Shown piece by piece: positions 1 to 64,000 of a stretch of DNA of 64,000 nucleotides. The notes beneath the pieces were generated by a model. It saw only the letters and a program-made list of their open reading frames with translations. It ran no database searches and was not told the origin of the DNA. Numbering within the stretch: the first letter of the stretch is position 1; each line of letters begins with the position of its first letter. A program made the translations under genes and the position numbers. This DNA is from Branchiostoma floridae (taxonomy: Eukaryota; Chordata; Leptocardii; Amphioxiformes; Branchiostomatidae). The stretch covers positions 17,434,532-17,498,531 of the forward strand of contig NC_049990.1 in NCBI RefSeq assembly GCF_000003815.2. The letters are read 5' to 3'.

Positions 1-479
1 CCTAGTACAAACTTGTTTTCGCCTTAGATGTCGAATAACATGTTATGCAGTTTGTGCATTCCTTTGTTACCTGATGTAAAAACAGATGCCAATCTTATGC
101 AAATGTTCCTGGTTCATGACCTCGTAGTGCGTCTCGCCTTGATTAAAGATGAAATAACTTAGTAATACTCTGTCAGCAATGAGAAAAGTAAACCTTTAAA
201 ACTGCAAGTTTAGTTCGTTATTTCGTATAAATTATTGTTCACTCGCAGTTTATTCTACCCATATCAGAAAATCGGTCCTGATTTCTTTGGTTAATACTAC
301 GTTTGGTGATATAATGACAAAGAAAGCACAGTGTATAATTTGTAGATGGATTTCAATTAAAACAACAGCAACAATCGGTCTGAACGAAATCCGTCACCGT
401 AATATGGCTCTTGAAGGACCATCAAATGCTGGAGACAAGAAATAAAAAAAATCTAAGCAAACTTAGTTCTTCTTCCAAA

Positions 480-873
480 ACTATGTATTGAAAACTACCT
501 TTTAACCATTCAGAGTTGTATAATCTTTTAGATGCAGCACGCATTACTAAACTAAAAATTAGTGCCTACTCCTTACAAATCAAAAAGGGTAGACACTGTA
601 TTTAACACAACAACGAGAGACGGTGTCCAAATGCCATGATGATATTGAAAATGATTCCACTTCATAATGGATAGTCCAACTTATGACAGAGAGAGACAGT
701 CTATTAAATGCAAGTCTGAGACACATGTCGCCACATACCAAGACAGCTACAAATTTTCAATACGTTACTATCATATCATGTTGATATATCTACCTATGTC
801 GGTCAATTCATATACAACTCCTTTAAAAAACGAGACAATATTATACTTTTCTGACATACTGTCGTTGACATAA
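480..873 (+). repeat. Degraded LINE 3' fragment
   Basis: Around 528-705 the forward translation, interrupted by a stop and small shifts, matches the C-terminal part of the better-preserved LINE at 2773-3876 (TKLKISAYSLQIKKGRH against TKLRISAHCLEIEKGRH; YDRERQ against YSKERE). It is an old, inactive copy of the same or a close non-LTR family. The short open frame at 667-873 is only the tail of this relic. Confidence 0.7.
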
Positions 874-1045
874 TTCTACAGAAAATGCACGCATAACGCT
901 ATCTTGATTGTTTGTACTATATACAATACCATTTATAAAGTAGATCAGTACTATTACCATTCAAAAATTAGATTAGTTCTTTAATATTGTCAGATATTAA
1001 GAATACATGTGTTTAAACTGTTTTGTATGTGTAAGTTGCCATATA

Positions 1046-1254
1046 CTGTAAATACAGAAATGTTCGCGGTGGATTAATTTTCGCGGTTTTCGCGGTGACA
1101 ACTTCACCGCGAATTTAAAACCACCGCGAATTTTTTTTCTATTATGATATTAGATTGCAGTCTATGGTGTTACCGCGAACTTAAATCCACCGCGAAAATT
1201 CCTTTTTCCCGCTACCGCGAAATTAAATCCCCGCGAAATTAAATACATTTACAG
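1046..1254. mobile_element. Palindromic MITE rich in CCGCGAA motifs
   Basis: The segment begins ctgtaaat and ends atttacag. It is built of alternating ttcgcggtgg and ccaccgcgaa blocks, so the two halves are imperfect inverted repeats and nearly the whole element can fold on itself. There is no coding capacity. A longer, more diverged relative lies at about 50480-50930. Family assignment is open; it is a non-autonomous DNA element by structure. Confidence 0.7.
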
Positions 1255-2772
1255 TTTTCTATACTATATTATTGTGTTTCTCTTATTGTCTTTGTCATAA
1301 TTTGTTTGGGAGGCAACTCGAAGGTGTGTCTTTCTCCTGCTTTTGTCTCCCACCCATTTTCGGTTCTGTGTATGGTGAATCTCGAATAAATAAATAAATA
1401 AATAAACAACAATTCTGAACAAATCTGAACATTCTTACTGGATATCCGAAAAAAATCCAGTATATTATGTAACGTTAGAGTCCATTCCAAGTCAATGTGC
1501 GGATGTTTGTTGCCATTGTTTAGTTAAAGTTTTGTAATTATATGTCTAGGACATTTGATACTTCAGAAATATTTTAAACACTGTTTCAACTTTATAAATA
1601 TTTCCCTGGTCCTGTAAAACTTTGGAAATATTCATGGTGTGGAATTGGATACTTGTAATGGTTTCGAAATAATGATAACAGCATTCTTCCATTATTTACC
1701 ATTTTCTACCATTTTTTTTTAAATGGTTCAGTGGGCTGGGAAGATAGCAATTCACACATTCTTGCAAAGTATGGTTGGGTGCCATGCAACAATGGCCCAC
1801 CACAAAGGATCCACCAGTGCCCAGCTGTGAAATCTAAAAATTTACAGAGGCCACAATAGGGCTTACTTTTATGGGGGCAATAAACTACCTTTACCATTTG
1901 GCAAAGTTTACAAATATTTGTAAATAGTTGTAAATGTAAAGGATTAAACAGAGGTTTCACAATTATTCTAAATAAAGATATTTTGTACAGTTACTTTCAA
2001 AATGTTTCTAAAGCATTCAAACAGATGAGTATTTTCTTAGTCAATTTTTTAAAAAGAATTTAATTATTGTGGCTTAGATATTCTTTTATTCCAAATAATT
2101 CAGACTTATTACAAGTATCAGCTAAAAACTCTCGTGGTGACTTGGAATGAACTCTATATGTAAAAGTCAATATAAGGCAAGTAATACAACGTCAAAAACT
2201 TGCATTGTCTTCAGATGTTTGCGATATTTTGTCTTATTTACCTTGAGGGATGGGTACCAGTTGAAACGGATATCTCTGGCTTTGATTTCATTAAAAGAGA
2301 AAAAAGGTTGCTTATCCAGAGGTGTCTTGATCAAACGTCTTTGCTTTTTTATGAAAATATGCAACTTAACACAAATGGTAACCAGGTCATGATAGATACA
2401 GATAAACAGCTTATGCGGTTATTATAGAAGTAGATATAGAATAAATACAACATTTTTTTGTAAACAGGAGACAATTGTGAGGCAAACCCTTGACTCCTTT
2501 TCATTTTAACAATTAAGTCCATTAGTAATTTTTTTTCTTCAAATCCGGATGAATTTCAATAATGATAGATAATAAAGATACCAGATATAATGTTAAGTGT
2601 TTACATTGCGTTGGAAAAGAATGAATGCATTAAGGAAATGAGAACATGCTCCAGTACCTAAATAGCAATTTACACTGCAAAAGCATCCAGAACAATAAAA
2701 AATACCCTTAGTCACAATATCTACTCCGACGCAAAAATTAAAATTTTTGCCGCAAAAGAGTGAATCCAGTAT
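1255..2772. other. Intergenic, no gene recognised
   Basis: AT-rich DNA. An (AAAT)n run at about 1385-1406 may be the 3' tail of another retroelement. Short open frames on both strands (for example 1706-1960 on the minus strand, 2147-2427 on the plus strand) lack recognisable domains and are treated as chance. Confidence 0.5.
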
Positions 2773-4020
2773 ATGATGGCCTGCCTTTATAGTGGGGAAA
2801 GGCACGAGAGACTTCATCAATGCAGAGATCTAATATTCAAAGGGATTCCCGAATGTCAAAATGAAACGACCAGAACATCTATAGCCACAGTCCTAAGCCC
2901 GATATTGGGATCAGAAGTTAATATACTTAGAGCCTCTCGTCAGGGAAATATATCAGGAGCCTCGCCTATCTATACTCGTCCCATTCTTGTTCGATTCAAG
3001 AAATACAATGACAAACTGAACGTGATATACCAGTCAGACACTTTGTTTAGGAACCAGAATATAACAATAGAACAACCAAAAATCTCATATGAAATACCTG
3101 ACTTAGAATACGTACTCTTAAACTTCTGCAAAATTTCACTTCATGTACCGAAAAGCTCTGTCAATGCTGCCGTAAGAGGTGAATTAGGAGTATTTCCTCT
3201 ATTCGTTGACAGTCAAACACATCTGATTGAATACTGGCTAAGATTGCATACTCTACCAAATGACAGGATTGTTAAAAAGGCTTACGACACTTCAGTGGAA
3301 AAAGAACATGACCGGGCTACTCACGTTCAGGACATTTTATGCCGACATGGGTTCCAAAATGTTTGGCTTAACCCCGCTGTTAATGTCAAACATTTTTGGA
3401 ACATATTTAAAGAGCGTCTAAAATACACGTTTCTTTCTGGCTGGAGGGAACAGCTCAAAAGCACCAACAAACTAAAAACCTATTCGAAATTAAAAAAACA
3501 CTTTGGTATGGAAGAATATCTCAAATCAATTCATAATAGACCATTTAGATACAGCATTACAAAACTGAGAATAAGTGCACATTGTTTAGAAATCGAAAAA
3601 GGTCGTCACCGTAACACACCAGCCACTCAGAGACTGTGTCCTACATGTCATGAAAATATAGAAGATGAATTCCACTTTGTTATGAAATGTTCTACCTACA
3701 GTAAAGAGAGAGAAACATTGTTTAAGAATATCAGAACCAAAACACACATCTCTCTTACTGGTGCAGAAAACGATATTTTTAATATATTGCTCTCATGTTC
3801 AACTCATATATCCGTCTACGTAGGCCAGTTTCTTTATAATGTATTCCAAATGCGAGACCAGATCACCTATACATAACTGTACTGTTATCGATAATGTTTT
3901 GTTATTGTTTTGTATGTAGCCTCTTAGTACTATTGTCTGTATAGCTATTAGTTGTTATTAGTTGCCATACATTGTACCCTGTGCGATTGTTGAGCAATAA
4001 ACTCATTCATTCATTCATTC
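2773..4020 (+). mobile_element. Internally deleted non-LTR retrotransposon (LINE), 3' end intact
   Basis: A 367-residue open frame (2773-3876) joins two parts that are normally far apart. Residues about 17-100 resemble the RRM-like part of an L1-type ORF1 protein (RDLIFKGIPE; RPILVRFKKYNDK). From about residue 112 on it resembles the region downstream of the reverse transcriptase in CR1/L2-like ORF2 proteins (NFCKISLHVP, ELGVFPL, EYWLRLHTLP), with a late CPTCHENIEDEFHFVMKC zinc-knuckle-like motif. Endonuclease and RT are missing. The 3' end has caataaa and a (cattc/attc)n tail at 3999-4020, typical of CR1/L2-type tails. The open reading frame across the deletion suggests a young event. Confidence 0.75.
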
Positions 4021-5040
4021 AGTTAAGAAGAGAAAATTTAGTTCAGACTTGCCTGCCTATTTTTATCTAATATTTTACAAATTCTTTGTCAGTTAACTTT
4101 TAGCACATTTGTGTTATATCCACGCTACAAATATAAAATCGAATCTTCTCTCTTATGAAAAGGTCTTCCGGAAATCGTGTTTAGTTTTTAAAATTGATGT
4201 TGGAGCCTTTTTGTACTTGTATGCGTCGAAAACCATTATTCATGCATACAAAGCTCACAAATATAGATTAGATGTATGCCTCCGACTGGCCTAAATCAAG
4301 AATATTACCGACTTAAAATTTACAAAGCACGGAGGGCTGTCCACCCTTTAAAAATATCTGGAAAATGTGGAAAGAAAAAAAAAAGGCATTCAAATTTTAT
4401 GTTTATTTAATTTTGTTGTGTTGTGTGGCTCTGATCGAGTTATGGTGCATGGACAGAGCTCGTAATAGAACACTGGAAGATAACTACATTAAGATGTGTC
4501 GTGTTATATACAACACACAAAAAAGAGAAGATGTCTATTCTTTTACGGTAGAGAACCTTATCGAGTTTGAAACTTGTTTGAGTGGAACAACTCTGACTGA
4601 AGTGAAGTTTCAACTCGCCGAGTATAACTGATTAATGATGATGACTTTGTATATCGTGAAGTGTAAGTGTCATTTTCGAGTTAATGTGCTGTCTTCATTT
4701 TGGAAATATTTAAGATATAACGAGTTTTACGAAGAATTTCAAGTTGAAGAAATTGCACAAAATATGGACGTGCCAGAGTTGGTTACTCCAGCAATTGTTC
4801 AATCCAGATATGTTAATCTAGAAAAAAAATGTGTAGCTCGATTGTAAATCTTAAATGAAGTTCAAGTATTTAAAGGGGACGGGGACGTGTTTTAGAAAGA
4901 AATCGGCTGCTCATTTCTTGTACAAACAAAAAACGATGGTCGGTTAATCATTAACGCTGCCGCCTGTAACAACTGAATGATTTGTCACAAGCCCTTATAA
5001 GACTCAACATTCTTGTTGACCCTAGAAATCACGTGCTCGA
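4021..5040 (+). other. Upstream intergenic region with two unrecognised short ORFs
   Basis: Two adjacent forward frames, 4365-4631 (88 codons) and 4635-4847 (70 codons), have no domain I recognise. The first has a hydrophobic stretch near residues 11-27. They could be relics of an element or chance. They lie just upstream of gene A and could also belong to its 5' region. Confidence 0.25.
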
Positions 5041-5046
5041 TAAGCC

Positions 5047-5054
5047 TTTAAAAG
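5047..5054 (+). promoter_or_regulatory. Possible TATA-like element of gene A
   Basis: tttaaaag lies about 70 bases upstream of the gene A start codon, at a plausible distance for a start site near 5075-5085. No other core motif is clear. This is position plus resemblance only. Confidence 0.3.
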
Positions 5055-5121
5055 TATAGCAGAGCCGATTGAACGATTCATTATCCTGCACAAAAGTATT
5101 GTGTGGCAACCTTAAGCCAAG

Positions 5122-5188
5122 ATGAAGATCGTGGTTCATCTTCTTGCGTCCATTTTCCTGCTGTCTGTGATTAAATGTGCTGATGCCG
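5122..5188 (+). CDS. Gene A exon 1: signal peptide
   Basis: ATG opens a 22-residue hydrophobic leader ([19 protein letters not shown], then ADA), a good secretory signal with a likely cleavage near Ala22. The donor gtatga follows in phase 1. The start is chosen because it is the only ATG giving a signal peptide ahead of the module exons. Confidence 0.8.
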
Positions 5189-8100
5189 GTATGAAACACT
5201 TGAATGTTTATTGAGCTGTTGGTTGTGTTTCTTGCTTCCTACATGATGTGTTGATTTTGAATACATTTCTTGCCATCCTGTTCCTCTTATAGTTCCACCT
5301 GAGGAAAATCTGAATTCTGCTGGGAGCTGGATACAAGACAACCGAATTCCTGGAGATGATGACATCGTGTCCGAGTCAAGGAATGTCAACCTAGCCGGTA
5401 GGTAAAATTTTCTAATCAACGGCATGACCGAACTGACCACGAGACAATCAAAAGCAGTCCGGTTATGCCATACATATGTAGGAATCCAGAAACAGCTCAA
5501 TTTATACATGCAAACATTCCGTCAACAGCACTTTTGATCGCTGACAGCAGGAAAATAGATGCTAAAAAATGAATCACAGTCTCACAAGGCTGTCACCGGA
5601 CATTTTTGCAAGTGTTTCAACACATAAAATAAACAAATATAGTGGCAGTACTTATTCATGCTTAAGAAACTGCATAGGTTTGAAGTAGGTACAGACATAC
5701 ACAATAAAAACCTTTCAAAATCACAAGAAAGGGGCAAAAAAATGGAAAAAACGCTTCCAATTATAAATATGCAACGACCTGGCAGAGTCGGAGTGGAAAT
5801 TTGTGTTTGGCATCATAACCAGTATCTTGTAAAAATGTGTTTGAAATGTTTATTGAATAGCGAGGCCAGTGTTCCTGTGACTTTTTTCTTAGTACTAAAT
5901 TTAAAAGGAAACGGAAACAAGTTTAAGTACATTTGTGTCCATTTCCTTAAAATATAATATTACTTCCAAATACAATCATAACAAATCTGCACCTGGGTAC
6001 CACATATCATGTGTGCTATCTATTACCACATGACACTTCGAGTTAACCTATATTGTGTTACCTACATGGCTACTTATTACCTTAAAATTTGATAAATGAA
6101 AAATCAATAATAATTGGTTTGGTGTAAACAAGCCACATATTAAAATAAAATACCACTTTTGGTTGTGAAGTTGAACAACAATTGGCATTAGAAACAGTTG
6201 CCATAATGATTGTATAAACCAAAGTTTAAATCAACGACAGCTACGATACAAAATAACTCAGCTACATGTTTTCATTTTAACCCAGTATCTTTTTTCTCTT
6301 GTGCTCAACTAATTTTCAAAGCACTACTAAAAACATAAGTGAACACTTCTTTTCTAATTACAGACAAACCAGGTAAAGACAATTGTTTCATAATAATAAT
6401 TAAGTGCAGTCATACTTGAGGTGAAGGTACTTCCATGCAAGGTGTATGCAAGGCCATCCTCTTTGGTCTAACAGGTTTCTAATTACGATTAAAATGTTTG
6501 AAGAGGGTGCCTCTGGTCATCTTTTTCAATATAATAATTCACGGTTGCATTTTACCCCCATCAGAAGTAACCAAATTCGGGGAATTGTAGGTTTCGAGTC
6601 ATGGGATTTTGAGACGCGCGTGGACATTTGTACTGGTGCAAAGCTTGTGCAATAACTTAGGGATTAATGAGTACATTTTATCTGGCAAAATATTACCAAT
6701 TATTGTAAAAAATGTAAAGGCGAACAACATTGTATATAAATTCTGCAGCTGTGTACCTTTTTTCATAAATAATCAGAACATGTTTGCATATTACGATGAG
6801 ACTGTCTTGCTTGTATAGCATCTGTCATTTTAGTTTAGAACGTGGTGAACTTTCATACCTCATGTTACAGTAATGACGATTTCATTTTTATTATCAATCA
6901 GAAAGGCACATAATAAAACAGTCGTTAATGCCATTCGTCTAATGTAGTGGGCCGTGAAAGACTTGACTACAATTTGTACTTTCAGGAGTACTCTGGATAA
7001 AATTATTCCTAATGGGAGGTACTATCTATTTTCATAAGAATTGTATTTTCACCATTATTTACTGGTTGCCTTTCCAGTTTTAAGAAAAATCATAATATGT
7101 TGGGGGTTCTAATAGATCCCCTAACTATATGAGGGTTTTCTTAAAATTAACAACGGAAGCTATGGTGTGTACAAATTTCTATGCATTCAGTTTTCCCTTT
7201 TTCGATACTTCGTGCGTTCCCATTATATGATAGGCATAAAATATCGTCAACTAGAGCAGAAGAAAACTTATTATATACAAAGACTGTCAAGTGAGATTCA
7301 TCGCAAAATGTCGGTCGTAATTATGTGCTTAAACAAAAAATACTTTGAACATATTATAGCCCACACAACAAAAGTTACCTTCAAAACCATATGTTTGTTT
7401 TTTCTGACATGTTTTTCTTTCAGGGTGTGGCATAAGTGGGCAAGGATGTCAAAATGGTGGGACCTGTGTTACCCTGATGCCAACAACTCCATCGATTGCC
7501 CAAAACACTACACCAGCGATCACCTCTCATTGTGTGTGCACGGAATCTTGGGAAGGGCAATACTGCCAAATTGGTAAGTCGCCATTGATTTGATTTAAAG
7601 TGATAGCCAGCATTTCTCTTATGCAAAAAATAGGGTTAGCTACGAGGGGCGTGCAATAAGTAATGGTCCTGACCCACTTCCAGTTGTCTGATCTAAATGA
7701 AATTTTGTATGTGTAATAATTCATATCTCTATGGGTTATGTTGCAAAAGACAGCTCTGAACTAATTGTGGTTTCTGATTTACTGGTGTTTGAACTTAGTC
7801 AGGTGCGAAATGGACCAGGTGTGAAATGGAACCAGTTGAGTGTCGCGCAGTGATACGGTTTTTGTATTTGAAAGGACGCACACCAAAGAAGACTTTTGAT
7901 GAAATAAATGAAACTTATGGTGATGATGCCCCATCATATGACCTTGTAAAACGCTGGCATCCTGAATTCAAACGTGGCTGGAAGTCTGTGGAAACAGCTC
8001 CCAGACCTGGTCGTCCCTCTTGTGCCATTGATGAGGCATCAGTTGGAGGACCAACCTGGGGTGTCCTACAAAATCGGTGTCCAGAGCTGCATCAAACGAT

Positions 8101-11100
8101 GGGAGAAATGCATAACTCTGGGTGATTCCTATGAAGAGAAAGACTAATAACTGTGCCAAGTTTCATTAATCTCCTGCTATGGGAAATGGGTCAGGACCAT
8201 TACTAATTGCACGCCCCTCGTATGGTCTTTTGATAATCAATTTCACAGACCGCATGGAAATCTCAATGTCTGCCATGAAAGGCTTATCATTTATTTATTG
8301 TTTCGCCTAGTCAAGACGAAAACATTCATCAACATCGACATTAATTTCATGAACTGGTGTGATATCAATAAATTTATGATAATTTAGTAATGCAAAGGGT
8401 CAAAATCCTACATGTAATTAACTCAGGTGTAACCAGGTTGTTGTCGCTCAAATTTACTTTTATTTCTTACAGCAAAACAACCGTATTCGGTGTGTTTAGT
8501 CATTTGTGCCGCTCAAATGTTGTAATGAAGGCAATTGTGTGGCCAATATTTGGCACAATTTTCGGCGTTCCAAAGGGATGCCATTCATATAGTTAAATCA
8601 ACATGGCCTAATCTTTACGAAAGCTTCCACCAGTTCTCAAGTTTAGGAAATAGTTTATTTGTGCGTGTTTTATGTTATAACCATGTGTGTTTCTTTCAAC
8701 GCCCTATCTGTATGTCTGTCTATAAGTATTCTTTATTGGGCAAGGGAATATTGGCCAGAGGGTAAAGATATCTCGACAAACACAAGAAAGCGTCTTGTCG
8801 AGTCTTTTTTTTACTTTGTCACAATGTTTTTCCAGACGTAGATGAATGTTCAAATGGACCTTGTGACCAACATTGTGAAAATACACCAGGGTCGTACCAG
8901 TGCAGCTGTCTTGAGGGCTACATTCTGAATCAAGACTCAGTAAACTGTGACGGTAAATTCTTATCCCTATATTAAGTTGAAGGGATTATATTGTAATTGT
9001 ACGGCCATTGGCAATTAGTTAGCATCTAAGTTTGACCCTCTCTCTCACAGGTGAAACGTTGCATCCCTGTCCCTTTTTACCGGTACTTCCATGGCTATTG
9101 CTCCAATGATCTCCAATGACTACTTGTCCCTCCACTTAGAGCCTTTCAGCGCAACACTAGGTTCTCTTCAAACTCACATCGCTATACTGTTCAATTGTTT
9201 CCAAGTCCTTTTACAGCAACAATTTCTTTCCACGGACAGCAACATTACGGAACTCTCTCGACGACTACTGTTTCTATCCTGTCTACAACTCATCAACCTT
9301 CAAAACAAATCTCCACCGCTGTCTCCGTGTACAGTTTCCGACTTCTTAGTTCATTGCCTTGAAGTGGTCTTGTGACCATGCTTTGAACAATCTCGTTAAA
9401 AATTACCATCTTACAATTTTCCAGATAATAGCACTTTTGCCATTTCCTGTAAAGAGTAGATATAATCTTTTTTTCTTCGTGCAATGGTTTTTCTATTGAT
9501 TTTTATTGCTGAAGAAAGGTGAAGAACGGTTTATGACAATAGAAACATTACCTAATGAAACTATTATATTGAGTAGTGTTGCTATTGTTTCACGATGATC
9601 ATCCTACAAAATAGCATGGAATAATCGATATTACGATAGAGCCCTTGTTTCTGTTAAAGCATTTTTGAACAATGTCCCAACATTTAAAAGGCTATTTTAT
9701 TGTCTCTTCTTTTTCTGCACAAAAGGACATTGTGGAGATACTTTTTTCTAAATGCATAATTATCTTTTTGACGTTGCTAAATTTGTATACAAATTTGAAT
9801 TGAAATATTCTTGTGGAAGGATTTATTGTTATTCTATAAAGGAGACGAAAGATTTCTTCTATTAGTATTGTGTCGATCAGTTCGTCCTTCCATTAAGTAA
9901 TTATGGGTACGGCATTTTTCCATTCTCGACGAGACATTGATCCCCATCAAGTTAAAAGGGTCATCTGTTCACCCTACTGGGTTTGTGTATCTTACATTTG
10001 AAAGGTCGTTAAAGAACCCAACAAACCTTTCGAAAAAATAGTAGGCACATCTGTAAGCGAATTTATCGTTTTTGGCGTGTATGATATGAGCAGTACGATT
10101 TGACATTCTATTGCCATGTTTTGGGTAAAAAAAGGTGTCTTATCAGTAGGTGGCTAATGTAAGATGTATATGTCACAGTAGAGATCACGATCCAGTAGAA
10201 TTGCCGATTCTCCTAGGAGAGATCGCGATCGGAGCTGGTCCTAGGGCCAACTCCGATCGTAATCTCTCCTAGGAGAATCAGCGATTCTACTAGTACAGAT
10301 TGCGATCGGGATCTCTCCTAGGGCCAACTCCGATCCAAACTCAAATGATGCTAAGATTTGGAAACAGACTACGATCGGGATCTGTCCTAGGAAAATCGGC
10401 GATTCTAATAGGACCAACTCCAATCTAAACTCATTAAAATGATGCTAAGATATAGGAATCAGCAATACTTTCTTTTGATATTCAATGATTTTATCTTGTA
10501 TTTATGCAAACCAACTAACTCATTGCTAACTACACTCAAGCCTACTTGTGTCACTTGTTCACTCAAGTTCACTACAATGTTCACTCAAGACTATCAGACT
10601 ACAGTCACTTTACTCAAGGTACACTATAGTGTATAGCATCACTTTCATTGTAAATTTCATGTGAGTATGTTTTCTGATGAAGTATTTTCCAATAAAGTAG
10701 TGGCAAAAATCTTATAATATGTGAAAGACACCAACAGGTGATCAAGCAATGTGTCAGTATGCATATTTCACAGATTTGGAAGAACAATAACAACTGTAAA
10801 GTCGTCAAACAGGTGTCAAAAGATCAAGCAGAGTTTCAAGATATTACTCATAATTTCACACCTATTGAGTACATTTCAATACTGACACTAGTCAGACTTG
10901 TACTAAATCATTTAACACTTTTTAAATTAACAGCTTTAGAAAAACAATAACCATTGTTAAGTGATCAACAGGTGTCAAAATGCAAGCAGAGTTTCAATAT
11001 ATTACTTACAATTTCACACCTATTGAGTACATTTCACAAGTAAAAGTGTAATGCATCAGTTCACAACTTTTGAAAAACATTAACCAGTATGGTACCTAGA

Positions 11101-14100
11101 GTAAAGTTGAAGAAGTGACTGTAGTGTGACAGTATTGAGTGAACATTGTAGAAGTGACACAAGTAGGCTTGAGTGTAGTTGGCAATGGAGATGGTCCTAG
11201 GAGAGACCCCGATCGCGATCTGTACTAGTGGAATCGCCTATTCTCCTAGGAGAGATTACGATCGGAGTTGGCCCTAAGACCAACTCCGATCGCGATCTCT
11301 CCTAGGAGAATCGGCGATTCTACTGGATCGTGATCTCTACTGTGACATATATTTCCAGGTTAACTAAAGAAGATACATTATGGAAATTATGACCTATAGT
11401 TTACTTACTATCTATCACTGTTAAGTTTCTATCTGTATAATGTTGAATTCTTATCGGTGACACCTCCCTACATTCGACCTTGTTGAATACCGGCCTGGTT
11501 CATGGAAGCCAAATGGCTTTGATTTGATCAATGATAAATAAAATCTAATATGACTGGTATACAAGATGATTGAAGGTAAACGGTCATGCATTTTGCCAAT
11601 CCACATGAATTTTTTTTATAAATAACGACGAAAAAGGCGGTTAAGAGCATGTGTGTGTTTATGTGTTGCAATCCAGTAAAAAAAATATTCAAACTATAAA
11701 GGCCGACATTTGCTTGGGAGCAAATACAGCATATTGCAATCCATCTTCATATGTATGCCAAAGTGTACTGTTCCATATCAACCATTTGCAGGAGTTGACC
11801 TGTCCTAAAACATCATCCCGCTCCACCCCCCCTTACAAGAATGGACTCTTCCAGAACACCCCTATCTATACAAAATGGACTGGTCTATGTGGCCCATTTT
11901 CCATTTATAGTGATAAAGCTACCCCAATGCCCAATTCCAGATCAGTTGGCTTTTTCAGGACACAGGAAGCAAAAATATACATTTTTGATCAAAAAATGGC
12001 AAAAAATCCCAAATTTTACCATTTTTAATTGATGTACACCATAGGTGTGAATAGAACCATGTGGCTACATACCGTACGCACCTTCATACCAAATTTCAGA
12101 CCATTTGGTTTTCATACATAGGTACAGGAGCCAAAATTTAACATTTTTAGTCCATAAATGGCAAAAAATCCCAAAATTCCACAATTTAAAGTAATCTATG
12201 CCCAAAGTGAAAATGAAGTACTCTGGGCACTTGCCAGAGACACTTTCATGCCGAATTTCAGGTCATTAGGTTTTCATACAAGGGTATAGGAGTCAAGAAT
12301 ATACATTTTTTGTCAAAAATGGCCGAAAAACCCAGAATAACTCATTTTTAAAGTAATCTATGAAGAAAGTGTTGATAGGACCCTGTGCTCATATGTCCAA
12401 TGCACCTAAGTACCAAATTTCAGGTCATTAGGTTTTCATACAAGCAGGGTTCTCCCCAGAATTTTTTAGTATAGTGGAGGGGCTGGCAAAAATAACCCGC
12501 ACCAACGCGCTGCACTTTCATGAAAATGGGTTCATTTTGCAATGACAGAGGGTGTCAAATACTACAAGTATAATATACTGTTGTTATTCCTTTGTTGTGA
12601 AGTGGCAAAACTATTATTGTTTTGATCATTGCTCATTCACAAGTTTTTGCAGACAATGCTGACTGGAAAAGTGATGCCACTTGGTACAAAAATCTGTGAA
12701 TTGTCATTAATCTTAGCAAAACTAACAAAGAAAATAGGGAAGAAACACACTAAATTTGAAAAATAGTATAGTGGAGCTGGCTGAGAGTAAAGTGGAGGGC
12801 CTCCCTTATTCCACTCTCTGGGGAGAACCCTGATACAAGGGTATAGGAGCCAAAAATATACATTTTTTGTCAAAAATGGCCACACAAAAAAAATAACTCA
12901 TTTTTGAAGTGATCTATGTCGAAAGTGTTGATAGAGCCCTGTGCTCATATATCCAATGCACCTTTATACAAAATTTCAGGTCATTTATCTTTGGCAAAAA
13001 AAAACCAAATAAATGATTTTAAAAGTGGTCTATGAAGAAAGTAATGATGGGTTCCTGTGCTCATATGTCCAATGGACCCTTCCAGCCGAACACCATAAGC
13101 CCCGCCCCCTGTTCGATCTCGGGTTCTATTTCAAAATCTCGGTCAAAAACGGCGCGAGTTGAAAAAAACATGGCCGCCGCCGCTATCAAGCTGAGGATAC
13201 CGGCTGACTTCGGTTTAGCTTTTGGGGCCTTAAAATCCTCTCAGAACAGGCGGCAGAAAAATGCTATGCATTCTTTGTGGAATGCTACATCCACTAGGTA
13301 CAGTCATTTGAGGAGGGGGCGCATATAGTTGCGGTAAGGGTGATATAATTTCAGTCAAAGCGGGAGCGGGAGGTGCTCCATAATATTACCTTGTTGGTGG
13401 GCGGGAGTGCCTGGTTTCTGACATACGGTCGATGCAGGTGTAAATCTGGGTACGTATATCTGTGACAGGGTTTCTACCGCGTTTGTTGCATGTATGGCAT
13501 GTGCATGCTTTGGAGAAAAAACAAATTAAGAAGAAAGCAGCTCGGTCACTCACGGAGGGGGAGCTTGTACCACGTGTCAAATATAAGACACTACTACAAA
13601 GTCCGCTAGTGCAGAGTCCCGTCTCTTCTACGCACATCGCTTTACATGTGCATCCTGCCCAGGAACAAAGTAATGCTATGTAGCGCCTACACTTCCCAAA
13701 ACAACAATACTCGGTCGGTATAGTCTTCAACAAAAAAGGCATAGCATTTTTCTTTGCCCATTCCTGTCCCACTAGGGCTGTTTTTGACCGAGTATTCGAA
13801 ATAGAATAGGGGGTTCTATTTGTTCGATATCGCGTTCGGCTGGAAGGGTCCATTCACCTCTGTACCAAATTTCAGGTCATTAGGAATTAATACCAGGGCA
13901 CAGGGGCCCAAAATATATATATTTTGTCTTAAAATGACCAAAAACCCTAAATATCATAATTTTTGAGGCCTCTATCAAAAAAGTGAAGAAAAAAAACACC
14001 TGGGGGTATTTGCTATCCCTACCTCCATGCCAAATTTCATCTCATTTGGCCTAAAAATGAAAAAGTTGTAGGGATTTGAAGATTTGACAGGAGAAGAAAC

Positions 14101-17100
14101 AAAGAAAAAACAATATATTGCAATCCCATACTATGTATGGATTGCAATATAAATAGGCAAAGCTAATTTGTATCAAATGTATTTTACACAGATGTCAACG
14201 AATGTACAGAATCCAACAATGGACGTGGGCCATGCCAGGAAGGATGCAGTAATACACCAGGATCATTCATTTGCTCGTGTGACCAAGGCTACTTCCTCAG
14301 ACCAGACTCCGTGACGTGTGGAAGTAAATAAATTTGTATATTGATCCATTGTAATACCGTATTGTAGTAGCAAAAATGCTAAATATAACCCCCGATATCG
14401 ATTAAGGTCATTATTTGTAAAATAACGTTAATGTATCGGGATTATCCTACTAACAAGGGTCCCAACATTTGTCGGTACAAACAAACATCCACTATGGTAT
14501 GGAATGAAGAGACAACCTTCAAACCTGTACCGGTCATCAAGGGAAGGCGTTATTGTTAATTATCATATAGCCAGGCACAGCAAACCAATCAAAAGGCCCC
14601 GTTTCACGTTGGTTATGACGCCATAACACATAGATTCTGGTCGGGCCGTTGTGTATTGCTCATCTGATTGGTCAGAATGAATCAGTGTCGATGCAAATTC
14701 GGTTCACTCATTCGGTGGTTTTATTTGGTTGTTATAGCAAAGGACCAGGCGTTATGACACCATATACACCTCGGGTGGTTCATTAACCCTTAATTGTTAA
14801 TTGCCCTACGTAATAAATCTTACTGCTGCCCTATTCATTAAAGCCCATATTGGGCTGAAAAATATTTGTTACGCATATCTCCCATTAGTTTCCTCAGATA
14901 CTTTAAAAGAAATTTAAAGGCAATTCCTCGATGATATTCGCGAACAAGCTATATTTTCTTAGACATACGTATTTCAGAAAATATGTTGTGTCTATGTCTA
15001 TGTTGGGTACATACATGTATTTATTGTGATACTGTGTTGTTTCCTGCCTTCAGACTCTATCAGCCGTTTCGCTTTTCAAGATGAAAAGTACATCAGGCAA
15101 CACGACAAAAAGATTATTGACGACCTCGCTACAGCAGCTGACTGTGCTACGGAATGTATGGAGGAAACGGAATTCTACTGTCGATCTTTCGATTGGAAGC
15201 CACGGAAATGGCTACATGAAACAAATAAATGCTTTCTAAGCATAGAGAACAGTGGCACAATCGCGTCGCTTGAAAGTGGGGCTCGTTTCGAGTACTACGA
15301 AAGAACATGTAAGTGCAAACATTCCTTGCATGACCAACATTAGAATTAGGAAGAAATTACATAATTGACAAAAATTGTGAACGATAAGTTGAATATATTA
15401 TTTACGTTTTCCGAAATTGCTCAGGAAATATTTGCTATTCAAGATGCCTGATGCTTATAACAATTTCATTTAAATGCTCCATAGACATTGTTTCTATCCA
15501 TGTTTATTATTCTTCAAGTTCAACATTAAAGGAATTGTACGAAGGAAGTCAAAAAGGAATGCAAGTGATTTTAAAACAAACTCATTTTTAAAAATCAAAT
15601 GAGGTAAAATTTGGCATGAAGTTAAAGGGACATGTCTTCTTTAAAAGTTCAATATCTCAATTTGTTATCCTCATTATTATATGTATATGTATAACTTTTC
15701 GTTTACTACCTTGTATATCAAACTGACCGCATTTAGCCCCAATGGGGCATGAGTATGCAATAAACTTCATTGTCATCGTCATTATCACATGAACGACTAA
15801 GGTGATTTCAAGTTGACCACAACGTTGACCGTCGGGGCAAAGAGCAGCACAATTAACACTGAGTCATAAATTCCCTAACCAATTTTTAGTTATTGCAGGA
15901 AACTGAATCTCCAGGCGTATGAAACGCATATCTATATAACTCACAAGCTTTTTTCGTTTCTGTGGTAAAGAATGGTATAGGCCACGTATTCTGCCTCTAA
16001 TACGACACCTCACTTAACCTTAGTAACTGTAAATGAGGAACTTATTGGGGCTCAGAAATCAAAATTGGAATCCAACCTTTAGATGGAAATATCTATTTTT
16101 CTTGTGATTTCGGCTTCTTACAGTAACTTTAAGTTTGTCAGATATAGAGGAACTGCTCTTTCAGACTTCAAAAGGTGTCACATTTCAGTCTGAAGAATAC
16201 ATGTGCCTTTGTGCCAAATTCAATCGTAAGCGATTAAAGAATGAGTTTGTAACAAACCACTTGCATTACATTTTTACTTCCCCCGTCGAGAAGTGATTAA
16301 ATGACACATGTCTTTTCTTATTATATGATGCAGCCAAGTGTATAGGCTGGCAATCTGAATATAGAAGAAAGAAAGAAGATAATTTTTTGTACCACATATC
16401 GCCTTTATCTAGATATGAAAAATACACATATGGATGGCAAATAATTTATTGTATAATCTTGTAAATGGAGTCTTATGTTTTAACAGCTACAACAGACCCA
16501 AGGAAGTTTACTCAGCAGTTCAAAAAAGCCCCGAGTGCGTTCTACGATCATTTTCATACTGGCTACACGGAGGCCCAGTGTGAAGCCGGTTGCCTCAACG
16601 TCAACGACTTCATCTGCCTGTCCTTTACGTATGGAGTTGCAAACACAAAGTGGGGACGGAGACACAGATGCTACCTCAGCCCGTACGATTCAACCAATCT
16701 ACCTAGTGGACAGAGCATAGTGGACAACGACGATTTCGACTATTTTGAAGTTAAAAGTATGTGTTTAATGCAAATGTTACCTTTTCCAGGTCATAGATGA
16801 TGGCTATGATGATGTATCAAATACTTGGACTAAACAGTTAAGCTTTCAGGATTTGCAGCAAGTCCCGCAGTAACCAAGGTTTCGTATTTTTTGCGGACGA
16901 TGCGGGATGTTGTGGGAGACTCTACAAGATTTGGTGTGGGGCGAGGCGCGGGACGCTGCGAGATATTAAACGTGCAGTCTAGTTTTTTTTTGCGTGACGC
17001 GTGTGGAATTACGATGGTATTCCGCCCCGCAAGGCAGAGAAATCGTCTGAATTTGTCTGAATTCTAAATAAACTACAGTATTGTGATACATGCTAAAAAA

Positions 17101-20100
17101 AGGGTTATCGAAGGAAAAGATATTACATCAACTCCGGTTCGAACCAAAGTCAAAAGGTTCCAATAATATTCCTGCTGCCTAACCAATTACGACAAGAAGG
17201 GCCTGTTTCTCGGGGTCTAACTCATTGGTGGTAAGTTTCATTTGGAGTATATAAGCCCTGAAGCCGACGAACTGGCCTGTGCAGGCCCTGGAAACAGTAT
17301 AGGCTACTAGCGTTAGGCCCCGGTCCGGACTCAAATTGAGTTCTCCGGAAACCGAACCTACCCCTTTGATTCATATATATAGGCAAATATTATAAACTAC
17401 ATCCACATAGGGATAAACAAAGTTATGCCCGATATTGTCATGGTCAAACCTTACTTCGTGGTCATCGGTTTACTTAAGTTATTGCAAAATTACCATTGCT
17501 TCCGAAGGCAGCGGAGCAAATACACATTGAATTTACATGGCGGCCTCCCGGTCGAGCTCGGGAAGCTACGATCAGCTTGTTTGTCTCACACCACAAAGCG
17601 AGATACAAGAGTCGGTTCGCCTACGGCGGTCGTCCTGTGGGGCATCCCCCAAATTCCCGCGTGAAACCCGGGAAATCTGGCAAAACTATGACGCAAATCC
17701 CGAATTCTGTGCTGTAGCTTACAATAGATTTGAGTTGTTGTTATTATACACATAGTAGAATTATTCAAATTTTTAACACGCTAAGCCGTAAACTCACTCT
17801 TCTTTTGGTTTTCAGAATGTCCAGTGGGATTTTGGGGTTTGTCTTGTGACAACGAGTGTCACTGTGTCGACTCACAATGTCATCCAATCAATGGCCGCTG
17901 TATCCATGGTTGTGCACCAGGATGGTCTGCAACATCATCGGATTCTTGCAGTGATGGTAAGAAATATCGACAAGAACTTGTTGCCGAAACACATAAGCGT
18001 AGAGTATTTATCGTAGCATTCAACGTTAAATCAATGTGCAATGATAGAAGTTAAGTCAAATACCATTATTTCAAATATAATGAAGTTGCGTATTGACGTG
18101 TTACTGTATTTTCAAAGGATACAGCAAAAGCATGCAGTACTAATAGCCTGGTCGTAGTCACATACTCTCACTCTACCAAAATTAAACGATATACTGCAGA
18201 TATCAACGAGTGTGATCAGAACAATGGCGGCTGCAGTCATGAGTGCATCAATGAGCTCGGAAGCTACCAGTGCCAATGCAGACCAGGGTATGAGCTAGCA
18301 CCTGATGAATTGCGCTGTTTGGGTAAGGATGTTTATTTTTATTTATTAACGTTCAACCTAAACTAAACGTGAGACAATGTAGTAAGAGGGCTCTATTTCA
18401 GTAACAAAACACCCTATATGTCGTACTACATTCATTTTATTAAACGCCTATTTTTGGATGACTCAAAATCATTTGAGAATAAAACAATTACTACATCGTT
18501 TTGTATTATGGTTTCTAACTTGTCTATAGTTCTATTCATTATAAAACTGTTTTAGATTCCCATTTCCAAGTTTTTTATTGGCTTTGAGTTTTAGAGAATG
18601 CCCTATCGTAGTCAAATACTTGTAGCATATCATTTGATAGCTTTTGCATTTTTATCAAACAAAATACGTTTATGGTTTCTATATATGGTGCGTGTGTGTT
18701 TATGAAAGTGACAAAGCTGTACCTCAAATGTAATTGTGAGTAAAATAACTACCGCATCATAATTTTAAAAAAGCAAAACTGTGAAATTTATATTGTTCCG
18801 ACGGTGTTGTGAGTCAACAGAATCAACTCTCCCTCTTTATTTTCATTGCCAGACAAATGTTTATGGTAAGTAAGAATATAGGAAAAATTAACATTGTGTA
18901 AGGATTGTCTGAGGCTAGAAATGTTACAAAATACCACCGTTTAACAAATTGGACTGATCAACTTAAGGGGAGTAGCATACAATGGCAGACAGCATATAGA
19001 AATATCATGTCAATTGTTGTAACGACAAAACAATAATGTCAAAGCACATGGAAAATAGCCATAGTATAGGCAGATGATTCAGTTATAGTCTTGATACAAA
19101 TGTAACCTAGCCATGCCAGCGTTAAAAAAGCCATTTTAGAGTTAAATTGATATTCTACTGAATTTCTAGCAAAATTGTAAACAAGTAAAAACAAGCAACT
19201 AGAAAGGCAACATTTTGCGAAAAAAAATGTTTCCCTGCCTTCCTCCATTCAATTTGCCATTTACGAAACCGCGTATACAGAATTTGCCATCCTAAATTCT
19301 GTAGTTACCAAGACAGGTTGGACTATCACAAATCTGTATTTTTTGTTCATATTTGCTTGATCAATTAATACTATGTTCATATTTTTGGGAACAGCTAATA
19401 GTCTAAAGTTAGCTCTGATCGGTTCAAGCACTGTCTTGCTCCTGACAGAATAAAAAGAAGAATAAGAAACAAAGTGTAAAGTGTAATGTGTCACTGAATG
19501 TGTAATGTTTTCCTTATCGGAGAAGACATAATTCTAGTTGATGTAGGTTACGCATAAACGTAACATTTGTTTTGGAATTCACAATGATCTATTTTCTCCT
19601 ATAGACAAAAATGAGTGCCAAGAAAATAATGCGGGGTGTGAACAGGGATGCCTAAATACACTGGGGAGCTATACATGCAGCTGCAATTATGGATTCTTTC
19701 TGGAGCCGGACGGACACACTTGTACAGGTAAAAATTACATTAAATTTACTATCGGTATAACAGCTTCTGTTGAACTAATGGACAGTTACTTAGGACTGAT
19801 CTTAAGCTTGATGGTAAAAGCTTTACTTTGTGTACGGATATAACATATCTATTATCTGTATTACTATGTTAATTGCCGTCACAAACACAAGACATGTCTG
19901 AACAACATGGGCCTTAGCAATCAGGTTTTATTACCTTTTTTCATTTTATAAAGAGTTGAAAAGTTGATACTAAGCCCTTGAACTATTTGAAAACTGGTTT
20001 TGTACTACATCTTTTCTTGTTCCTATATTCTGTAATCATTTATAGTTCCCATAATTTTTTTTCTATATTGTAGCTTTGTTGTGCCCGTCGCTTCCTTCAG

Positions 20101-23100
20101 TACATAACGGCATGATCACACCACAGTCCGTGTGTGAGACATCATCACAGCTACCGATTAACACAACATGTTCGTATCAGTGCTCATCTGGATATGAGCT
20201 TGAAGGACAGAGCGATCGCTTTTGTCAGCTGGGTGGAATTTGGAATGACAACACACAGCCGATCTGCAAAGGTAAGTGAACTAACAGAATCGGAAGACAG
20301 ATACGGAAAGACTTGGCACAGAGAAGTGTAATCTTATCTATATATTTGTACTAATCCAAAAGATAAATATAGTGATCTGACAAGGGAACATACATCGTTT
20401 AATCTGTTTTTGTTGCGCTTTGGTATCAAATGAGCACAAATTCAGTACTGAGCAAGTCGGATGAGCTGACTTAAACTGTAGGCGACGGGATAGAGTCCAT
20501 ATATCAATAATTGTCTCAGTATACTATTGAAAGTTAAGCCACCCATATTATTAAGAGTTTTGAAATTATAGAAGTGACCTTCTATGCACTCTTATATTAG
20601 CCGTGCGATGCGACCCTTTATCAAGACCAACCAATGGTGACATAATCCCGGAGTCCTGCTACAATGGCCAGCCAGAGTACGGTGGTCCAGCATGCATCTT
20701 TACGTGCCACTCCGGTTATATCCTGAACGGAACTCAGATCCTACAATGTACGGAACGAAAACAATGGTCGTCTCCCCAACCATCTTGCGTTCAAGGTATG
20801 TTAAACTTATATCGAGCGCTTCTTACCTAGAATGGCCTTAATTGCAGTGATAAAACAATTGTTAGGTTACTTTTAAAAGCTTTTTTTTTCATAACAGCTG
20901 TTACGATGTGTCCTTTATTTTATTTCGAGGGTACATTTGATGTAGCCCCACTACTTTTGGTGAATGTTAAAAAATGTATACATTTTTGTTTTACTTCCTT
21001 GTCCACAGATCAGGCCCCACCTTACATATCATGCCCTGGCAAAGTCACAGTTGATTTACCAGTCGACACAAACTCCACAATCGTCACAGTTCCTTTCCCT
21101 TCAACTGACGGTTCGAGACTGACACAAAACGTCACACTTGCAAGTGACGGGTCTGCAGAATTTCCTGCTGGACGCACAGTTATCGCCTTTGTGGCTGACA
21201 GCGGAGATGGCACTTCTTCCTCTACATGCACAGTTCAAGTAGACGTACTAGGTAACAGTTTCTTTGCTGAAAAATGGTCATATAACCATTCTGTTGTAAA
21301 ATGTAAGTCCTATGTAATTGAAAGTAAACATCACCTTTGTAGGCTTCTCCCTGCATTTTAAAATATTCTGCCTTACTTTTTTATGTTTTCTCATACATGT
21401 GTGAGTAACTGAAAAACTGAACTGAACTCAACTAAACGTTACTTACAACTTCATTTCAGCTATGTGCTAACCATTCCTTATTATTGAATAACTAGCTCGA
21501 TTGTATTCATCTAAGTTTATAATGAAGAATGCTTCTATCTTGTTCTAGACAAACAGGCACCCGTCGTCACTTCCTGTCCAGCGGACGTTATTGAGATCTT
21601 TACCGAGAGCCGTTACGTCACCTCAGTCATTTGGGATGAGCCGCAATTCTACGACAACGTTGGAGTTACGGAGATATGGAAAGCTAGGGTGAGGCTTAAT
21701 TCGTTTTTTTTTAAAACACGAAGGAAAGTTTTGACTCCAAAAAAAGACTCAAGGGCATATATAAAGCAGTATTATTATTATTAAAGCATATTACGCACAT
21801 TCACGGCAACTATATTGCTGTATCTTCATGTTACAATAACTAACATTTCTATCACATGTTTTCATTTGTCACCTACAGCAACCAGGTGGAACCCTGACGT
21901 GGGGGCTGTACAATGTAAGGTACACAGGTTGGGACGCGGCCGGCAATTCAGCCGATTGCAGCTTTGTTCTTCATATCCAGCGTGAGTAAAATAATAGTAT
22001 GTATGATGTAGATTTTATGATGTAGATATCACACGTTCACCCATTCATAATTACCTTTAGTAATTACCACCATAACAGTGAATACATTTTCTGTAGATAA
22101 TTCTGGCCTCTTATGGGGCCTTACCTGTATCAGTCTAGAGCAAAGTACCTTATACGTTTTAGAAGTTGTAAAGTTTAGAACAAAATGCAGCATTGCAGAT
22201 ACAGAAACCAGAAACTCTGCAATATTTGGGCTGTCCCTGGTGTAGACCATGCTATCGAATTGAGAGGACAACGAATAAATATTCATTCATTTTCGTCCTT
22301 CTAGCAAAAACGTGTGGAGTTCCAGTCGGCCCCCGCAACGGGAACGCAAACTGTGTGTCTTGGCTCTATGGTCTGTTCTGCCAGCCGACATGCAACGCTG
22401 GACTAATCTTCTTCGAGGATCCTGCCATAACCTATGCCTGTGGGGCTCAGGCTGAATGGAACCCGTCAAGATACATTCCCGATTGTGTTGGTAGGTTAAA
22501 TCTTTGCATTTTACTGTGCAATATATCCACTAAAATCTAGCTATATATACACCTACATCAATCTTTCATTCAATGTCTTCCAAACCCAATGCATCTTCAA
22601 TCACTAATGTGTCTAAGCTTATTTTTTGGTGGCAGAAATTAAATGTAGATTGTACTTATTGCCCTGTATGTAATCGATACCAAACCACGTCATGCAATAT
22701 ATTAAAATCCTACAGAAAGATATTTATATACTATATCATTCAGGTCACGTGCTGAAAAATGGCGATGACCCTTGCCCACCTGGAACCATTGACAGGCTAC
22801 AAGGCTCGGTACAACACTGCGGTAAGTATTTTTAATATTTACAAGTGCTTAACGAACTAGTGAGCACATAAGCACGACGTGCTCTCAAGAAAGACAGCAT
22901 CTAGTTGCTACAAGGTAAATTTGCAATGTTTCATTTACTATTTACTAAATGTTTAACACGTAACCTCTGTATTTTAAGGCCACACCGGTATTTTTAAGAC
23001 TTGAATAATTACATTTGCCTATTTCACACAGCGAACTGTCCTCTTGGTACACGAGAGGTCAACGGTGATTGCGTGAGTTGTGATGTCGGCTCCTATCAAA

Positions 23101-24383
23101 ATGCCGAGGGACAAACCGTTTGCAGTCTCTGCGCAGACAATACTACAACTGCTGAAACTGGGTCTACAACTGTTAATGATTGCCACGGTGCGGATGAAAT
23201 CAATCTGTTGATCTTTTTCTGTGATATATTTGCGTTTTTATATCATATTTCTTCCTTTAAGCCACACTATAGACGAGAATTCTAACATATCAAGTGTTGC
23301 AAGTAGTTTGAGACCTTCATATGATAATCAATATTACATATAATCTTTGTAGGTCCCTGCAACGAGGGCTCCTTCTCAACCACTGGCCTCGGGCCAAACT
23401 GCACTTTGTGCCCAGTCGGGTTTTATCAGTCACTGAAAGGGCAGGGAAAGTGCGAAGGTTGTCCTGACGGAGCAAACACGACCTCAGAGGGCAGCATGTC
23501 GGAGAATGACTGTTTGAGTGAGTGGGTCTCAGTTCTTTACATTAAATATATGAATATAATCTACATTATGTAACCATTTTCAGACCGGAAATAAAAGCAT
23601 ACTGTTGCAGTAGGTGACGTTGTGAATAGTTATGATTAAAACATTTTAATGATTATGGTACATTGTTTTTATTGTTTAGAGACTGCTGTCATCATAAGGA
23701 TGACACCAGATACTCCGCATGCCGCACATGTTGGAGATGACATAGACATCGCCTGCTACGTACAGGGCCACCTTCCATCTCGCATTTGGTGGAAGAAGAG
23801 AAGCTACGAAGGTGATGTACAAAAGCTTTTTTTCCCTTTTTTTACAAAGCGTTAATGTTTGTAAATTAGGCATCCATTGTTAATAAAAAGAAAACAACAT
23901 TAATTTACTTTTTTTTACACTAATTTAATTTACACAGTGAAGGATGTGAATTTGAAATATCATCTTGAAACTGCAACTGATATTGCTTCCGACTGTCATT
24001 GAAAAAGGTGAGGAGCAGGACATCGCAGCAGCATCCTACAGCTTCAACATTGATACAACAGAGTCAGCTCAGATTCTCCACATCACCCAGGCAACAGCGG
24101 ATGACAGTGGCTCCTACCAGTGCTATGTGTCCAACCACCCGTTGGGAGAGGCCCAGGATATGAAGCATGTGGACGTGTACATCGTCGTAAGTAAAAATTG
24201 AGAATTATTCTATTCTTTATAATTCTTAAGAAAGCAACGGCTTATGCTGTTGCATCGTCTTCATACAATGACTTGTATCTTGTGATGTACTTTTCTGATT
24301 TTTTTCGCATTTTATGCATTTCACAATTGCATTCTTATGTCCACTTTTGTTTGTTTATTTTTCAGCCAAATAACACTGGCTAA
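5122..24383 (+). CDS. Gene A: secreted EGF-PAN-CCP-HYR-GCC2/3-Ig mosaic protein (23-exon model)
   Basis: Splicing the 23 exons listed below gives 3,285 coding bases, about 1,094 residues plus stop, with no frame break. Order with rough residues: signal peptide 1-22; linker 23-60; EGF 61-110; calcium-binding EGF 111-149 and 150-193; PAN/Apple 194-278 and 279-368; EGF 369-415; calcium-binding EGF 416-456 and 457-497; CCP/sushi 498-563 and 564-628; HYR 629-709 and 710-790; CCP-like 791-852; short Cys segment 853-878; GCC2/3 879-930 and 931-985; Ig 986-1089. There is no later membrane segment, so it is probably secreted. Nearly all exons are symmetric phase 1-1, as expected for exon-shuffled extracellular modules. 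The second half resembles polydom/SVEP1-type proteins and gene B. Function (adhesion, matrix, immune recognition) is inference. I know no described protein with exactly this order. Confidence 0.8.
5293..5397 (+). CDS. Gene A exon 2: N-terminal linker
   Basis: Acceptor ttatag, donor gtaggt, phase 1-1. It encodes 35 residues without Cys ([15 protein letters not shown] region). The W...RIPG.DD pattern loosely recalls the start of G8/amnionless-like domains, but it is too short to call. Confidence 0.7.
6364..6372 (+). CDS. Gene A exon 3: possible 9-base microexon
   Basis: A strong acceptor (cttttctaattacag) is followed by nine bases, acaaaccag, and a good donor gtaaag. In phase 1-1 it inserts Asp-Lys-Pro between linker and first EGF. 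Skipping keeps the frame, so it may be optional. It rests on splice signals only. Confidence 0.4.
7424..7573 (+). CDS. Gene A exon 4: EGF-like module
   Basis: Acceptor ctttcag, donor gtaagt, phase 1-1, 50 residues. The six-Cys EGF pattern ([15 protein letters not shown] then [12 protein letters not shown]) carries a Thr/Pro-rich insertion between Cys3 and Cys4, a possible O-glycosylation stretch. Confidence 0.85.
7643..8220 (+). mobile_element. Internally deleted Tc1/mariner-type transposon in gene A intron 4
   Basis: 578 bp flanked by TA on each side (7641-7642, 8221-8222), with 34-bp terminal inverted repeats that differ at one base. Inside, 7826-8060 encodes the N-terminal helix-turn-helix region of a mariner-like transposase ([29 protein letters not shown]). 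After a deletion and frame change, about 8059-8147 encodes the extreme C-terminus ([16 protein letters not shown], stop). The catalytic DDD/DDE core is gone, so it is non-autonomous. Confidence 0.85.
8836..8952 (+). CDS. Gene A exon 5: calcium-binding EGF
   Basis: Acceptor ttccag, donor gtaaat, phase 1-1, 39 residues. It starts [10 protein letters not shown] and has the aromatic/hydroxylation region GSYQCSC, the classical cbEGF calcium signature. Confidence 0.88.
8953..10166 (+). other. Start of the large gene A intron 5
   Basis: AT-rich intron. The 94-codon open frame at 9091-9375 has no Cys pattern or flanking splice signals matching the gene and is not called. No other feature is visible before the foldback element. 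Confidence 0.5.
10167..11351. mobile_element. Foldback-type transposon with very long inverted ends
   Basis: Both ends begin tatatgtcacagtag. The inverted arms extend about 450 bp: an outer zone of repeated cctaggagagat/cgatcgga motifs (10167-10430 against 11190-11351) and an inner zone (about 10500-10622 against 11083-11185). The centre (10624-11082) carries two direct copies, near 10811 and 10971, of a unit of about 160 bp. There is no open reading frame of note. It is non-autonomous and inserted in gene A intron 5. Confidence 0.75.
12445..12832. mobile_element. hAT-like MITE nested in the 11.7-14.2 kb element
   Basis: Begins cagggttctccccaga and ends tctggggagaaccctg, inverted termini of about 16 bp with an internal gtatagtggag / ctccact echo. 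It is flanked by a 7-bp direct duplication atacaag (12438-12444 and 12833-12839). CAGGG termini and a 7-8 bp duplication are typical of hAT-derived elements. No coding capacity. Confidence 0.75.
13074..13851. mobile_element. Second nested DNA element with 18-bp inverted ends
   Basis: Exact 18-bp terminal inverted repeats (ggacccttccagccgaac at 13074-13091 and 13834-13851). It interrupts the surrounding tandem repeat, which resumes on both sides (tgtccaat... / ...cacctctgtacc). The internal open frames (13032-13328 plus, 13386-13853 minus) have no known domain. Its interior and right end are matched at 48115-48270 and 49320-49470. Confidence 0.7.
14192..14323 (+). CDS. Gene A exon 6: calcium-binding EGF
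   Basis: Acceptor acacag, donor gtaaat, phase 1-1, 44 residues. DVNECTESN start, [12 protein letters not shown] centre, six Cys. It begins 41 bases after the end of the 11.7-14.2 kb transposon, so the acceptor region lies close to the insertion edge. Confidence 0.88.
14560..14805. repeat. Dispersed repeat in gene A intron 6
   Basis: The stretch aaggaccaggcgttatgaca and the following tacacctcgg...attaaccctt block recur, partly inverted in arrangement, at 55497-55610 in gene C intron. It is an uncharacterised interspersed element. Confidence 0.5.
15054..15308 (+). CDS. Gene A exon 7: PAN/Apple module 1
   Basis: Acceptor ccttcag, donor gtaagt, phase 1-1, 85 residues. The PAN pattern is clear: [19 protein letters not shown], then KCFLS, and a terminal YYERTC. 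PAN modules bind proteins or sugars in the extracellular space. Confidence 0.85.
16487..16756 (+). CDS. Gene A exon 8: PAN/Apple-like module 2
   Basis: Acceptor taacag, donor gtatgt, phase 1-1, 90 residues. [19 protein letters not shown] and RCYLS match the PAN core. The end (FDYFEVK) has lost the usual final Cys, so this copy is more diverged than exon 7. Confidence 0.8.
17816..17956 (+). CDS. Gene A exon 9: MEGF/laminin-style EGF module
   Basis: Acceptor tttcag, donor gtaaga, phase 1-1, 47 residues with nine Cys. [16 protein letters not shown] followed by [12 protein letters not shown] resembles the EGF repeats of scavenger-receptor F and MEGF proteins. Confidence 0.82.
18200..18322 (+). 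CDS. Gene A exon 10: calcium-binding EGF
   Basis: Acceptor ctgcag, donor gtaagg, phase 1-1, 41 residues. [12 protein letters not shown] start and [13 protein letters not shown] centre. Confidence 0.88.
18323..19604 (+). other. Gene A intron 10, nothing recognised
   Basis: A 1.28-kb AT-rich intron. Short open frames at 19039-19248 and 19261-19494 on the minus strand show no domain and are not called. Confidence 0.5.
19605..19727 (+). CDS. Gene A exon 11: calcium-binding EGF
   Basis: Acceptor cctatag, donor gtaaaa, phase 1-1, 41 residues. [12 protein letters not shown] start and [17 protein letters not shown]. Same size and phase as exon 10, consistent with exon duplication. Confidence 0.88.
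20074..20271 (+). CDS. Gene A exon 12: CCP/sushi module 1
   Basis: Acceptor ttgtag, donor gtaagt, phase 1-1, 66 residues. [23 protein letters not shown], and a [11 protein letters not shown] end are standard CCP features. An extra Cys pair lies before the second canonical Cys. Confidence 0.87.
20601..20795 (+). CDS. Gene A exon 13: CCP/sushi module 2
   Basis: Acceptor atattag, donor gtatgt, phase 1-1, 65 residues. [23 protein letters not shown], and WSSPQPSC. It shares the extra Cys (PESC) with exon 12. Confidence 0.87.
21009..21251 (+). CDS. Gene A exon 14: HYR module 1
   Basis: Acceptor tccacag, donor gtaaca, phase 1-1, 81 residues. [16 protein letters not shown] and the late [18 protein letters not shown] match the hyalin-repeat (HYR) Ig-like fold with its two conserved Cys. 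Confidence 0.85.
21549..21688 (+). CDS. Gene A exon 15: HYR module 2, N-terminal half
   Basis: Acceptor ttctag, donor gtgagg, phase 1 in and 0 out. [15 protein letters not shown] and [13 protein letters not shown] are HYR hallmarks. The module is split, as its counterpart in gene B is. Confidence 0.85.
21879..21981 (+). CDS. Gene A exon 16: HYR module 2, C-terminal half
   Basis: Acceptor ctacag, donor gtgagt, phase 0 in and 1 out. [17 protein letters not shown] completes the HYR fold with the conserved A.D.AGN..C ending. Confidence 0.85.
22305..22490 (+). CDS. Gene A exon 17: CCP-like module following HYR
   Basis: Acceptor ttctag, donor gtaggt, phase 1-1, 62 residues. [17 protein letters not shown] and [13 protein letters not shown] match the special sushi that follows HYR pairs in polydom-type proteins and in gene B exon 9. 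Confidence 0.82.
22744..22821 (+). CDS. Gene A exon 18: short Cys segment
   Basis: Acceptor attcag, donor gtaagt, phase 1-1, 26 residues: [15 protein letters not shown] and a last Cys. GHVLK also occurs at the end of gene B exon 11, so this is probably the trimmed remnant of the linker that gene B keeps in full. Confidence 0.72.
23032..23187 (+). CDS. Gene A exon 19: GCC2/GCC3 module 1
   Basis: Acceptor cacacag, donor gtgcgg (weak), phase 1-1, 52 residues. [28 protein letters not shown], and NDCH give the ephrin-receptor-like GCC2/3 pattern. Confidence 0.83.
23353..23517 (+). CDS. Gene A exon 20: GCC2/GCC3 module 2
   Basis: Acceptor ttgtag, donor gtgagt, phase 1-1, 55 residues. [30 protein letters not shown], and MSENDC are the same module as exon 19. 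Confidence 0.83.
23680..23811 (+). CDS. Gene A exon 21: Ig domain, first half
   Basis: Acceptor tgtttag, donor gtgatg, phase 1-1. [12 protein letters not shown] and IWWKK give the B-strand Cys and the core Trp of an Ig fold. Confidence 0.75.
24008..24186 (+). CDS. Gene A exon 22: Ig domain, second half
   Basis: The second half is unmistakable ([19 protein letters not shown] motif). The 5' boundary is chosen at gaaaaag/gtgagg because it keeps phase 1 and gives about 47 residues from Trp to Cys, normal for Ig. Phase 0 out at gtaagt. The acceptor has a poor pyrimidine tract; an upstream acceptor at 23937 leads to a stop. Confidence 0.65.
24366..24383 (+). CDS. Gene A exon 23: last codons and stop
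   Basis: After acceptor tttttcag, five codons (PNNTG) and TAA. Without this splice, the frame ends at VSKN a few codons past 24186, so the C-terminus differs only trivially. NNT would be a glycosylation sequon. Confidence 0.5.
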   Translation, partial: PNNTG

Positions 24384-24821
24384 ACTACTTCAGCCTACCT
24401 GATGTGTAGTATGACAGATACGTTTAAACTCGTGATATTTCAGCACTTTCAGCAATTTCAAGAACCGGCTACTGATAAGTGACTTGTATCATGACATACG
24501 ATGTTGGCAAACGTGTATCAAATGTGCAATGATTCAACAGAGGATGCATGCGTAAATTGCTTAATGCATGGAGAATAACTAATACTGCAACCTAAATTTC
24601 CATCTGTTTAGATTATTCTTATAGAATTGTATCATTTGAGCTGTTAAAGTGTGCTGTTAGGACATAAACGTAATGTAGCCTTTTATTGTTTCTTACCTAC
24701 TTGTGCAAGTACAATTTCCATGTGTTCGTTGAGTTTGCAGTGTTTGTTGAAAGGGTTAGAATTGTTATGCGATGATTTTACTAGACAATTCAAATGGTCT
24801 TGTATAAGTATTTGATTAGGA

Positions 24822-24827
24822 AATAAA
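24822..24827 (+). terminator. Likely polyadenylation signal of gene A
   Basis: aataaa 440 bases after the stop, in AT-rich DNA with t/g-rich sequence downstream. Further aataaa copies near 24974 are an alternative. Confidence 0.45.
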
Positions 24828-24845
24828 TCCTTCTGATAACTAATT

Positions 24846-26059
24846 ACTTGTTTTCTTTGTATGGCCGTTGTATGTTTTTTTAGATGAACATTACAATTAA
24901 GTATTTTTTATTAATTGAGTACTTAGGGAAACTGCATTAAAGTAGTATCAAGATCTGGATAGTAAGTCACACATGAATAAATAAAAGTCCAAACAAACAA
25001 ACAAACAAACATGTTTAAATTCACTGACACAAAAAACAAGAAAAAAACAGTAGTGGCAAATTATTACCCATATAGTAGAACATGTGACATTTCTGTTTTT
25101 AGAAAAATATGTAACAAGCTAAACGATAGCAGTATATGTAGCCCAATGAGATTCAAAATAAACCACCAAGAGAGACATGGCATACTGAGGAGTTGATCAC
25201 AGATAAAACTGACAGCGTGAGTTCATTTCTTTTCTTCCAAGGGAATTTCAAGAAATTGGACATAATCATTCTACATGGCTCCATTTACATTCCGACCGCG
25301 AGAGACTCGCTTTGCGGTAGCAGCTCACTAGCTAGAACTGTAACAAGCATAATTATGTAACAGATCACGCCCCATTTACATTCAGACACGTAACACGATG
25401 ACTCAAACCCAATACTTATCCAGAAATAAATATGGTTCTACCAATCTGGATTTACAGAGTACGAGTTTCTTAAGAGTATTGTTTCTACATTCAACACAAA
25501 ACATCTGGAAAGGAAACTATATTATAATGTCTTACACTCCATGTCACGTATGGAATAATAGGTGTCTTTTTGCAGACGAGCCGAAAGTATGAAAAATAGG
25601 GACTCTACTGGACCCAAATCGTTCTGAGACACTCAAAGCTATTGTCACCATAACGTGTACTGTAATAGTGCGGCATTTATTTTATTAAGATTCCAACTGT
25701 CATGTATAAAATATCAATCACAATGGGGAGTCTTATCAACTGGCTGTATCTTCTTTAAAACTTGAAATTTATTGAAAAAAAAGAAGTAAAATGATATCAA
25801 AATGCTAAGCAGCACATGGCTTTTCCAGGATAACTCAATTCTCAATTCAGGATACGCGAAGGCTTTGAATATATGAAATCTTAATCTTTCTCTGAAAAAC
25901 TCTTCAGTAGGTAAACGTTACCTGGAAACCCGTTTCAATAGTACAGCATGTCAGGCTAGGCATGTCATTGGTCAGTAAAATAATGTTTATCAGTTGACTG
26001 TAAGAGGTGTCGCGACTCACTAGAGCAACCCGCAGTCCTAACCAAAGGTTGTATGCAAG
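24846..26059 (+). other. Intergenic region between genes A and B
   Basis: Contains an (AAAC)n run at about 24990-25010 and, at 25428-25465, a stretch (aaatatggttct ... tttacagagtac) that recurs at about 28527-28582 and in part at about 32668. The last 60 bases should hold the promoter and 5' UTR of the first TSP1 exon. No clear TATA box. Confidence 0.45.
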
Positions 26060-26351
26060 ATGCTGATCGCTCGATCTGTTGCGCTTGTAGTGTTATTTCT
26101 ACTGATCTCCCCGAACGAATCGTTATCGCTTTGGACACGTCGTCGTCGACGTCGCTGCAACTGGCACTGGAACGCCTGGAGCGCCTGTAGTGCTACTTGT
26201 GGTCCCGGAACTCAAAGTCGCACAGCAAGTGGCTGTGGGGCCCCGGGGCCGCAAACACAGGCTTGTAACGTACGGTGCTACAACGGGGCAACAGTACTGA
26301 CTACATCATGCGTCTGCCTGCCTGGGTACATAGATACATGCTGTGATAAAC
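26060..26351 (+). CDS. Gene B alternative first exon a: signal peptide, Arg run, TSP1
   Basis: ATG opens a signal peptide (MLIARSVALVVLFLLISP...), then TRRRRRRC, a thrombospondin type-1 core (WHWNAWSACSATCGPGTQ, CGAPGPQTQAC), and a Cys-rich EGF-like end (SCVCLPGYIDTCC). Donor gtgagt in phase 1. No own downstream exon is visible before exon b, and its phase fits the CCP exon at 33171, so it may be an alternative first exon or the first exon of a lost gene. The Arg run could bind sulfated glycans or be cut by furin-type proteases. Confidence 0.75.
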
Positions 26352-27011
26352 GTGAGTCTTTATAAACAATGCACTGCTTAAGGTGTCAGTAATCTGTTGA
26401 TATGTTGGAAAACAGGATGAATTTTAATTTGTTTCGATAGTTGGATAAAACCATATGCAGTACAGAACTGAAGTGTTTACTTCCCCGTCATAGGTTTCCT
26501 TGGCCAAAGTATGTTTCTAATAATACAAGCATCCCAAATGCACAGAATAGCATGAGAAATGGATTTCGTGTAGCGATAGCTACGTTTGTCACGCACTGAA
26601 AAATTGTATCATATGTCTTAGAAATGCCATTAGCACAGTCCTGACAGGCATTAACCATCGCTCTAAGATCTCTTTTTTCTTTAGTTTACCTTTTTCTATC
26701 AAAATCATTATTCTATTAAATGGCAAACCCAATGTTTTCACACTGTTACACGGTGCCTGTATGTCCTCACGCCCTGTAAACATCAGTATTGCATGATTCT
26801 TGTTTCCATTGTGTTTTCTTGAGTCCACCATACACAAAGGAGAGTCCACCATACACAAAGGAAAGCAATCGGTAGGTTTCACCATACGGACTGATTTTGG
26901 AGTTCAGATTCATGAAAGTACAATTTTTACTTTCTGCAGCTCAAAAAAAGTTGTGTAATATTGTGCTAATGATAATGACTATATGGACGCCTTGCACTGC
27001 TGTTGGTCACA

Positions 27012-27105
27012 CAGACGTTGTCGTTGGAACACCTGTATTTGTAGTCCCGGTACCCAAAGACCAATAGCGACTGGCTTTGTGCCGCAAACGCGGGCTTTCA
27101 AGATT
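27012..27105 (+). pseudogene. Decayed TSP1 first exon
   Basis: gttggaacacctg, agtcccggtacccaaag, gactggct and ccgcaaacgcgggctt line up in order with the TSP1 part of the exons at 26060 and 29424, with deletions, stops and no start or donor. It is a third, dead copy of the duplicated exon. Confidence 0.65.
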
Positions 27106-29423
27106 TTCTCATTAATGATGTTTATTTTATAAGTATGTTCCTCTCTTCCGCTATTACAAATGTCACATGTTAGAAAATTTCCTTCATGGAATGTTAATAA
27201 TTAATCATGCAAGTAGATTCTAAATTTGATAATTAATTAATAGAATATTCAACTATATGAAGTAATACTTAATTAAAGTATCTACATACCCAATCCGTCA
27301 ACCCATTGTTGAGTTATTCCCTTCAAATATTTCGAGGTGTCATCAAAACCTAGCTACCCGCATACAACTATCAATACAGCCCATTCAGGCCTTCTCGAGT
27401 TATGGATGAACTTTATGGCGGGGCATTTAAGGCAGGGTTAAGCCAAACATTTTGGAACCCATATCTACATAATATATCCTAAACGTGAGTAGCCCAGTCA
27501 TGTTCTTCTTTGACTTAAGTGTCGTATGCTTTTTTTAATAATTTTGTCATTTGGTAATTTGTCCAATCGTAATCTCTTTGCAAATTAGATCTCTACATTG
27601 TGCGTTTATTGCAGTAAGCTCACTGCAATGAAGGATGGTAGGTTTAAACAGGTTGTTAAACAGATCAATAGCTAGGGACATCGAAAGGGTTGGAGTTAGA
27701 TGCTAAAAATGATGTCAATTTGAACAAGGCCCGTAGAGCTTTCAATCTTCACTGTTTGATGGCTCCACCAAAAGATCCTGAAGGTGTTATGTTATGCTGG
27801 TCTTCTTCAAACACAGATGCATACATACATATCAAAACAACCATCTTGGCGAAGGTGAAAACACTAATAAGAGTTTTATATGCATGATAAATACTAAAAT
27901 GAAACATGTTGGAATTTACGTATTTGTAACATGCGTAATTCAGTTCAGTGCTAATTATGTAAAAACGCGATTTATGTGCATTATTTATAACGATGTTTAA
28001 ACATAAATTAACCGGAGGAAATGATATCGACACAAGAAATAAACCAACTAATTCATATAGGAATAATTTTGGTAAAGAAGACCATCATGAATGAAATATG
28101 ACCTGGACTGTATACTGTACTGTTTTTTTCTCCTTAATTACAACCTTTTTGCATAATCAAAGAGGCAAGACTTAACATGAAATATATAGATCCAGAAATG
28201 CTCTAAATGTTTAACGTCAAAACAACCTTCAATTGGTGAATATTCTTTGTGGCATATTTAGGAACTAATCTATTTCACACGTGAAAACGTACACGTTAAA
28301 CTGCACGCGTTCGCATCACTTCTCTTGGGGATGTGACCTTATAGGTCAAAAGAACGAGCAAAACTAACCTCTAACGTATCTCATAGGATCCAGTGATATT
28401 CTTTTAACATCTGAATTGTTGTGAATATTTAATCGTTACGAAGACTAACTGTTAGAAAAGCAATTTCACTGCGATAAGTGCATATTGCCACATCATATGA
28501 TTGCTCCAACTCAACACTTGTTTGCTGGACAAATATGGTTTCTGCTAAAGTTTAACGCAGCCAGTCGAATTTACGGAGTACCTACATTCGGAGGTCACTC
28601 GTCACACTCAAGAGACCGCTTTTTTTCTCTAGACATGATTCCCTACAAACATTTATCCTGTTAAACAATATCTATCAATACAGTCAGGCCAAATCATAAA
28701 AGTGAATACTAAAAACAAAGGAAAAATTAATACATAAAAACCGTAACTCCGTCGCCATGACAATGTGTTTTCATTGCCATACTTCTTTTAGTTTTCGACA
28801 CTTGAATATAAACAACTGGTGCAATTTCGATTTTGGTCTTTTGTGAGTAATAAAAAATGATGATTTTAAACACCAAATGCGTTCAAAAGTAATGTTACCA
28901 CCGTATGTTATGAACCATTGACGTTTTGTGCTGCGTAGAGTGAAGATTAGAAAATACAACTTTGAAACCCAACACATAACCTTAAAACTACAGTAAATAT
29001 TTAAGCAGAAAGTAAAACGACGGCTATAAATGCAAAAACTTTGAAATCGGAAGCCCATCACAGGTTACAAGCGCAACAAAATGTTCATCTCAATTAACAC
29101 CCGCTGACGGTAACGGTAACCATGGTGCGAACTGTATGCAAAGTAGGCCAGCGACGTAGAGCTAGATGATTGACTAAAAAGGGTTTTTGGAGTAGAACGA
29201 TGGGCAAGCTGCTTCCAGCATGTCGCGACAGTTACCATGGCAACAAAGTTCCCTGTCTACTATCCCGATGGGTGGCCCGCGTGCTGTTAATTCCCCCAGT
29301 CCGTCAGTAGAACTCGAGGCACACGGACGTGCGACCGGCCGCTGCTCCACATTGTTAGGGAAAAATACTCGAATTTACTACCATTAGTGCAACTTGTAGC
29401 CCCAGCCAACGGTCGTGTGCGAG
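27106..29423 (+). other. Between the TSP1 copies: repeats, no gene
   Basis: About 27180-27330 shares the block atctacatac...gtcaacccattgttgagttatt with 57234-57330 and weakly 49960-50060 (dispersed repeat). About 28370-28582 is similar to 32480-32705. The rest is AT-rich with small open frames judged to be chance. Confidence 0.45.
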
Positions 29424-29709
29424 ATGTTCGGCGCTCGAATTGTAACGCTTGTAGCAATATGTTTATTAATCTGTTCGGACGTAACGGCATGGAGACGCCG
29501 TCGTCGTCGCCGCTGCGACTGGTACTGGAACGCCTGGAGCGCCTGTAGTACTACTTGTGGTCCGGGTACCCAAAGGCGCACGGCCGGTGGCTGTGGGGCC
29601 CCGGGGCCGGAAACACGGGATTGTAACGTGCGGTGCTACAACGGGGCAACAGTTCTGACTTCATCATGCGTCTGTCGACCAGGGTACACAGATACATGCT
29701 GTGACAAAC
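29424..29709 (+). CDS. Gene B first exon b: signal peptide, Arg run, TSP1
   Basis: ATG then signal peptide (MFGARIVTLVAICLLICSD), WRRRRRRRC, TSP1 core (WYWNAWSACSTTCGPGTQ), and SCVCRPGYTDTCC. Donor gtgagt, phase 1. Very close to exon a at 26060, so the duplication is fairly recent. The final C joins GA of 33171 to give CDKR-ISC. Confidence 0.8.
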
Positions 29710-32700
29710 GTGAGTCTTTCCAAATAGTACTCTACTCCCGGCGTTAACGGTCAGTTGATTTTTCAGGATTGATTATTGAAGAAAACAAGCTTGAATTAGC
29801 TTAAGTTTGCATGCTATGGTGTTTTTGTTGCAAAAGGACAATCATGCAGAAATGAAAAAAAAAAATAACAACGACAAAGACTGATGACAAACGTCTAAAA
29901 AAGCCGGTGCCGAACCTCGGGTAGGAGATTTTATTGACTATAAAATGTATTAGATCAGCTAGTTGTCCTTGTGAAGGTCTAAAAGGAGTGTTTGTATTTT
30001 TTTATTTTATGTTGACCGCCGCACAGATGCGTAAAACTAAATGAATGCGAATCTTGTTATGATAGCTTATTCATTGATTCTAATCTCCAAATACATTGCA
30101 GCGCTAGCGCTGTAACGCGGTGAATTGTGTATTTAAGTATTAAAACAAACACACAAGTACATTAAAACTCAACAATAGACAATAAGTGAAGTAATAAAAC
30201 TAACATTTTACAGGTTAATTAACACCATCAGACAATACAGATAATGACATCTTAAATTTCAACTTGTGGTCAACTTGAGTGTTTAGTAAGAAGGGCTGCA
30301 AAATATGGAATCGGGCTCATTTTAAAACGATTTGTTTTGGCAAGAGGGCTATAAAATTGAATTGCTCCCTTCAGGCATCTTGTGTGAATTTGAGAACAGG
30401 AAGGAGGCAACCAATGCCGGAAAGCTTGGGAGTTAAGTAGCGATTTGGAAATTTTAGGCTAACACAAAATTCTATAAATTTTAAGTAATCTAGTACAGAA
30501 CATGTAAGTTTGGAGTCGTGTAATTTGATCGAAAGCCCTTTTAAAACGGAAAAAAATGGCAATTTTAAGTTTCTACATAAATTGAACGCGGACGATGCTG
30601 GACTTCTGTGGCATCATGCCCCCTTGCGGACTTAGGCCAAAATACCAACTTGTTAACAGACATGTATCCAAATTTTCACACAATAGATATATAAATGATT
30701 AATGTTTTTGTAAACAAATTTGATGCTTCATGCAATATAGACCACAAGGCATTATATAGCATATAGGCAAAGATGGGATGAAATAGGGACGAATTATGAC
30801 ACTGAACACATTACGTTTGCACGCCTTAGGGTTCCTAATCGAAAAAAAATGTTAGAAAGCGCGCGAAACATTACAGAACTTAAGTATTTACTCCCTTGTC
30901 TCAGCCTATCGATGTTAGGTTAGGTGCCTTGTACTACCGTTTCTTTGCACAGAATGTCACAGGGAAGGAACTATATCGTAAGGCAATATCCACACAACTT
31001 AACAGTGTTGTAAAAAGATACAGTTGATTATATAAGTGAATTCTATCCTCCTATGATCTAGAAAAAAAGGGCAGATAAAACAAGCGAAACGTTTACCTAC
31101 TTAACGGGTGCTTTGTAAATTTGCTGAAACAAGTAGATGACAAATTGTAAGTAATGATCTTTTTTCTGCATGTGCATTGAGTTGAAAACGGCGTGAATTT
31201 CTTTTGAGTGTACTTCTCAGATGACGTACACAGTTTGTATTTTTGTAACACATAATTGAGGCTGCAGTTCCAATTTCGCCATTGCGTTTGAGATTGTGGT
31301 TGATGAGCATAACAAGCTATTTAGAATAAGGAGTTTTTAATTTGATAATATGATCAATAATACATTTTTAACAATACTTAATTATTTACGATACTATATA
31401 ATTGCCTTCTTTGTTTAATTAATCTTTTTATATGACTATTACAACTATATCACGACAATAGTGTTTCCATTTTCAGCCATCCCTTCTCACATGACGCATA
31501 TTGAACAAAGATGAAAAACGATCATACACGGGCGGCTGATAAAAATAATGTTGGAACTCTTTGAATATGAAAAAGTGTTAGAACAGTATCAAAGTTGAAA
31601 ATATTTATTGCAAATTTTGTCGACATTCTAGATTGCCTATTTAGCTAAACACTATACAATACATGATTCCGATGACAATTTACCCTCGACCATAGAAGAT
31701 GAAGATTAGGGAAATGTGATAAAAAGTATTGTTTGACCCATATCTAAAGAAGCAAGATTAATAAAAAGCATCCCTAAAAGTAACACGCAGTCTTAATTTT
31801 AGCGCACGTTGTAAAAACCGCACTTAACGCCTTCTAATGTCAACAGCTAGAAAATATCAATGAATCTTTAAGAGGGAGTCAGAAAGAAAAAAAATCTACC
31901 TAAGGTTACTATAATTTTTGAATATGTACTTATTGGATTTCCAGTACTTTTATCATGCGATAAAAAGCTGCCTGCAACAATGCCATGTGTGAAATATTAA
32001 CTTGTATTTAATAGGTTTCCCTGCAAAGCAAACATCGCAAACTCCTGTTACCATAGGCACACTGATAACCTCTGACAAACAGTTACATACAGTGTACCAA
32101 GTACCTTTTACCTAGTCCCCCGGCCTGCTAGGCCGTCATATAATACGACAATGAACTTGCTTTATTTCCAACTATGTAATCACATGGGTTTTGGGGCACA
32201 ATATATTGTTAACAAATACATTGAGTACGTTGTTGTCAAGGAATACCTACACTTAGTTAGCAAAGCAACATTCTGAGACAACTGTTCCTTGCCTATTTAT
32301 TCTCAGGAACAAGAATGTATGGATAAACAATGTCAATGTCACTCATTCATGGAGTGGTCTTTTACAGCTACGTACAGAAGGTAAAGAACACGTTGACAAT
32401 TGAAAGAAAGACGGCACGAATGTGGCTAGGTGATTTTGTGATGGAAGCCTTCATGTCTAAAAACTTGCCAAACTAACCTCTTCTGATGAACCACATTGGA
32501 TCCGTGGGGAACTTCAATTCCTTAACAGCTGAAACGTCGTTGATAATAATCCAAGGCAGTTTTAAAGTTAAAAAGAAGCAATGAATAAGGAACCGTCGTA
32601 GGACCCAACTGACTTAGCAGTTACACTGCCACGTCACATGATGTTGCTCAACTTTTGTTTGCTCTACAAATATGGTTTCTACCAATGTTTAACGTAGCCC

Positions 32701-35700
32701 TGGCGCACAATCTCCAAGCAGAGGTTGCGTCGCGGAGATTACTCGAACGCTTTTTCGACTACTACAGCTATAGCTACGCGTCGCAACCTCTGCTTGGAGA
32801 CTAAGGGCGCGTTCCTCAGATTGGTTTGTGCTATTTTAGCAAGGTTGCTTTTGACACTTGGTCTCCAAAATCTGGAATCAAAATATCTTTTCGACATTTT
32901 CTTTTATGGATTAAAAAAACTTCGTGTGAGTGCCTTGTTCACAGAAAGTGTAAGTCACTCGTACATTTGCTACGTCGCAACTTCTCAGCAACTACTAGCA
33001 TTAACGGGGAAAAATCATATGTTTACATCCATGTTGGCTAGTTTAATAGTATGAGTCAATATAAACTCGAGCTCCAGTTCTCTTGAAATGTTACATTTTG
33101 GGAAGTGCAAAGTTCATACAACTAAGATTGTTGATAACTGACAAGTAACAAGAGACTATATTGTTCTAAGGAATCAGTTGCTGGACCCTGCACGCCCCAT
33201 CCCATGGAACCCTATCTGGGAATTTCTACTTTGGAGACCAGGTGACTGTGAGGTGCAATTCCGGCTACGACATCCAGGGAAGCCCTTCTCGCACGTGTCG
33301 GGACGATGGAACCTGGAGCGGCTCCGAAGCTACGTGTACACGTTAGTAATATTTTCCTCATGATTATGAATATTTGATAGTCCATTTCAACTGCCATAAG
33401 GCCAAGTTGATGTATATGGATGACATCTTTTTGGAACTCCAAAACTGGGGTGTTAATAGAAGGTTTGGCTACAAATGTGCCTTAAACATATAAATCTAAG
33501 TCGTCTGGAAGCTGAATTAATTGACTAAAGACACAAAATATGGGATAGTGAAGGGTGTATTCTTCCATTCTTTTATCTTCTATCTTTTTCTTTGATCTTA
33601 GACTCTTTGAACAGGTTAATGCTGTAATTGCATACCAATTTCAAACAAGCTTCATCGCAGTACACAAAATATTTTTATGCTATGTGGCAAAGACTTGGTT
33701 TTACCCTATGTAGACTAGGATGGGGGGGGGGTCCAGCTTAAATTAAAGCGCAAACCGGTTTCCACGGTAATTTGGAAAACTTTATCATTACAATAATGTT
33801 ACAAATTAAATGTTAGGAAAGGTCATCGACTTTTTTAGTCCTAGCACAGCAGTTAGTCTGGCAGTTATACGCCGTGCAAGTTAGCGTTGTCACTTTGAGC
33901 TTGATATAGTTTAAGAATGTTTCCATTCATCTAATAGGACTAAGCTGTGAACCCCTGACGGCACCTGCAAATGGTGGAATACGGGGAACGACCTTCCTCT
34001 ACTCTGACGTTGTGACGTTTTACTGTAACAGCGGGTATGAGCTGAGTGGGTCACACAGCAGAACCTGTGAGGCCAGTCGATTATGGAGCGGTAGCCCGGC
34101 AACATGTTCAAGTAAGTTATATAAAAAAACGAGTACGAAAACGACTAGGTATTGTTAGATTTATGTTATCAATGCTTACCCGTCGGTGCGATATAATCCC
34201 GTACGTTGACGTACTTTACTTTTTTATGTTATTAACGTAAAAAATTATGCGTTGATAGATAACATATACTACAGATCTTTATCCAACACTAAAAAAATAT
34301 CGCATTGGCGCAAATTAGGCCAAAATTTGAAAACAAACTGTTTGAATGTGCGAAATGTCAATGTTTCTGGAAGCATGTTTTTTCTTGAAGGTTGCCGATG
34401 TTATACATCTAGTGTATTGAATTACTGATAATCGTGGACCTAGTCCCTGTAATTTAAAAAGAAAAATAGCAAAAAAACTCAGTTGATACATGCTTTCCAG
34501 GAAAGGCATGTCAGGCGCCAATCGCTCCACTAAACGGATACGTGTCAGGTGCAGGCCACTTATACACCGATACGATGACGTTTAGCTGTGCCGTTGAACT
34601 TGGCTACGTGTTGCAAGGGCCATCCACCAGTGTGTGTCAAGCTGACCAAACATGGAGTAATGGCACCCCCACGTGTCAACGTAGGTGTGATGATTCCTAT
34701 TCTATCATATGCTATTTCTATCTTTTAAACTATCCTATATACAATGGTTTGTGTCACCGGACTTGAATAGTAAATTTAAGTACATAGTAACATGTCACAA
34801 CCCCTGCATTGTATACAACGGAAAATATATTCTAGACGTTAGAAATTCCTCCAATGATTGTAAAAGCCCATTATCTTCTCACATTAGACTTGTTTTTAAA
34901 ATCATTTATACCCTAAACAATGATATTCAGCTATAAGAACCGGAATGTAAGTGCGTTTAAATGCTACAAATACTGATCTGGCAGAGTAACCATGTCTACC
35001 GCTTTTTCTTCAAGTCATCATGTGCGATCAACTCGACCCCTCACCGAACGTAGTGACTGTACCGGACACCTGCACAACAGAGAGATCGAGGTTCAAGGAA
35101 AACTGTGTACTCTCCTGCGAACCTGGATTCACCAGTTCAAGTGAACAGGCAGTACTAGTGACCACCTGTGGTGCCTCGGTACTACCAGGCAGCACCAATG
35201 GCAGCTGGACAGAATCTATTGATGACTTCAAATGTCAAGGTAATAAGCAACTTATAGCCGTGGGATTAGCACTGATAAAAGTTGTGTAGGTTCAGTCTGT
35301 ACAGCATAATTCATACATGTCCCGGTTTCTACGGTTACCCCTCCCCCATGGCACTGTGCCAGAGCAAGGACTACTAGAAGCCAATTGCAAAGTTTACCAG
35401 ATTTGTGCAAGTTGGGAGTAGGTGAAGATTTCCGTAACCATCTGCCGGTGTAAAAAGTGAATATAAAGTGTACATTGTAGTCAAATTTTTTTATTCAACT
35501 ACAAAATTGAAGTTACTTTGCTAAATTAGGAAGCTTGACAAACTGTGCAAGGAATTTCCTTTGTGATAAAAATGCCTGCGTATCGTAACTCGTAAAAAGT
35601 GAATGATTGTATTTCTATTTTTTTACCACTATAGACATAACACCTCCCAGAATAGTCTGCCCAAGTGACATTACAGCAGACAATGACCCGGGCTTGGACA

Positions 35701-38700
35701 GTGCAGAAGTGACTTGGGCAGCACCCGTTGCCATGGACACCACTGGAGTTACACCGCAGGTTTTGAGCAGCATTACACCGCCACAGAGGTTTACAATAGG
35801 AATACACACCCTAAACTACACAGCCATTGACGAAGAGGGGCTTGCGGCTTCGTGCGATTTCCTGGTCGAAATACGAGGTATGTGGATGTTTACACGTTTA
35901 AACATGCTTTAAAGGTGAAATACTAAAATTTGGACTAAAAAGCGCTTACGAAGCATCTGCTTTTTGTCAAATGTGTCTGAAGTTCTACTGACTTATCGGA
36001 GATTCTAAAAATGATAGTCCAATGTTTAAAGAGCTAGATATTGGTGGTCTCTGGAATCCTATGGACAGCTGGCGGCTTCGATTATCTCATTTAAAATGCT
36101 TCTTTGCGTTCAATGACATACATTTTCGTATCCTTACTCCATAAAGGTTTACCTTTAGCTTTTATTTTTGCTAAAAGTAACGGAAGACTAAGTTTGGTAA
36201 ACATTTACAGACATAACAGCTCCAGTGTGTGTAAGTTGTCCTGAAGACATCAATGAAGTCTCATCGGAAAGAGAACTTTCCATCCAGTGGGATGAGCCAA
36301 CGTGGACAGACAATAGCGGTAACATAAGCGATGTGTTCAGGTGAGAAGCAACAATTATTTTTATCATCAAAACGGTCTCATGCAGATCAATTTTTAAATG
36401 GGAATTTTTCAATTTCAGATAATGCTTGTACCCTGGGTCCAGATATAATCTGTTGTGACCTTTTTACCTTTATGTTCACAGATCAAATAATCCAGGGTCC
36501 CTGTTCTACTGGGGAGTTCCTCAGCTTGTGTATTACATCGCAAGGGACAGTGCAGGAAACAAAGGATTCTGCAACTTTACTGTGATCGTAAAACGTATGT
36601 TCTGTTCTCGTATTAGTTTCAACGAACATATTCCAAATATGTTAGGTATGAGTAACCACTTCAATGTGTGAAAAGGTAAAGTACATCGTCGATTTGAGTT
36701 CATAACACAACACAATTGACCAAAGCAGATAACCGTCTACTTGACACGCTGATATAGAATATGCACATCGTGCATATCATAATCAGGAATATTGCCCTCT
36801 AAAAGTTTTAAAGATATTGCGAAACCTTACCTTGTTGGTATGTGGGTATGCGAGTACAAGTCATAATTTATATTTAGTGCTTGATATTCAGAGTTGCTAT
36901 TTCTTTTCTTGGCTATTAGAACACACCTGCCCTTACCAAGCCCCAACACAGAACGGTGCCATTGCCTGTGACACGTGGTTAGGAGGACAGTTCTGCTCAG
37001 TGTCCTGTAACCGTGACTTTTAATTTGATGTCTAATTTCCGTTTCTTTACTATTAGAACATGCCTGCCCTTACCAAGCCCCACCACAAAACGGTGCCATT
37101 GCCTGTGACACGTGGTTAGGAGGACAGTTCTGCTCAGTGTCCTGTAACCGTGACTTTGACTTTGCTCGTGAGCCAGAATCACTCTACTACTGCAGACAGG
37201 AGGCTGAGGGAGGAACATGGTCTCCATTTTTCCCCAGCTTTCATGAGTTCATCTTTCCCTGGCCGGACTGCACAAGTAAGTACAGACTAGATGTAGGAGG
37301 TTAACGTTGCTATCATTATAGATGACATAGTGACCTATTTTGACACAAGAACACATTCGTAATAAAACATGCCTATATATATAGATGATTTAAGTAGATT
37401 GTTAAATCACAAGAATAACAAGCTTTGTAATTCAAAAGTACTGAATAGCGCAACTTTTTTCTTTCATTTTGGGTTGTTGGTCTGATGTTCAACTTTCCTG
37501 AATGCTTTATTGTGTATTTGTTCTATGTCCTGCTTTCGGTCTGCTTACTTTTCAACTACTGCTTTACAACAATGCCACCTATGAGTTTGATAAAATAGCA
37601 ATGACATTAGGCCAAAGCGCATTCGTCTATCTACTGAAAATGATAATCTACTAAAATCATATATCTAAATCTAGTTGTTGGTTGTTATGCTGCTGCTTGG
37701 TTGTGAATAACAAACTTTTAATTTGAACTTAATCATAGTTAAGGAACATGTTTTCATCGCGCGCAGGGGAATATGCACCCGGAGCAGTTGTTGGTCTTCA
37801 AGTCCAGTACTACACAAGTGACTGTGCTGTCGACACAGAAGAGGTCCGACAGAACTTCATTGAGCAGGCCCAAATGCTGAACTTTTTAGCACAAGGTTTT
37901 TGCATGGACGAGGCTGAATGTAACATAGACAATGTTCAAGTCTCGTGTGGTACACCTGCAACACGTGAAACAAGAAGTGCTAAAAATATCATCACCGTAG
38001 ACTTTGATGCCATCATTACCTGGAATGAGGTTTGTTTGATGATATAGTAACAATTCGTAATTTCTCAATATTCTTCTTATGTGTAACATTCTGACATACA
38101 GCAGATGCACCGAAATGAATTTTATGGATAACTCAACATCGCAAATCATATCTATCCATGTATGACGAAGATATTATTTCTACTAATCAATTTGCCTCTT
38201 ACAACCACTAATAAATCAGAATGATGGCTTGGGTACCACGGTTAGCAAAGTGATGACATGTGGCATAGTTTGACAACAACATTTAAATTTGACTAATACT
38301 GGATACTGTATATTTAAATTTCTATAGACGTTTATTGGGACACTAGAAAATGAGCATACGCACATTGATCTTTGTCATCACGGAAAACAAATTTTGTGTT
38401 CTGTTAATAAAAAAATTACATTCCTCTCTTCTAGAGTTCTTCCCTCAACGGAACTTCAGTCCTGTCTGTAACAGCGCAGATGGACCTTTTTGTGTTGGAC
38501 ATTGAAACCACTTTGGCCAATGGAGGTTTCAACATTTCAGTCGCCAACCTCACTATTCCCACCATCCCTGGTTCCTTCAGCAAGGTCACAGATACAGTAC
38601 TGACGTGCAGCCGAGGACATGTGCTCAAAGATTCGATCTGCTGTAAGTTGCGAAAACTGTTATGCTATTTCATTTTTGTGAACTAGTATGTGCATAAGAG

Positions 38701-38917
38701 TCATTTGATTAGCCTATACCAATGCCAAAGGGATTTTACTGTATGTGGTTTGTATTCCCAGTGAGCTGCCCAGCTGGAACCTTTGCTAATGGTACATCAT
38801 GTCAAGACTGTCCACCGGGGTTCTACCAGGAGAAAGAAGCTCAAACATCCTGTCTGCCTTGTCTGAACGGAACGACAACCTACTATCCAAGGGCCGTGGC
38901 AGCTGCAGAATGCAGAG
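29424..38917 (+). CDS. Gene B: TSP1-CCP-HYR-GCC2/3 protein, polydom/SVEP1-like (3' end open)
   Basis: Twelve exons from 29424 join in phase to 2,368 coding bases (789 codons plus one base). Rough residues: signal peptide, Arg run and TSP1 1-95; CCP 96-152, 153-210, 211-270; larger CCP 271-345; HYR 346-426 and 427-507; CCP-like 508-580; linker 581-737; GCC2/3 738-789. The HYR-HYR-CCP-linker-GCC2/3 order is that of polydom/SVEP1-type proteins and of gene A. No end is found: satellite DNA starts within about 40 bases of the last recognised exon. Either later exons lie beyond the satellites and gaps, or the gene is truncated. Secreted; role in adhesion or recognition is inference. Confidence 0.75.
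29710..33170 (+). other. Gene B intron 1
   Basis: A 3.5-kb AT-rich intron. It holds the duplicated segment at about 32480-32705 and a hairpin at 32711-32800. No exon-like open frame with matching splice phase was found. Confidence 0.5.
32711..32800. repeat. Short inverted repeat (hairpin)
   Basis: An exact 19-bp inverted pair, tctccaagcagaggttgcg at 32711-32729 and its complement at 32782-32800, round a 52-base loop. It resembles the end of a tiny MITE. Confidence 0.7.
33171..33341 (+). CDS. Gene B exon 2: CCP module 1
   Basis: Acceptor ttctaag, donor gttagt (weak), phase 1-1, 57 residues. HAPSHGTLSGNFYFGD, VRCNSGYDIQG, and DDGTWSGSEATC. The acceptor is chosen to include the first Cys (ISC). 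Confidence 0.82.
33938..34111 (+). CDS. Gene B exon 3: CCP module 2
   Basis: Acceptor taatag, donor gtaagt, phase 1-1, 58 residues. CEPLTAPANGGIRG, FYCNSGYELSG, and LWSGSPATC. Confidence 0.87.
34501..34680 (+). CDS. Gene B exon 4: CCP module 3
   Basis: Acceptor ttccag, donor gtaggt, phase 1-1, 60 residues. CQAPIAPLNGYVSG, FSCAVELGYVLQG, and TWSNGTPTC. Confidence 0.87.
35015..35239 (+). CDS. Gene B exon 5: enlarged CCP module 4
   Basis: Acceptor ttcaag, donor gtaata, phase 1-1, 75 residues. CDQLDPSPNVVTVPDTC, CVLSCEPGFTSSS, and a late FKC. It carries an extra Cys pair and a longer last loop than exons 2-4, recalling gene A exons 12-13. Confidence 0.82.
35635..35877 (+). CDS. Gene B exon 6: HYR module 1
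   Basis: Acceptor ctatag, donor gtatgt, phase 1-1, 81 residues, the same length as gene A exon 14. PPRIVCPSDITADND, VTWAAPVAMDTTGV, and TAIDEEGLAASCDF. Confidence 0.88.
36211..36340 (+). CDS. Gene B exon 7: HYR module 2, N-terminal half
   Basis: Acceptor tttacag, donor gtgaga, phase 1 in and 2 out. APVCVSCPEDINEVS and IQWDEPTWTDNSG. Confidence 0.85.
36482..36594 (+). CDS. Gene B exon 8: HYR module 2, C-terminal half
   Basis: Acceptor ttcacag, donor gtatgt, phase 2 in and 1 out. YYIARDSAGNKGFCNFTVIV ends the HYR fold. The split site differs in phase from gene A (0), so the intron has shifted or the boundary slid. Confidence 0.85.
36920..37023 (+). pseudogene. Truncated tandem copy of gene B exon 9
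   Basis: After an acceptor like that of exon 9 (ggctattag), 101 bases nearly identical to the start of 37057-37275 run into TAA at 37021-37023. There is no donor. The copies are offset by 137 bases. Use of this acceptor would end the protein at once after the HYR pair. Confidence 0.8.
37057..37275 (+). CDS. Gene B exon 9: CCP-like module following HYR
   Basis: Acceptor actattag, donor gtaagt, phase 1-1, 73 residues. CPYQAPPQNGAIACDTWLGG and FCSVSCNRDFDF match the special sushi of gene A exon 17 and of polydom-like proteins. Confidence 0.85.
37767..38029 (+). CDS. Gene B exon 10: post-sushi linker, part 1
   Basis: Acceptor gcgcag, donor gtttgt (weak), phase 1 in and 0 out, 88 residues. VGLQVQYYTSDC, GFCMDEAECNIDNVQVSCG. 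It resembles the conserved region between the HYR-linked sushi and the GCC2/3 modules in polydom-like proteins, which gene A lacks. Confidence 0.75.
38435..38642 (+). CDS. Gene B exon 11: post-sushi linker, part 2
   Basis: Acceptor ttctag, donor gtaagt, phase 0 in and 1 out, 69 residues, with several NxS/T sequons (NGT, NIS, NLT). It ends CSRGHVLKDSIC; GHVLK is shared with gene A exon 18. Confidence 0.75.
38762..38917 (+). CDS. Gene B exon 12: GCC2/GCC3 module
   Basis: Acceptor ttcccag, phase 1 in, 52 residues: CPAGTFANGTSCQDCPPGFY and a last AAAEC. The expected phase-1 donor gttggc is weak; a better gtaaga follows at 38934 but in another phase. If neither is used the frame runs into the satellite and stops at 39049-39051. 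Confidence 0.7.
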
Positions 38918-38937
38918 GTTGGCAGATGTTTCATGTA

Positions 38938-39690
38938 AGACATCACGAAATCGCCGGCAAGCGCAGCCAGGCTTGCGGGGGTCTGTCGGGGTCGATGCCC
39001 GATCGCGCCGTCCATGTGTACGCTACATCACCACGATGTACGCGTCGATAACGTCATGATATTGTCGGCAAGCGCAGCCAGGGATACGGGGGCCTGTCGG
39101 GGCCCGTGCCCGATCGCGCCGTCCATGTGTACGCTACATCATCACGATGTACGCGTCGACAACGTCATGATATTGTCGGCAAGCGCAGCCAGGGATACGG
39201 GGGGCTGTCGGGGCCCGTGCCCGATCGCGCCGTCCATGTGTACGCTGCATCATCACGATATACGCGTCGACAACGTCATGATATTGTCGGCAAGCGCAGC
39301 CAGGGATACGGGGGCCTGTCGGGGCCCGTGCCCGATCGCGCCATCCATGTGTACGCTGCATCATCACGATGTACGCGTCGATAACGTCACGAAATTGTCG
39401 GGAAGCGCAGCCAGGGATACGGGGGCCTGTCGGGGCCCGTGCCCCATCGCGCCATCCATGTGTACGCTGCATCATCACGATGTACGTGTCGATAACGTCA
39501 CGAAATTGTTGGGAAGCGCAGCCAGGGATACGGGGGCCTGTCGGGGCCCGTGCCCGATCGCGCCGTCCATGTGTACGCTGCATCATCACGAAATGCGCGT
39601 CGATAACGTCACGAAATTGTCGGCAAGCGCAGCCAGGGATGCGGGGCCCATCAAGGTGCATGCCCGATCGCGCAGTACATGTGAAAGGCG
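38938..39690. repeat. Satellite 1: 111-bp tandem repeat, about 6.5 copies
   Basis: Units marked by ggcaagcgcagccaggga recur at 111-base spacing (39068, 39179, 39290, 39401 and on). GC-rich, unlike the flanks. Because 111 is a multiple of three, several frames stay open on both strands (39014-39778 plus, 39134-39661 minus). These look like by-products, not genes. Confidence 0.85.
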
Positions 39691-39769
39691 CATCATCGTG
39701 TATAAGATGTTGTGCATGGCCGTTCCTACTGGTGTATTACACTATACATATGGTCTAAAATGCCCTGTA

Positions 39770-42480
39770 GTATTGTAGCAGGTCTTGCCGCTACAAGGGT
39801 ATCGGGGCATGCCACTGCTCGTGTGCGGGATGACCTGGGCTTTCCGCCGTAGAAGATATTGTGGTTGATCGTTACGACTGGTGTGACATTGTACGGATGG
39901 TCTTAAATGCCCTGTAGTATTGTAGTATTGTAGTAGATCTTGCCGCTGTGAGGCTAGCGGGGTACACCGCTGCTCACGTACGGGGCGACCAGGCCTTTCA
40001 TGCCGTAAAAGATATTGAGATTGACAGTTTCTATTGATGTATTACATTATACGTATGGTCTAAAATGCCCTGTAGTAGTGTAGTATTGTAGTAGGTCTTG
40101 CCGCTACGAGGGTAACGGGGCACGCCACTGCTGGTGTACGGGACGACCTGGCCTTTCAGCCGTAGAAGATATTGTGGTTGGTCGTTTCGACTGGTGTGAC
40201 ATTATACGGAAGGACTAAAATGCCCTGCAGTAGTGTAGTATTGTAGTAGGTCTTGCCGCTACGAGGGTATAGGGGCATGCCACTTCTCGTGTACGGGACG
40301 ACCTGGGCTTTCAGCCGTAGAAGATATTGTGGTTGATCGTTTCGACTGGTGTGACATTATACGTATGGTCTAAAATGCCCTGTAGTAGTGTAGTATTGTA
40401 GTAGATCTTGCCGCTACGAGGGTAACGGGGGCACGTCACTGCTGGTGTACGGGACTACCTGGCCTTTCAGCCGTGGAAGATATTGTGGTTGGCCGTTTCG
40501 ACTGGTGTGACATTATACGGAAGGACTAAAATGCCCTGTNNNNNNNNNNNNNNNNNNNNNNNNNNNNNNNNNNNNNNNNNNNNNNNNNNNNNNNNNNNNN
40601 NNNNNNNNNNNNNNNNNNNNNNNNNNNNNNNNNNNNNNNNNNNNNNNNNNNNNNNNNNNNNNNNNNNNNNNNNNNNNNNNNNNNNNNNNNNNNNNNNNNN
40701 NNNNNNNNNNNNNNNNNNNNNNNNNNNNNNNNNNNNNNNNNNNNNNNNNNNNNNNNNNNNNNNNNNNNNNNNNNNNNNNNNNNNNNNNNNNNNNNNNNNN
40801 NNNNNNNNNNNNNNNNNNNNNNNNNNNNNNNNNNNNNNNNNNAATTGCCCCGTAGTAGTGTAGTATTGTAGTAGTTCTGGCCGCTACGAGGGTAGCGGGG
40901 CATGTCACTTCTCGTGTACGGGACGACCGGGGCATTCAGCCGTAAAAGATATTGTGGTTGGCCGTTTCGACTGGTGTGACATTATACGGAAGGACTAAAA
41001 TGCCCTGTAGTAGTGTAGTATTGTAGTAGATCTTGCCGCTTCGAGGGTAGCGGGGCATGTCACTTCTCGTGTACGGGACGACCTGGGCTTTCAGCCGTAA
41101 AAGATATTGTGGTTGGCCGTTTCGACAGGTGTGACATTATACGGAAGGACTAAAATGCCCTGTAGTATTGTAGTATTTTAGTAGGTCTTGCCGCTACGAG
41201 GGTAGCGGGGCATGTCACTTCTCGTGTACGGGACGACCTGGGCTTTCAGCCGTAAAAGATATTGTGGTTGGCCGTTTCGACTGGTGTGACATTATACGGA
41301 AGGACTAAAATGCCCTGTAGTAGTGTAGTATTGTAGTAGTTCTTGTCGCTTCGAGGGTTGCGGGGCATGTCACTTCTCGTGTACGGGACGACCTGGGCTT
41401 TCAGCCGTAGAAGATATTGTGGTTGGCCGTTTCGACTGGTGTGACATTATACGGAAGGACTAAAATGCCCTGTAGTAGTGTAGTATTGTAGTAGGTCTTG
41501 CCGCTACGAGGGTAGCGGGGCATGTCACTTCTCGTGTACGGGACGACCTGGGCTTTCAGCCGTAGAAGATATTGTGGTTGGCCGTTTCGACTGGTGTTAC
41601 ATTGTACGGAAGGACTAAAATGCCCTGTAGTATTGTAGTATTGTAGTAGGTCTTGTCGCTACGAGGGTAGCGGGGCATGTCACTTCTCGTGTACGGGACG
41701 ACCTGGGCTTTCAGCCGTAAAAGATATTGTGGTTGGCCGTTTCGACTGGTGTGACATTATATGGAAAGCTAAAATGCCCTGTAGTATTGTAGTAGATCTT
41801 GCCGCTTCGAGGGTAGCGGGGCATGTCATGTCACTTCTCGTGTACGGGACGACCTGGGCTTTCAGCCGTAAAAGATATTGTGGTTGGCCGTTTCGACTGG
41901 TGTGACATTATACGGAAGGACTAAAATGCCCTGTAGTATTGTAGTAGGTCTTGTCGCTACGAGGGTAGCGGGGCATGTCACTTCTCGTGTACGGGACGAC
42001 CTGGGCTTTCAGCCGTAGAAGATATTGTGGTTGGCCGTTTCGACTGGTGTGACATTATACGGAAGGACTAAAATGCCCTGTAGTAGTGTAGTATTGTAGT
42101 TGGTCTTGCCGCTACGAGGGTAGCGGGGCATGTCACTTCTCGTGTACTATTACGCCAGTACTATTCACATACGGGACGACCTCGCCTCTCTGCCGTAAAA
42201 GATATCGTGTTTGGCCTGTCGGACTGGTTGGATGCCATTATACGGATGGTGCGAATTGTCCTGTCGTATTGTAGTATTGTAGTACATGAAGTAGGTTGTT
42301 GCCGTTGTAAGGCTAACGGGGCACACCACTGCTTACATACGGGGCGACCAAGCCTTTCATCGCGGCCGTAAAAGATATCGGGTTGACCGTTCGGACTCGT
42401 GTATTACGTTATACAAAATGCCTGAAATGCCCTGTAGTAGTGTAGTATTGTAGGTCTTGCCGCTACAAGGGTTACGCGGG
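39770..42480. repeat. Satellite 2: about 155-bp tandem repeat, interrupted by a gap
   Basis: Units marked by aaaatgccctgtagta recur at 152-155 bases (40997, 41152, 41307, 41462, 41617, 41771, 41923), about 17 copies counting the gap. Inside each unit gtagtattgtagta is itself a short repeat that varies in number. The edges (39770-40070 and 42180-42480) are more diverged than the centre, as expected for homogenised satellites. Confidence 0.88.
40540..40842. other. Assembly gap, 303 N
   Basis: Runs of N inside satellite 2. Copy number across it is unknown; open frames drawn through it are artefacts. Confidence 1.
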
Positions 42481-43129
42481 GCACGCAATCGGTTACAAAA
42501 AAAAACTGCAACAACAGTACCCTCTATAGTGTTTCAGGAAAGTCAGATTTAATCTAACAATGTTGTCATGTAACGTAAAGTTGAATGTTTACCCTTTTTG
42601 TACTTCAAACGCGGAGGCAGATTTGAGTCTGAATTCGAATGTGCAGCACTTGCGTTCGGAACATGGGGCTATCTTCACTCTGCTTCTGCACTGAGTGACT
42701 GCCTGCAAAAAAGTGTTGTGTTATTTTTGTTTGTTTGTTTGTCTTGTTATATTATTTTTAATCCTTGGCGTAATTTTTCGGAGCATCGGATGGGAAACGT
42801 GCACATCACAAAGGTCAGGTATTCATTTATTTATGAATCTTTGTAGTTTGTGTCAAGATTTTATTGTTATAAGTTTCAGCGCATTATGAACTATGTTAAC
42901 AGCGTTAACGGGTGGATCTGTTATGATTTTCGGGACTGAAAATATGTAGTATGCGTAGTGATTGGTGTTGATATGATGATATGAATACTAGGCTAAGTAT
43001 ATTGTTTCACAAAAACGAAAACTGAAAGGTTTTAAAATTTAAACGTTACACGTTACACGTTCGATTCTTAGAGTGGGGAGGGGGGCGTAAATACGTTAGA
43101 TCGCTAAACCTAAGGGACCTGACGTTATT
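42481..43129. other. Single-copy-looking DNA after the satellites
   Basis: AT-rich with a (GTTT)n run near 42728. The open frame 42598-42846 shows no domain or Cys pattern of gene B; no continuing exon was found here. Confidence 0.4.
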
Positions 43130-43262
43130 TACTGGGGGGGGAGGGCTGGTGCAAAATAGGTCTGGTAAAAAATTTTTCAATGGTCCCCCCCACGCCCCAA
43201 AAAATTTTTCAATGGCCCCCCCCTCGCCCCAAAAAATTTTTCAATGGCCCCCCCCTCCAATT
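43130..43262. repeat. Short tandem repeat of aatttttcaatgg plus C-run
   Basis: Three units of roughly 35 bp, each with aaaaaatttttcaatgg followed by a run of C. A second block of two units is at about 44779-44840, so the pair may mark the two sides of one larger repeat-bearing insertion. Confidence 0.75.
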
Positions 43263-43639
43263 TTTCCTTGCCTTTTCCATTACACACAGTCTGTCATTAA
43301 GTAATATAGCAATAACAATAGCGGTAGCGTTGTTTGAACGTGACGACGATCGGCCCGGGGTGTCAAGACCCGCGCGTCAACAAATTACGCACGTTGGAGT
43401 CCTGCTGGGGCATATGTTATCTCCCAAAGTTTTACAACAGCCGAGTTTTCATTTTGATAACATATATACAAACATGTAACACTTGATGTTGTTACACTCA
43501 CGCTGCAACGGTTATAAGACTTACCTTCTCTGATATCACTTCTCCGATCTACGTGAAAAAAGTCTCTGGTAACGTTTAATACGCAAGATCACGAAACTGA
43601 GCGTTTCCGCCAGACCGACGGCTAGCTGTTAAAGGCCCG

Positions 43640-44840
43640 ACGGTCCAGGGATCGACAAGTCCCGACCGGTCTCGGGGGTTAGGGGCATGCTACCCGGGAA
43701 ATTTTGATATTTTTGACCCTCTAAAACGAAATTTCCCGCATTCTATGAGGCAAAATAATTTGGATTTTATGCGTCCACATCAACGAAGAGAAAAGCGGGC
43801 GGGGAGGGGCGGTAATCCAACTTCGGCAATCTGTTCCACTACACATGTACGAAATTTACACAAAAGAAAACAAATTAATGTTGTAGATGGAAGAGACTTG
43901 GGTACATTTTAGCGATATCGTTTCGAAAACCGCTTCAAGACTGCTTCAATCTTTCCAAAACGGGAGTTATTTCGGCCAACTGCAACCTACAAACTTGCCA
44001 AAAAAATTCGCGCCACCATGATTACGTCATATGCAGCAGAGAGCCCGCTGTCACGAAAGTAAACATCGTAATGTTTTATCCCGTTGCCGTCCATGAACCA
44101 TTCCGTATACAAAGAACAGATGCACGCAGGATTGATATTTATACCAATTTTAGTTTCTATAGTTTTCTTAAACTTCGTGCGAACATGGAATCACACGACA
44201 GAGGCGGCTGCAGAAAATTTCTCAGTATGGGGAGGGCGAACTACTAGTATATCAACGTAATCCTTGGGGGTCCGGGGGCATGCTCCCCCGGGAAAATTTG
44301 GAAATCTTGACTACTACTAGTACTAGTATCTGAAACGGTCTTTCCTAAATTTTGATGGGCAAAATTTGCTGGCAGATTAAGCTTTAAGTTTAATAGCCTT
44401 TCTATTAGAACTTCACATGGTTTTGAGGGCGACGACGCCCCCAACGTATTTCCACAATTTCGAGCGCTGGGCATGGCACGAGCCGTCGCAAGGTACGTCT
44501 GGAGAAATGTCATTCAAATGATGAAGTTTGGACCCTCTGAGACACGATTTTCTGCATTTTGAGGGATAAACTTCGCTGGTAGACTATGCTAAATGTAATG
44601 ACAATTTTCTGTCAGAGGAAGAGATTTTTGATGGCGACGAGTGCCGAAGTGTTGTGTGCGCCAGAGGCGCAAGCCGTCGCAAGGGACGTCCAGAGAAAAA
44701 TTGAAATCTTGACCATCTGAAACTTCATTTCCTGCATTTCAGGGGCACATTTTGCTTGTATTTATCAAGGCCCCTCAGCCAATTTTTTTCAATGGCCCCC
44801 CCCCTCGGCTCAAAAAATTTTTCAATGTCCCCCCCCTCGG
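43640..44840. repeat. Diverged repeat array (gggcatgct..ccgggaaa family)
   Basis: ggggcatgctacccgggaaa (43681) and gggggcatgctcccccggga (44274) head similar stretches with gaccctctaaaac / gaccctctgagac / gaccatctgaaac and tgcattt..agg blocks at about 43720, 44530 and 44700. It is an old interspersed or tandem repeat with no coding potential. Confidence 0.55.
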
Positions 44841-44927
44841 GTAACGAACTTGTTAAGTGGCTGCGCAAGGGGGAACAAATAAATTCTCTCCGCTTTCAGC
44901 GTGGGGCTGGTTAGAGCCCTGCCTCGC

Positions 44928-45882
44928 NNNNNNNNNNNNNNNNNNNNNNNNNNNNNNNNNNNNNNNNNNNNNNNNNNNNNNNNNNNNNNNNNNNNNNNNN
45001 NNNNNNNNNNNNNNNNNNNNNNNNNNNNNNNNNNNNNNNNNNNNNNNNNNNNNNNNNNNNNNNNNNNNNNNNNNNNNNNNNNNNNNNNNNNNNNNNNNNN
45101 NNNNNNNNNNNNNNNNNNNNNNNNNNNNNNNNNNNNNNNNNNNNNNNNNNNNNNNNNNNNNNNNNNNNNNNNNNNNNNNNNNNNNNNNNNNNNNNNNNNN
45201 NNNNNNNNNNNNNNNNNNNNNNNNNNNNNNNNNNNNNNNNNNNNNNNNNNNNNNNNNNNNNNNNNNNNNNNNNNNNNNNNNNNNNNNNNNNNNNNNNNNN
45301 NNNNNNNNNNNNNNNNNNNNNNNNNNNNNNNNNNNNNNNNNNNNNNNNNNNNNNNNNNNNNNNNNNNNNNNNNNNNNNNNNNNNNNNNNNNNNNNNNNNN
45401 NNNNNNNNNNNNNNNNNNNNNNNNNNNNNNNNNNNNNNNNNNNNNNNNNNNNNNNNNNNNNNNNNNNNNNNNNNNNNNNNNNNNNNNNNNNNNNNNNNNN
45501 NNNNNNNNNNNNNNNNNNNNNNNNNNNNNNNNNNNNNNNNNNNNNNNNNNNNNNNNNNNNNNNNNNNNNNNNNNNNNNNNNNNNNNNNNNNNNNNNNNNN
45601 NNNNNNNNNNNNNNNNNNNNNNNNNNNNNNNNNNNNNNNNNNNNNNNNNNNNNNNNNNNNNNNNNNNNNNNNNNNNNNNNNNNNNNNNNNNNNNNNNNNN
45701 NNNNNNNNNNNNNNNNNNNNNNNNNNNNNNNNNNNNNNNNNNNNNNNNNNNNNNNNNNNNNNNNNNNNNNNNNNNNNNNNNNNNNNNNNNNNNNNNNNNN
45801 NNNNNNNNNNNNNNNNNNNNNNNNNNNNNNNNNNNNNNNNNNNNNNNNNNNNNNNNNNNNNNNNNNNNNNNNNNNNNNNNNN
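44928..45882. other. Assembly gap, 955 N
   Basis: N run flanked by repeats. It may hide missing exons of gene B or more repeats. Long open frames through it are artefacts. Confidence 1.
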
Positions 45883-45994
45883 GGAGGTAATTAAAGCAGA
45901 TAGCACAACATTTTAGCTAAAAGGCATTCTTACCCTCATCATTAAGAGCTTCATAAGTTTATAGATAAACAGTTACCAAGGTCTATCTAAGCCA

Positions 45995-46200
45995 TTTAAT
46001 TGCAGGGTAACAGGAGGTTTCCCCGCAAAGCCGTTTCCCCGTCATATTTTTTTGGAGCATTCCCCCTTTAATATATATCATAGAGGATTTCCCGCCGTCG
46101 TGGGGATTCCCCGTCTGGACTATTCCCTGTCATCTGGCACATTCCCTGTTAAAGAATTCCCCATCGTTGTTGGAGCTTTCCCCGTCGGCATGCTTGTGGA
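45995..46200 (+). repeat. ttccccgtc-rich block, left arm of an inverted pair
   Basis: aggtttccccgcaaagccg followed by repeated ttccccgtc and ggagcattccc motifs. The same series occurs in reverse orientation at 47858-48062, starting attgcag-side outwards in both, so the two are inverted arms about 1.65 kb apart. Confidence 0.7.
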
Positions 46201-46339
46201 AACACCGATAAACACTGTTACGTAGAAGCCAGTTATCCACACCGGCTACCCCCCCCCCCCCCACACACGCACACAATAACCTTACTCTCTATACTAAAGA
46301 TTGGTCCTGTTCATCACATTACCACTTTATGACGATACG

Positions 46340-46459
46340 ATGATACTGATGAGTGTGACCATGGACAGTTTTATGACACATTGTCAAAGAATGAACATAG
46401 CGACGGTCAGACAGTTTTTCCCACCTAAGTTCAGAGAGAAGCTCACAGCACCTGATACT
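46340..46459 (+). CDS. Candidate exon X of an unrecognised short gene
   Basis: From an in-frame ATG, 40 codons (QRMNIATVRQFFPPKFREKL) end at a good donor gtaagt in phase 0. The frame is open upstream to 46301 and could start earlier. It joins in phase to 49615-49731. No family recognised. It lies inside the 46.0-48.1 kb inverted-repeat structure, so it may be part of an element. Confidence 0.3.
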
Positions 46460-47209
46460 GTAAGTGAGCACTTATATATTGTACTCTTTCTATACGTCGG
46501 GAGTCCGATATAGTGCAGCCATGCCATACTATGCCGGCGTACTCAAGAAGTGGACAAATATTTAGGACTTATAGATAACTTCGAGTACATGTTGTGGCAA
46601 TTTGAATTTAAGTTTGTTCAGTGTGGTCACTCGTTTTGATACTTTGGCAATCATGTGTGTGATATGTTTTTCCAAAGACATAGTGAAGGTCTTCCTGACA
46701 CCTACCCACATCATCGTAATCCATCAAGAGGTTCTTGAGTTATGCTGACCACTGATATCCGGACATATGCACTGACAGACACACGCACAGACAGACACAC
46801 CCAAAACTATATCTCCATTTTTCATGGCGATGATTATGCTTAGAATATGGTTTAAATTGCATCTGTAGCTCCATTTGTCGGTATCGTAAACGTGAACTAG
46901 CAGTTTTTATTTCTTTGGTATCTTCTACCCCATACAAAAAATGTTATATCGGCGATCGATCGATACGATAGATCCTTTAGTGCATCGCATTGTTCTTTGA
47001 GCCTCTAACAAAAAAATCGGGAAATCGTACACATGATAGTGCTGCAATGGCATTTGTACCACACCTTTAACATACTGATCAAGGATAATTTTGGTGGTGA
47101 ATGTGACTGACAAGTATGATGAAGTTAAATTCATGGATTTGGTTTGTAGATTCAGTCGATATTGAGCGTAACAAAATACACTTTTACGGCGTAATAGAAT
47201 ATCTCCAAA
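46460..47209. other. Intron of the X-Y candidate or intergenic DNA
   Basis: AT-rich with an acagacacacgcacagacag stretch near 46770. No recognised gene on either strand. Confidence 0.4.
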
Positions 47210-47819
47210 CCAGTAGAGTGAAAAAAAGAGCCAAAAATATACATTTTTATTTTAAAAATGGCTCTAAAACCCCCAAATAGCCAGTTTTGAAGTAATCTAA
47301 GGAGAATGTGTCCATGGGGTATTTCAATGCACCTCTGTACCAAATTTCAGGTCATTCGGTTTCCATATAAGGGCAATGAGCCAACAATATACATTTTAGT
47401 CGAAAATGGCCCAAACCACCCAAATAACTAATTTTTTAAGTATGAAGAAAGTGTTGATGGTTTCCTAATCCTATGCTCATATGTCCAATGCACCTCTGTG
47501 CCAAATTTCAGGTTATTAGGTTTTAATATGTACCTGAATGTACTGAATGTACCTGGGGGCGGAGGGGCCCAAAATATACATATTTGGTCTATTCAAAAAA
47601 AGGACCAAAAAGCCTAAATATCATAATTTAGTAGGCATCTATCAATAAAGTAAACAAAAGTCTGGGGGTATTTGCTATCCCTACCTCCATAAAGGCCCCA
47701 AAATGAAAAAGTTGAATCAAATTGAACAGGATTGATTTAACAGGAGCAGGAGAAGAGAGAGAGCAAAAACAATATTGAAAATCCATACTGATATACTACA
47801 GTAGTATGGATTGCAATAT
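47210..47819. repeat. Partial copy of the 11.7-14.2 kb tandem-repeat element
   Basis: Same caaatttcaggtcattcgg, atatacatttt and ctatccctacctccat blocks, ending in tggattgcaatat as the 14150 end does. The left end is truncated. Confidence 0.7.
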
Positions 47820-47857
47820 GACAATATATTTCACCGTACCTAACGTTATAGACGTAG

Positions 47858-48062
47858 AAAACACCAGACGGGGAATGCCCCAATGACAACAGGGAAATAT
47901 ACGACGGGGAAAGCTCCAAGATGACGGGGCAAGCTCCAAGACGACGGGGAAAAAGAGTGGGGAATTTGCTCCAGGACGACGGGGAAACCCCCCAAAAAAA
48001 ATCTGAAGGGGAAACGTCTTTGCGGGGAAACCTCATGGAGCCAATTGCAGACCCCATTTGCC
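47858..48062 (-). repeat. ttccccgtc-rich block, right arm of an inverted pair
   Basis: In reverse orientation it reads aggtttccccgcaaagacg and then successive ttccccgtcgtc and ggagctttcccc motifs, matching 45995-46200. The two arms enclose candidate exon X and the 47.2-47.8 kb repeat. Confidence 0.7.
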
Positions 48063-48114
48063 AGCATATAAAATATAATTTCACGCAATTACCGGATGGT
48101 GCAACAAATTCTTC

Positions 48115-48270
48115 AAAATTAAGGAGAAAGCAGCTCAGGCACTCTCGCAGAGGGTGCTTGTACCACACGCTAACTATAGTACCCTACTAAAAAGTCCACT
48201 AGTGCAGAGTTCCGGCTCTTACACGTCATAACCCTGCTTTACACATGCATCTTACCCTCAAACAAAGTAA
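48115..48270. repeat. Relic of the 13074-13851 element, left piece
   Basis: aggagaaagcagctc, gcttgtaccac, agtccactagtgcagagt and acaaagtaatgcaatg align in order with 13528-13680. Its right piece is at 49320-49470; the DNA between is filled by later insertions. Confidence 0.7.
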
Positions 48271-48623
48271 TGCAATGCAGTGCAGGGCTCAAAATACCAC
48301 CTGCATATGCAAGTTTGTGGGGCAAGTACTCTCAGAACAAACTTGCACTAACTTGCAAGTTGCTTTTATTCACTGCTACCAGTGGCATTAGAATAAGCTT
48401 ACACACCAAGAAGCTTATATGACCTTGACATGTAAAAGAAAATAATCCTGAATAAAAAGATGAGCCTGAATTTGTTGATTTATCCCCTTTTACTGACATA
48501 AATTTCAGAATTTTCAGAAGAGGAGATACAGATTTCATAGTTCACTGTACTTTAGGTTGTGCAAATAATTTTCCTCTGGTTCCAGTAACTTTTAGCTTAA
48601 CTTACACCAGCATGTTTACTGTA

Positions 48624-49263
48624 CGAGGGCGGTTCAAAAAGTAATGCCACTGGTTTTAAAACAGGCTCATTTCTTCAACGAATGAGTTGAAATTTGGCAC
48701 AAAGGTACAATAATACATCCTCTTGAGATTGAAATATCTCAATTTGACAACTAAAAGATGTGAAACATGGCACAATTAGTAACTGTTTCAAGACCTAGAA
48801 GTGTACTAAGTTTGATCTTGCTCAGTTAATAAAAAAGGTCGGTTACGGAAACTTTAATCAGCCCACCCCTAATCCACCGCATATTACGACCCTGACAACC
48901 TTACTTCACCCCAGGAACGAAAAAAAGAATAAGTGATTGGATTTAAAAGATGAAAATAGACATGTGGCTTATAGAGAAATGAAAATTGATACATGTGCAA
49001 TTTCAGTTTCGTAAAATAGATACAAAAGATTCAGGGACATTATCAATTACACATTAATTGACCCTCTAATTTCTTCCGACGAGATTACAAGGGTGTGGTC
49101 ATCTTGAAATCAAGTCAGTCACTCATAAAAATCTGAACAACAAATTGAGATATCTCAATCTCAAAAGGATATATTTTTCTACCTTTGCGCCAAATTTCAA
49201 CTCATTCGAAGAAGAAATGAGCCTGTTATAGAACCAGTGGCATTACTTTTTGAACCGCCCTCG
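48624..49263. mobile_element. Mariner-type MITE with long inverted ends
   Basis: 640 bp between TA dinucleotides (48622-48623, 49264-49265). Terminal inverted repeats start cgagggcggttcaaaaagta and run with few mismatches for over 70 bp, fading by about 130 bp. No transposase. The end sequence is related to, but distinct from, that of the element at 7643. Confidence 0.85.
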
Positions 49264-49319
49264 TATTTCAAGCTATGCAGTGGCTCTCCCACCCAAAACA
49301 TTTGTCCTAAGGTGTAAAT

Positions 49320-49470
49320 CTTTAACAATGTAGGCATAACAATTTTTTTGTGGTCATTTCTGTCCCACTGGGGCTATTTTTGATGGCGGTGTTTGAAATT
49401 AGGAACGGTGTTCTATACATGAAACAGGGGGTTCTGTTTGTTGAATTAGCTTTGACAGGATCGGTCCATT
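49320..49470. repeat. Relic of the 13074-13851 element, right piece
   Basis: tctgtcccactggggct, tttttgatgg and agggggttctgtttgtt match 13760-13830 in order. It shows that the mariner-type MITE at 48624 landed inside an older element. Confidence 0.65.
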
Positions 49471-49614
49471 AAGTGGCTTCTAGTCCTAGACTAAGTTGGA
49501 TATACTGAAGTAGACCTCTTCTCTCAGTTAAGGCCTTCATTGTGTTAAAGATTATGTTGCCTGATTTTCACCTTATATATTGAATATTTATAAATGTTTT
49601 TCTCATTATTTCAG

Positions 49615-49731
49615 GATTTGCACCAATGGAGTCATGTGAAACAAGGACCAATCACTAATATTTACAGGAGGATGTGTTCTGGGACAGAAGAAGAAGCTTT
49701 AAGAGGTACTCTGATTCAGAGTCTGAACTGA
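49615..49731 (+). CDS. Candidate exon Y of an unrecognised short gene
   Basis: Acceptor cattatttcag, then DLHQWSHVKQGPITNIYRRM and an acidic stretch GTEEEALRG, stop TGA at 49729-49731. A donor gtactc at 49706 is possible. Fused to exon X it gives about 78 residues. No family recognised; coding-like composition and good splice signals are the only support. Confidence 0.3.
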   Translation, partial: DLHQWSHVKQGPITNIYRRMCSGTEEEALRGTLIQSLN

Positions 49732-52700
49732 AATGAAAAATGATGGAAAATTAACAGACTTTTAACAAGAAAAGCAGAAGGAAACATAACAAGTAGAATG
49801 TACTGGACCACATAGATATACACAATGTAGACATAATGGACATTTGAAGTGAAGTGAAACGGAACAGTGAAGACCCTGGGATTTCTTCTGATTTGAGTTC
49901 ATGGTAATGACAGGTAGTAAGCAGAATTTATAGATCTCCCTCATTAGATACTGGTAAATGCATAACTATTATTTAATTATGTAAATTATTACCTTACAAT
50001 CAATACTATTACATACCAGAAATACATGTTTAACAGAATTGTCAACCCCTTCTTGAGTTCTACATCTCAGACAGTATCTGAATTGACCTCTGTGGTCCTA
50101 AAATACTGTTAAGGAGCATAAACTTGTACCAATTATTCTCTGTCCCAGCAGCTATATCTACCACTCAAAATACAACTATACCATGTACAGAATTTGAGAT
50201 AACAAAACTGGAAATAGTTGCCCTTGACTTTCCTTTTTGTAAACCCTCAGGCCACCTACATTTGTACCAGATATCATCAATATCCATCATTGACTTCTCA
50301 AGTACATTTTTGTACTGTATGTTTCATAATACATGAAAAAAGGACATCCTACTCCCCTGATATGAGTTAGTCTTTTATGTGGCTTATTCTGGTGACATGA
50401 GTGCACATGACAATATCAAACCTTCAGGACACCCTTTCCTGTACTCAAGAAGTCTAAAATCTGTGAAATACAGTAATTTAGTGTAAATACTCAAATGTTT
50501 GCGGTGGTTTTGTGTTTGTGGTTTTCTCTGTGACTTTTCCCCCAGAAACTCATAACAGCCCGGACAATTTTGTCTTCTCCCTGCCTACTCTATTATCCAG
50601 TAATTATAGTGTGTTGGAAGTGGCTGCTAGGTGAAGACGCAGGAATTCATTGTGAAGAATAGTAGGGTCGCATGACCAGGTTCAAGGTGGTCACACAGCG
50701 ATTTGAGCAAAAACCTTCGCATGATTATTTTGATCCTCTTTAGACAGTCGCTTTAAAATACCGTTGCCGGAGACATCATTGACAACAACAGTCTCACAAT
50801 TATATTTAAGTGTTGTCTGTCTAAAGGGGGCCTTAAGCGCTATTGCAAACTCAAAATTGCTGCGAACAATCCATTTCATCCCTACCATGAAATTAAATCC
50901 CCACGAACTTAAATGCATTTGCATTCTTTGAAGGAAGCTGAGAGTGAGACTGTCTTGTCCTGATAAATTTTTGCATCAAACTTCAATTTTTATTTTAAAG
51001 CCCACCAAATAATACCCCCAACCACATGTCTCCATTGCAGATGGCTTCCTCAATGCAGGCATTGTCTGGAACAGTCATGAAGGCAAAGATTTATTGAGCA
51101 CAATATGTACTAGTATGTCCAAAGTGGTTATATAGGGGAGATAACCTTCTTGCTATGGCATGCTCAATGAACATATACTTATGTCCAGAGATATCTGCAT
51201 TTAGGAAAAACCGGACCTGAAAAAAATCGGTGAACCGGATGTTGGACCTATTGGAAAGTGAATGGATTTTATGATCAGGCATTCACACGTTTTGGGGCTT
51301 ACCGGTGGAAGAAAATAACATGGGAGAAGCAGAGTAGAGTCTATAGTCATTTCTACCAAGTTTTACAGTCAATCGTGCAGAGGCAGTTAGCCTTGTAGGA
51401 TTTTAAAATGCCAATGGGAGTCAAATACTCCACAAAACAGATTTCTTTGTAGCGAAATGGACTATTGTTATGGGTACCGTCCATTCACAAGTTTTCATAT
51501 ACTGAATCAGGTCCAGGTTCAGGTCCTGGACCTGAATTTTCTGTACCGGTACCCACCCTATGCTAGAGTATTCAAACAAGTATGTAGGTAATGGCTTAGG
51601 AGTATTACATGTAAAACTGAAACTCAATTTCTTAATTCAAAATGATATAAAATGTGGGGCAATTTGAAGAGCTAGTGCACTGTGCGGCAGAATTTTACAT
51701 ATTTGTTGAATTTTTGACTAAACATTGAACTGACATTCCTTAAAGCATGGAATATTTTATGGTGAAATATACTGTGTTTCTGCACATTTTTTAATGTTTG
51801 CAGTCCCTATTGGGGTGGGGGTGACATGCATTTTTGTATACTGCTAATTTGCGCTATAATAAAGTTGAATAATAAAGTTGTTAATCGCTTTCAAAAATTC
51901 ATTAATATAGGCAATGGGTGTACATGTCATTTTAAATTTTCAACAAGAAGGAACAAAGGGCCATCCTGACATTTGACAATTTTTACCCTAACTATGGAGT
52001 CCTAGAGTTCCATGTCTTCTTACTTCTGCCATCAATTCTCCTACAGGATACATGATACACACAATGACTTTATTGGATATTGCAGGATTGCCACCAAATC
52101 GAAACTTTTGCACAATCTATAAACTTGTGTCGTCTAGTAATATATAATGAATACATTTCCAAAAATAATTTCCGACAGGCATTGAGACGTCAGCAGGTCA
52201 GAAATACTGGGCATATAAAAAAAACAATATCCTACAAAATGTATGTAATGAATATAATCAGGGCAGCTACACAGTCTCCATCATTAACCCTCCATTCGTG
52301 GCTTCTTCTTTTTTTCTACTTGGTTATGCACTTCTATTCCTGACCAACGTCTATTCGCCTAGACATCCACAAACTGTACAACTGTTTTTGACCCTGCAAA
52401 AAAAATGCATATTTTTATAACAGGACAAATATGAGAAACGTTACAAATTCCCATGTGCATATCTCCTTTATTACATATGCAACTTAAACACTATAACACT
52501 ACTGCAAACATTTGCTTTTTCAAAAGCATGTATCATATTTATACTGAGTTAACATTACAATGAATAAATTGTCAGGTCAATATAGTGCACAGACAGATAA
52601 CACTTGCTAATTATGCAGTAAGAAGGCTGTTGAGATGTTGTAGACAACAGTTAAATCAAACAAAAAAAAAGTATGATTGCAATGTAAGTACTCAGATCCC

Positions 52701-53525
52701 TGTACAAAATTTACCATTACTCATTCTTACATTCAAAGAGACCTGTGTAGCTATGATGTAGTACCTTGTTCAACACACTTAGTCAGTGGAAATTTTTTTT
52801 TTTTACATTATCTTTCTTTGCAATAGTTGCAGGCCAATTGCAAAATTAATAGGAAACAAACAAGCTATGAACGGTAGCTACATACACAAATATTAGTAAC
52901 AAAGCAAAGGAAAATAGAATATCAAGTCTATTCTTAATTGAATAGATGTGCCACCAATACCAATACCAATTACTGCTTTGCAATGTTTATCAAATGGCTC
53001 AACATGCTTGAACTATGATGGACTGCTGTTACACAAGCAAAAGTCTGACGTTAGGGTATATTTGACATACACAATATACAACTGTAGTTCAAAATGTTTC
53101 GTCAAATCCCCTGGTTTTCCTTTGACACCTACACAGCTCATAGACAATAAGCTCAATCGACAAGCTACTAAGCCTTAAGGACTAAATTTAGCAGCTACTG
53201 AGGTGAAATATTGTGATTGAGTGCCCACTTGGCAGTTTTTAAAACAAAAATAGATTAATAATGATAAGACTAAAGATATGTAGCTATGAGTGTGCTGTTA
53301 CAGCAATTTGGAATCACTAGTTCCAGGCTTTAAAATCACGTTATTGGGGTCCTGTAAATTTCACAACAAGCACACAACAATAAAGACTTCAAAAGCATAT
53401 GATTATGAAGTGGCAGCATTGGGGTACTCATCAGTGGATGCTAAAAATGTTTCAGACCTCATGATAATATTAATAGAGCACAATGGATATTTCTAAATCT
53501 GATGTTGGTTGTTGTAGTACCAAGC
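49732..53525. other. Region between candidate exon Y and gene C
   Basis: AT-rich. It contains the long palindromic-MITE relative (about 50480-50930) and, at about 51505-51550, a ggacctgaa...ttttctgtac stretch recurring at 63068-63120. The lower part should include the 3' UTR of gene C. Small open frames (50124-50336, 52080-52343, 52948-53178, 53290-53496) show no domain. Confidence 0.4.
50480..50930. mobile_element. Diverged long relative of the CCGCGAA palindromic MITE
   Basis: tgtaaatactcaaatgtttgcggtgg near 50483 in two matching blocks, and gaaattaaatccccacgaa near 50888 followed by ttaaatgcatttgc, correspond to the two ends of 1046-1254, with extra internal DNA. Confidence 0.55.
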
Positions 53526-53596
53526 TCATCCCAAAGTTTTTGTTTTCTTCTTTTTCTTCTTTTTCTTTGCTTGAGTGTTGTCATTGTTCACAGCTC
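53526..53596 (-). CDS. Gene C exon 6: lysine-rich C-terminus and stop
   Basis: Acceptor cactacag, phase 1 in. AVNNDNTQAKKKKKKKKTKT, Leu, Gly and TGA. The basic run is a likely nuclear-localisation or DNA-contact segment. Confidence 0.7.
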
Positions 53597-56500
53597 CTGT
53601 AGTGCAAAGTATCAAACAATTAATAAGACTTCAACAGTTCATAAAACGTACTAGCTTAGTTTGTTTGTACATGTATATGGCTTGGCAATAGGATATCATC
53701 CTGCCTATGCGATTTGTTATGTAGGATGTCATTATAATTTATATTCAGCACAAGAGATACAACAAAGGTACATGTGTAAGTTCTAGTTTTCTACTGCATT
53801 ATAATTCAATTGAGTTGCTAGAGGACCCAACATTGTGTTGCAGCCTGGAATATACCCCTGGCCATACATGTAGCAGGGCTCGAAATGGTTTGTTTTGCAT
53901 ACATGCACTCAGGTGCAGGTAACATTGGAAATTACCTGCATCAGACAAATTTTACCTACACCACTCTGAATTTAGGAAGTATGGATCATACTAAAATTGT
54001 TCAGGAACTATTGCTATTTTTTTCTTTTTTACTCTATAAGTAGTAATAGTCAATGCAGCTAATAACTATCCACATGCACCTACATCATAGGACATTTATG
54101 TATAAAACCTAGTACATGTACATGGACCAGTGCAGGTTAGGTGCAGGTAGGTATCCGAAATACCTGCACAGCTCCAATTTTACCTGCACTAACCTGCATA
54201 TGCAGGTGGTATTTCGAGCCCTGATGTACATGTTGTAGCATACCCTGGGGGTATATTCTGGCCGAGTTTAACCACCAGACCAGCATATAGTTATATCCTT
54301 ATCTGAACTATGTTTCAAGGCAATGTTATTTTGCTAGTAACATGCATCATGTTATAATTTTAGTCTAAACATGCATTAGCTATAGACTCCATTTAATCAC
54401 AATACCAATTTATCAGTGAAATGTTTACAATTTTCTGGCATTGTTAATATCTAAAACAGGTTAGTTGTGTTCTATTTGTAAGTGATACTTATAATAGACA
54501 TCACATAACCTCCCTATTCCATTGTGACACAAATTTGAAACATTTTGCTGAATAATGACAATGGATGAACCCAGCCTTACTCACTCTGTGAGTCTTCAAA
54601 GGCAGTGATGAGTCTGCGGTCATAGATGTTCTGCACTGGTTCCCATGTACTGAAAATTCAGGAAAATATATTTAAGTCTATCACATTTCTATCAAAGTTT
54701 GGGGAATTTCAGCAAATGCAGGCCTCACAATGAGGGCCTGGCTACCACTAAGCCACTCACAGTCCACCAGCTTTACTGGTGCTTGACAAAAACAACATTC
54801 AAATGTATGAACAATACAATGGTTTTGGGGAAGAATGAAGTCCTAAACACTTTGAATGTTGGTTGATGCCCCTAGAATTCGCATTTGTGACTTTCTTACT
54901 AAGAATCTTCCGGGCTTAAGTAAGAGATACATGCTACATGTAGTGGCAAGCTTATTTTTATATTTGTCTGAAAACTCACTTCATTAGTGGTTCCCACAGT
55001 TATAATTAATGCAGAATTCCAATTCGCAATATAAAAAAATCTTTATTGTTTAACCTGTGACTTGCCATTGTGAAGTAGATTTAGTAAGATGTCAGTTATA
55101 CATCTATCATGGTCTAAAGTAAATGTCACTTTAGAAAATGTGGATGAAAATGTCACAGTAGTATAACATATTTGGTAAACACATTGATCTGAGTTACATC
55201 ATTTTACCACAATATGATGACATGAATGATCAAAATGAATTAAAGCAATGTTAGATCACAGTAAACATACCAGCTATCACTGCTGCTCCACTTCACCAAA
55301 TACTGCATGCTACCCTGAGGTGAAAAGAGATAATTTCCATCTTTATTTATTTATTTATTCATCTTAGAAAATTGGGTAGTCGTTTCAGTCAAGCACAGAC
55401 TGAAAGGAGCCCACAAAACAAATGAATAACAATGTTATCAATAAATACAAAAGAATGATAAACAACTATAATAGTCAGCTTACACATCATTCTAATTAAG
55501 GGTTAATGATCCGCCCCGAGGTGTATATACTAGTACATGTAGCAAAGAACCAGGCGTTATGACACCATGTACACCGCGGAACAGGCGGGTCATTAATGTT
55601 ATTATCATATAGCCCACCCAAACTTGCAAACTCCTGTATGACGCATAGATCCCTTGGTATAATATGTGTGAATTCCTTTGTCGAATTTCTGAAAGTTCAC
55701 GTTTGTTCCGTTGGTACATACATTTGCAAGGGGATTACAGATTGCAGTTTGAAACCTTAAAGTTGTTTTGTATGTTCAGTAGCAGTTCCCAAATCAAACT
55801 TACTAGTAATGTTGCATTTTCAAGCATTTTGAGATGGCCACATACATATTGGTTAAGCATGTTATTTTCAGTAATGAAATTACTGCACTTACATTTTTCA
55901 ACTGCTGGTCTACCACCTTTTCTGCACTGTAGATTCCAGGTTCCCAAGTGTTAGCTGCAATCATAAACAAGGGTAGAATGTAATTAATAATATGAGAAAT
56001 TCAAGTTCTTTGGCAGTGGTCCTAAGCTGATGTGGAACTAAAATGTGTACTACTCAGAACCAAAACAAGTGCTTTAAAAAAGCTGGCATTTTGCCAAGGT
56101 TTGCGTGTGTACACGTTTTTTTTTCTAGTTATTGGAATGTGCTGAAACTATTGTTTATATTAAATGGATGTAAAAAGGAAACAAGAACAATTTAAAATCA
56201 CCCTCCCCTGGACTCGATCCCGGACCGTAGCTCTGCAAATCAGGCTGACGTCAGAGGTATTTGTGTAGTGACCCCTGAACCCGGAAGTCACTTCTCTGCA
56301 TCTTAGCGCACTTTTCAGAAAATGATATCTCAGCAATCGTATACCCCTGCTTTAACATTTTTACATTGTCACGGTCTCCATAGTACATACTACAAATCTG
56401 GTAAGTTAGAAGGTCCAGTTCTTTTTCGATAATACAGGGCGATCAATGAAAAATCGTGGCAATTTCCATTTTCGCACTGGAAATCCTACTAATGTCATAG

Positions 56501-59500
56501 GGTTTCCAGTCGAAATTGTTTTGTACCCAGGGGAATCAGAACATTTGTGTTCCCTAATAGAGGGTGTTGATTTATGAAAAATAAAAGTTACAGAACAAAA
56601 ATCGGACCTTCCGTTCCAGAGATATGGCCCTTTAAATTTGCTGGGCGGTGTCCGCAGGTGTGGCGCCAGGTGTGAAAATCGCATTTCTAATTAGCAATAA
56701 TTAAGAAAGTAAAAACATTGTGCCACTCAAAAGTTCTTTTCTGCACAGTCCAAGTAGTATTTTGTAGCAATCAAGTAAAGATAAGATGTTTATTTGCCTT
56801 TTTCTTTCACTACAGGTGAGGTCAACCTGCTGAAAATTAAGTTTTTTCAGCATGGCACATGCACAGCTGGAAAAGTGGCCAATTATTTCCAGATGACCCC
56901 TTTTTGAAGAGCGATAATCAATAAACTGTTCATCCTATAACTAAGATATTTCAGATATTGGAAATATGTAGTAGATTCTCTTAACACAGTTTATTGCAGA
57001 CATTCTAGAGACATGGTTACGAGATTATGTGTAATCAAAAATACTAATTTGTAACATAGCTCAAAAGGTCAAAGGTCATCGGCACCTGTCACTTATATAA
57101 GTCCACATAAAAAATTACCTATCAACATTCTTCTCTATCTCAGTGACAAGTATCACATGTTTAATATAACAGAATAGAAATAGTTTAGATAATTTCCACA
57201 TCAATTATGCAAATTAGCTTCTGATTTGCATAATTAATATTTAATTACATGAAGCATCACTTAATCTATCTACATACCAATAATCATGATGATCCGTCAA
57301 CCCCTTCTTGAGTTATTCCCTTTCACAGTCTGACCATAAGCATTGAATATCAGCATACCTTACTACTAAAGGGTTTTGGCTAATTCTAAATTTGCCATCA
57401 AAACTATCACATTTCACCAGGAAATACTACTTTTACGACATCTAATGACCAAAAGTATATAAAAATATTACCTATGAACCATGACCACCTGACTTTGTAA
57501 CTGGTTTATTCAAGTTTATTGAACAATTGATAATTCTTTGACATTACAACATATGTTTGAAAAGACTTGGTAGCTCCTCTTCTAAGCTGCACAGCTTTGA
57601 ATGGTTGATACATTGTAATTCTCCCTCTGTGCCATCTCAATTTCTTCTATGATGTTCCAGGTGCTATTCCCAATGCAGCATCTTGCAAATCTGAAAACTT
57701 TTAACATTGGAAATATCAGCAAAAACCTCTATGCCCTTGATATCACATTCAACAACAAACACAACTTGCTATGTTATTGATTTTTTGGATCTTACAAGGT
57801 AAAAATTGAACTTCAGTGGTGATCATCTCAACGTAAATATGCTCACGTTGGACACATTTACAAATGATGTTTCCTTTCATGAAGTTGGTGACAAAGAAAA
57901 CAAAAGTTTTGCGTCTCAAACCTGAAACAAACGTGTCCGAACATACAATGTATCTACACTTATAAAGGCTATCTGTATACAATTAATGAATATCAATACG
58001 CTAATTATTTACATGGAAACGAGAATATTTTGATAATTATGGACCCGCCTAACTAAATTTATATGCAGGGTCCTACGGCCGTAACTCACGGCCCGGACTC
58101 GGCACACCACACGGAGCGAGTAGCACATGTTGAACATTCACATCGCTAACTCACAACAAACCTACACATGTTATACATCATTTTAAAGCTTAGAAACCGC
58201 TTGTTACACACATGGATGCAACTTTTTGAAAAAATAAGACATCAATGGTGAAAAATGCCATCTAAATTTGCAAACTGGAGGTAAACCACCTTAAAATTGC
58301 GGTACAAGAAAGTTTCACGTACCAAATTGTAGCTTGTTTTCTTGTCTATCCAATCCTACCATATATCGGTTGCTTCCAAATAAGGCTGAGATGCAAATCA
58401 GGCTGACGCAACGCCATGCCCGCAGAGCTCTCGAACAGGTAAACGCGGAAGTGACTTTCCCGTCTCGCGAGGCATTTTCCCGAAGGCCATATCTCAACAA
58501 TCTTTTATCCCCTGCTTAAAATTTTTACATTGCCAGGGCCTCCATACTACATAGTACAATTCTGGTAAGTTTGAAGTTCTAGGCCTTTCTCAATTTTACA
58601 CGGCGATCAATCGAAAATCGCTACACGCACGGAAAACACCACCGCCGCACGCATGAATATTAACTAAGTCGCAAAGGAATCTGGGACAGGCTATATGTAA
58701 CTGTTATATATATATATACACGATTTATTTGGAAAACATTTCATCTTTATGAATTGGTAATACAACGTTAAAATGTAAGAGCAATAATTTGATTATATGC
58801 TGCATCAATCTTAGGAATATCATACTTCATTTATTTAATCTAATCAAATATCAGGCCCCATTACGGACCACAGACAATGACTCACGACAGAGCTTTTAAG
58901 TTGTATACAAATGCATTGCAGATTTTGAACAGGTCCGTTCATCTCAACATCACAACATCACTCCATCACTCCATCACAACGGCAACTATTCTGGTCTCAG
59001 GGCATTTTGCCGCTAAGGCGGCAAAATGCAAAAAGTCCAAGAGCACTTACCATCCATTGTTGTTTCTCGTGCTGTTAAGGCCCTTGGTCTCCTACTCCCT
59101 CGATATCCTGTGGAAAATTGATAACATGGATTTATGTGAAAAGTTTCTTCTTACAACTAGTAGACATTGTTAATTAAAAGAGATATAGTCCATGTAAGGT
59201 CAAAGCAAGTAAATTTCAGAAAAAATATGTTTTTGTTCTTCATGGATGGTCATATAGACCGAGATGGGTAAATAGGTTGCGTTGTAAGGTAATAATTGTA
59301 TGTAGAAGTAGTGACACTAGAGTCGTAGCCTTGACCGTAGTTGCAGAAGTGAAACTTGCTGGATAGCAGAGTAACACCAATATGGAAGCCATGATTTGAT
59401 TTGATGCCAGTCTACCACACTAGGGTCACGTTTACTACACTAGTGCACTTCTTGAATACAAGAATAAGTGACTTGTTAGCTGTGGTGCCATATTTTGTCA

Positions 59501-62500
59501 CTTAACTCTTGTTACAACGTTTATGGTGTCTACTTTTAAAATTTGGCAGCTCTATTTTTTTTACCCATCTTGTTTTTTGTTATGCTTTCATGTTTGCAGT
59601 CTGAATAGGGTGTCATCCATTGAATTTTCTTGCTGTGTCCTTATTAATACAAGCCAGGTCTTGGAAAACAATGATATGGTTTATAATCAAAAATGATAAT
59701 CTTTTCTCACAGTAAGATCAGTCAGGCATCAGGCAAGTAATGGAAGCAAAATTCCTAGTTGAAACTGTAGCACTCAAAAAAAAAAGGCCCAGTGTGATTC
59801 AAATGTAATAATACATGTACACAATGGGTAACATCAACTCGTGTCAGTTAGTGAGTTACACACAGTGATGGCTGCTGTTCATATTTTTGCTTCTAAGAAT
59901 ACATGTACCTCAGTAATGATAACTGCAAGTTAACATTGCATACCTTTTTTATTCAGTCCCATTGCAGACTTTGCGTACTTGTCTCGCCTTGCTAGAGTTT
60001 TCTGCCTTCTCTTGATGTGTTCTTCAGTGAACCTTTTCTTCAAGTAGGCAGAACTTTCTGGCGACTTATTGAGCTGGATCAAATGGAAGTCATCCTTTTT
60101 GGAAAAGGCTTTGAAACTGTGTCCTTTTTTTTGCATGTACTCCCTACTACGTACTGGCTTGCTGTCCATCCATTCCTGGGATCTTTGCCGTTTGGCCCTT
60201 CTTGCTGTGGCACCCTTCAGCTGACTTCCTTTGTTCTTTGTACTCCTATGTCCATAACTGTTTATGCAACCTTTGCATCTGCACAAGATGCCACATGGTT
60301 TTTGCTGTTTTGCACATGGACACCGGCTCTTGTATTGGGATTCAGCTTCTTCATTGCATCGTTTTTGAGGTGTTTTGTCGTTGACCCCACAGCTGCATGT
60401 ACATGTAGATGACTTTGGTGAAGGTGGTGTAGTGGATGGAGCAATGGGTTTTGACTTAACGGATATTCTGGCAGTGGAGTCAAAATGCATCCTGTCTCTG
60501 TCAAATGCAAGATATATACATGCCCTTTTGTCAAGCACATTTGACGGGAAAACTGGAATGAGGGGTACGTCTGTGTCTGTAGTTACGAGAATCATTGCAA
60601 TATTCAGCACATTTGACACAGCTAGAACCATTAAATCCCCCATGTCCCCTGCAAACACATCTCGTCTCAGGTACTGCAAGGCTTCGGTCTGAAAGTTCAC
60701 ATTTGGCGCAAACTCTCTGTAGACCTCCTCATTGTTACGCCATTCGTCCACCATTGCAGCTCGCAGCCGCACTGCCAATGTTTCCTGGTCAATATTGCAT
60801 GGCTCCCCAGCACAGAATAAGTCTGGGAATAATGTTGAGAGGTGTTCAGAAATCTTTGTTCCTATATCTTCATCTGTGAGGAGCTGAATCAGCTGGAAAC
60901 TTATGGACATAAACAAACAGCTGCCATCTGCATTTGAGGGCACACGCATAAGTCCATGGGATTTCAAGTTTTCATCAAGATGATCATGACCTTCTTCACT
61001 GATTTCATCACTAAGTTGCAATATGTGTTGTAGCAGTTCTATTCCCTTGTCACATGCTAAAGTGGGGTCAATGGAAACTGCAGACTTCTTCAGCAACTTC
61101 CATACTGCTAATTTACATTCAATATTCTCCTTATTCTGTGTTTCATCAGCATCCATGGATTCATCATTTGTTATGATGGCATCTTGCGACTGAAGTCCAA
61201 ATTCTTCTATGGTGTCTACATGGTGTGGCTTCCTTTTGTATGACCTGGCAAGTTGACTGTTAACTGTGTAGATAATGGAAAACATGAGAGCGATAGCAAA
61301 TGTTGGGCTGATTCGGTTTTTGTTCATTCTTTGGTTTAATTTACGATGAAGTGCTTCGTTTCGAATTGTCCCTTTGCCTGGCTGGATACCTGAAACACAT
61401 CCCTTCTCTATGTGTTTTAATAGCTTTCGTACTTCATCCTGTGCAGCTTTTGGATACACAGTTTTCCCTTTTTGCTTCAATCCAAACTTGCGCCATTTCT
61501 TGTCAAATTTTTTCATTTTGCGTGCTACACGGTGAGGAGGGGGGGTTTCCCTTTGCCTTTCAAGTCCAATATCCCCAGAATGTCTGAACACCATTCTCAA
61601 GTCCCGCAGGAGATATTTAGAATATGGATGATGCTTTGGAACAAACTTAGTAACTCTTTGTACTGCATGGAATAAATCCAATTTCACCAAAATGTTCTCT
61701 CCAAAAACTTCCTCGATGAGTTTTCTCCATGCACAGCATTGATCAAGGAATACCTCCTTTAACACAACGTTCTGTTTTGAGAATCTGTCCCTGAGTCTCT
61801 CCAAGACAGGTCGGATCTCTTTGAAAGTGGTTGACTTACAGAGCTGCCAAGTCAACACCTGTCCAATGTCATTTGTTACAGTACACAGTGCCTTTAGTTG
61901 AGTTAAATATCTGCCGTTCATATGCACCTTTATGTGCTTCACACTTTTGAAAGTGTGGTCTATGCTTATCCAGTCTGAAGTAGTGGTAGCTTTTACTGCA
62001 TCCTCCAAACTATTCTTCTTCTCATTATAAATGCATTCAAAACACCTTCTTATCATTAGTCTCCCTGGAACGCTTGTCATGATCTCCTTGAAATATTCTA
62101 CTTCACCATTCTTGAACATTTGTCCTTCAGGATGTTGACTGATCAGTTCTGAGATTCCTTGGAAGTATGTATTTCTGCAAGCATTGAGCAGTCTGACACA
62201 TTCACTTACTTCCATTCCTGCTGAAATCATTTCATATAGCTCATATGCCAGACTGCGTTCAAACCCTACCTTGTGTGACAAGATAAAAGGCACTGCTGCT
62301 CTTGGCATGAAGTCTAGGACATACTGAGAATGGCTGAAAAATCGATGGGAATGTGGACATCTCAAGATGCGACTTACAAGCAGTATGTTGCTGCTTTTTC
62401 CATGAAGTACCATTGGCTGTCTATAGTCACTTTGACCATCCAAAAAATTCGACACTTTCAACGGTTCATCACACAGAGGACATTTTATTCCCTCTGGAAA

Positions 62501-62695
62501 CAGCCAAGACATTTGTGTGAGAGGGTCCCAGATCAGGACCTGAGGTGACAGGATGTCACTCACTGACTTGGATCCTTGGGTCTTTGCAGCTTCCACCTTC
62601 TTTGCTATTTCATTCTGGAGCCTTTCATTAATCCTGACAGCACATGCATTGAGTAGAAGAAGGAAGACCACGAGAATACTGGAGAAAATCTTCAT
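53526..62695 (-). CDS. Gene C: transposase-like, OTU, CXC and chromodomain protein (6-exon model)
   Basis: Exons 59944-62695, 59051-59107, 55893-55954, 55271-55314, 54585-54649 and 53526-53596 join with matching phases (1,1,0,2,1) to 3,051 bases, 1,016 residues and a stop. Rough residues: signal-like N-terminus 1-20; zinc-ribbon-like CPLC/CPHSH 72-117; DDE-type core with Asp246, Asp318 (FLDQCCAWR), Asp340 (LDLFH) and Glu447 (RNEALH); OTU 585-745 with ADGSC Cys593 and His737; CXC cluster 792-810; chromodomain 945-993; lysine run and stop. Transposases cut and move DNA, OTU domains cleave ubiquitin chains, and chromodomains read methyl-lysine. The combined role is unknown. Alternatives: the big exon is a transposon ending at its own stop (59930-59932), and the small exons are a separate chromodomain gene starting at the ATG in exon 2. 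Confidence 0.55.
53874..54223. mobile_element. hAT-like MITE in gene C intron 5
   Basis: Begins cagggctcgaaat and ends atttcgagccctg. Repeated acctgca/tgcaggt motifs line both arms. The 48283-48320 sequence (cagggctcaaaataccacct) matches one end, a second, truncated copy. Flanks share tacatg-like sequence but no clean target duplication. Confidence 0.75.
54585..54649 (-). CDS. Gene C exon 5: chromodomain end
   Basis: Acceptor attttcag, donor gtgagt, phase 2 in and 1 out. TWEPVQNIYDRRLITAFEDS is the TWEP and helix part of a chromodomain. Confidence 0.8.
55271..55314 (-). CDS. Gene C exon 4: chromodomain centre
   Basis: Acceptor cacctcag, donor gtatgt, phase 0 in and 2 out. GSMQYLVKWSSSDS carries the hallmark YLVKW. 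The third cage aromatic, normally three residues after Trp966, is Ser969. Confidence 0.78.
55497..55610. repeat. Dispersed repeat in gene C intron 3
   Basis: Shares accaggcgttatgacaccat and the gaggtgtata / attaagggttaat blocks with 14560-14805 in gene A. Uncharacterised family. Confidence 0.5.
55893..55954 (-). CDS. Gene C exon 3: chromodomain start
   Basis: Acceptor gattgcag, donor gtaagt, phase 1 in and 0 out. ANTWEPGIYSAEKVVDQQLK: YSAEKVVDQQ is the first strand of a chromodomain. The preceding NTWEP looks like the end of another chromodomain. Confidence 0.75.
56210..56220 (-). promoter_or_regulatory. tRNA B-box-like site, possible SINE or tRNA relic
   Basis: In reverse orientation ggatcgagtcc fits the Pol III B box with one change, with gc-rich pairing sequence around it. 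No full tRNA fold is evident. It lies at the edge of the 56.2/58.4 kb direct repeat. Confidence 0.3.
56230..56460. repeat. Direct repeat, copy 1, in gene C intron 2
   Basis: caaatcaggctgacg, ggaagtgact, atatctca.caatc, cctgctt.aa, acatttttacattg and ggcgatcaat blocks recur in the same order at 58393-58622. Confidence 0.65.
58393..58622. repeat. Direct repeat, copy 2, in gene C intron 2
   Basis: Second copy of the 56230-56460 unit, same orientation, about 2.16 kb away. Open frames on both strands here (58315-58519) are chance. Confidence 0.65.
59051..59107 (-). CDS. Gene C exon 2: basic linker
   Basis: Acceptor ttttccacag, donor gtaagt, phase 1-1, 19 codons (YRGSRRPRALTARETTMD). It contains aacaATGg, a strong start context, so it could instead be the first coding exon of a separate gene of about 84 codons. 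Confidence 0.55.
59108..59943 (-). other. Gap between gene C exons 1 and 2
   Basis: 836 bases without an exon-like frame: intron 1 in the fused model, or promoter DNA of a separate chromodomain gene in the alternative. Confidence 0.4.
59944..62695 (-). CDS. Gene C exon 1: DDE transposase-like, OTU and CXC regions
   Basis: 917 uninterrupted codons from an ATG with A at -3; the open frame extends upstream to 62773 without another ATG. The core shows DWISIDHTF, VFLDQCCAWR, VKLDLFHAVQRV and GTIRNEALHRKLNQRM, the acidic residues spaced as in a DDE/RNase H-fold transposase; I cannot name the superfamily. Next come an OTU-like cysteine protease region (NADGSCLFMSIS; DRMHFDST) and a CPCAKQQKPCGILCRC CXC-type cluster, then a basic tail. 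No frame damage, so it is young or under selection. Donor aaaaag/gtatgc in phase 1; without splicing the protein ends GMQC. Confidence 0.85.
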
Positions 62696-62773
62696 TGTGC
62701 CTTGGCTTGCTTGGTGTACTAGATTGTTTGGGAACCTGTGGGTGAAATTATGTAGTCTGTTAACAGAGTGCAA

Positions 62774-64000
62774 AATACAGGGAGAATTTTACCTCTCACA
62801 TCATGTCCCTTGCTAGCAGCTGGAAAAAAGGCTAGGGTCTTCATTCTCTTTGCTACAAAATCACAATATAAATGTGATATGCTGCCAAATGAGCGTTCCT
62901 TTAGCAATTAGATGATTACATTGTAACATTTAATTTCCTAATGCCACTTTAAAATAGAAATAAAAAAACTGTATTCAGAGCTAAGTAATTTGGTACTCTC
63001 CAACATATGATTCAGTATTACTGTTGGTAAAGTACTACTTGTATTATAATCAGGTTTGGGTGCAGACCTGGACCTGAACTTGACCTGAACTTGACCTGGT
63101 AGTGAATTTTCTGTACTGGTAGAGAGCCTAGATAACTTCTGGCTCTCTCTGAAATGTCACTCTGCCCATCATAAGTTGTTCTGGCTCACTCCGGCCAAAC
63201 CCTCATACCACTATTATTGCTTTATCACTGACATTATAGATATTATGGCATAAAATGGACAGTATCCAGGAGTCCATTGACCTTTCACAGATCAATGCCA
63301 TTGTGTGGACATACAAGGGTACACCACTAATCACAGTACCCTACCGGTACACTATATAGTACATGTACCCATGACTCAGAAACATTACTTGATCATCTAC
63401 ATGTAACATCTCTCTAACATGCCAGAACAAAAGAACATAGATGTACATTAAAGAACTAACCATACCTTTGAACAGATATTAAAGCCAGTTATAACCTTGG
63501 TCACTAAGATAACAGGTCAAGGTCAAAGTCAAGGTCAATAAGTGTCAAACTTGAGCACTGCAGGCACACCAGACAACAATAAGACTTAAGAGACCTCATA
63601 CTTCCATGAAACATTTAGAGATTTTTAAAGAATGATTATTCAAATTTCTTATTCAATTATTTGAATTCTACATAAATCCATGCATGGTAATTTTCATGTT
63701 AACATTAGCCAGACATAATTATCTTTGCCAAGAAGATTGTGTTTTCTGTTACATGGGTCTGTATGTAGCTCAACAGCATATAAGTCGAGAAATTGTAAAT
63801 GGATCTTTTTTTTTTTTACTTTTGGTATTTGTGTAGCTGTTGTGGAAAGGCATGCCTATTTCGAAATTGGTTTATCTGGAGTTTTCTACAGTACAGCAGC
63901 GAACTTGTTTTTTTTTCGGTTTGTTTTGGACAGCATAAGTCAAAATGCAGCTGGGGACTTTCACAATATTAGGTAGGTGTGTAGTGGTTGTGGAAAGGAT
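62774..64000. other. Upstream of gene C, no gene recognised
   Basis: A donor-like agag/gtaaaa near 62793 (minus) and an acceptor-like cccacag near 62734 could bound a small 5' UTR intron. A ggacctgaacttgacctg stretch at 63068-63120 repeats 51505-51550. The open frame at 63725-63976 shows no domain. Confidence 0.35.

Follow-up and report, generated by a model that had tools for sequence, protein, structure and literature searches.

Organization of the locus

The window (the complete 64,000-nucleotide stretch of Branchiostoma floridae DNA that was analyzed) contains on its minus strand a long open reading frame (ORF) followed by five short putative exons. The open frame extends from stop to stop over 952 codons (59930-62788); counted from the first ATG (62695) to the stop, the ORF comprises 921 codons (59930-62695). 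From the same ATG to a splice donor at 59944, there are 917 whole codons. This portion, here called exon 1 (59944..62695), carries a DDE-like core, an OTU-like domain and a CXC cluster and, if unspliced, continues to the stop at 59930. The downstream exons, all on the minus strand, are (i) exon 2 (59051..59107), holding an ATG with a strong Kozak context (59057-59055); (ii) exon 3 (55893..55954), where a chromodomain starts; (iii) exon 4 (55271..55314), encoding the chromodomain core; (iv) exon 5 (54585..54649), with the end of the domain; and (v) exon 6 (53526..53596), encoding a lysine-rich tail and the stop. Exons 2-6 show AG/GT borders and form, once the ORF is spliced to them at 59944, one frame with a single TGA at 53526, as stated in the initial annotation of six exons sharing one frame and one stop. 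Rfam returned no match in the window at gathering thresholds.

The N-terminus of the ORF is doubtful. The peptide encoded by 62634..62695 (minus; MKIFSSILVVFLLLLNACA) resembles a signal peptide. On the same strand, 62636-62690 is 71% pyrimidine with TGTCAG at its end, and an intron may end here, in which case exon 1 would start at 62633, a reading we tentatively prefer to a signal peptide. The acceptor at 62633 ranks in the top 6.3% of AGs on the minus strand, but acceptors in the same region (62735, 62812, and 62819) outscore it. The true start of exon 1 may be elsewhere than at ATG 62695. A brute-force search for a phase-2 first exon feeding acceptor 62633 gave only short, unconvincing candidates.

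Domain-like segments of the long open reading frame

A DDE-like pattern (61355..61960, minus) was assigned by eye. It is composed of D246 (61958-61960), D318 (61742-61744), and E447 (61355-61357) with the spacing D-72-D-129-E, plus a D-x2-H element within the segment (D340-x2-H343, 61667-61678). In integrase-type DDE cores, the spacing between the second D and the E is about 35. With its spacing of 129 and no integrase match in Pfam, the ORF gave no indication of a Gypsy-integrase-type core. No transposase family of Pfam or NCBIfam scored above its cut-off. ISLre2 reached 12.1 bits (E = 0.085) over D318-H343 when the core segment was searched alone and gave no match with the whole ORF. The best Pfam matches of the segment were sub-threshold and unrelated (SPL, E = 0.0085; IL34, E = 0.024). 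The residue pattern behind the annotated transposase-like core is present, but no transposase family can be assigned above cut-off. Single-sequence AlphaFold2 modeling of residues 39-500 gave a pLDDT of 37.8.

An OTU-like cysteine protease domain occupies 60479..60934 (minus), with the Pfam OTU stretch at 60554-60934. The catalytic signature of OTU proteases, Asp-Gly-x-Cys plus a late His, is matched by D590 and C593 in DGSC and by H737 and D739 in MHFD. The OTU profile (PF02338) scored 13.8 bits (E = 0.085) with the whole ORF. With the domain alone, it scored 18.6 bits (E = 0.0027), below the curated cut-off of 23.3, and Otubain (PF10275) gave E = 0.061. The chance scores of SPL and IL34 place the noise level near this OTU score. 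A single-sequence AlphaFold2 model of residues 538-760 had a pLDDT of 38.5, and none of the 77 Foldseek matches to that model had E ≤ 0.001. Cys593 and His737 hence lie where they had been annotated, while the profile match is sub-threshold and weaker than the annotation implied. A similar outcome was obtained for the CXC motif: ten cysteines, resembling MSL2-CXC, are clustered at 60260..60403 (minus), but the Pfam match to the MSL2-CXC profile stays below its cut-off (12.8 versus 26.7 bits, E = 0.13).

A Polycomb-type chromodomain encoded by the downstream exons

The spliced peptide matched the chromodomain profile PF00385 with 40.9 bits (cut-off 25.1, E = 1.9 × 10−10), and a sequence search against solved structures gave CBX6, CBX8, and Polycomb as the best matches of the domain. 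This confirms a chromodomain built from spliced exons, as annotated, and identifies it as Polycomb/CBX-type. Chromodomains that read methyl-lysine possess an aromatic cage of three residues at set positions. According to the alignments with CBX6 and CBX8, two of the three are kept here, namely Y as the first aromatic plus the W of VKW; the W of KGW, the third cage aromatic, is missing from exon 4, which weakens the claim of a methyl-lysine reader.

Splice evidence for a putative junction of exons 1 and 2

Exon 1 ends in the donor AAG/GTATG (59939..59946, minus), 12 nt before the stop. Splice-site scores were computed with general weights. The donor scores 4.17, placing it in the best 0.7% of 3823 minus-strand GTs, and it is the top donor between the ORF end and 60400. 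Across 340 minus-strand ORFs with 40 or more codons, among them this one, a donor as good lay within 30 nt of the end in six and within 150 nt in 25. Donor 59944 closes exon 1 in phase 1, which is the phase required by exon 2, whereas the other in-ORF donors scoring at least 2.5 (62378, 62270, and 62210) all end in phase 0. Donor 62270 outscores it with 5.27, so the score by itself is no proof of use. No other minus-strand acceptor and donor spaced 30-300 nt from each other in the 64 kb reach the scores of exon 2 and are open in phase 1-1, under thresholds set after the fact. Exon 2, being unique as an internal-exon pair, probably receives a splice from something upstream, and the interval separating it from the ORF end contains no donor scoring at least 2.5. 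A single joined gene, whose transcripts would use the 59944-59107 junction, has roughly an even chance of being correct.

CpG depletion and search for transposon marks

The CpG observed/expected ratio (o/e) was at most 0.43 in 14 of 16 one-kb bins between 48 and 64 kb, compared with a window median of 0.66; the bins showed no CpG-normal, promoter-like gap between the ORF and exon 2. Within the ORF, the o/e was 0.33, similar to its CpG-poor flanks. Divided by codon phase (59933-62635), the ratios were 0.54 for CGN, 0.16 for NCG, and 0.25 for C|G, a pattern that differs from uniform decay (p = 0.006). We lean towards an old loss of CpGs that protein constraint has filtered as its apparent cause. 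The depletion continues past the gene to 48 kb, where no coding domain was found; it thus does not delimit this gene, and transposons can likewise be CpG-poor. A CpG-normal patch in intron 2 (57950..58750, o/e 1.14), which includes a dispersed repeat copy (58489-58620), is probably a younger insertion and possibly a promoter. As a promoter of the chromodomain exons, it is not favored: it holds the repeat, and of the two donors scoring at least 3.0 in 55960-59930, only that of exon 2 has an open ATG.

A scan for inverted repeats between 53.0-59.93 and 62.64-64.0 kb gave eight pairs, compared with 15, 17, and 19 in block-shuffled controls. None of the eight pairs had a target duplication of at least 2 nt; the 5′ end of an element may lie beyond 64 kb. 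No second copy of the ORF better than E = 0.84 was detected in the window. One 16-nt inverted pair of A/T-run character flanks the ORF (59776-59791 and 63800-63815, 88%) and was taken as low complexity.

A candidate host gene and its alternatives

The explanation we rank highest, although we consider it slightly less than an even bet, is one domesticated minus-strand host gene. Its long transposase-derived exon would splice at 59944 to exon 2 and continue into the Polycomb-type chromodomain and the lysine-rich tail, with first exons upstream, perhaps outside the window. The long exon would stem from an old OTU-plus-CXC transposase that is no longer freely mobile. Of the fusion gene proposed initially, the domains, the frame, and the splice anatomy hold, and the position and phase of the donor, the internal exon 2, and the CpG data lean towards it; the join and the domestication are what we infer from them. 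As a proposed mechanism for this gene, the CXC cluster and the former transposase core would bind DNA, the chromodomain would place the enzyme on chromatin, and the OTU domain would strip ubiquitin from a chromatin-bound substrate, for which H2A mono-ubiquitin would be the obvious candidate near Polycomb targets. A further reading is conceivable but rather improbable, in which the domesticated transposase, targeted by its captured chromodomain, would have turned into a one-chain chromatin deubiquitinase opposing PRC1 ubiquitination.

The strong-Kozak ATG of exon 2 allows two separate genes, as does an AATAAA at the ORF end (59948..59953, minus), which might serve for polyadenylation if the ORF transcript is left unspliced and so counts against the join. 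The ORF would then be a transposase gene, or an element, that ends at 59930, and a small CBX-like chromodomain gene would begin at ATG 59057 (MDANTWEPGIYSAEKVV...), exon 2 being its first exon or spliced to an untranslated one. An in-frame strong-Kozak ATG was found by chance in 4.3% of cases (852 of 20000 random open 57-mers), and the ATG of exon 2 is placed as in CBX proteins, which start a few residues ahead of the chromodomain. Furthermore, only two donors of at least 3.0 occur in 55960-59930, and only that of exon 2 has an open phase-1 ATG within 400 nt. Yet the good acceptor of exon 2 probably implies an upstream exon, for which the interval from the ORF end supplies no adequate donor. 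Also, AATAAA and ATTAAA are absent from 59929-59108 (and, past exon 6, from 54396-52500 as well), a CpG-normal promoter-like stretch is missing directly upstream of exon 2, and donor 59944 with its matching phase would be left as coincidence. We regard two genes as unlikely, if still the closest competitor. Less likely again is a transposon within the first intron of a chromodomain gene, whose transcripts would run from an upstream exon directly to exon 2 and skip the ORF, a passenger that is perhaps still mobile. Good upstream donors (63466, 4.42; 63345, 4.32), the intact D, D, E, and OTU residues, and the existence of OTU-bearing transposases in animals (PMC2836005) agree with such an insertion; the inverted repeats and target duplications not exceeding controls (upstream side covered: 62640-64000) and a CpG ratio like that of the flanks, unlike the fresh-looking patch at 58 kb, speak against it. 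Finally, mis-joined or unreal exons, due to chance or assembly, appear very improbable: N runs and tandem arrays are present elsewhere in the window, but no N lies between 53.5 and 64 kb, the chromodomain match spans the junctions of exons 3/4 and 4/5, and the open frame is 952 codons long.

If the join of the favored single gene is real, the locus would represent a host-transposase fusion that retained a deubiquitinase-like domain together with a seemingly intact catalytic core and that gained a Polycomb-type chromodomain. It would allow one to ask whether transposon-borne OTU domains can become chromatin ubiquitin erasers.

Relatives and known systems

Six 8-residue patterns, which reach close relatives only, hit 2 viral-contig and 12 genome-contig stretches, none of them a relative by tblastn. 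Two degenerate motif scans of viral contigs gave no match; tblastn found nothing among plasmids at E = 0.1 and one chance-level match among phages (E = 0.2). Our literature search returned nothing uniting OTU, transposase, chromodomain, and amphioxus; OTU, transposase, chromodomain, and domesticated together returned only a lichen metagenome. The main texts of two papers on transposon-derived genes mention neither OTU nor chromodomain/chromo domain (PMC10027918, PMC12062965). Among other candidate sources, Kolobok was set aside (OTU is absent from the main text of the KolobokP paper), as was KDZ/Zisupton, for which the papers listed contained no OTU.

A transposase combined with OTU is an already-known transposon architecture, as described for Ginger1 (PMC2836005). 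In these animal DNA transposases, a lancelet family included, a single protein likewise combines a DDE-type transposase with an OTU cysteine-protease domain at its C-terminus, and a role of OTU in transposition is put forward as a possibility. Ginger1 has a Gypsy-integrase-type core with a zinc finger, together with YPYY and GPY/F motifs, whereas the ORF shows the D-72-D-129-E and D-x2-H pattern and no integrase match in Pfam; lancelet Ginger1-1_BF is described there without an extra C-terminal domain, and the word chromodomain is absent from that main text (PMC2836005).

Polycomb-class CBX proteins (CBX6, CBX8, and Pc) are closest in chromodomain sequence among solved structures, but the lancelet domain lacks the third cage aromatic and two loop residues, and the modeled protein has only 25 lysine-rich residues after it. 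This leaves no room for the C-terminal repressor box of CBX proteins. With the MSL2 CXC domain (PF16682), the cysteine cluster shares the core RCPC...C...C.C.GC.N in the profile match, and we take its cysteine spacing to match that of MSL2, although the match is sub-threshold and the ORF is without a RING match in Pfam. Transposase capture, reportedly described by Cosby and colleagues in 2021, is said to yield host-transposase fusion genes in which a transposase exon is spliced to host-domain exons. Compared with such fusions, the candidate join described here would keep nearly the whole transposase-like protein, including OTU, and its host part would be a C-terminal chromodomain.

Long ORF and its putative domains

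The minus strand carries a stop-to-stop open reading frame (ORF) of 952 codons at 59930-62788. Translation from the first ATG (62695) would cover 921 codons, and 917 precede the splice donor at 59944, which bears out the intact 917-codon exon of the initial annotation. The ORF contains a core pattern (D246, D318, D340-x2-H343, E447), a cluster of cysteines and, as an OTU-like active site, the residues D590, C593, H737 and D739. For the central core, no Pfam match exceeded the cut-off; the best sub-threshold matches were all to unrelated families (SPL, E = 0.0085; IL34, E = 0.024; cyanate lyase, E = 0.075; Med16, E = 0.25), and matches in this E-value range therefore do not count as strong evidence. 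Among NCBIfam profiles the core matched solely the ISLre2 transposase, over D318 to H343 and far under cut-off (E = 0.085), and the whole ORF had no match. Because no transposase profile matched above cut-off, our assignment of the core as a putative DDE transposase is a motif reading and not database-derived. The OTU part came nearest of the ORF parts to a fitting family (Pfam score 18.6 bits, cut-off 23.3, E = 0.0027; Otubain profile, E = 0.061), and the cysteine cluster weakly resembled the MSL2 CXC domain profile (12.8 bits, E = 0.13). The proposed OTU and CXC domains are thus present as active-site residues and cysteine cluster, but with sub-threshold profile scores.

Chromodomain exons

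Downstream of the ORF lie five exons of 57, 62, 44, 65, and 71 nt (59107-59051, 55954-55893, 55314-55271, 54649-54585, and 53596-53526), which have AG/GT borders and, as claimed initially, keep a single reading frame to one stop (TGA at 53526). Together they encode a chromodomain (Pfam, E = 1.9e-10), which matches 49 PDB sequences at E <= 0.001 (best 5.1e-10), with CBX6, CBX8, and Polycomb the nearest. The CBX6/CBX8 alignments show two of the three cage aromatics, the first one and the tryptophan of VKW; the W of KGW is absent, and the loop is shorter by two residues. With this third aromatic missing and the loop shortened, binding of methylated lysine appears doubtful.

Evidence for and against a joined gene

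Splice sites were scored with generic weights. Donor 59944, 12 nt ahead of the stop, ranks in the top 0.7% of 3823 minus-strand GTs and outscores all others from the ORF end to 60400. In a set of 340 minus-strand ORFs with 40 or more codons, to which this ORF belongs, 6 have a donor as good within 30 nt of their end, 10 within 60 nt, 25 within 150 nt, and 37 within 300 nt. Its phase matches exon 2 (59107-59051), a 1 in 3 chance. The other in-ORF donors scoring at least 2.5 (62378, 62270, and 62210) are all phase 0 and incompatible with exon 2, although 62270 scores 5.27, above 59944; between ORF and exon 2 there are no donors of at least 2.5. Exon 2 looks internal, since no other minus-strand acceptor/donor pair that reaches its scores is open in phase 1-1 (one such pair on the plus strand; at looser thresholds, 2 on the minus and 11 on the plus strand), these thresholds having been chosen after exon 2 was seen.

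The ORF and a CBX-like chromodomain gene might instead be two separate genes, or the ORF a transposon within an intron of the chromodomain gene. Counter to the join, exon 2 carries an ATG in strong context, at a place that suits a CBX-type start; such an ATG is present in 852 out of 20000 random open minus-strand 57-mers. Also counter to it, an AATAAA at 59953, just where the ORF ends, could terminate an unspliced ORF transcript. No further AATAAA or ATTAAA precedes exon 2, and because none occurs below exon 6 to 52.5 kb either, these signals are a weak guide here. A CpG-normal gap directly upstream of exon 2 was not found, either in one-kb bins or in the stretch 58.75-59.93 kb (CpG o/e 0.40). 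As for a mobile ORF, flanking inverted repeats did not rise above control (upstream side covered, 62640-64000): 8 inverted pairs of 20-mers with at least 16 matches surround the ORF, compared with 15, 17, and 19 in controls, and none of the 8 has a target site duplication. One 16-nt inverted pair (59776-59791/63800-63815) consists largely of A and T runs, and we take it as low complexity. No second ORF copy in the window scored better than E = 0.84.

Between 48 and 64 kb, CpG content is low in 14 of 16 bins of one kb (o/e <= 0.43; window median 0.66), the others being at 56 kb (0.59) and 58 kb (1.04). The ORF (0.33) resembles its own flanks (upstream, 0.17), unlike the 58 kb patch (1.14). That patch holds one copy of a dispersed repeat (58489-58620), 82% identical over 133 columns to another at 56325-56456; since repeats in introns are described as CpG-richer than their surroundings in studied cnidarians (PMC8857917), we read the patch as a probable younger insertion. 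Invertebrate mosaic methylation is described as lying mostly in active gene bodies, with promoters hypomethylated in studied annelids (PMC11292947), and methylated CpGs as eroding through mutation (PMC8857923). Within 59933-62635, CpGs survive best at arginine codons (observed/expected: CGN, 22/40.9; NCG, 6/37.5; C|G, 13/52.5; p = 0.006 vs uniform decay), which suggests that CpG decay proceeded under constraint on the protein. Two caveats apply: transposon lineages can also be methylated, young ones most in cnidarians (PMC8857917), and depletion extends down to 48 kb, through a stretch (48-53.5 kb) where a search for coding domains found none. CpG o/e steps from ~0.8-1.3 at 42-47 kb to ~0.4 above 48 kb, at 47000-48000.

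The component parts initially described (ORF, residue patterns, exons, and chromodomain) are confirmed; we put the chance that ORF and chromodomain exons form one gene at about even, and that of a joined gene that is also domesticated slightly under even. The two-gene and intron-transposon readings together take most of the rest.

Start of the gene

The segment 62690-62636 is 71% pyrimidine and ends in TGTCAG; its translation resembles a signal peptide. As a signal peptide would be hard to explain on a transposase-like protein, the simpler reading is the end of an intron, although acceptors 62735, 62812, and 62819 score higher than that at 62633. DNA upstream of the ORF is CpG-poor to ~63.75 kb, so the promoter may lie farther up; a search of the window for a first exon gave no convincing candidate.

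Other features of the window

On the plus strand, ORFs encode a PAN domain (14963-15343; E = 5.6e-11; CpG o/e 1.05) and a HYR domain (20831-21361; E = 1.9e-4; CpG o/e 0.57). A 370-codon plus-strand ORF (2764-3876) with a weak, sub-cut-off match to zf-RVT (zinc-binding reverse-transcriptase; E = 0.014) is perhaps a retrotransposon remnant. Satellite-like tandem arrays of 111-bp and 155-bp units (38943-42147), possibly collapsed in assembly, have N runs nearby (40540-40842 and 44928-45882). A 20-bp tandem repeat (2.6 copies, 47901-47952) lies within overlapping ORFs on both strands.

Comparison with known systems

One account (PMC2836005) describes Ginger1 proteins as carrying a C-terminal OTU or Ulp1 domain, the lancelet member excepted, and OTU as also present in some Helitron proteins; the pairing of DDE and OTU is therefore not new. 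The ORF differs from Ginger1 in its core and is not a Ginger1 by that measure. In the open-licence literature, we found no published account of a transposase with OTU and a spliced Polycomb-type chromodomain. If the join is real, a Polycomb-type chromodomain gained by splicing would be new within host-transposase fusions.
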